IMG/VR virus record: IMGVR_UViG_3300037488_001080
Location: 1-23,356 of that record
Source: a virus
Strand: one strand, 5' to 3'
Length of the DNA stretch: 23,356 nucleotides
Shown: positions 1 through 23,356 of the stretch, in pieces
Numbering within the stretch: position 1 is the first letter of the stretch
How the letters are laid out: each line of letters opens with the position of its first letter
Position numbers and translations under genes: made by a program
The notes under the pieces: generated by a model
The model's input: only the letters and a program-made list of their open reading frames with translations
Databases searched by the model: none
What the model was told of the DNA's origin: nothing

Positions 1-1
1 A

Positions 2-565
2 AATTGGAGAACACAAGATGGTAAAGTACCAGATTGGAGTACAAGAGATTTTCATACGTTAGAATTGATGAATAATTCATTAGTTGATAACATTAACTCA
101 AAAGTTGGTCAGGACGATACCTTAATTATGTTAGGTGATATTGCATTTGGTGGTTTTGAGAATATAAAAATTTTCTTGGATCGTTTGGTATGTAAAAACA
201 TTCATTTGGTAATGGGTAATCACGATCACCACATTAGAAATAATAGAGAAAACATTAGAGAAATGTTTTTATCTGTCAATGACTACCTCCAAGTTAGAAT
301 TGACGGGGCTGATTTTGTTATGACACATTATCCGTTTGAAAGTTGGAATGGACTTAATAAAGGTGTTATACACCTTCACGGACACGTTCACTTACCTGCA
401 AGTAGAAAGTGGGGTAAAGGTAAACGATTAGATGTTGGTGTTGACGGTAACAATCTATCACCATATAGTATAACTGAAGTTGTACATATGATGGATAAAC
501 GAGATATCGTTCCTGAAATGGAGGGTGATCACCATTTAGATGATTTAGTTGGGGTTGTAGGATAA
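2..565 (+). CDS. Calcineurin-like metallophosphoesterase, 5' end outside window
   Basis: The reading frame is open from the left edge (first full codon at 2) to a TAA at 563-565, so the N-terminus, including the expected first D-x-H metal motif, is missing. The visible metallophosphoesterase motifs are LGDIAFG (about nt 131-151), GNHDHH (about 215-232), THYPFESW and a final HGHVH. These are the GD, GNHD, and GHxH metal ligands of small (about 180-200 aa) calcineurin-like phosphoesterases common in phages. The family hydrolyses phosphomonoesters or phosphodiesters with two bound metals. The substrate is unknown; a 2',3'-cyclic phosphate or nucleotide is possible given the RNA-repair genes nearby, but that is inference. 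The Met codon at 68 is unlikely to be the true start, because upstream codons read smoothly as protein. Confidence 0.85.
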   Translation, partial: NWRTQDGKVPDWSTRDFHTLELMNNSLVDNINSKVGQDDTLIMLGDIAFGGFENIKIFLDRLVCKNIHLVMGNHDHHIRNNRENIREMFLSVNDYLQVRIDGADFVMTHYPFESWNGLNKGVIHLHGHVHLPASRKWGKGKRLDVGVDGNNLSPYSITEVVHMMDKRDIVPEMEGDHHLDDLVGVVG

Positions 566-576
566 TTTACAACCCC
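551..576 (+). terminator. Hairpin overlapping the stop codon of the phosphoesterase gene
   Basis: GGGGTTGTA (551-559) and TACAACCCC (568-576) form a perfect 9-bp stem around an 8-nt loop. The stem starts within the last codons of the upstream gene. An AT-rich but not pure T tract follows. It probably ends transcription of the phosphoesterase gene; the next gene begins 15 nt later. Confidence 0.55.
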
Positions 577-591
577 AATATATTTATTAGT

Positions 592-1830
592 ATGAAAATT
601 ATTATAACAGAAAGTCAATGTAGAATTATTAACGAAGCGTTAGGTGTTCCTGATAATATTTTGAATGCGTCAGAAGAATTATTTAATATTGTTGCACAAA
701 ATATTAAAAGTATTAATTATAAAAGTGATGACTATAATTTCGAAGGTGATGTTGATATTGAGTTAGGTTATAATAAAAAAATAGTAATTGATCATTATGA
801 ATTACTGGTTGATGTGAAGAATTATGATGGGTATGAAGGTGATGTGGATATTGCATCAATGGGTATGTCACAAACATTTAAGTTTGATAAAGACATAATG
901 ATGAAAAAAATAAAACCATCAACAAATGCTTCCTTAACAATTACCTATGTTGTTCCTGAAGAGTGGGAACCTAATCAGTTATATGATGCGTTGATGAATA
1001 ATAAAAACGAACACTTAGCGTCAATTGCTCACGAAATAAAACATAAGTACGATAAACAATCAAAACGAATTGATTTAATTGGTAGAGATGTTAAATATAC
1101 TGCAAATCAAAGAATATCCACATTTGCTATTCCGGTAATTGATCAAAAGTTTTTTAGGTATCTATATTACATTTCGATTGCTGAAAATTTAGTTAGACCT
1201 ACTGAAGTTGCGTCTAAATTAAAAAGTGAAAATATAACGAAATCTCAGTTTAGAGGATTTTTGGAAAATAATAGGGTTTATAAAGAACTTATGGAGGTTA
1301 AAAATTTCACATACGAAAAACTAATTGAAGGTATGTATGAGAGAATGGATAGAGTTGACGCCTTACTTGACCATATTAATGAAGATACGTCTCAAATGAC
1401 GGATCAAGAAAAAATTAAAAGGGTGTTAGAATTGGTTTATATAAATCTTGCCAACATTAAATTGGAAACATTCGATGAAATGGTTAGTAGTAAAGAGGAT
1501 AGTTTAAAACAGTTCTTCAAACAATTAATGGGAGGTGTCCCATCATTTATATCTGATGATAATGAGAAAAACATGGAACAATTAAGACAAAAATTCATAA
1601 ATAGTGTTATTAAATATGAAAAAGACCCTTTAAAGTTCTTCCAAGTTGAATGTGAAAAATTCAATTATGTTGCAACAAAAATGTTGAAAAAAATTGGTAA
1701 ACTTTATGCTATGGCAAAAGATGATGAACCGGTTAATGAATCTATTATTAATTGGGAACTTCATCAGAAGTTAATGGAAAAAAAGTATGGAAAAAGACCA
1801 ATATCCAAAAAAATTTCTTACTTAAAGTAA
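592..1830 (+). CDS. Unknown phage protein with an HExxH zinc-metalloprotease-like motif
   Basis: A 412-aa protein whose N-terminus, MKIIITESQ, resembles a start I recall from many environmental phage proteins. Residues 147-151 are H-E-I-K-H in the context ASIAHEIKHKYD. This fits the HExxH zinc site of gluzincin/zincin peptidases, with the two His and Glu on a predicted helix. E198 or E205 (in SIAENLVRPTEVAS, about 50 residues downstream) could be the third zinc ligand. The C-terminal half is helical and charged, with no signal peptide or membrane segment. A role as a processing or host-directed protease is inference from the motif alone. The gene stands alone after a terminator hairpin and is followed by a promoter-like site. 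Confidence is high that it is a gene and low for the function. Confidence 0.8.
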   Translation: MKIIITESQCRIINEALGVPDNILNASEELFNIVAQNIKSINYKSDDYNFEGDVDIELGYNKKIVIDHYELLVDVKNYDGYEGDVDIASMGMSQTFKFDKDIMMKKIKPSTNASLTITYVVPEEWEPNQLYDALMNNKNEHLASIAHEIKHKYDKQSKRIDLIGRDVKYTANQRISTFAIPVIDQKFFRYLYYISIAENLVRPTEVASKLKSENITKSQFRGFLENNRVYKELMEVKNFTYEKLIEGMYERMDRVDALLDHINEDTSQMTDQEKIKRVLELVYINLANIKLETFDEMVSSKEDSLKQFFKQLMGGVPSFISDDNEKNMEQLRQKFINSVIKYEKDPLKFFQVECEKFNYVATKMLKKIGKLYAMAKDDEPVNESIINWELHQKLMEKKYGKRPISKKISYLK

Positions 1831-1850
1831 ATTAATCAAAATTTTTTTAT

Positions 1851-1858
1851 TATCTTTG
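1851..1858 (+). promoter_or_regulatory. Bacteroidota-type -7 element (TATCTTTG)
   Basis: TATCTTTG fits the TAnnTTTG consensus of the primary sigma factor in Bacteroidota and lies in the only gap before the gene at 1866. No TTTG -33 box is seen at the usual 19-21 nt upstream. The start codon lies only 7 nt beyond the element, so the transcript would be nearly leaderless. Confidence 0.4.
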
Positions 1859-1865
1859 TTCTTAT

Positions 1866-2048
1866 ATGAAAAAACCATGTAAGGAATGTCCTCATTTTAT
1901 TAAAAATCACCACAATGATATGATTGTTAGTTTTGCCGAAAGAACTGGTAAAAAACATAATTGTCATATGACGGAAGGAAAAAAAGATTTGTGGAATGTT
2001 ACGGATAAAAAACTTGAATGTTATGGCAGCAAAAAAGATAGAAACTAA
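1866..2048 (+). CDS. Small four-cysteine protein, DUF6283-like
   Basis: A 60-aa protein with PCKECPH at residues 4-10, NCH at 32-34 and ECYG at 51-54. The CxxCP ... CH ... C-x-G layout resembles the DUF6283 family of small bacterial and phage proteins, whose cysteines probably bind zinc or another metal. C5, C8, C33 and C52 are the candidate ligands, with H34 and other histidines as possible extras. Its function is unknown. It has its own TAnnTTTG promoter-like element just upstream, so it may be expressed by host RNA polymerase. The family link is from pattern memory and is moderate; the gene itself is well supported by position and composition. Confidence 0.7.
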   Translation: MKKPCKECPHFIKNHHNDMIVSFAERTGKKHNCHMTEGKKDLWNVTDKKLECYGSKKDRN

Positions 2049-2067
2049 ATTTGGAACTTATATTGAT

Positions 2068-2397
2068 ATGGAAACAAAAAGCAACACACAAATAACTAGT
2101 GATAAGATCACGGTATTTGTGGAACGATTGAAAAAGATTGGTATTGAAGTAAAACTTGTGGGTAACTACCCTTGGGTTTATATTGATGAAATCTGTGGTA
2201 TCAAAGTAAAAGAAAAGTTTGCAGGTAATCACGGGTTTACCATAATCTTTCTTCCTGTAAGAACTGACACTCCACCATCTAATTTCACAGATATTGGGGA
2301 GACATTCAAATTGATAAGAAAATACAGTAGACAGGGTCTATTGGTAAAGATGATGAAAGATGATGAAAAAGACGGATTGTATAATACAGATAAATAA
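2068..2397 (+). CDS. Hypothetical protein, about 109 aa
   Basis: I do not recognise the family. The frame is also open upstream, with ATG codons at 1996 and 2023, but both lie inside the preceding gene. I chose 2068 (METKSNTQ...) because it leaves a 19-nt gap after the previous stop at 2048. From there the protein has an amphipathic helix, followed by a beta-rich middle (VKLVGNYPWVYIDEICG), then FTIIFLPVRTD, and a basic C-terminal helix (FKLIRKYSRQ). It looks like a small soluble alpha/beta phage protein. It is the first of a run of small genes leading to the RNA-repair pair at 3006-4827. The start is uncertain by up to 24 residues. Confidence 0.65.
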   Translation: METKSNTQITSDKITVFVERLKKIGIEVKLVGNYPWVYIDEICGIKVKEKFAGNHGFTIIFLPVRTDTPPSNFTDIGETFKLIRKYSRQGLLVKMMKDDEKDGLYNTDK

Positions 2398-2403
2398 TAA
2401 ATT

Positions 2404-2571
2404 ATGAAAAATGTTATGAAAGACCGAAAGATTATTAAAATTGAAATACCAAAAGTTATTTGGGATGCTGAAATGTCCATTTTCAATTTTAGACCGATAT
2501 TTAAAACTTGGATGGAGAGTGTACTAGAGACAGTTAATAAAACAAGTGAAATGTATTCAAAACAAAAATAA
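2404..2571 (+). CDS. Small hypothetical protein, 55 aa
   Basis: A short open frame, starting ATG at 2404 and ending TAA at 2569-2571, fills the space between two longer genes on the same strand. It begins 6 nt after the preceding stop. The product is MKNVMKDRKIIKIEIP..., with a basic, beta-prone N-terminus and a helical C-terminus rich in W, F and M (PIFKTWMESVLETV). A second ATG at 2416 is possible. The family and function are unknown. A minus-strand open frame across the same stretch is rejected, because every other gene in the window runs on the + strand and this gene tiles the gap neatly. Confidence 0.55.
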   Translation: MKNVMKDRKIIKIEIPKVIWDAEMSIFNFRPIFKTWMESVLETVNKTSEMYSKQK

Positions 2572-2614
2572 CATTTCATATACACCTTGTTACACACATT
2601 TAAAATTTATTTAT

Positions 2615-3025
2615 ATGGAAACTAAATTCAAAATTCCTAAGTTTATAAAAAATGACAATTCTTTTTTGAAGGACGATTATGATGAATATTCAATCACATA
2701 TTTGAAAGGAACTAAGGTTCACCAATTAAGAATTGTTATAGATGGGTATCTAACCAAACAATCAATAAATATCATTGATGGTAATTCAGGTTATAAAAAC
2801 AAAATATTACTCGCTATTAAAGAATATCTTGAAAATGGTAGGAATTGTAAAAATAAAGTTACTAAAAGAGTAACACTACCATATTTAGAAAACTTTTATT
2901 CTAAAAAAATAGTTCATAATGTTAAAACATATTTATTAACAATTAATAAAGAAGAATCAAGGGATAAATTAACTGAACTTGGTTTAATAAATCATATTTG
3001 TAAAAATGGAAAAACAAAAATATAG
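2615..3025 (+). CDS. Hypothetical protein, 136 aa
   Basis: The chosen start is the ATG at 2615 (METKFKIPKF...), directly after a TTTATTTAT stretch. The frame is open to 2546, but the extra residues overlap the previous gene and look non-coding. The product is basic and lysine-rich, with a beta-strand-rich N-terminal half (YSITYLKGTKVHQLRIVIDG) and a helical C-terminal half. No known motif was found. The end overlaps the start of the cREC gene by 20 nt, which suggests co-transcription and coupled translation with that gene. Confidence 0.7.
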   Translation: METKFKIPKFIKNDNSFLKDDYDEYSITYLKGTKVHQLRIVIDGYLTKQSINIIDGNSGYKNKILLAIKEYLENGRNCKNKVTKRVTLPYLENFYSKKIVHNVKTYLLTINKEESRDKLTELGLINHICKNGKTKI

Positions 3026-3422
3026 AATTTATTTAGATGATGTAAGAACACCAGTTGATAAAGATTGGGTTGTGGTTCGTTCTTACGATGAGTTTGTCCA
3101 AAAAATAAACTCAATTGGTTTGGAGAACATTGAGTTAATCTCATTAGATCATGACTTGGGTGACAGTGCTATGTCAGAATGGTTATATGGTGTTACTAAA
3201 AATTATTCAATTAACTACGATAACATCACTGAAAAAACTGGTATGGATTGTACTAAATGGTTAGTGAATCAATGGTTAGATGGTAAGCCTGTTGTTGAGG
3301 TTGTAGTTCATTCCGCAAACGCTGTTGGTAGTGCAAATATGATGGGTTACATTAACAATTACCGACACTTAAATAGAATGGAACAAAATTGTGTAAGAGT
3401 TAAAATTGAACATACAGTATAA
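3006..3422 (+). CDS. Cyclic-phosphate-processing receiver (cREC) domain protein
   Basis: The 138-aa sequence carries the signature of the cREC family: LDDVRTP at residues 10-16, SLDHDLG at 46-52, and VHSANAVGSANM at 101-112. This is a receiver-like fold in which conserved Asp residues (D11, D12, D48, D50) and H102 form the putative active site. The family was predicted from its genomic association with RNA-repair enzymes to process 2',3'-cyclic phosphate ends of cleaved RNA; I know of no direct biochemical proof. Its position two genes before an RNA ligase fits that prediction. It overlaps the preceding gene by 20 nt, and its length is normal for a single-domain member. It is not a classical two-component regulator, because it has no output domain and the phospho-acceptor surroundings differ. 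Confidence 0.8.
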   Translation: MEKQKYRIYLDDVRTPVDKDWVVVRSYDEFVQKINSIGLENIELISLDHDLGDSAMSEWLYGVTKNYSINYDNITEKTGMDCTKWLVNQWLDGKPVVEVVVHSANAVGSANMMGYINNYRHLNRMEQNCVRVKIEHTV

Positions 3423-3432
3423 AAATAAAATT

Positions 3433-3693
3433 ATGGAATTAGAAAAATTTGAACAAGCAAAAAAAGTTAAAGAAGATCTTGATAGATTGGAAAGACAGAA
3501 GCATAAATTAGAATCTGCGCTTAAATCTTGTGGTTTGAGTGTCACGATTGGATTTACGCATTCAGGAGGATTCAACAGAAAAGGTGAGGTCAGTTTCTAT
3601 AACAAAGAGATTATTAAAGAAATGGTCTCTAAAGAACTTGATAGAGTGAATGAAGAAATTGATTTAGTAAAAAAAGAATTTGAAAACGTATAA
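3433..3693 (+). CDS. Small coiled-coil protein, 86 aa
   Basis: I chose ATG 3433 (MELEKFEQ...) over an in-frame ATG at 3406 that lies within the preceding gene. The first 37 residues are a strongly charged heptad-like helix (EQAKKVKEDLDRLERQKHKL). A short glycine-rich turn follows (TIGFTHSGGF), and then a second charged helix, so a helical hairpin is likely. No enzymatic motif is present. The gene sits between the cREC and RNA-ligase genes, with 10 nt before it and 3 nt after it, so it is almost certainly translated from the same message. It could be an adaptor or oligomerisation partner, but this is only suggested by position. Confidence 0.7.
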   Translation: MELEKFEQAKKVKEDLDRLERQKHKLESALKSCGLSVTIGFTHSGGFNRKGEVSFYNKEIIKEMVSKELDRVNEEIDLVKKEFENV

Positions 3694-3696
3694 AAA

Positions 3697-4827
3697 ATGG
3701 AAAATTTAAATAGTGTATGTTATGTTGGTGTAATCGGTGAAATCGTACCAATAGAAGGGGCGGATAACATAGAAGTTGTATTAGTTGGTGGATGGCAAGC
3801 GATCACCAAGAAAGGAGAATACCAAGTTGGAGATAAGGTAGTTGTTGCAACTACCGATGCGGTAATACCTGTTGACTTATCTGATTTAATGGGTGTAACT
3901 GGTTACCTAAGAAAAGGTCAAAGAGTTCGTACCGTTAAACTTCGTGGAGTTTACTCTGAGTGCTTAATAATCAGTAAGAATATTTTTCTTTTAAGGAAAT
4001 GGCCCACTCTTACAGAAGGAGAAGATTTAATGGAATTGTTAGGTATCACCAAATATGAACCACCAGTTAAAATGGTTGAAATGAATGTTGGTGGAAGAAA
4101 ATTCAAATACCACCAAAACCCGAACTTCCATATTTACTACAAATTCCCAAATATGAAGAACGTACCAGATATGTTCAGTGAGGAGGATGAAGTATCTATC
4201 ACTCGTAAGTTACACGGAACCAATGCTCGTTATGGTATTGTGAGAAAGAAAAAACTTTCAATCCTTGATAAGATTAAAGGATGGTTTGGTAATCAATGGA
4301 TTGGTTACGAATACGTTTATGGATCTCACAATGTTGAGAAGGGATCTGATTCCCAAGGTTTTTATGCGACTGATGTGTGGAAAACAGTTGCGGAAAAATA
4401 CGATATTCGTAAAAAACTTTGGGATCACGTTAAAGATACTTTTGATCCTAATGATGTTGGTTCAGGATTTATCATCTATGGTGAAATATATGGACACGGA
4501 ATACAAAAGAATTACGACTATGGTTTAACTGAAATCCGTTTTGCGGGATTTGACGTTGAGGTTGATGGATCTTATGTTGATAACATTTACCAATCAACTC
4601 ACTTTAAATGTTTAGGTTTAGAAGAAGTTGAAACATTATACTCAGGACAATGGTCCAAAGAAGAACAAGATAAGTATGTGTTCAATAACAACATTCACGG
4701 AACTAAAGTTCCTCACGAAGGTATTGTTGTTAAATGTTTATCTGGTAATCGTCATAAAACTGCGAAAGTAATCAACCCTGATTATTTGATTTATGGTGAA
4801 AAAAACAACGTAGGTGACTCCCATTAA
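3697..4827 (+). CDS. RNA ligase, DraRnl/Rnl5 (DRB0094) type
   Basis: A 376-aa ATP-dependent RNA ligase. Residues 1 to about 130 form a beta-rich N-terminal domain (GVIGEIVPIEGADNIEV ... GDKVVVATTDAVIPV) matching the OB-fold found ahead of the ligase domain in the Deinococcus DRB0094 ligase. The nucleotidyltransferase domain follows. Motif I is KLHGTNAR with K171 as the AMP-accepting lysine. The IIYGEIYG (259-266) and FAGFDVEVDG (282-291) stretches match motif III/IIIa. EGIVVK (341-346) matches motif IV, and KTAKVINPDY (354-363) matches motif V. Enzymes of this type seal nicked RNA with 3'-OH and 5'-phosphate ends. It follows the cREC protein and a coiled-coil protein in an apparent operon that ends in a terminator overlapping its stop codon. 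All the core motifs are intact, so it is probably active. Confidence 0.9.
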   Translation: MENLNSVCYVGVIGEIVPIEGADNIEVVLVGGWQAITKKGEYQVGDKVVVATTDAVIPVDLSDLMGVTGYLRKGQRVRTVKLRGVYSECLIISKNIFLLRKWPTLTEGEDLMELLGITKYEPPVKMVEMNVGGRKFKYHQNPNFHIYYKFPNMKNVPDMFSEEDEVSITRKLHGTNARYGIVRKKKLSILDKIKGWFGNQWIGYEYVYGSHNVEKGSDSQGFYATDVWKTVAEKYDIRKKLWDHVKDTFDPNDVGSGFIIYGEIYGHGIQKNYDYGLTEIRFAGFDVEVDGSYVDNIYQSTHFKCLGLEEVETLYSGQWSKEEQDKYVFNNNIHGTKVPHEGIVVKCLSGNRHKTAKVINPDYLIYGEKNNVGDSH

Positions 4828-4848
4828 CTTGATGGGATCACTTTTTTT
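4814..4848 (+). terminator. Rho-independent terminator after the RNA ligase gene
   Basis: GTGACTCCCAT (4814-4824) pairs with ATGGGATCAC (4832-4841), with one bulged C and a 7-nt loop. Seven T residues follow (4842-4848). The hairpin includes the last sense codons and the stop codon of the ligase gene. Confidence 0.8.
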
Positions 4849-4875
4849 ATTTATATTTAAAAAAATAACAAGAAT

Positions 4876-6021
4876 ATGGGAATAAAACATTTAATTCAGG
4901 AAAATCCTAATATGGATTTAAATTTGGTCCGTTTAATATCTAAACTTGACCCAAGCAAAACTAATAAACTAACTCCATTTATGGTAAAAGTTTTTAAAAA
5001 AAGAATGGATGAATTTGAAAAAGAAGTCTCTCAAGAGCACGGCATTTATTCAAGATATGAATATGTTAATAGTAAGATGAGTGATGCAAGTGGTTTTGAA
5101 AAATTAATATTAACTTGGGTTATAGATCAATTTAGGGTGGAAAATATTGAAATCTTAAAAGAATTTAATGAGGTTTTGGATAAAGGTTTGGTAGATCAAA
5201 ATGACATATCTAAATACGAAAATTTTGAAGAAATTACAAATCAATTGTCGGTCGCTAAAACAAGAGATTTATTAAAGAAATCTAGAAAAGAAATCTCTGT
5301 TGTCTATGAAGATGATGAAATTATGATGCTTAAACCATTATCTTTTGAGGCATCTTTGAAATATGGTGCTGGAACAAAATGGTGTACAGCAATGAAAAAT
5401 GAACCTGAATATTTTTATAGATACTCTAAAAATGGTATTTTGATCTATCTTATTAATAAAGAAACCGGTAGAAAATTTGGGTGTCATTCGGAAAGATTTG
5501 ATAATAATAGAGTTCAAATCTTTAATGAGATTGATCAGGTTATTGATTCCTTCCACATGGGTTTACCATATGAAAAATTAACTATCTTAATGGATTTAAT
5601 GGATTCAGTAAAACATGGTGTTAATTCAGATTTATTTAGTGAAGAGGAAAAAAGTAAGTATGGGTTAAGAGTGAATAAATATCCGGTAGATGAAATATCA
5701 GATGTGGTAAATGAAATAATGGATATGCCAAATGAAGAAATACCAGTGAATGAAGAATTACCAAGATTAATGCCAAGATTGAACCGATTAATCCCAATGC
5801 CGGATAGAGAAATGAGAATAATGGAAGACCCAATGGTGGAAGATCAAGGACCGATAGGAATTGAATACAATATGCCTGTACCTGATAGAATGTTAATGAG
5901 AGAGATTCAAAAAGAAATTGATTCCATTATGGTTCTTGATCGTGCGGGAGCTTTCGCTCATCTTGAAAATGAAGAAGGTGACACATTACCAGGATTAGAT
6001 TACGAAGATAAACAAGGATAA
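4876..6021 (+). CDS. Large phage protein with YGAxTKWCTA core (paralog of 14569-15465)
   Basis: A 381-aa protein of a family I cannot name. A helical N-terminal region (1-140) precedes the conserved core. The core reads VVYEDDEIMMLKPLSFEAS (142-160), then LKYGAGTKWCTA (161-172), then FYRYSKNGILIYLINK (180-195). The same pattern recurs in the gene at 14569, so this is a true domain; C170, W169, Y163 and K168 are invariant between the two. The tail (about 255-381) is low-complexity, rich in Pro, Met and Glu, with repeated short blocks such as PRLMPRLNRL, and looks disordered. The gene has its own leader after the RNA-ligase terminator. The tight KWCT motif suggests a catalytic or ligand-binding cysteine, but no function is known to me. 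Confidence 0.8.
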   Translation: MGIKHLIQENPNMDLNLVRLISKLDPSKTNKLTPFMVKVFKKRMDEFEKEVSQEHGIYSRYEYVNSKMSDASGFEKLILTWVIDQFRVENIEILKEFNEVLDKGLVDQNDISKYENFEEITNQLSVAKTRDLLKKSRKEISVVYEDDEIMMLKPLSFEASLKYGAGTKWCTAMKNEPEYFYRYSKNGILIYLINKETGRKFGCHSERFDNNRVQIFNEIDQVIDSFHMGLPYEKLTILMDLMDSVKHGVNSDLFSEEEKSKYGLRVNKYPVDEISDVVNEIMDMPNEEIPVNEELPRLMPRLNRLIPMPDREMRIMEDPMVEDQGPIGIEYNMPVPDRMLMREIQKEIDSIMVLDRAGAFAHLENEEGDTLPGLDYEDKQG

Positions 6022-6037
6022 AAATAAATAAAATAAT

Positions 6038-6241
6038 ATGCAAACACTAACATTTAACACAACAAAAAGAGAAGTTAAAGTAGTTAACTCTCAAGGGGAT
6101 ACGATTTATAGTCAAGATAATGTCCCAACGGTAAAAGTAATGGAACAACACTATGAGGTTTATGTTGAGGATTTTGAAGGGAAAAAAATTCCAACATTTA
6201 GAGCCCCAATTGCTAACACAAATATGTTTATTCAAAAATAG
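6038..6241 (+). CDS. Small hypothetical beta-rich protein, 67 aa
   Basis: The product is MQTLTFNTTKREVKVVNSQG..., made mainly of alternating hydrophobic strands (REVKVVNSQGDTIYSQ, HYEVYVEDFEGKKIPTFRAP), so a small beta-sheet protein is likely. There is no signal peptide, cysteine pair or catalytic motif. The start ATG lies 16 nt after the previous gene, and the stop is 6 nt before the next, so it belongs to the same transcription unit as its neighbours. I do not recognise it. Confidence 0.65.
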   Translation: MQTLTFNTTKREVKVVNSQGDTIYSQDNVPTVKVMEQHYEVYVEDFEGKKIPTFRAPIANTNMFIQK

Positions 6242-6247
6242 TAAGTC

Positions 6248-6538
6248 ATGGATGAACCTCAAGAACGTATTAACAAAATGTATTTGAGAATAAGTGGTGA
6301 AATAACAGATCGTGAAATGCCACCACCTCCACCTAAAAAAGGTAAAACTAAAACTTTTACTCTTGATGAAAATCAAGTTAAAAAGTTGGAGGAGTGGCAG
6401 GGTCACATAAAGGCAATCTATGGGAGTTATGGAAACTACGAATATACATTCTCAAGTAGTGGTATAGGACAAAATGTCGTAGTATATAGCGAATTAGCTG
6501 ACACAGAATTAGATTTGACAGACGTTGATAGTTGGTAA
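6248..6538 (+). CDS. Hypothetical protein with proline-rich linker, 96 aa
   Basis: A 96-aa acidic protein. A short N-terminal segment is followed by a run of prolines (MPPPPPKKG, residues 24-32), a helix (LDENQVKKLEEWQGHIKAIYG), then a Ser/Tyr/Gly-rich beta region and an acidic tail ending DLTDVDSW. The proline run suggests a flexible linker between two small segments. The family and function are unknown. It starts 6 nt after the preceding gene and ends just before a small hairpin, which makes it the last gene before the separately expressed dnaK. Confidence 0.6.
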   Translation: MDEPQERINKMYLRISGEITDREMPPPPPKKGKTKTFTLDENQVKKLEEWQGHIKAIYGSYGNYEYTFSSSGIGQNVVVYSELADTELDLTDVDSW

Positions 6539-6560
6539 ACTGACAAAATGTCAGTATTTT
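6539..6560 (+). terminator. Short hairpin between the 96-aa gene and dnaK
   Basis: ACTGACA (6539-6545) and TGTCAGT (6549-6555) form a perfect 7-bp stem with a 3-nt AAA loop, beginning next to the upstream stop codon and followed by ATTTT. The tail is short in T, so this is a weak terminator or an mRNA-end structure. Confidence 0.45.
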
Positions 6561-6631
6561 ACGAATGGAATATTTTTTGAGAAACTTGGCACGACTGAAA
6601 AGTAATAATAAATAAAAATTAAAAATTAAAA

Positions 6632-8488
6632 ATGGGAAAAATTATTGGAATTGACTTAGGTACAACAAACTCTTGTGTAGCCGTTATGGAAGGGAATGAA
6701 CCGGTAGTTATAACAAATAACGAAGGTAAACGAACAACACCATCTGTTATCGGATTCATTAAAGATGGAGAAAGAAAGATTGGAGATCCGGCTAAACGAC
6801 AAGCGGTAACCAATCCTGAAAAAACCGTACATTCAATTAAACGATTTATGGGAACAAGTTTTAACGAATCTAAGGGTGAGGTAAAGAAAGTTCCTTATAA
6901 AGTTGTAAAGGGAGATGGTGGATCACCAAGAGTGGACATTGATAAACGACAGTATTCTCCACAAGAACTCTCGGCTATGGTTTTACAAAAAATGAAACAA
7001 ACTGCTGAGGATTATTTAGGTGAGACAGTTACTGAAGCGGTTATTACCGTACCGGCATATTTTAATGACGCTCAACGACAAGCGACTAAAGAGGCGGGTG
7101 AGATTGCGGGATTGGAAGTTAAACGTATTATCAACGAACCAACGGCAGCGGCATTGGCATATGGGTTAGATAAGATGTCTAAAGATATGGTAGTGGTTGT
7201 ATTTGACTGTGGTGGTGGTACACATGACGTTTCTATCCTTGAATTAGGTGATGGAGTATTTGAGGTATTATCTACCGATGGAGATACTCACTTAGGTGGT
7301 GATGACTTTGATCAGGTTATTATTGAATGGTTGGCAAATGAGTTCAAAGATGAGAATGGAATTGATGCTACCAAAGATCCAATGGCGTTACAACGTTTAC
7401 GAGAAGCGGCAGAAAAGGCAAAAGTTGAATTATCTTCAACCTCATCAACGGAAATTAATTTACCGTATTTGATGCCGGTAGATGGGATGCCAAAACACTT
7501 GGTTAGAACTTTATCAAAATCTAAATTTGAACAACTGGCAGATTCATTAATCAAACGAACTATTGAACCTTGTAAGACAGCATTGAAAAATGCTAAGATG
7601 GATGTGTCTGATGTTGATGAAATTATCTTAGTTGGAGGTACAACAAGAATTCCGGCGATCCAAGAAGCGGTTAAACAATTCTTTGGTAAGGAACCATCCA
7701 AAGGAGTTAACCCTGATGAGGTAGTTGCTTTAGGCGCGGCGATCCAAGGTGGTGTACTTGCTGGTGATGTTAAAGATGTCTTATTATTAGATGTGACACC
7801 ATTATCTTTAGGTATTGAAACTATGGGTGGGGTTATGACTAAATTGATTGATGCTAACACCACGATCCCAACTAAAAAATCTCAGGTGTTCTCAACGGCA
7901 GTAGATAATCAACCAACAGTTGAGATCCACGTACTTCAGGGAGAACGAGCAATGGCAAAAGATAATAAAACCATTGGTAAGTTCAATTTAGATGGTGTTC
8001 CACCAGCGATGAGAGGTGTTCCACAAATTGAGGTTACGTTTGATATTGATGCGAATGGTATTATTAATGTTTCCGCAATGGATAAAGGAACAAACAAACA
8101 ACAAACAATTCGTATTGAAGCGTCCTCAGGTTTATCAAAAGAAGAAATTGAGAAAATGAAACAAGAAGCTGAGTTAAATGCCGAACAGGATAAAAAACTC
8201 AGAGAAGATGCTGAAGTTCTAAACAGGGCTGATGGTACAATCTTCCAAACTGAGAAGTCAATCAAAGATTTGGAAGATAAGTTAACTGAAGAACAAAAGA
8301 GTGAACTTGATGGATTACTTGGAACGTTAAAAGAATCTTATGCAAAAAAAGACATTGAGAAGATTAATCAAGATATTGAAAATCTTAATAGTCAGTTCCA
8401 CCATATTAGTCAATCATTGTACGAACAAACTACAACTGAAGAAGGTAATGATGCTCCGTCTGATGTTGAATTTGAAGAAGTACTTTAA
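6632..8488 (+). CDS. dnaK: Chaperone DnaK (Hsp70), Bacteroidota type
   Basis: A full-length 618-aa Hsp70. The ATPase domain (1 to about 370) starts [16 protein letters not shown] and has [17 protein letters not shown] (140-156), [12 protein letters not shown] and an intact [10 protein letters not shown]. The linker [15 protein letters not shown] joins a complete substrate-binding domain ([27 protein letters not shown]) and a helical lid ending SDVEFEEVL. Sequence stretches such as [23 protein letters not shown] and [15 protein letters not shown] match what I recall of Bacteroidota DnaK, pointing to acquisition from a host lineage. In the phosphate-2 loop, the usual DLGGGTFD reads DCGGGTHD (192-199): C193 and H198 replace conserved residues, but T197 is kept. 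No DnaJ or GrpE gene is nearby, so host co-chaperones would be needed. It folds or refolds client proteins in the cytoplasm using ATP; it may serve virion assembly. Confidence 0.97.
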
Positions 8489-8497
8489 AAAAGTTAT

Positions 8498-8526
8498 CGG
8501 GACCTCAAAAATAAATTGGGGTCCCG
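8498..8526 (+). terminator. Stable hairpin downstream of dnaK
   Basis: CGGGACCTCAA (8498-8508) pairs with TTGGGGTCCCG (8516-8526), an 11-bp stem with one G-T pair and a 7-nt loop. It starts 9 nt after the dnaK stop. It lacks a T tract, so it may be a Rho-assisted terminator or a 3'-end protector. Confidence 0.55.
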
Positions 8527-8577
8527 CTTGACTTAACGGTATTTATAAGTTATACTTTCATACACAAAATATTTATT

Positions 8578-9012
8578 ATGACAATTAAACAAGCCCTGAA
8601 ACAAAAGAATAAACTGATCAAACAGATTGGTGAGAACACCAAGTTGATGCAAGAATACAACTCAATAGAGGTTGGAAATGAAAGACCATATAGTTCAATT
8701 ATACTATTGGCTCAAATCACTGAAGGCACAAAAGAGTTGGCTAATTTGAAAACAAAAATCCATATTGCCAACACACCGGTATTGGAAGACATCTTTTTGA
8801 TGTCAGAGTTGAAATCCATTGCTCAATCACTTAAAAAAATGGATTGTACTGAAGGTAAATCAAATCGTGATCGTTACAGATTGGAAAGTGAGAGTGTTAA
8901 AACCTCAGAAATATCTTTGGTTAGACGAAATGAAACAATTAAAGAGTTGGAAACTCGTATTGAAGAAATCCAAGATCGTTTGGATGTATTCAACGCAACC
9001 ACTCAAATCTAA
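8578..9012 (+). CDS. Coiled-coil protein resembling the DIP1984/DUF6847 family
   Basis: A 144-aa, highly charged, largely helical protein. Residues 1-30 (KQALKQKNKLIKQIGENTKL) form one coil. The middle holds NLKTKIHIANTPVLEDIFLMSELK. A long C-terminal coil (IKELETRIEEIQDRLDVFNATTQI) ends the protein. This order, with 'N-x-x-T/A', then the LEDG-like and TT-x-I ending, resembles DIP1984-family proteins (about 150 aa; older database name septicolysin). They are of unknown function, and the toxin name is not evidence of toxicity. I rate the family link as moderate. The gene stands alone between the post-dnaK hairpin and a long non-coding stretch, with two TATTTAT-type elements upstream (8540-8547 and 8570-8577). 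Confidence 0.7.
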   Translation: MTIKQALKQKNKLIKQIGENTKLMQEYNSIEVGNERPYSSIILLAQITEGTKELANLKTKIHIANTPVLEDIFLMSELKSIAQSLKKMDCTEGKSNRDRYRLESESVKTSEISLVRRNETIKELETRIEEIQDRLDVFNATTQI

Positions 9013-9187
9013 TATAGTTTGTGGATAGGGTCAAAATGATATGTGTTCTATACTTGGCGACTGAATAGTCGGATAATTGATAGTGATAACGTAATGGTCC
9101 CAAACTCATTATTCAAATACTCAAAAGTCATTTGATTAAAATTTAAAACTCTTGTCTACATAATTTTAATTCTTGAAACAAACTATA
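9013..9187 (+). ncRNA. Candidate structured non-coding RNA closed by a 10-bp stem
   Basis: No open frame of note occupies the 259 bases between the genes ending at 9012 and starting at 9272. TATAGTTTGT (9013-9022) is exactly complementary to ACAAACTATA (9178-9187), a 10-bp stem closing a 155-nt region. Inside it are a CGACT/AGTCG hairpin with a GAAT tetraloop (9058-9071) and a TCAAAT/ATTTGA hairpin (9113-9135). GTTTG (9017-9021) could alternatively pair with CAAAC (9101-9105), so two exclusive folds are possible. A strong terminator follows at once. This may be a stand-alone small RNA, a 3'-UTR structure or a cis-regulatory leader. I see no tRNA features. The existence of the inverted repeat is certain; its function is inferred. 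Confidence 0.4.
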
Positions 9188-9188
9188 C

Positions 9189-9218
9189 GAAACCCTCACA
9201 GAAATGTGGGGGTTTATT
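9189..9218 (+). terminator. Terminator, copy 1 of a 27-bp duplicated hairpin
   Basis: AAACCCTCAC (9190-9199) pairs with GTGGGGGTTT (9206-9215), a 10-bp stem with one T-G pair and a 6-nt loop. Bases 9189-9215 are identical to 10711-10737. Here the T run is short (TTTATTATTTA). It closes the candidate RNA at 9013-9187. Confidence 0.7.
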
Positions 9219-9271
9219 ATTTAATTGTTAAGCATTTTCAATTTTAAATTTATCATCTATTTATTTAAAGT

Positions 9272-9985
9272 ATGGAGTTAAACAGATATCTAACAATAGT
9301 TATTCCCTGTAAAAATGAGAAAGATATAATCCTTAAAACTTTGGATTTATTAAACTATCAACAAGACATTAATGATGTTAAAGTAATAATTTGTGATGCG
9401 TCGGATGATGAAATTACTAGACCTGAACTTGAAAATAGAGTGGGTTTACAGAATGATATATTTGATTTACAGGTCATTAATGGTGGATTACCTGGGGTTG
9501 CCAGAAATATGGGATTTAAATATGTTAAAACACCTTATGTTTTATTCATGGATGCGGATGTATTCCTTCTTGACCCGAAAACAATTAAAAGATCATTTTT
9601 GAAAGCTCAACAAAAAGAACTTGATTTGGTTACCACTAAGTTCAGGAGTGATAATGGTAAATACAATTACATTTATAAAACATTTGATATACTACAAATG
9701 ATATCAAAATGGTCAACACCATTTTGTTTGGGTGGGTTTATGTTAGTTAAATCTAAAACTTTTAAAAAGTTAGGTGGGTTTGATGAAGAAATAAAAGTTG
9801 CGGAAGATTATCAGTTCTCAAAACAAATTAAACCAAGAAAATTCGGAAGAATAAATAATGTGGTTTTTACACCACCAAGAAGGTTTGAAAACAAAGGGTT
9901 GATCTATATGACAAAAATATTTTTAGGGTCATTCTTTAATCACAATAACAAATCTTATTTCACTAAAGATAAAAATTACTGGTAA
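9272..9985 (+). CDS. Family 2 glycosyltransferase
   Basis: A 237-aa GT-A fold enzyme. It opens LTIVIPCKNEKDII (7-20), the nucleotide-sugar binding strand. CDASDDE follows (41-47), then NGGLPGVARNMGFKYVKTPY (70-89) and the metal-binding DxD as MDADVF (93-98). An acceptor-side AEDYQFSKQ motif comes later. The protein ends soon after, with no membrane anchor, and is at the short end for the family. The sugar donor and acceptor cannot be read from sequence. It overlaps the next gene by one base (TAATG), so the two are translationally coupled. The pair lies between two copies of the same terminator. The upstream element TATTTATT (9258-9265) may drive it. In a phage, a role in modifying host or virion glycans is the natural inference. 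Confidence 0.88.
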   Translation: MELNRYLTIVIPCKNEKDIILKTLDLLNYQQDINDVKVIICDASDDEITRPELENRVGLQNDIFDLQVINGGLPGVARNMGFKYVKTPYVLFMDADVFLLDPKTIKRSFLKAQQKELDLVTTKFRSDNGKYNYIYKTFDILQMISKWSTPFCLGGFMLVKSKTFKKLGGFDEEIKVAEDYQFSKQIKPRKFGRINNVVFTPPRRFENKGLIYMTKIFLGSFFNHNNKSYFTKDKNYW

Positions 9986-10698
9986 TGAAAAAATGGAAAA
10001 CAGTGATCATGAGTGATCTACATTTAGGGGCTCGTCATTCACAAACAGAAAAAATATTAAAGTTTTTTGAAGAAAATGAAATGGAAACATTAATATTAAA
10101 TGGGGATATAATTGATGGATGGGCAATCAAAAGTGGGGGTAAATGGAGTAACGACTGTACAAAGATTATAAGAAAGATTATTAAAATATCTGAAGGAGAT
10201 ACTAAGGTAGTTTATGTTAGAGGTAATCATGATGACTTCTTAAAAGATTTTATACCCTTCAAATTAAATAATATTGAAATTATTAGGATGTATAATCATG
10301 TTGGTGTTGACGGTAGAAACTACTATTGTTTTCATGGTGATGTCTTGGATTTTGTGATAATGAAAGCGAGATGGTTAGCGGTTATTGGTGGATGGTCTTA
10401 TGATTTTGTTATCAAGATGAATACAATTTACAATAAAATAAGAAAGATGTTTAACCTCCAATACCATTCGTTGGCAAATGACATAAAACAATCTGTCAAA
10501 GGTGCAATTAATTTCGTGTCTGATTTTGAAACAGGAGCGAAAGGTCTAACCAAAGAAAAAGGATTTGACGTTGCGGTTTGTGGTCATATCCACCAACCAA
10601 AGTTAGAAATTGATTATATGAACTCAGGGGATTTTTGTGAAAATTCAACGTGTCTTGTTGAAGATAGGAAAGGTAAATGGAAAATATTAAGTGTATAA
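9985..10698 (+). CDS. LpxH-like metallophosphoesterase (UDP-2,3-diacylglucosamine diphosphatase family)
   Basis: A 237-aa calcineurin-like phosphoesterase with all metal motifs in order: SDLHLG (D11, H13), NGDIIDGW (D41), RGNHDDF (N81, H82), FHGDVLDF (H117) and CGHIHQPK (H201, H203). The HGD-x-x-D and GHIHxP arrangement, with a helical insert at about 125-180, is that of LpxH and related proteins. LpxH removes UMP from UDP-2,3-diacylglucosamine in lipid A synthesis. Many LpxH-like proteins in Bacteroidota have other or unknown substrates, so the exact reaction is not assured. It is coupled by TAATG to the glycosyltransferase upstream, suggesting that the two act on the same lipid- or nucleotide-linked sugar. 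A terminator follows. It is unrelated in subfamily to the edge-cut phosphoesterase at the left of the window. Confidence 0.85.
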   Translation: MKKWKTVIMSDLHLGARHSQTEKILKFFEENEMETLILNGDIIDGWAIKSGGKWSNDCTKIIRKIIKISEGDTKVVYVRGNHDDFLKDFIPFKLNNIEIIRMYNHVGVDGRNYYCFHGDVLDFVIMKARWLAVIGGWSYDFVIKMNTIYNKIRKMFNLQYHSLANDIKQSVKGAINFVSDFETGAKGLTKEKGFDVAVCGHIHQPKLEIDYMNSGDFCENSTCLVEDRKGKWKILSV

Positions 10699-10710
10699 CT
10701 AATGTTGATA

Positions 10711-10740
10711 GAAACCCTCACAGAAATGTGGGGGTTTTTT
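10711..10740 (+). terminator. Terminator, copy 2 of the 27-bp duplicated hairpin
   Basis: This has the same 10-bp stem and 6-nt loop as the copy at 9189 (stem arms 10712-10721 and 10728-10737), here followed by TTTTTT in total. It is a strong Rho-independent terminator 13 nt after the LpxH-like gene. Confidence 0.85.
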
Positions 10741-10774
10741 GACTATATGATTTTTATTTATTATTTTTACATAA

Positions 10775-11056
10775 ATGAACTCAAACAAGAAAATATTAAT
10801 TAAAAAGTTTCTTTCCTTACACTATAGTAATTTAGAGTATAGTCCTAAACGAATGATGTATTATAAGGAAGGTAATGTTTATTTTGAGTATCAACCAAAA
10901 GATGAAATAATATTTTTGAATTTTAAGTTAATGGTTGAACCAATGATAAGAACACTTGGAATTGATGATAAAGATCCTGTCATACTAACAGAAGTTTATA
11001 AAGTGATGGAAGAATGGTTTGAGGAGAAGTTTAATATAATAGGTGCAATAACATAA
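10775..11056 (+). CDS. Hypothetical protein, 93 aa
   Basis: The product begins MNSNKKILIKKFLSLHYSNLEYSP with a basic helix. A beta pair (MYYKEGNVYFEYQPKDEIIFLN) and a C-terminal helix (LTEVYKVMEEWFEEKF) follow. There are no cysteines, signal peptide or catalytic motif. It is the first gene after a strong terminator, preceded by TATTTATT (10755-10762), so it probably opens a new transcription unit running at least to 13643. The family is not recognised. It ends 3 nt before the HAD gene. Confidence 0.65.
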   Translation: MNSNKKILIKKFLSLHYSNLEYSPKRMMYYKEGNVYFEYQPKDEIIFLNFKLMVEPMIRTLGIDDKDPVILTEVYKVMEEWFEEKFNIIGAIT

Positions 11057-11059
11057 AGT

Positions 11060-11644
11060 ATGAAAGTATTATTTTTAGATAATGATGGTGTAATTTGTCT
11101 CTCTAATAATTGGGGTGGACGAACAAAGAAATGGGCGAAATATCGTTCTGAAAATCCTGAGTCCTCTCCAAATCTAAAAGAGGGTCCGGTGTCTGTACGA
11201 TTTGATGACTTTGACCAAAAGGCAATTAAAATCCTTAATGAGATTATTGAAGAGACGGGATGTGAAATTGTTGTAAGTTCCGATTGGAAGCTACACGCAA
11301 CTCTTGAAGAACTTGGAGAATACTATGAATTACATGGGATAAGTAAAAAACCAATTGCGTTAACACCAAATATACAAGATTGTAAAGTTCATGGTAATTT
11401 ATTTATATGGTCACCAAGATGGGATTTAGAACAAACACGAACTATTGAAATCAGACAATATCTTCAGGATCATCCTGAGGTTACACATTGGGTTTCTGTT
11501 GATGATTTAAATATGGGTAAAATTGGTGAGGATTGGAAAGATGTATGGGCGATAGATAATTTTGTTTTAACACCAAGATCAAATGAGGGAATTAAACAAA
11601 GTGGTGTTAAAGAAAAAATATTAAAGTTTTTGAAGGATGATTAA
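11060..11644 (+). CDS. HAD phosphatase of the Swiss Army Knife RNA-repair type
   Basis: A 194-aa HAD-fold protein. Motif I is FLDNDGVI (D7 nucleophile, D9 acid/base), motif II VVSSDWK (S73 or S74), and the acidic motif is VSVDDLNM (D148, D149), preceded by RTIEIRQYLQDHPEVTHW. This set matches the small HAD domain (HAD_SAK family) found fused to or beside RNA-end-healing and ligase domains in bacteria and phages. There it is predicted to remove phosphates from RNA ends. It lacks a kinase or ligase domain of its own, and the RNA ligase and cREC protein lie about 6-8 kb upstream, so an RNA-repair role is a reasonable inference. The last 8 bases overlap the start of a tiny gene (ATGATTAA). Confidence 0.82.
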   Translation: MKVLFLDNDGVICLSNNWGGRTKKWAKYRSENPESSPNLKEGPVSVRFDDFDQKAIKILNEIIEETGCEIVVSSDWKLHATLEELGEYYELHGISKKPIALTPNIQDCKVHGNLFIWSPRWDLEQTRTIEIRQYLQDHPEVTHWVSVDDLNMGKIGEDWKDVWAIDNFVLTPRSNEGIKQSGVKEKILKFLKDD

Positions 11645-11723
11645 AAGATACATTCAAAAGTTTATGTTATGGGTATCTTATAGATTCCCAAAAAAAAGAA
11701 GAAAAGATATATGGGAACTATGA
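11637..11723 (+). CDS. Tiny basic peptide gene, 28 aa
   Basis: The short frame from ATG 11637 to TGA 11721-11723 starts inside the last codons of the HAD gene. It ends in an ATGA overlap with the next gene, whose ATG is at 11720. It therefore fills a 75-nt gap with coupled junctions at both ends, which is strong circumstantial support for translation. The peptide runs MIKRYIQKFMLWVSYRF, then PKKRRKDIWEL. It has an aromatic, amphipathic N-terminal half and a KKRRK cluster, so membrane-surface or nucleic-acid binding is possible. It may also serve only to carry ribosomes to the next gene. It is too short for family assignment. Confidence 0.5.
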   Translation: MIKRYIQKFMLWVSYRFPKKRRKDIWEL

Positions 11724-12106
11724 CAAAAGAAGATATGGATGAGTATCTTGAGTCCATTGGAGGACTTGAGAGTGGATTTTTTACGGATAGACCACCAATT
11801 ACTGATAGTGGTTTTTTTAGTGTTGGTTTGGGCTGGTACCCAATCATTAAAGATTTAATAGAAGATCTAATTAAACTTGGTTGGGACAAACAATTGTGTC
11901 AGGCTAAAGAAAAGTTTGGTGGATTACGTTTCTATATTAATGCGGGGTCGGATGAAATACATAAAAGAATCCGACTTGCTGAAGATCAAAGTTATGAAAT
12001 CTGTGAGGTCTGTGGTGAAAAAGGAGAATTGAGAACAAATATAGGTTGGTATACAACATTATGTAATAAACATTATGAAGAACATAAATCAAATATTCAA
12101 AAATAA
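11720..12106 (+). CDS. Hypothetical protein with CxxC...CxxH zinc-like motif, 128 aa
   Basis: The start is placed at ATG 11720 (MTKEDMDEYLES...), which overlaps the stop of the tiny upstream gene as ATGA; an in-frame ATG at 11711 is the alternative. The family pattern is GWYPIIKDLIEDLIKLGWD (38-56), then KEKFGGLRFY (63-72). A helix follows (IHKRIRLAEDQS), then CEVCG (95-99) and WYTTLCNKHY (110-119). C95, C98, C115 and H118 probably hold a zinc ion. Proteins with this layout occur widely as unannotated small proteins in bacteria and phages; I know no function. The conserved KFGGLR block suggests a binding surface beyond the zinc site. Confidence 0.72.
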   Translation: MTKEDMDEYLESIGGLESGFFTDRPPITDSGFFSVGLGWYPIIKDLIEDLIKLGWDKQLCQAKEKFGGLRFYINAGSDEIHKRIRLAEDQSYEICEVCGEKGELRTNIGWYTTLCNKHYEEHKSNIQK

Positions 12107-12386
12107 TAGACACCTGATGGATGAACCTGAAGTTATGGAGTTGATAGAGTATTGTAGAGAATTGGAAGGAGACGTTATGGAAGTGGAGATCAATAGACAA
12201 TACGATAAAGAAGAGATCCTACATAACGTGGTTAAAGAAATCTATAGTAGTTGTCGGCAACTAATTAAAGATGAGGAAGATTCTGTTAGATTTGGTGAAA
12301 CTCCGAGAGTTGATTTTGAAAAATCTATCACTAACCTTAAAGAGTATATTGAGGATATAAATAGAACATACAAGTTTGGGTTATGA
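12075..12386 (+). CDS. Hypothetical acidic helical protein, about 103 aa
   Basis: The protein is mostly helical and acidic (MDEPEVMELIEYCRELEGDVMEVEI ... KEEILHNVVKEIYSSC). A C-terminal helix reads DFEKSITNLKEYIEDINRTY. The start at 12075 overlaps the previous gene by 32 nt; ATG 12117 would leave a 10-nt gap and give 89 aa, and either is possible. The end makes an ATGA overlap with the next gene at 12383, so these genes are coupled. There is no signal peptide or catalytic motif, and the family is unknown. Confidence 0.65.
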   Translation: MKNINQIFKNNRHLMDEPEVMELIEYCRELEGDVMEVEINRQYDKEEILHNVVKEIYSSCRQLIKDEEDSVRFGETPRVDFEKSITNLKEYIEDINRTYKFGL

Positions 12387-12700
12387 AAAAGATAAGATTA
12401 AGTGAAAATTGTTTTGGTCCTGATGTTGAAATTGATGATGAGTCATTATTTATACATGAGTATGATAACAGAAATCCTGAGATGATTAGTGATTTACAAG
12501 ATCAATTAATTGATAAATTAAAATCATTAAAAAACAATTTGGGAATGAGTGATTGGACTGAAATTACAATGATGGTTATTAATAGTGGTGATGAGTTTGA
12601 ATATGATGTGGATAACTCAAAAGAATACGAACCTTGCGATCAGTGTGGTAATTGGAACCATAATCACATATATATAAAAAAAGATAAAAATGATGAATAA
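12383..12700 (+). CDS. Hypothetical protein with C-terminal CxxC/HxH knuckle, 105 aa
   Basis: Starts in an ATGA overlap with the upstream gene. The body is acidic (DVEIDDESLFIHEYDNRNPE), with one clear amphipathic helix (ISDLQDQLIDKLKSLKNNL). The C-terminus holds CDQCGNWNHNHIY (89-101), where C89, C92 and histidines H98/H100 could bind a metal. It is preceded by a predicted beta segment (EITMMVINSGDEFEYDV). No family is recognised. It overlaps the next gene by 11 nt. It is one of three small zinc-knuckle-like proteins in this window. Confidence 0.65.
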   Translation: MKKIRLSENCFGPDVEIDDESLFIHEYDNRNPEMISDLQDQLIDKLKSLKNNLGMSDWTEITMMVINSGDEFEYDVDNSKEYEPCDQCGNWNHNHIYIKKDKNDE

Positions 12701-12992
12701 GATTATTATAATGGAAAAGGAACCGTACTTGGTTTCAGATGAAGAGATCCAATTAGGAGATGTTGCAATTGTAACGGTGGGTAATCAATACCCCTCAAAG
12801 GTTGTTTGCGAAAATGAAACGGTACTTTCCTTGATAAAGGATCCAAAGTTAAGTTTAACTAAGAGTTATAAGTTGGTTGGTGAACCTGATAAAGTAAAAT
12901 TACCTGAAGCCAGAATCAATACCATAATTGAGAATGGTGGTATATGTGATGTTATAATTGATGGTGCGGAACTTAAATTTACTACGGTATGA
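12690..12992 (+). CDS. Hypothetical beta-rich protein, up to 100 aa
   Basis: The reading frame begins with two adjacent ATG codons (12690, 12693) inside the end of the previous gene; ATG 12711 (MEKEPYLVSD...) is a third candidate. The protein has strand-turn-strand character: VSDEEIQLGDVAIVTVG, SKVVCENETVLSLI, YKLVGEPDKVKLPEAR. It then has ICDVIIDGAELKFTTV. This resembles small beta-barrel proteins, and the GDVAIVT segment is typical of such folds, but no function follows. It ends in an ATGA overlap with a tiny membrane-protein gene. Confidence 0.65.
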   Translation: MMNKIIIMEKEPYLVSDEEIQLGDVAIVTVGNQYPSKVVCENETVLSLIKDPKLSLTKSYKLVGEPDKVKLPEARINTIIENGGICDVIIDGAELKFTTV

Positions 12993-13105
12993 TGTTAATT
13001 GAAGGTATATTACATTTGGTTGGGATTGGTTTTTTACTTATTGTTATGCCAATATGTTGGATTATAAAAAACTATAAAAATAAAAAATATGGTCATAGAA
13101 ATTAA
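12989..13105 (+). CDS. Tiny single-span membrane protein, 38 aa
   Basis: The frame ATG 12989 to TAA 13103-13105 starts in an ATGA overlap with the previous gene and runs 17 nt into the next. The peptide has a hydrophobic stretch from residue 3 to 26 (LIEGILHLVGIGFLLIVM, then PICWII) and a basic tail (KNYKNKKYGHRN). This is a clear transmembrane segment with positive charges predicted on the cytoplasmic side. The coupled junction and the coherent hydrophobic profile argue that it is real. Small phage membrane peptides of this kind include superinfection-exclusion and lysis-control factors, but nothing here decides between roles. Confidence 0.55.
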   Translation: MMLIEGILHLVGIGFLLIVMPICWIIKNYKNKKYGHRN

Positions 13106-13643
13106 TAATTTTTTATCGTACGAAGAATGTGATAATTTAATAAGTTTAGCATCAGATACTTTTGATGAAGTTGGTGTTCTTGGTGAGAGTATTGAAGGGT
13201 ATAGAGTTGCAAAAGGAGCTTGGTTAGATGAAGAACATGGGGATGTTGTTATAAAATATAGAGACCTTATTTCTGAGACGACCAAACTACCAAAAATTAA
13301 CATGGAAAGTATTCATGTTGTTAAATATAGTGTTGGTGAAGAATATAAAGATCATCATGATTTTTTTCATCCTGGTGAAGAATACTATGAGGATGAGGTA
13401 AATAGAGGTGGACAAAGATTAAAAACGGCATTGGTTTACTTAAATGATGATTTTGAAGGTGGTGAAACAAATTTCCCAAATTTAAATATTAAAGTTGATC
13501 CTAAAAAAGGTAAACTTGTATTGTGGGACAACATTAAAGATGATGGTTCTTTAGATTACGATAGCCTTCATGCTGGATTACCCGTAAAAAGTGGTTATAA
13601 GTATATTGCGGTAATTTGGATTAGAGAGAATGAATTTTATTAA
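13089..13643 (+). CDS. Prolyl-4-hydroxylase-like 2-oxoglutarate/Fe(II) oxygenase
   Basis: A 184-aa double-stranded beta-helix dioxygenase of the P4H alpha-subunit type. Residues 5-20 (INNFLSYEECDNLISL) match the usual N-terminal entry helix. The iron site is H89-x-D91 in YKDHHDFFHPG, with distal H161 in SLHAGLPV. K171 in SGYKYIAVIWIRE is the expected 2-oxoglutarate carboxylate ligand. TALVYLNDDFEGGETNFP (113-130) and GKLVLWDN (141-148) are the core strands. The family hydroxylates proline or other protein residues, coupling to decarboxylation of 2-oxoglutarate. The target could be a host translation factor or a virion protein, but this is open. The start overlaps the tiny membrane gene by 17 nt. 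All the catalytic residues are present. Confidence 0.88.
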   Translation: MVIEINNFLSYEECDNLISLASDTFDEVGVLGESIEGYRVAKGAWLDEEHGDVVIKYRDLISETTKLPKINMESIHVVKYSVGEEYKDHHDFFHPGEEYYEDEVNRGGQRLKTALVYLNDDFEGGETNFPNLNIKVDPKKGKLVLWDNIKDDGSLDYDSLHAGLPVKSGYKYIAVIWIRENEFY

Positions 13644-13646
13644 AAA

Positions 13647-13679
13647 TTTGTTTTATTTAAAAAATAATTACTATATTTG
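13647..13679 (+). promoter_or_regulatory. Bacteroidota-type promoter (TTTG-N21-TATATTTG)
   Basis: TTTG at 13647-13650 and TATATTTG at 13672-13679 are separated by 21 nt. They match the -33 TTTG and -7 TAnnTTTG boxes of the primary sigma factor of Bacteroidota. The pair lies in the 53-nt gap before the gene at 13697, leaving a short leader of about 10-15 nt. Confidence 0.65.
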
Positions 13680-13696
13680 TCCAATAATATAATTTT

Positions 13697-13933
13697 ATGG
13701 ACCCAATCAAAGCAAATTTATTATCTCAGACCTTAGAGATTACATTTACTCAGGAGGCGGATTGTTGTACTCTTGAAGAACAATATTTAACTATCAAAAC
13801 TGATAATGGAGGTGGTGGTGATTTTTATGTCATTGAGACAAAAAGATGGGCATTTGATACTGTTGAAGAGATCATTGAATTATTAAATCAATTTAAAGAA
13901 AAACACCTTAAAATAAAAGAAGAAAATCTATGA
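13697..13933 (+). CDS. Hypothetical protein, 78 aa
   Basis: The protein begins MDPIKANLLSQTLEITFTQEADCC with two adjacent cysteines (23, 24). A beta strand follows (EQYLTIKTDN), then a GGGG turn at 38-41, DFYVIETKRWAFD, and a C-terminal charged helix. It looks like a small alpha/beta protein with a four-glycine loop. It follows a good host-type promoter and is coupled by ATGA (13930) to a lipoprotein gene. No family is recognised. It may belong with the lipoprotein as a host-expressed, possibly early, pair. Confidence 0.65.
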   Translation: MDPIKANLLSQTLEITFTQEADCCTLEEQYLTIKTDNGGGGDFYVIETKRWAFDTVEEIIELLNQFKEKHLKIKEENL

Positions 13934-14172
13934 AAAAGTTAATACTAATTACTTTAGTTGGGATGGTATTGTTTTCTTGTAATAGAAAAGAATACAAATA
14001 TGAAATCCACGGGAAAGTTTATGTCCCAACATCTGGTGTGAATCCAATGCATGATGCAATATGGTATACCGACACCATTAATTTTGATGGTGATACCATT
14101 TATTATTTTAATAGTAATGGGTCAGAGGTGAGAATTAAACCTCCATATATCTTAAAAGATAACTCAAAATGA
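13930..14172 (+). CDS. Small lipoprotein, 80 aa
   Basis: The N-terminus MKKLILITLVGMVLFSCNRKE is a textbook lipoprotein signal: two lysines, a hydrophobic core and the lipobox LFSC with C17 as the lipidation site. The mature part is short, polar and beta-prone (YEIHGKVYVPTSGVNP ... DGDTIYYFNSNG). It would be anchored in the inner or outer membrane facing the periplasm or cell surface. Phage-encoded lipoproteins of this size are known in superinfection exclusion and receptor blocking, which makes that a possible role, not a demonstrated one. ATGA overlaps occur at both ends (13930 and 14169), placing it inside a coupled operon behind the promoter at 13647. Confidence 0.75.
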   Translation: MKKLILITLVGMVLFSCNRKEYKYEIHGKVYVPTSGVNPMHDAIWYTDTINFDGDTIYYFNSNGSEVRIKPPYILKDNSK

Positions 14173-14582
14173 AAATAGGTATAACCTGTTCCTGTTTTGA
14201 TTTATTTCACGCGGGTCACGTAAAAATGTTGGAGGAAGCAAAAACACAGTGTGATTATTTAATAATTGCTTTACAGACAGACCCAACAATTGATAGACCT
14301 GAAAAGAATAAACCGGTACAATCGGTTGTTGAAAGATACATCCAACTGAAAGGATGTAAGTTTGTTGATGAAATTATCCCATACGAAACAGAAAAAGATT
14401 TGGAGGATATTTTTAAAACATTAAAATTAGATGTAAGGATTATAGGTGAGGATTATAAAGGAAAAGATTTCACCGCAAAACAAATATGTTTAGATAGGAG
14501 TATTGTGTTATACTACAATGAAAGAAAACACAATTTCTCAAGTACAGAACTTAAAAAAAGAATAAACAATGGCAAAAATTGA
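14169..14582 (+). CDS. Cytidylyltransferase-like protein (TagD/HldE-C type)
   Basis: A 137-aa nucleotidyltransferase of the HxGH family. It opens KIGITCSCFDLFHAGHVKML, with H14-x-x-H17 as the nucleotide-binding signature. RYIQLKGCKFVDEIIPY (about 56-72) follows, and NFSSTELKKRI near the end corresponds to the C-terminal S-T-T box. Its size and motifs match glycerol-3-phosphate cytidylyltransferase and related enzymes. These join CTP (or another NTP) to a phosphorylated polyol or sugar, releasing pyrophosphate. The product would feed glycan or phospholipid-type modification, in keeping with the glycosyltransferases further right, although the exact substrate cannot be told. It is coupled to the lipoprotein gene by ATGA and overlaps the next gene by 14 nt. 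Confidence 0.82.
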   Translation: MKIGITCSCFDLFHAGHVKMLEEAKTQCDYLIIALQTDPTIDRPEKNKPVQSVVERYIQLKGCKFVDEIIPYETEKDLEDIFKTLKLDVRIIGEDYKGKDFTAKQICLDRSIVLYYNERKHNFSSTELKKRINNGKN

Positions 14583-15465
14583 TGAACTAAGAAAAAAATA
14601 CCCAAACGTTGTAATGTCTGTCGCTGATAGATTTTTTGAAGGCGATAAAACACCAACCAAAAAATATCTTGAATTTATGTTTAAGATGTGGTCAACAAGA
14701 GGCAAGAGACCAGTTGAAGGAGTTTCTTCTCAACAATATGTTAAAATAGTTAATGAGTTTGATCAGTTGTTACCATATATTCAAAATAAAGACATATATA
14801 GTGGTGAATATAAAACTATGATGCAGTTATTTAGGGTGGTTGAAAATGCTAAAACATTAAAAGAGGAAAATGAGTTTGTTCGTGAAGATCATGTTGATGT
14901 TTTAATTGATAATGAAGATTATCTTTTAATTAGCCCTTTAACTTTAAAGGGATCCATAAAATATGGTGCGAATACTAAATGGTGTACTGCCAGTAAATCA
15001 AGTTCTTATCACTTTACAGGTTACACTAGAGATGGTTATTTGTTTTATTTGATCTCAAAAAAAGAAAGAGGTAAAAATCATGATAAGGTTGCGTTTTATT
15101 CTCGTGGTGGTAAAAATGAACACTTGACCACGTCTTACGCAATTTATAATCAATTTGATACTGAGATTAACGAGCAAAAATTTATTTTGAATGGTTGGAC
15201 TATGTTTGATCTATTTGAAATAATGACTAAAATAAGAGTTTATGCATATGAAAAGTATGTAATCCAAAAGGCTAAAAGTGATGTTGAAAAAACTGTAAAT
15301 ATTCTGAAGTCAGTTAATTTAGATGAATTTTTACAACAAGTTAATTTGTTGGAGAAATACGGAGAAAGTGGAAAAATAGAAGGAAAAGATGAATTGGAAA
15401 AAGTAATTCAAACTTTAAGTAAAAAAACAGAAGATTTATTTGGCAAATCTAAAATTAATGAGTAG
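14569..15465 (+). CDS. Phage protein with YGAxTKWCTA core (paralog of 4876-6021)
   Basis: A 298-aa protein sharing a core with the gene at 4876. VLIDNEDYLLISPLTLKGS (111-129) leads into IKYGANTKWCTA (130-141), then YTRDGYLFYLISKK (152-165). C139 corresponds to C170 of the paralog. After the core, this copy has DKVAFYSRGG and SYAIYNQFDTEI, suggesting a longer beta region, then a helical C-terminus with heptad character. It lacks the Pro/Met/Glu-rich tail of the other copy. The N-terminal region (1-100) is helical and divergent. The function is unknown to me. It is translated from within the cytidylyltransferase gene end (14-nt overlap). Its stop codon forms part of the next promoter-like element. 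Confidence 0.78.
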   Translation: MAKIDELRKKYPNVVMSVADRFFEGDKTPTKKYLEFMFKMWSTRGKRPVEGVSSQQYVKIVNEFDQLLPYIQNKDIYSGEYKTMMQLFRVVENAKTLKEENEFVREDHVDVLIDNEDYLLISPLTLKGSIKYGANTKWCTASKSSSYHFTGYTRDGYLFYLISKKERGKNHDKVAFYSRGGKNEHLTTSYAIYNQFDTEINEQKFILNGWTMFDLFEIMTKIRVYAYEKYVIQKAKSDVEKTVNILKSVNLDEFLQQVNLLEKYGESGKIEGKDELEKVIQTLSKKTEDLFGKSKINE

Positions 15466-15470
15466 ATTTG
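15439..15470 (+). promoter_or_regulatory. Bacteroidota-type promoter (TTTG-N20-TAGATTTG)
   Basis: TTTG (15439-15442) and TAGATTTG (15463-15470) are 20 nt apart, fitting the -33/-7 consensus of Bacteroidota. The element overlaps the end of the preceding gene, and its TAG is that gene's stop codon. It would drive the two-gene membrane operon at 15509-16625. Confidence 0.6.
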
Positions 15471-15508
15471 TCGTTCACAAGTTAAATTATAAAAAATAAA
15501 TGAAGTAA

Positions 15509-15730
15509 ATGTTTAAAACAGAAAAGTTAGGACTATGGGGAGTCATAATACTAACAACGATCTATCTCTATTTAATGAATTTGTATTTTGAATACATCAT
15601 CAACAGAGAAGTAGCAAGTGAAATCCAAATTGTTGTAAGTTTAGTAGCCTTGGCTTACACAATTTTTCAAGTTAAATTAATAGTAAAAAAGGCAGTTAGT
15701 TTATTTAAAAAAGAAGAAAAAAATGATTAG
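15509..15730 (+). CDS. Two-span membrane protein, 73 aa
   Basis: Two hydrophobic segments are clear: LWGVIILTTIYLYLMNLYF (9-27) and IQIVVSLVALAYTIFQVKLI (39-58). They are joined by a short loop (EYIINREVASE). The C-terminus is strongly basic and acidic (KKAVSLFKKEEKND) and probably cytoplasmic. It overlaps the SPFH gene by 8 nt and follows a good promoter, so the two are made together. A small membrane partner or membrane anchor for the SPFH complex is a fair inference. No known family is recognised, and holins of this size also have two spans, so that alternative remains. Confidence 0.72.
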   Translation: MFKTEKLGLWGVIILTTIYLYLMNLYFEYIINREVASEIQIVVSLVALAYTIFQVKLIVKKAVSLFKKEEKND

Positions 15731-16625
15731 TATTGTATTATTTATTGTGTTTATTGCTATTGGAGCAATTATGTTTTTATCAGGTCGTGCAAATGACGAT
15801 GACCGTAGAACTATAATGGGAATTGCCGTCGCGGTGATTGGAGTTTTGGTTACAATATTCCAACCATATTCAATTGAAAAAATTGATTCAGGTCACAAAG
15901 GATTAAAAATTAATTTGATTGGTAATCAACGAGGAGTATCAAGTTATCAATATAAGACAGGTTGGGTTTTTTATAATAGTTGGACAGAACAAGTTTTAGA
16001 GTTCCCAACATACCAACAACATATTGAATACGAAGATCAAGGTGTGATCCTAAAAGGTGGGTTCTCTGCGACTATTAAACCAACGTTCAATTACTCATTA
16101 CGTGAAGATGCGATTGGAGATATGTTTGTTAACTTAAGAAAAGATATCAAAGAGATTGAACAAGGTTGGTTGAAAAATGCCATTATCGGAGCGGTTAATG
16201 ATGTTGCAAATACATGGGAAGTAGATAGTATCTTTAATCACCGACAAGCATTTGAGGCGGCTATTGTAACCGAATGTAATGTACGTTTATCTAAGTGGTT
16301 TAATGTGTCTCAATTACGAACTAATATTATCCCGCCTGATGCATTACAAGAATCTATTATTGCGAAAACAAAGGCAATCCAACAAGCGGAAGCATCAGAA
16401 CAACAAGCGATCGCTGCGATCTCTGAAGGTAGACGTAAGGTGGCTGTGGCACGAGCTGACTCGGCAGAAACTATCATCAATGCACAAGCGGCGGCATTAG
16501 CAATCAAAATTAAACAAAACCAATTGTCTCCATTGTATATTGAATATATTAAGTGGAATGCGTGGGATGGTAAATTACCTACTACAGTGACTGGTAATTC
16601 AGGAACTTTATTAAACATTAAGTAA
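15723..16625 (+). CDS. SPFH/band-7 (prohibitin-like) membrane protein
   Basis: A 300-aa protein. Residues 2-20 and about 30-46 are membrane segments. The SPFH domain follows (about 50-210): YSIEKIDSGHKGLKINLIG, WVFYNSWTEQVLEFPTYQQ, then LRKDIKEIEQGWLKNAIIG. The alanine- and glutamine-rich coiled coil is at about 218-265 (AKTKAIQQAEASEQQAIAA). A short C-terminal domain ends TVTGNSGTLLNIK, similar to bacterial prohibitin-like proteins. Such proteins form large ring or cage oligomers at the membrane and often control membrane proteases or membrane order. In a phage they might protect or reshape the host membrane during infection. It is coupled to the two-span protein upstream. A strong terminator follows. 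Length and layout are complete. Confidence 0.88.
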   Translation: MISIVLFIVFIAIGAIMFLSGRANDDDRRTIMGIAVAVIGVLVTIFQPYSIEKIDSGHKGLKINLIGNQRGVSSYQYKTGWVFYNSWTEQVLEFPTYQQHIEYEDQGVILKGGFSATIKPTFNYSLREDAIGDMFVNLRKDIKEIEQGWLKNAIIGAVNDVANTWEVDSIFNHRQAFEAAIVTECNVRLSKWFNVSQLRTNIIPPDALQESIIAKTKAIQQAEASEQQAIAAISEGRRKVAVARADSAETIINAQAAALAIKIKQNQLSPLYIEYIKWNAWDGKLPTTVTGNSGTLLNIK

Positions 16626-16643
16626 TTCACTAATATTATAATT

Positions 16644-16677
16644 AAACCCCATCTTTTTTATAGGTGGGGTTTTTTAT
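16644..16677 (+). terminator. Rho-independent terminator after the SPFH gene
   Basis: AAACCCCATC (16644-16653) pairs with GGTGGGGTTT (16663-16672), a 10-bp stem with one T-G pair and a 9-nt loop, followed by further T residues (TTTTATTTA). It closes the membrane operon. Confidence 0.85.
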
Positions 16678-16692
16678 TTAAAAAACTTTTAT

Positions 16693-16700
16693 TATATTTG
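16693..16700 (+). promoter_or_regulatory. Bacteroidota-type -7 element (TATATTTG)
   Basis: TATATTTG fits TAnnTTTG and lies between the SPFH terminator and the ATG at 16705. No clear TTTG -33 box is at the right distance (the region holds the terminator T tract). The start codon is 4 nt beyond the element, implying a leaderless or nearly leaderless message. Confidence 0.45.
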
Positions 16701-16704
16701 TATT

Positions 16705-16944
16705 ATGGAAAAAAGAAGTACACATTACGGAGACGTAGCGAAATGGATTAAAAAAGTAATTGATTCTTGTGAAACGTATAAACAAACATTTGGTGCAAAA
16801 ATGTTGATTAGGAACTTTGAAAAACAACTCGGAAGAAAATATCCTGATAAATGTTGGAGAGAACAACATTACGGTATAATTTTACCTTTGGAAAGCTCGT
16901 TATCCTATAAACGAGATGAATTATTAAAAAAAGAAAATATATAA
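16705..16944 (+). CDS. Hypothetical protein, 79 aa
   Basis: The product begins MEKRSTHYGDVAKWIKKVIDSC and is basic and helical, with a conserved-looking middle (RNFEKQLGRKYPDKCWREQHYG) and a lysine/glutamate-rich end. There is no signal peptide or metal motif, though C22 and C55 are present. A helical, nucleic-acid-binding type of protein is possible from the charge pattern, but I do not recognise a family. It follows a terminator and a TAnnTTTG element, so it likely opens a new unit that includes the next genes. Confidence 0.65.
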   Translation: MEKRSTHYGDVAKWIKKVIDSCETYKQTFGAKMLIRNFEKQLGRKYPDKCWREQHYGIILPLESSLSYKRDELLKKENI

Positions 16945-16946
16945 AT

Positions 16947-17120
16947 ATGGAAAATAAAAGTAGTAAAATTGCGGCAATAATTGGAATTGTTATTGGTTGT
17001 GTTTTAGGTAGTATCATGTCGTACTCAATGTTGAAGGACGCTAAAAAATGTGAACTACTTGTTGAAGAAAATAAAATGTTGAGAGATATGCTCTATGAAG
17101 AGCAAAACGATGGTCAGTAA
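16947..17120 (+). CDS. Small membrane-anchored coiled-coil protein, 57 aa
   Basis: A short frame (ATG 16947, TAA 17118-17120) begins 2 nt after the previous stop and ends directly before the next ATG. After MENKSSK comes a hydrophobic segment, IAAIIGIVIGCVLGSIM (8-24), then a charged helix (KDAKKCELLVEENKMLRDML) with heptad spacing. This is a single membrane span followed by a short coil. VIGC at 15-18 also loosely fits a lipobox, so lipidation at C18 is an alternative. The plan is like that of small inner-membrane spanin or Rz-like proteins, but it is too short for a full spanin and no partner is evident. Its position supports translation. Confidence 0.6.
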   Translation: MENKSSKIAAIIGIVIGCVLGSIMSYSMLKDAKKCELLVEENKMLRDMLYEEQNDGQ

Positions 17121-17369
17121 ATGAAAGGTACGTTAATATATTTTGAACCTGATGAAGAAACAGGTTATAAAGGTAATTGGGTGATACAGATACCTACTGA
17201 AAAACCTTACAATAATACATTCTCACTTTCTGATGAAAGTATGAAATGGATTAAAAAAAATAATCCACCAAAAAAAATGGATGTTGAGTTTACGGTAATT
17301 TGTTATTGTCATTATGATGAAAAGACAAATACTGCTAGCCACGCATTAGTTGCCACAATAAAACAATAA
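17121..17369 (+). CDS. Hypothetical protein, 82 aa
   Basis: Starts on the base after the previous stop codon. The sequence reads MKGTLIYFEPDEETGYKGNWVIQI, then a strand-rich stretch with SDESMKWIKKNN in the middle. It closes with VEFTVICYCHYDEKTNTASHALVATIKQ, where the CYCHY cluster gives two cysteines and a histidine that might bind a metal. The alternating strands suggest a small beta-barrel. No family is recognised. It lies upstream of the glycan cluster with a 12-nt gap and may be co-transcribed with it. Confidence 0.65.
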   Translation: MKGTLIYFEPDEETGYKGNWVIQIPTEKPYNNTFSLSDESMKWIKKNNPPKKMDVEFTVICYCHYDEKTNTASHALVATIKQ

Positions 17370-17381
17370 ATAAAAAAATTA

Positions 17382-18008
17382 ATGGAAAATTACAAAATAC
17401 TTGAAAATGGTTTAATAAAACAAAAATCTATCGTTAATAAAATCCAAACGTATGATACAAAATACGTGGATGAAAGATATAATCAATACGGTGAAAAAGG
17501 ACCTCAAATGGCTGGTATCCGACTTGGATATTTAGTTGGGACTTTAGGTTATTGGCCACAATCCATACTAGATATTGGATATGGTAATGGTGATTTTTTA
17601 AAGGTCTGTAAAGGTGTTATTGAGTCATATGGTAATGATGTTTCAGGATATCCTGTACCTGAAGGTGTTACATACACTGATAATATATTTGATAAACATT
17701 ACGAGGTGATCTCATTCTTTGATGTATTGGAACATTTTGAGGAAATTGATTTTGTAAAAGATTTGGATTGTAATTACGTCTACATTAGTTTACCTTGGTG
17801 TCACAACTTTAGTGAAGAATGGTTTATGAATTGGAAACATAGAAGACCTGACGAGCATTTGTGGCATTTTAATGAAAAGTCAATTGAGAAATTCTTCAAT
17901 GAAATGGGTTATGATATGGTTGATTATTCAAATGTTGAAGATTTAATAAGAGTTTCTGGTGAAGAATATCCTAACATTTTAACTTGTATCTTTAAGAAAA
18001 GAAAATAA
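17382..18008 (+). CDS. Class I SAM-dependent methyltransferase
   Basis: A 208-aa Rossmann-type methyltransferase. SILDIGYGNGDFLKVC (61-76) is motif I, the SAM-binding glycine loop. VISFFDVLEHFEEI (109-122) is the usual acidic/aromatic segment of Methyltransf_23-like enzymes. VYISLPW (133-139) is strand 5. HRRPDEHLWHFNEKSIEKFF (153-172) is the C-terminal signature seen in sugar- and polyketide-cluster methyltransferases. The target is unknown; a sugar or lipid hydroxyl is likely from the neighbours. It ends as TAATG with the next gene (18008) and opens the glycan cluster. A nucleic-acid base methyltransferase is unlikely, as there is no NPPY or PC motif. Confidence 0.85.
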   Translation: MENYKILENGLIKQKSIVNKIQTYDTKYVDERYNQYGEKGPQMAGIRLGYLVGTLGYWPQSILDIGYGNGDFLKVCKGVIESYGNDVSGYPVPEGVTYTDNIFDKHYEVISFFDVLEHFEEIDFVKDLDCNYVYISLPWCHNFSEEWFMNWKHRRPDEHLWHFNEKSIEKFFNEMGYDMVDYSNVEDLIRVSGEEYPNILTCIFKKRK

Positions 18009-18937
18009 TGAGATTTGGGTTTAAAATATCAGGTTGTTTTGGAGATGTGTTATACTCAACTCCGGTTTTAAAATATTTAAGTAAATGTCATGGTGATAAA
18101 TTAGATATTGAAACTAATTATCCGGACGTATTTAAAAATAACCCATATGCTGGAATAATTTATAATCCTGAGGAAGGTCAAATAATGCCTCACGATCAAA
18201 TTTTTTATGATTGTAATGGTCATAATTTTGGTGATATACAAAAACAAATAAGAAAAATACATTTGACCGATTATTGGTCAACACATTTAGGTTTCATATT
18301 ATCTCCTGAAGAAAAAACTTTGGAATTTTATCCGGATCCTTTGGATGTTGAAATTCCTAAAGACAAATACATTGTTATTAATCCTTCTAAAACTTGGGAA
18401 TGTAGAACTTGGTCAAAAGAAAATTGGGAAAGATTAACTGAAATGATATTAGAGTTAGGAATTAAAGTTGTGGTAACTGGACAGGATATAACTTATGGTG
18501 ATAATGATAAAAAGGGATCTATAGAAGTTTCTAATCCAAATGTAATTAATTTAGTAAATAAATTAAATCTATCCCAACTTTGGCATTTGGTTAATAATAG
18601 TTTATTAACAATAACTATGAACGCTGGATTACTACCTTTCGCGGGCACTACTGACTCAAATATTTTACAATTAGGTGGTGCTATTGATCCATATTATAGA
18701 ACACCATATAGAAATGGTAGTCAGGATTACAAACACAAGTTTGTTGGTGGATCTTGTAAATTATTCTGTCAATCAGATATGAAATATAACACAATGGATG
18801 ATCAAAAAATAACAAGATGGAATGGTTATAGGTCGCCTGGATGTTATGAAAATAAAAAATCATATGAATGTCATGCATCCGTTAATGGAGCGTTTAATGA
18901 GGTATTAGAATTTTATAAAAAAAATATTTATGAATAA
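18008..18937 (+). CDS. GT9-like (heptosyltransferase-family) glycosyltransferase
   Basis: A 309-aa GT-B type protein. It starts GFKISGCFGDVLYSTPVLKYL, matching the N-terminal G-x-x-GD-x-x-x-TP-x-x-x-x-L signature of ADP-heptose:LPS heptosyltransferases and their relatives. KYIVINPSKTWECRTWSKEN (about 120-139) matches the start of the second domain. QLWHLVNNSLLTITMNAGLL (190-209) corresponds to the sugar-nucleotide region, where the canonical S-N-D-S-G-x-x-H is changed. Unusual extra Cys (GGSCKLFCQS, SPGCYENKKSYECH) may bind a metal or form a structural cluster, as in the phage and environmental members with a C-terminal extension. The donor and acceptor cannot be assigned. It begins by TAATG coupling and overlaps the next gene by 8 nt. 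Confidence 0.8.
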   Translation: MRFGFKISGCFGDVLYSTPVLKYLSKCHGDKLDIETNYPDVFKNNPYAGIIYNPEEGQIMPHDQIFYDCNGHNFGDIQKQIRKIHLTDYWSTHLGFILSPEEKTLEFYPDPLDVEIPKDKYIVINPSKTWECRTWSKENWERLTEMILELGIKVVVTGQDITYGDNDKKGSIEVSNPNVINLVNKLNLSQLWHLVNNSLLTITMNAGLLPFAGTTDSNILQLGGAIDPYYRTPYRNGSQDYKHKFVGGSCKLFCQSDMKYNTMDDQKITRWNGYRSPGCYENKKSYECHASVNGAFNEVLEFYKKNIYE

Positions 18938-19892
18938 TGAAGATCTAATATACGTTACGGCCAATTGCCCAACTGAAGAGCAAGAAAAAAAACTTGAAGA
19001 ATGTATAAATTCATTAGAAAAAATTGGATATGATATCGCGTTAGTATCACATACGCATATACCGTTAAACATTCAAAAAAAATGTAAGTATTATATATAT
19101 GACCACTTCAATGACATATCTGAAGATGAAAATTTATTAAGTGACATAAATTTTTATATACCCAAAGGTATAATAGTGTCAAAGTATTTTCAAAAATATT
19201 TTTATGGTTTTGCTGTTTTTAGAATGATAAATTTAGCGTGTAATTTGGCAATAAATTTTGGTTATAAAAAATTACACTATATTGAATATGATTGTGTGGT
19301 TAATAATGGTTCATTCATTAAAGAAAATAGCAAATTGTTAGAAACTTATGATTCTATTTTATACACAACTAATGGTAATAAAAATGATGGGTTAATAGGT
19401 GGTATTCACTCATGTTTAACTAATAAGATACCAGAGTTATTTAAAAAATATGACAGAGAAAATATTGAAAATTTATTAAAAGAAAATCAAAATAATTGCG
19501 TTGAAGATATAACAAAATTATCTTTTTTAAATTCGGGTAATGTTTTATTTAAAAATGGTAATGAATTAACGGAGGATATTATAACGATAGGATATAAATT
19601 TAAAAATAGGAATGTACATTATACGTTATATTATGACAATGAAAGTGAAAAAATAAATATTATTTATAATAATGTTTCGCAATCCGATCAAAAAATAATG
19701 TTAATAGTTAATAATAATAAAGTTATTAATTTTATATCTAAAATTAATTTTTGGAATATAGAAATGGTGGGTAACATAAATGAGATACGGAATGTTAAGG
19801 TTTTTATTGATGATAGGATATCTTATGAAAAGAATTTCAATGATGAAAATATACAAACTTTTAAAAATAACTCTTATATTATAAAAAAATAA
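18930..19892 (+). CDS. GT-A-type glycosyltransferase-like protein with C-terminal beta module
   Basis: A 320-aa protein. It opens LIYVTANCPTEEQEKKLEECINSLEKIGYDIALVSH (6-41). The motif YGFAVFRMINLACNLAINFGYKKLHYIEYDC (92-122) follows, where Y-D-C (120-122) sits where a GT-A DxD would be, reduced to a single Asp. LHYIEYDCVV, LIGGIHS and SGNVLFKNG are further matches to environmental phage glycosyltransferases. The last ~90 residues are a separate beta-rich module that resembles the end of the GT8-like protein at 22036. A loss of the second Asp may mean metal-independent or inactive chemistry. It overlaps the GT9-like gene by 8 nt and precedes the DegT-like gene by 2 nt. The family assignment is moderate. 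Confidence 0.68.
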   Translation: MNNEDLIYVTANCPTEEQEKKLEECINSLEKIGYDIALVSHTHIPLNIQKKCKYYIYDHFNDISEDENLLSDINFYIPKGIIVSKYFQKYFYGFAVFRMINLACNLAINFGYKKLHYIEYDCVVNNGSFIKENSKLLETYDSILYTTNGNKNDGLIGGIHSCLTNKIPELFKKYDRENIENLLKENQNNCVEDITKLSFLNSGNVLFKNGNELTEDIITIGYKFKNRNVHYTLYYDNESEKINIIYNNVSQSDQKIMLIVNNNKVINFISKINFWNIEMVGNINEIRNVKVFIDDRISYEKNFNDENIQTFKNNSYIIKK

Positions 19893-19894
19893 TT

Positions 19895-20542
19895 ATGTCA
19901 ATAAAAAACGTTCACGATATCACCAGGGAATTTGAGGAAGAGTTATCAAAGTATACTGGGGCACCATATGTAATTGCATTAGATAATATGAGTAACGCAA
20001 TATTTTTAGCGTTGTACTATGAAAAAAATATAAAAAAAACTTTAATTTCAGATAAAATAGATTGTCCGTCAAAAACATATCCTTCAGTTCCTTGTGAAAT
20101 TATTCATGCGGGATTAAAGGTTAATTTTACACCTGTTGAGGGTGAAACAATTAAAGGTGCGTACCAACTGTCACCAAGTAATGTTTGGGATTCTGCTTTA
20201 AGATTTACTGCGGATATGTATATTCCAAAATCATATATGTGTCTTTCATTTACTGGTCCATATAAAACATTAAAATTAAGCAAAGGTGGTGCAATTTTAA
20301 CTGATGATCATAAAGCAATGTTATGGTTTAAACGAGCAAGATTTAGTGGAAGAAGAGAATGTTCTTATCATGATGATAATTTTGATATGTTGGGGTGGAA
20401 TTTTTATATGATGCCGGAACTTTCTGCTAGAGGATTATTAATGATGTCACAATTTTATGATTTAAAAGGTAATAAACGTCATATGGATGATTTGGAATTA
20501 CCTTATCCGGATTTATCAAAATTTAAAATTTATACTGAATAA
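19895..20542 (+). CDS. Minimal DegT/DnrJ/EryC1-like PLP protein
   Basis: A 215-aa protein with the N-terminal and catalytic part of a DegT-type sugar aminotransferase: FEEELSKYTGAPYVIALDNMSNAI (13-36), VWDSALRFTADM (98-109; D99 fits the PLP-ring Asp) and CLSFTGPYKTLKLSKGGAILTDD (116-138), where K124 is the probable PLP-binding lysine. A full DegT is about 360-400 aa; this lacks the C-terminal domain that normally completes the dimer and substrate site, and the text ends cleanly in a stop without frameshift signs. It could still bind PLP, but activity is uncertain; it may be a regulator or a sugar-binding remnant. Sugar-amino transfer would fit the acyltransferase next door. Confidence 0.72.
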   Translation: MSIKNVHDITREFEEELSKYTGAPYVIALDNMSNAIFLALYYEKNIKKTLISDKIDCPSKTYPSVPCEIIHAGLKVNFTPVEGETIKGAYQLSPSNVWDSALRFTADMYIPKSYMCLSFTGPYKTLKLSKGGAILTDDHKAMLWFKRARFSGRRECSYHDDNFDMLGWNFYMMPELSARGLLMMSQFYDLKGNKRHMDDLELPYPDLSKFKIYTE

Positions 20543-20543
20543 T

Positions 20544-21086
20544 ATGTTTTACACAAAAGAAGAATTAAATGAAATGGGATTTAAATCCATTGGTGAAAAT
20601 GTTCTAATATCAGACAAGGCATCAATTTATGGTGTTAAAAATATTGAAGTTGGATCAAATGTAAGAATTGACGATTTTTGTATTATAAGTGCTGGTGAAG
20701 GAGGAATAAAAATTGGTAATTATGTTCACATAGCGTGTTATGCTCACTTGATTGGTTCGGGTCAAATTATCGTTGAAGATCATGCACAAATTTCCGGTAA
20801 AGTTTCAATCTATTCATCGTCTGATGATTTTTCGGGTGACTATTTAGTTGGACCTACAGTACCTAAGGATTTTACAAATGTTAAAAGTTTGACAGTACAT
20901 CTTAAAAAATATGTTATATTGGGATGTAATGTTGTGGTATTACCTGGTGTTACAATTGGGGAAGGAACTGCGATTGGAGCTTTAAGTTTAGTTTCAAAAA
21001 GTTTACCTGAATATGGTATATATGGAGGTAATCCGTTAAGATTAATAAAAGAAAGAACAAAAGGAATGCAAAAATATGAGATATAA
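20544..21086 (+). CDS. Hexapeptide-repeat (LbH) acyltransferase
   Basis: A 180-aa left-handed beta-helix acyltransferase. I chose ATG 20544 (MFYTKEELNEMGFKSIGENV...); the frame is open upstream to 20487 but only in sequence overlapping the DegT-like gene. Hexapeptide-type turns repeat through residues 20-150 (IYGVKNIEVGSNVRIDD, IKIGNYVHIACYAHLIG, VILGCNVVVLPGVTIGEG). It ends IYGGNPLRLIKERTKGM, the normal close of this fold. The probable catalytic histidine is in HIACYAHL. It transfers acetyl or acyl from CoA to a sugar hydroxyl or amine; LPS and capsule O-acetyltransferases have the same shape. It starts 1 nt after the DegT-like gene and overlaps the ketoacyl synthase gene by 11 nt, so these three are tightly coupled. 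Confidence 0.85.
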   Translation: MFYTKEELNEMGFKSIGENVLISDKASIYGVKNIEVGSNVRIDDFCIISAGEGGIKIGNYVHIACYAHLIGSGQIIVEDHAQISGKVSIYSSSDDFSGDYLVGPTVPKDFTNVKSLTVHLKKYVILGCNVVVLPGVTIGEGTAIGALSLVSKSLPEYGIYGGNPLRLIKERTKGMQKYEI

Positions 21087-22020
21087 TAATGTGGGTATTT
21101 TGGGTACAGGTTCATACCTACCTCCAAAAATTATAACTAATCAAAAAATAGAAAAAACTATAGATACAACACATGAATGGATTAATAACAAGTTAGGTAT
21201 TAATGAACGTAGAGTAGTTGAGGGTGAATTACCATCGGACATTGGATATAAATCAGCTTTAAATGCGTTGGAATCCGCAAATCTAACAATTAATGATATA
21301 GATTTAATAATTGTTGCAACATCAAGTCCTGAACAGATATCTCCATCAACTGCGTGTGTAATTCACAATAAATTTAATATTGAAAAAAATATTCCGGCCT
21401 TTGATATTAATGCAGTTTGTTCCGGATTTGTTTATGCTGTTAATTTGGTTGCTCCTCTTATTAGTTTTGGTGTGTATAAAAATGTTTTAATTATTGCGAC
21501 TGAGGCATATTCTAAAGTTACTAATTGGAATGATAAACATTGTGTATTTTTTGGTGATGGTGCTGGTGCGGTAATCATAGGATCCTCAAGTGACGGGTGG
21601 ATTTCATGTGAGAATAGCGCTAATGGTAAAGATACTGGTATGACAGGATTTAATTTACCAATAGGAGGGCCATTTACTATGAAAGGCAAAGAAGTTTGGG
21701 ATCAAGCAATTAAAGTTATACCTGAATCGGTTAAAAATATCTTAAAAATTTCAAATGTTGATATTAATGATGTTAAAATGGTGGTCCCTCATCAACCAAG
21801 CATTAATATACTTAAAATAATTGCGGAAGATCTGAAGATCCCAATGTCAAAGGTTAAGACCGTAATGGATAAATATGCAAATATTGCGGGAGCTTCAGTT
21901 CCAATTGCATTAGATGATGCGGTTAAGAATAATGAAATAAATAAAGATGATATAATCATCTTAACCGCTATTGGTTCTGGTTGGACATGGGGGTCAACAA
22001 TATTAAAATGGGTAAAATAA
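21076..22020 (+). CDS. FabH-like beta-ketoacyl-ACP synthase III
   Basis: A 314-aa thiolase-fold enzyme with the complete KAS III triad: C115 in FDINAVCSGFVYA, H239 in VVPHQPS and N269 in DKYANIAGASVPIAL. It also keeps FFGDGAGAVIIGSS (158-171), GTGSYLPPKIITNQ (10-23) and the final GSGWTWGSTILKW. KAS III normally condenses an acyl-CoA with malonyl-ACP to start fatty acid or polyketide chains. In glycan clusters, relatives build short acyl groups that are attached to amino-sugars. The setting between an LbH acyltransferase and a glycosyltransferase favours the latter, although no acyl carrier protein is seen. It is very unusual for a phage. It overlaps the acyltransferase by 11 nt. Confidence 0.92.
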   Translation: MRYNNVGILGTGSYLPPKIITNQKIEKTIDTTHEWINNKLGINERRVVEGELPSDIGYKSALNALESANLTINDIDLIIVATSSPEQISPSTACVIHNKFNIEKNIPAFDINAVCSGFVYAVNLVAPLISFGVYKNVLIIATEAYSKVTNWNDKHCVFFGDGAGAVIIGSSSDGWISCENSANGKDTGMTGFNLPIGGPFTMKGKEVWDQAIKVIPESVKNILKISNVDINDVKMVVPHQPSINILKIIAEDLKIPMSKVKTVMDKYANIAGASVPIALDDAVKNNEINKDDIIILTAIGSGWTWGSTILKWVK

Positions 22021-22035
22021 TTAAAAAATAAAATT

Positions 22036-23181
22036 ATGAATAATAAAATATCAATTGTACTATTTTGTACAAAAAATTATCTTAATAATGCTTTGAGTTT
22101 AATAAAATCTTTGAATTTATTTCACGATAATCTTGAATTTTACTTATATACTCTAAATTTTAATTATGAATCTGACATTTATAATGTTAAAACGGTTTAC
22201 ATTTATGAAAGTAGGATTGAGGATAATATGTCATTTCATGGGAATAAGAATGACGTAACAAATAAAAATATGTTTAAATCGGTATTCTTTAAAAGTCAAG
22301 TTATTTTAGATTCTATTGATACTTTAAAATTAAATGAAGCGATATATGTTGATTCCGACATAATGCCAACCGGTGACATATCTGAACTATTTAGTTTTTT
22401 TAATCAGGTTGAAGATTATCCGATAATCCAACAAGGGATATTTGAATATCAAATTAACTATGGTAGGGGAAATCCATTTCATAATGGTGGATTTGATGAA
22501 ACTAATATTTTGGAATATCCATTAATGTTTAAACATCATATAGACATTAAATTTAGATCTCATTATTCCGTTGCATCGGTTATGGTGTATAATAAAAATT
22601 GTAGACAATTTATTGCTGAAAATAATTGGATGAATAATTTGGCTTTTAATATGCATATTGATGATATTAAATATTATTATCCTTTTAGTGATGAAACAAC
22701 AATAAATGTTTTATTATGGAAATACGGACACAAGAATAGATTACCACTGATGCAAATGAATATTGATGATATTGGTAACGTAAAAGAGTTATATGAATCA
22801 AATTACGAAAACGAAAAAGAGATTACTTCATATGTGAGAGTACCAAGTAAAAGTGAAAGAAAACACAAATTATTTTTTCATGGTGCAAAAGGTGAGTTAT
22901 CAAACGAGATATATGAGTTACAATGTAAAATGTTTAATACCAGAATAGATTATAATGAAAATAAATATTATATTTTATCTAACATTAATTTTGACAGAGA
23001 ATTAAATATTAATTTTTATGATGGTGATGAGTTAATTTATCAATCAACAAACCATATAAGAAAGGGATTTGAATATTGGTTTAGTCCTAGTAGAAAATTT
23101 GTTGATGTTGAAAATTTAAAGGTTAAAATACTTGATGACGGTAAATTAATATTCAAAGATGGTGAATTTAAAAGAGTTTAA
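22036..23181 (+). CDS. GT8-like glycosyltransferase with C-terminal beta module
   Basis: A 381-aa protein. It opens KISIVLFCTKNYLNNALSLIKSL (4-26), with a GT-A start. AIYVDSDIMPTGDISELFSFF (102-122) carries the DxD (D106-x-D108), as in GT8/glycogenin-like enzymes. HYSVASVMVYNKNCRQFI and DETTINVLLWKYG are further matches, followed by LFFHGAKG (an HG-x-K-like metal/phosphate motif). The last ~80 residues are a beta-rich module resembling the end of the protein at 18930. It uses a nucleotide sugar and an unknown acceptor. It begins 15 nt after the ketoacyl synthase and overlaps the edge-cut gene by 23 nt, so it belongs to the cluster. Confidence 0.8.
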   Translation: MNNKISIVLFCTKNYLNNALSLIKSLNLFHDNLEFYLYTLNFNYESDIYNVKTVYIYESRIEDNMSFHGNKNDVTNKNMFKSVFFKSQVILDSIDTLKLNEAIYVDSDIMPTGDISELFSFFNQVEDYPIIQQGIFEYQINYGRGNPFHNGGFDETNILEYPLMFKHHIDIKFRSHYSVASVMVYNKNCRQFIAENNWMNNLAFNMHIDDIKYYYPFSDETTINVLLWKYGHKNRLPLMQMNIDDIGNVKELYESNYENEKEITSYVRVPSKSERKHKLFFHGAKGELSNEIYELQCKMFNTRIDYNENKYYILSNINFDRELNINFYDGDELIYQSTNHIRKGFEYWFSPSRKFVDVENLKVKILDDGKLIFKDGEFKRV

Positions 23182-23356
23182 AATAATAAGATATAATTAC
23201 GTTTTATCTAATGAGGAATTAACAATTCAGTTATGGGATAAAATGAATTTTGAGGAAACTAGATGGGCGGTTAAACTAACTTTGGAAGGTGTAAATGATT
23301 CTTCTTCAGGTGATCAATATCCTGCTTGGGATATGTTTTTTCTTGAAACAAAATTG
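23159..23356 (+). CDS. Unknown protein, 3' end outside window
   Basis: An open frame starting at ATG 23159, inside the end of the GT8-like gene and in a different frame, runs without stop to the right edge. The visible 66 residues begin MVNLKEFKIIRYNYVLSNEEL and contain TIQLWDKMNFEETRWAVKL, then SSGDQYPAWDMFFLETKL. The strand-rich, aromatic character suggests a beta-sandwich, possibly a carbohydrate-binding type, but too little is present to assign a family. The 23-nt overlap is in line with the coupling seen elsewhere in the cluster; a later start cannot be excluded. Confidence 0.55.
   Translation, partial: MVNLKEFKIIRYNYVLSNEELTIQLWDKMNFEETRWAVKLTLEGVNDSSSGDQYPAWDMFFLETKL

Follow-up and report, generated by a model that had tools for sequence, protein, structure and literature searches.

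Sugar clusters and the fatty-acid genes fabF and fabG have already been published for phages. The capsular/LPS clusters of jumbo phages and cyanophages resemble the locus reported here in that several glycosyltransferases, sugar-modifying enzymes, 2OG-oxygenases, and cupins are found together in large phages; the words "ketoacyl," "aminotransferase," and "acyl carrier" do not occur in the main text of that report (PMC7824862). The fabG-acpP-fabF genes of Rhodobacteraceae prophages are likewise type II fatty-acid synthesis genes carried by phages, but they are elongation genes accompanied by an ACP and interpreted as serving lipid metabolism, and fabH was, per the authors, in none of their phages (PMC8224337, available portion). 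On the bacterial side, the O-polysaccharide loci of Flavobacterium psychrophilum contain the ketoacyl synthases wfpC/wfpE, the reductase wfpF, and an ACP, from which the authors predict a 3,5-dihydroxyhexanoyl group on an amino sugar (PMC6519341, available portion). The phage locus shares with those R-group genes, as described there, a ketoacyl synthase, an acyltransferase (predicted in F. psychrophilum for N-acylation of an amino-dideoxysugar), the Bacteroidota setting and, in many of its phage relatives, a FabG-like reductase. In contrast, the F. psychrophilum genes belong to an O-antigen locus of a bacterium and come with a dedicated ACP, whereas no ACP or Wzx was found in the phages, the phage DegT is compact, and the stretch studied here has no reductase. 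No publication that we found describes a phage KAS III serving sugar acylation.

The stretch analyzed (the window) is the 23,356-base virus record IMGVR_UViG_3300037488_001080, positions 1 to 23,356. Seven adjacent plus-strand ORFs fill positions 17382-23181, and at their core lie a compact DegT, an LbH acyltransferase, and a KAS III (19895–22020). By their coordinates, the methyltransferase and GT9 genes overlap by 1 base, GT9 and GT-A by 8 bases, and LbH and KAS III by 11 bases, while gaps of 2 bases (GT-A/DegT), 1 base (DegT/LbH, if LbH starts at 20544), and 15 bases (KAS III/GT8) separate the others. Among the window and the related viral contigs L085, L087, and L106, dN/dS is 0.06-0.12 for KAS III and 0.04-0.08 for LbH, with synonymous change near saturation in pairs that include the window, and it is 0.16 for the single DegT pair computed. 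Since these values are low and the gene order recurs in relatives, the cluster is not a chance assembly, and the earlier note's description of seven adjacent, coupled genes is borne out by the tight junctions and the recurring order.

The first of the seven genes (17382..18008) encodes a SAM methyltransferase of the Methyltransf_23 type (PF13489, 46.3 bits, cut-off 27; phrog_6564 methyltransferase, E 8e-14), for which a putative role in sugar methylation is possible. It is followed by a GT9-like glycosyltransferase (18008..18937; PF01075, 38 bits, cut-off 22) with viral relatives about 38% identical in L010, L075, and L078-L084. The protein encoded at 18930..19892 retrieved no credible family by sequence (Trm56, 19 bits against a cut-off of 25), but its predicted structure (AF2 on A5, pLDDT 90) is that of a GT-A fold glycosyltransferase with a C-terminal beta part, the top structural match being a GT-A protein (Z 15.4, rmsd 2.7 over 163 residues); H116, E119, and D121 are unchanged in 15/15 aligned sequences. 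The last gene (22036..23181) encodes a GT8-like glycosyltransferase whose PF01501 score of 21.9 bits falls just below the cut-off of 24.3 and in whose sequence a DSD motif can be read. The identities that the earlier note had assigned to the seven genes are thus supported by family profiles, by predicted fold in the case of GT-A, and just below the cut-off in the case of GT8.

The 215 aa DegT/DnrJ-type sugar aminotransferase (19895..20542) scores 42.7 bits against PF01041 (cut-off 19.8), and its AF2 model (pLDDT 85) has sugar aminotransferases as its best structural matches. The lysine motif is present in 43/43 distinct sequences, and the PLP lysine K124 (in its SF...K...GG context) and the preceding Asp, D99, are unchanged in 15/15 aligned sequences. 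The known enzymes of this family run to about 360-420 aa with a C-terminal domain, and the solved chains listed to 357-421 aa, far above the length seen here; aligned to 3bn1, the compact protein lacks a segment in its interior and the greater part of the C-terminal region. The shortness is a shared trait, with 212-217 aa in 80/81 loci (42/43 distinct) and 321 aa by the ORF caller in the remaining one. Judged by its sequence, the window's DegT is a compact variant, atypical for DegT/DnrJ/EryC1/StrS aminotransferases. We know of no activity for DegT proteins this short, and this would be, to our knowledge and with the family not surveyed, the smallest DegT-family aminotransferase. Some relative of the compact DegT is encoded in 494 viral stretches, and an LbH or PglD-type acyltransferase lies within 3 genes in 39/43 distinct loci, as opposed to 20/336 random ORFs; none was found within that distance in the other 4/43. 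In these loci, 23/27 immediate downstream pairs share a 4-base overlap.

PglE/PglD and NeuD-type pathways combine an aminotransferase with an N-acetyltransferase. The window resembles such pairs in having a DegT and a hexapeptide acyltransferase in the same order, but its DegT is compact, and its acyltransferase is paired with a KAS III and gave no match to the PglD-type profiles built in this analysis. This 180 aa LbH hexapeptide acyltransferase (20544..21086; PF00132, Hexapep, 42.8 bits, cut-off 27) could also be read from its first ATG in the ORF list, at 20487, which adds 19 residues that are absent from the relatives in L085 and L087; because these relatives do without them, and because the proteins of L085, L087, and L106 begin at the Met equivalent to 20544, the latter is the likelier start. 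Against NeuD/PglD TIGR03570, the protein scores 43.8, far short of 160.8, and aligns to the profile end only. Its best curated profile is the O-acetyltransferase WbbJ (75.4 against a cut-off of 243), which counts against our favored explanation and leaves N-acylation putative.

The third core gene (21076..22020) encodes a beta-ketoacyl-ACP synthase III (KAS III/FabH family), with matches to the NCBIfam fabH profile TIGR00747 (304.5 against 292.1), PRK09352 (322.1 against 249), and ACP_syn_III_C (95.5 against 26.6). The Cys-His-Asn triad (C115, H239, N269) is kept in 41/41 distinct viral sequences aligned; conservation of the Cys is partly built in, as it lies within the search pattern FDINAVC, while the His and Asn lie outside the patterns. 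KAS III is present in 51 viral contigs, and in the tree 38 distinct viral sequences, the window's included, form a group (support 100/99) that excludes 41 bacterial relatives.

The order DegT-LbH-KAS III is found in five further viral contigs, L085, L086, L087, L088, and L106 (three distinct), with identities to the window of 70-73% for KAS III, 81-83% for LbH, and 68-73% for DegT. Within 6 genes of KAS III, the 38 members of the viral clade have an LbH in 30 cases, a compact DegT in 24, a FabG-like SDR in 24, a PhyH in 23, a WbuC cupin in 21, a GMD in 20, and a full DegT in 8. LbH together with some DegT occurs in 26/38, as compared with 6/26, 0/49, and 0/4 in three bacterial subsets, although the loci were collected by BLAST with phage proteins, which favors phage loci.

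As the earlier note had allowed, the region might be an O-antigen island passing through from a bacterium; a mis-binned bacterial contig was considered as well. The activities do co-occur in bacterial loci: L152 (Ignavibacteriales) and L189 and L215 (Bacteroidales) share the gene order in DegT-LbH-KAS III-SDR clusters, with LbH 38-47% identical to that of the window, which fits the note's remark that such a set is normal in O-antigen loci; they differ in their full-length DegT (373-386 aa), the presence of an SDR, and their bacterial genomes. Among the retrieved loci, the window's LbH is closest to viral proteins (81-83% in L085, L087, and L106; 53% in one other), followed by bacterial L152 (47%) and L189 (44%), with other phage clusters at or below 41%. 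Because LbH is nearer to L152 and L189 than to the other phage cluster type, an older bacterial source of LbH is plausible, and the LbH-KAS III pairing occurs on both sides. In addition, no capsid, tail, or terminase protein could be named confidently among 40 window ORFs in PHROG scans, the sole virion-structural match (ORF 17121-17369, E 0.02) being too weak to count. Nevertheless, this explanation is very improbable. KAS III groups with viral sequences only, and the nearest ones found are viral (70-73%), the best bacterial match reaching 47%; KAS III and the remainder of the window match in GC content (32.4% and 31.4%), and compact DegT was found in 0/397 genomes from the family of a Flavobacterium genome (1e-10, with a positive control run). 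Phage-type RNA ligase and phosphoesterase families are encoded in the window. Terminase PF03237 is on 9/19 related contigs and on 1/5 of those of the window type, namely L087 (= G003), a 206-kb contig that also carries the triad; it was not seen on the other four, one of which is 166 kb. The earlier note's reading is partly supported, and its idea of an acylated amino-sugar gene set in a phage is among the parts that stand.

The window probably derives from a large tailed bacteriophage with a Bacteroidota (Flavobacterium-like) host. Its context genes include, both on the plus strand, a full-length DnaK (6632..8488; TIGR02350, 953 bits), among whose best-ranked matches listed are uncultured phages of 484-735 kb (55-65% identity), and a cytidylyltransferase-like protein (14169..14582; PF01467, 60.7 bits, cut-off 21; phrog_7878, E 2e-37) that might activate a sugar phosphate, with a putative role in the cluster. 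Weak GtrB-like matches (E 2e-5) were obtained for a GT2 protein at 9272. A further plus-strand ORF without Pfam or PHROG matches (23159..23356) has its start only and is cut by the record end.

Our main reading, to which we give a probability of about 0.6, is that this phage cluster puts a short (hydroxy)acyl group made from host malonyl-ACP on an amino-deoxysugar and so modifies a virion or host-surface glycan. The compact DegT would aminate a nucleotide-linked keto-deoxysugar supplied by the host; its family, PLP lysine, and predicted fold are supported, and its activity, position, and substrate are what we infer. KAS III, recognized by family and triad, would join host malonyl-ACP to acetyl-CoA or a similar primer, yielding a beta-ketoacyl-ACP. 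A reductase would then produce the 3-hydroxyacyl form; many phage relatives encode a FabG-like SDR near KAS III, and window-type phages would borrow the host enzyme. LbH would transfer the acyl group onto the amino sugar, a role suggested by its position: it lies between DegT and KAS III, in the place that a PglD/NeuD-type acyltransferase takes in other compact-DegT loci. Finally, GT9, GT-A, and GT8 would add this sugar and others, one of which the methyltransferase would cap. The earlier note's wording that the set looks able to build such a sugar is overstated: the window and the five window-type contigs have no FabG-like reductase by profile (PF13561, found in 5/15 phage records), an ACP profile was matched in 0/15 phage records including these six, no sugar dehydratase is among 30 window ORFs scanned with Pfam, and a GMD-type dehydratase is absent from 4/5 window-type contigs. 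Host enzymes, or genes on a missing part, would thus be needed, and these absences weigh little, as the records may be fragments.

KAS III might instead acylate the sugar directly, leaving LbH another job. Some KAS III-like enzymes of antibiotic pathways, such as CerJ, act directly as acyltransferases, and the neighborhood is rich in sugar genes; but the unbroken triad in 41/41, the FabG-like SDR near KAS III in 24/38, expected with a beta-keto product, and the LbH already nearby in 30/38 make this quite unlikely. We give a similarly low probability to a role of KAS III in phage-directed fatty-acid or membrane metabolism, the interpretation offered, in the available portions of those papers, for acpP-fabF-fabG of Rhodobacteraceae prophages (PMC8224337) and for fabG/fabF/fabZ in viromes (PMC10653327), given that an ACP profile is missing from all 15 records and that LbH in 30/38 and some DegT in most clade members lie near KAS III.

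For the acylated sugar of our main reading, the most likely target is phage proteins in the cytosol, because flippase PF01943 and initiating phosphoglycosyl transferase PF02397 were each detected in 0/20 phage records, which may be fragments (controls: 13 and 9 of 14 genomes). Next in likelihood comes an altered glycan of the host surface. Remodeling of the host surface, in which the acylated sugar would enter host LPS or capsule via the host's flippase and polymerase and block superinfection or rival phages, is how the available text of PMC7824862 and PMC9123017 interprets the sugar clusters of jumbo phages and cyanophages. It agrees with the resemblance of bacterial loci with an equal activity set to O-antigen loci and with the GtrB-like matches of the GT2 protein, but the borrowing it needs makes us regard it as less likely.

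Some phages, then, may custom-build acylated sugars, coating their particles or disguising the host surface. More tentatively, we suggest that large Bacteroidota phages keep an acyl-sugar cassette in which a phage-specific KAS III lineage would turn host malonyl-ACP into short hydroxyacyl groups, alongside a compact DegT of ~215 aa and interchangeable acyltransferases (LbH plus KAS III in place of PglD-type acetyl transfer); each phage would then mark virion or host with a distinct acylated sugar, a rapidly changing code for identity or shielding. Compact DegT identity reaches 91% between phages with differing neighbor genes. If true, phages would go beyond borrowing sugar genes: they would maintain a separate lineage of an enzyme that initiates fatty-acid synthesis and use it to decorate glycans, which would tie infection to the acyl metabolism of the host. 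The cultured Flavobacterium phage immuto (NC_055915) has a compact DegT 71% identical to that of the window, followed by an acyltransferase and surrounded by glycosyltransferases and a methyltransferase; it differs in that the acyltransferase is NeuD-like and no KAS III is annotated within the 30 kb examined, and it is absent from the 25 records that matched KAS III. With this phage in culture, the glycan question is open to experiment.

The seven genes that the earlier note had claimed at 17382-23181 are all present on the + strand of this virus record (linear, 23,356 bases), and neighbouring genes overlap or are separated by only a few bases. The LbH gene most likely starts at position 20544, i.e., 1 base past the DegT stop codon, as in the related contigs L085 and L087, and not at 20487 as in the ORF list. 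The GT8 protein scores slightly under the curated cut-off of its family. No usable sequence family was retrieved for the GT-A protein, but its predicted model (pLDDT 90) has the fold of a GT-A glycosyltransferase, extended at the C-terminus by a portion that the fold search barely probed. Assignments of this protein as Trm56 or PRK03958 were set aside due to both scores falling under the cut-off and the predicted model having a GT-A fold, and a comparison gave no support for a C-terminal domain common to the GT-A and GT8 proteins. The GC content of the KAS III gene is 32.4%, against 31.4% for the rest of the window, and is lower in the GT-A gene (22.3%) and the GT8 gene (24.4%).

The triad of compact DegT (19895-20542), LbH (20544-21086), and KAS III (21076-22020) was found in the same gene order on five viral contigs (L085, L086, L087, L088, and L106), with identities to the window of 68-73% for DegT, 81-83% for LbH, and 70-73% for KAS III. 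Because L086, L088, and L106 have identical KAS III proteins, these represent three distinct window-type contigs. Purifying selection was indicated by dN/dS values of 0.06-0.12 for KAS III and 0.04-0.08 for LbH; the DegT estimates omitted L106, where the coordinates ran into a stop codon, and L087. No reductase was found on the window-type contigs, and a GMD-type dehydratase is missing from four of the five. Judged by sequence, the window type would hold the predicted amine, acyl-synthase, and acyl-transfer steps without a reductase. The 206-kb contig L087 also encodes, two genes past KAS III at its positions 9979-11010, a protein with an IMP dehydrogenase/GMP reductase domain (PF00478).

A scan of viral contigs with a single KAS III sequence retrieved one other phage, present on three contigs, and in genome contigs the same type of scan matched its pattern in 33 stretches, none of which encoded a relative. 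Querying with an alignment of two KAS III sequences retrieved at least 51 viral contigs, a lower bound given that these loci were found with two short patterns. Together with the window they yield 41 distinct KAS III proteins (identical rows counted once, as also for the compact DegT counts below), and the Cys-His-Asn triad is present in all 41, its Cys being located inside a search pattern. Contigs L002-L004, from the same phage as L108, L110, and L111, are omitted from the KAS III sets. In a tree of all 121 rows, including 80 bacterial sequences, 38 viral KAS III proteins formed one group (support 98), and three distant viral proteins fell outside it, one of them paired with a bacterial sequence. 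In a careful, unrooted tree, the 38 viral proteins, a group named from the 121-row tree and then tested here, were separated from 41 of the 79 bacterial ones at 100/99; the three distant proteins (L131, L132, and L134) and a second copy (L184_4) were left out. The best bacterial KAS III is 47% identical (50% with another aligner), comparable to the viral group's most distant members, versus 73% for the nearest viral one, and the bacterial set was itself found by phage-conserved patterns, with the best 80 of 331 kept.

The KAS III group therefore appears to be phage-only within reach of the search patterns. One bacterial genome (G021) scored 3.7e-93, near the 1.7e-97 obtained for the phage record farthest away; a search limited to 1e-90, a value chosen so that ordinary bacterial KAS III would drop out, is therefore weak evidence, and no conclusion here is based on it. 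KAS III matches in the phages collection comprised 25 records, each under 60% identity, from unnamed faecal phages (10) and phages of Listeria (5), Helicobacter (3), Enterococcus (3), Staphylococcus (2), and Acinetobacter (2). We take most of these to be probable bacterial fabH or carry-over, and all were kept out of the analysis.

Within six genes of KAS III in the 38 group members, of which nine loci are cut off within that distance, we found LbH (30), a FabG-like SDR (24), compact DegT (24), a PhyH dioxygenase (23), a WbuC-family cupin (21), a GMD-like dehydratase (20), and full DegT (8). LbH occurs together with some DegT in 26 of the 38, as compared to 0/49, 6/26, and 0/4 in three subsets of bacterial KAS III, a comparison biased toward the phage side by its phage protein queries. 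The family names rest on single members, L003 and L091. In L003, the GMD scores 381 bits (cut-off 415), the cupin exceeds the WbuC cut-off, and the SDR matches best to 3-oxoacyl-ACP reductase with a score far under the cut-off; in L091, PhyH, an FkbM methyltransferase, GT11, and an epimerase were identified. The cupin had also been considered as FdtA/QdtA, but NCBIfam assigns it to the WbuC family. L091 (6872-12623) and similar loci carry a fuller module of WbuC cupin, FkbM methyltransferase, KAS III, FabG-like SDR, LbH, PhyH dioxygenase, a 199-aa DegT, and GMD. The PhyH enzyme might add a hydroxyl group to the acyl chain or to the sugar, and a perosamine-like sugar could be the product where GMD adjoins the short DegT. 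Many phages would thus hold most of a predicted route to an acylated amino-deoxyhexose.

Relatives of the compact DegT were found in 494 scanned viral stretches, the best 80 of which, at 71-91% identity, were kept; in 80 of these 81 loci (window included), the protein is 212-217 aa long. All 43 distinct proteins retain the lysine motif. A second short DegT of about 199 aa, 30-33% identical, is found in GMD-containing clusters. The predicted model of the window DegT (pLDDT 85) resembles sugar aminotransferases, with a top Z of 17.9 and an rmsd of 3.2; the 197 aligned residues are spread across 299 residues of the match. Perosamine was not accepted as a settled sugar, as GDP-perosamine synthase came top in two comparisons but tied with C3-aminotransferases (WlaRF/WlaRG) and others in a third, so that the matches single out neither the sugar nor the position. 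Across loci L005-L084, identity between compact DegT proteins reaches 91% in phages with dissimilar genes around them, suggesting that the DegT travels as a cassette.

An LbH or PglD-type acyltransferase lies at most three genes away in 39 of 43 compact DegT loci versus 20 of 336 random ORFs, the PglD-type profile having been built from proteins seen next to loci missed by the LbH profile; with the LbH profile alone, the count is 30 of 43, 22 of them at +1. A count of 64 loci with an acyltransferase-like cluster at +1 was set aside because that cluster contained glycosyltransferases as well. Among 27 acyltransferases immediately downstream, 26 match best as PglD-type and one, that of the window, as LbH. 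In L075, L078, and phage immuto, NCBIfam likewise identifies the partner as NeuD-like across nearly its full length, at scores slightly under the cut-off. We infer that in the window, acetyl transfer may have been swapped for transfer of a longer acyl group that KAS III helps to make.

The earlier note had raised the possibility of a passing bacterial island and named phage hallmark genes as a check. In a PHROG scan of 40 window ORFs, no terminase, portal, capsid, or tail gene was confidently named. PF03237 (terminase) matches were obtained on 9 of 19 related contigs, including the triad-bearing 206-kb contig L087. The other four window-type contigs, one of them 166 kb, gave no PF03237 match. 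Window genes with PHROG matches include an RNA ligase (phrog_968), a phosphoesterase (phrog_547), and an SPFH protein (phrog_200). Compact DegT was searched for in viral contigs, the phages collection (7 records), and 402 bacterial genomes. At 1e-10 it was absent from 397 genomes in the family to which the L157 genome (Flavobacterium gelidilacus) belongs, while as a control the same query matched 9/9 phage records and left one bacterial genome without a match; a profile search of five more bacterial genomes gave weak DegT matches in three of them, each located in a frame of 364-399 aa. The terminase match, the viral KAS III group, the matching GC content, and the absence of compact DegT from the 397 genomes all disfavour an island. 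The relationships of LbH point the other way, toward a bacterial source: the bacterial loci L152, L189, and L215 have the order full DegT, LbH, KAS III, SDR, and among the loci compared their LbH proteins are 47%, 44%, and 38% identical to that of the window, versus at most 41% for LbH proteins from the other type of phage cluster, i.e., below L152 and L189. This hints that the window-type LbH once derived from a bacterial locus of DegT-LbH-KAS III type. The pairing of LbH and KAS III in both phage and bacterial settings supports the two working together.

As for the role of such a phage cassette, an ACP profile matched none of 15 records, and flippase and initiating-transferase profiles each matched none of 20, with working controls; the records may be fragments. 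The missing flippase, initiating transferase, and ACP favour cytosolic protein glycosylation, with virion proteins as the first candidates, over a complete O-antigen pathway, and it is possible that the phage borrows its host's glycan machinery. Fatty-acid metabolism as the main role of KAS III is disfavoured by its neighbourhood and by the ACP result. Virion glycosylation has been described in mycobacteriophages (cited by PMC12619734), and published work already reports jumbo-phage sugar clusters (PMC7824862, PMC9123017) and phage fabF/fabG/acpP (PMC8224337, PMC10653327), with fabH stated to be absent from one phage data set (PMC8224337). In F. psychrophilum, bacterial ketoacyl synthases were proposed for an amino-sugar acyl group (PMC6519341). 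Searches of the open-licence PMC literature gave no description of a phage KAS III that serves in the acylation of sugars.

A whole-window megablast against the phages collection gave no match. The SPFH protein shares 46% identity with an SPFH protein of Flavobacterium phage FL-1, and the compact DegT shares 71% with a DegT that Flavobacterium phage immuto encodes; from these two we would guess at a Flavobacterium-like host. A complete DnaK (6632-8488, 618 aa) scores over the dnaK equivalog cut-off, and uncultured phages (484-735 kb) are among its best-ranked matches, closely followed by ordinary-looking records, with one further record at 80-90% identity counted outside the matches listed, so kinship to huge phages is suggestive only. 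The window also encodes a cyclic-phosphate processing receiver-domain protein (3006-3422; PF20274, 80.9 bits, cut-off 27), the RNA ligase (3697-4827; PF09414), and a HAD protein of RNA-repair type (11060-11644; PF18143), which together hint at an RNA-repair set. A 2OG-Fe(II) oxygenase (13089-13643; PF13640) and a cytidylyltransferase-like protein (14169-14582; heptose adenyltransferase-type PHROG match) may also be part of sugar metabolism. A stretch of 93 aa is shared, at 34% and E 3e-15, by the proteins encoded at 4876-6021 and 14569-15465, each of which also has matches to phrog_17056 and phrog_28193, families of unknown function.

Follow-up and report, generated by a model that had tools for sequence, protein, structure and literature searches.

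Among the closest described counterparts of the genes analysed here is the viosamine island of Pseudomonas syringae, vioA/vioB/vioR/vioS/acp, which leads to N-(3-hydroxybutyryl)viosamine on flagellin; vioS encodes a beta-ketoacyl synthase III (KAS III), vioR a reductase, vioB an acyltransferase and vioA an aminotransferase, and deletion of vioR causes loss of the modified sugar (PMC3927599). NphT7 retains the catalytic triad of KAS III without KAS III activity, presumably because an ACP-binding arginine is missing, and makes acetoacetyl-CoA (PMC5432608). Among viruses, the N-acetylviosamine pathway of Mimivirus is a virus-encoded 4-amino-sugar route for virion glycans, and in the portions of that account drawn on here the substituent is a simple N-acetyl group, KAS III is not mentioned and the host is eukaryotic (PMC9614988). 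Fatty-acid genes have also been reported: a rumen virome study mentions fabH on viral contigs in passing as a fatty-acid gene (PMC5704599), and Rhodobacteraceae prophages carry fabG-acpP-fabF without fabH (PMC8224337). Our partial coverage of the literature on phage FabH turned up no account of a phage lineage of KAS III within a sugar-acylation module. Such a lineage in such a module is what appears to be new in the locus reported here; phage glycan islands and viosamine-type systems are known.

Our preferred reading, which we hold with moderate confidence, is that the locus is part of a phage acyl-amino-sugar module in which a KAS III makes a short acyl group, probably in a CoA-dependent manner. 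The module shares with the viosamine island a KAS III, a sugar N-acyltransferase and a sugar aminotransferase, as well as the reductase in most viral relatives. It differs in being phage-borne, in that no ACP was found and that the reductase is missing in the subclade of our phage, in the size of the aminotransferase (about 200 aa in the phages, 372 aa in the island) and in the sugar enzymes, which are of the dTDP-sugar type in the island, whereas GDP-mannose enzymes lie near the modules of the phage relatives.

The KAS III gene and its phage surroundings

The window, that is the whole stretch of DNA analysed, corresponds to a single IMG/VR virus record (23,356 bases, no further contig), and genes past position 23356 lie outside the record. 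Its source is a large environmental phage. The phage-like setting first proposed from the letters alone is borne out by the IMG/VR record itself, by a phage-type RNA ligase with a PHA02142 OB-fold domain and by a full-length DnaK (6632-8488) that is 61-65% identical to the DnaKs of huge metagenomic phages (LR745206, LR756501-3). The window also encodes a 2OG-Fe(II) oxygenase, and two of its proteins (592-1830 and 18008-18937) had no relatives in the phage collection. Elsewhere in the window we observed two envelope-type enzymes, an RfaE/HldE-like nucleotidyltransferase (14169-14582) and an LpxH-like metallophosphoesterase (9985-10698); a protein (15723-16625) that matches phrog_200 ('lipoprotein') and looks SPFH/prohibitin-like by eye; and two proteins (4876-6021 and 14569-15465) that both match PHROG 17056 (unknown), apparently a family duplicated inside 10 kb. 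A run of glycan genes extends from about 17.4 kb to the window end. Its members, and the residues of the KAS III discussed below, are as follows:

17382..18008, + strand, SAM methyltransferase (Methyltransf_23)
18008..18937, + strand, glycosyltransferase family 9 (heptosyltransferase-like)
18930..19892, + strand, protein of unknown family, without Pfam or PHROG match
19895..20542, + strand, short DegT-type sugar aminotransferase, 215 aa, PLP-site Asp99 and Lys124 kept
20544..21086, + strand, hexapeptide (left-handed beta-helix) sugar acyltransferase, WbbJ/WcaF-like, 180 aa
21076..22020, + strand, KAS III, 314 aa, intact, with an ATG start and no internal stops
21418..21420, + strand, codon of catalytic Cys115, aligned to E. 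coli FabH C112
21700..21831, + strand, span with the four ACP-patch positions D209 (K214), N244 (R249), E251 (K256) and D252 (K257), from the alignment to E. coli FabH (in brackets)
21790..21792, + strand, codon of catalytic His239, aligned to E. coli FabH H244
21880..21882, + strand, codon of catalytic Asn269, aligned to E. coli FabH N274
22036..23181, + strand, glycosyltransferase family 8-like, a weak match below cut-off

Comparison of the acyltransferase with its relatives indicates that its start is most likely 20544 rather than 20487. A single base separates the DegT gene from it, and its stop overlaps the start of the KAS III gene by 11 bases; this spacing suggests that the three genes are co-expressed. 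Within 19895-22020 the KAS III thus stands beside a sugar acyltransferase and an aminotransferase, as in a VioS/VioR/VioB-type module.

The sequence-only reading had described a complete KAS III with Cys115, His239, Asn269 and the GDGAGA motif in place, and on both points it was right. The protein matches NF006829 (322 bits, cut-off 249) and TIGR00747 fabH (304.5 bits, cut-off 292.1) over its full length, as well as the Pfam families ACP_syn_III (2.1e-22) and ACP_syn_III_C (2.1e-27). Its AF2 model (pLDDT 93.9) has A. aeolicus FabH 2ebd as best match among solved structures (VIA-align Z 48.1, rmsd 1.2 A over 305 residues). Alignment to E. coli FabH confirms the triad and the motif, the latter at residues 160-165, so that fold (the thiolase fold of solved FabH), triad and curated full-length match agree in assigning the protein to the KAS III family. 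With housekeeping FabH (E. coli, A. aeolicus) it has the fold, the Cys-His-Asn triad and the CoA-face tryptophan in common. It had no match in PHROG at E <= 0.001, and the matches listed in a BFVD fold search (E <= 0.001) were type III polyketide synthases and KS3/FabB only, which is not proof of absence.

The aminotransferase belongs to a group of short DegT proteins of about 200 aa, compared with about 370 for normal DegT enzymes. Asp99 and Lys124, presumably the PLP-site residues of the family, are invariant among the short members, and the AF2 model (pLDDT 92.5) can be aligned with the DegT sugar aminotransferases WlaRG (Z 19.5) and GDP-perosamine synthase (Z 18.6). At this small size the protein is a candidate aminotransferase. 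The cultured Flavobacterium phage immuto (NC_055915) encodes a short DegT (gp172) that is 71% identical to that of the window and is directly followed by a PglD/NeuD-like acyltransferase (gp171); this identity points to a Flavobacterium-like host for our phage. The 595-kb metagenomic phage LR756511 has the same pair of short DegT (L171 7992-8603) and acyltransferase. These pairs would link the short DegT with N-acylation even where KAS III plays no part: immuto resembles our locus in the gene pair, and several KAS III loci share glycosyltransferase families with its glycan island, but tblastn found no KAS III in NC_055915 and its acyltransferase is of another hexapeptide subfamily.

ACP-docking surface and acyl pocket

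Pattern scans of IMG/VR yielded 51 further viral KAS III loci, with identities to the window of up to 73%. The resulting viral set of 52 loci consists mostly of fragments, with records reaching 340 kb at most. The Cys-His-Asn triad is invariant in the alignment of its 37 de-replicated KAS IIIs, that of the window included. The surface facing the carrier is different. In E. coli FabH, K214, R249, K256 and K257 form what we take to be the basic patch on which ACP docks, and these positions are mostly K or R across proteobacterial housekeeping FabH. The window protein has D, N, E and D there, a net charge of -3 against +4 in E. coli, and so lacks the basic docking patch of housekeeping, ACP-dependent FabH. 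Most viral KAS IIIs carry a patch charge of 0 to -3, and a few are basic (L034 +4, L046 +3, L047 +2). On the CoA face the tryptophan is invariant in the viral set, the R36 position is mostly K and the R151 position R, Q or K.

The missing arginine (R249 to N244) recalls NphT7, likewise a KAS III homologue with the triad kept. The window protein differs from NphT7 in that its alignment shows no AGGSR CoA motif, in its glycan rather than mevalonate context, and in that its activity is a prediction. One viral KAS III (L037) has an insertion starting AGGSY near residues 190-215, close to this NphT7 motif. Eight of eight genomes of marine Group II archaea compared (L061, L063, L064, L067, L071, L085, L098, L110) encode a KAS III without most of the basic patch, and PF00550 was not detected in them; we regard these archaea as a cellular counterpart for a CoA-dependent KAS III.

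The observation, made from the sequence alone, that neither an ACP (PF00550) nor another Fab enzyme is encoded here holds for the window, which is a fragment. PF00550 was also absent from all 24 viral records searched, with 11 of 14 control genomes positive, and a home-made profile for diverged ACPs, run at full sensitivity on the viral loci, gave a best viral E of 0.3 compared with 1e-33 for the control. Because the basic patch is lost and ACP genes were not found in viral records, malonyl-CoA is favoured over malonyl-ACP as the predicted extender.

The same module could nonetheless run on a host ACP, with the KAS III using malonyl-ACP through another surface and the acyltransferase receiving 3-hydroxyacyl-ACP in an LpxA-like manner. 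Host bacteria do contain ACP, the viosamine island includes an acp of its own (PMC3927599), and in two Cloacimonadota loci that are sisters to the viral ones an ACP gene lies at a distance of 4-7 kb, close to a different SDR. It is thus conceivable that the KAS III works with an ACP, either a dedicated one or that of the host, that docks on another face. We consider this unlikely, if deserving of attention, since all four docking positions of the window protein are lost or reversed, 24 viral records yielded no ACP, and marine archaea with a similar loss have no detectable ACP. Of the two roles offered by the sequence-only reading, provision of a short acyl group for the adjacent acyltransferase is well supported by the synteny kept among viral and cellular relatives and by the viosamine precedent, whereas borrowing of the host ACP is disfavoured by the altered patch, which is not proof against it.

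Relative to E. coli FabH the acyl pocket is changed at three positions (F87 to S, L189 to F, L205 to F), and the primer may thus not be acetyl. Bacteroidota are rich in branched acyl-CoAs, and a product differing from that of our preferred reading in the acyl group alone, namely a branched or longer 3-oxoacyl for sugar acylation, would fit the Ser or Ala found at the F87 position across the whole viral clade and the PhyH-type oxygenases at 28 loci, which could modify the acyl chain or sugar. The two phenylalanines, however, may refill the pocket, and we rate such a product as rather improbable.

Viral relatives and gene neighbourhood

A single-sequence scan of genome contigs found no relatives, whereas an alignment-based scan did yield them. 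Hits in the phage collection were excluded as evidence, since none reached 60% identity and several lay in short records without annotation. Scored with a profile built on the viral set, 48 of its members reached 437-541 bits and the top cellular sequence 392 bits, a gap that is partly by construction, as the profile was made from viral sequences; a tree gives the fairer comparison. In a careful IQ-TREE analysis of 69 rows (37 de-replicated viral, 6 near cellular and 26 other cellular sequences), a branch with bootstrap 100 and SH-aLRT 97 sets the 37 viral KAS IIIs apart from all the others, and a wider quick tree agrees; sampling was pattern-biased on both the viral and cellular sides, with Bacteroidota not targeted, and four loci with long branches or cellular-level scores (L048-L051) are excluded from the claim. 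The six cellular sequences adjoining the clade come from Deltaproteobacteria/Myxococcota, Solibacter, Fermentibacterota and Cloacimonadota, and several of the sister genes sit within glycan-type clusters; the other 26, E. coli FabH among them, lie apart. The sequence-only reading had named a place inside housekeeping FabH, with bacterial flanking genes, as the outcome that would speak against it; the window KAS III instead falls in the viral clade, away from E. coli and proteobacterial FabH, with glycan genes as neighbours. On sequence and tree position, it is not a stray housekeeping FabH, from which it further differs in the lost or reversed patch, in F87 to S and in its glycan rather than fab-operon context.

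The neighbourhood is conserved along with the gene. The immediate neighbour of KAS III is an acyltransferase or a FabG-like SDR in 46 of the 52 viral loci, or in 36 of 40 once redundant loci are removed; DegT lies within six genes of it in 39 of 52, and a GMD/epimerase gene does so in 31; GMD was not found in the window. Clustering of all ORFs across the viral loci gave cassette families of hexapeptide acyltransferase (38), short DegT (35), GDP-mannose-dehydratase-like or other epimerases (35) and a sub-threshold WbuC-like cupin (29). The FabG-like SDR is present in 33 of 52 loci, its best NCBIfam matches being 3-oxoacyl-ACP reductase and acetoacetyl-CoA reductase, both below equivalog cut-offs; it is absent from the window (to its end at 23356) and from the records of L005, L006, L007 and L026, and the subclade of the window lacks it. 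A PhyH-type 2OG dioxygenase stands beside the KAS III module in 28 viral loci (for example L024 9479-10381), and hydroxylation of either the acyl chain or the sugar is a possible role for it. The cellular sisters have similar arrangements: DegT-acyltransferase-KAS III-SDR in L057, acyltransferase-KAS III-SDR in L144, L145 and L162 (the last a longer stretch of the L145 genome), and KAS III-SDR amid glycan-type genes in L054. The simplest reading would be that phages acquired a cellular sugar-acylation module rather than a fatty-acid gene.

That the phage supplies an extra FabH to boost fatty-acid initiation in the host is how fabH on rumen viral contigs was interpreted (PMC5704599), and the TIGR00747 match agrees with it. 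We nevertheless reject it as very improbable given the tree position away from housekeeping FabH, the loss of the ACP patch and the glycan genes that neighbour KAS III in nearly all viral loci. Recent host capture or mis-binned bacterial DNA without phage function, a case that L048-L051 (scoring no higher than cellular sequences) may represent, is barely credible and rejected for the window clade in view of its long independent branch with 100/97 support, the terminase (TerL, PF03237) in 7 of 24 viral records examined, the dN/dS (NG86) of 0.05-0.15 between close viral relatives, which indicates a gene maintained under purifying selection, and the short DegT shared with immuto.

The proposed module and its meaning

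The relatives, the gene neighbours and the altered docking surface suggest that KAS III has been repurposed across a phage family to make a short acyl group decorating an amino sugar, and a role of the enzyme in a sugar-acylation module is well supported. From the observed parts, their order and conservation, the phylogeny and the residue changes we infer the carrier, acyl group, sugar and final location. The substrates joined by KAS III would be a short acyl-CoA, with acetyl-CoA the probable one, and a malonyl thioester, with malonyl-CoA likelier than malonyl-ACP; the product would be acetoacetyl-CoA or another short 3-oxoacyl thioester closely related to it. In most relatives the FabG/PhaB-like reductase would turn the 3-oxoacyl into a 3-hydroxyacyl group; in the window subclade a host reductase may act, or the 3-oxoacyl group may be used directly. 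DegT would make a nucleotide-activated amino sugar, probably perosamine-like and from GDP-4-keto-6-deoxymannose, a substrate proposed because relatives commonly carry a gene resembling GDP-mannose dehydratase. The hexapeptide acyltransferase would then move the acyl group onto the amino group of this activated sugar, and glycosyltransferases of the same gene run would attach the sugar either to the virion or to the envelope of the host. More tentatively, we propose in full that a dedicated KAS III lineage exists in phages, independent of ACP, acetoacetyl-CoA synthase-like and with the charge of its docking surface reversed, which together with a miniature DegT may serve to make an amino sugar with an N-linked 3-oxo- or 3-hydroxyacyl group, displayed by virions or by a remodelled host surface.

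Viral fabH calls should not be read as fatty-acid auxiliary genes, as was done in a rumen virome study (PMC5704599). Although phages are known to have glycan islands, their routes to unusual sugar substituents have been little studied. The KAS III lineage, which many phages keep and which appears to be free of ACP and coupled with an acyltransferase and a short aminotransferase, offers a testable rule for separating KAS IIIs that use CoA from those that use ACP. It also leads one to expect a definite chemical group on the virus or the infected cell, an acyl group that would be detectable by mass spectrometry.
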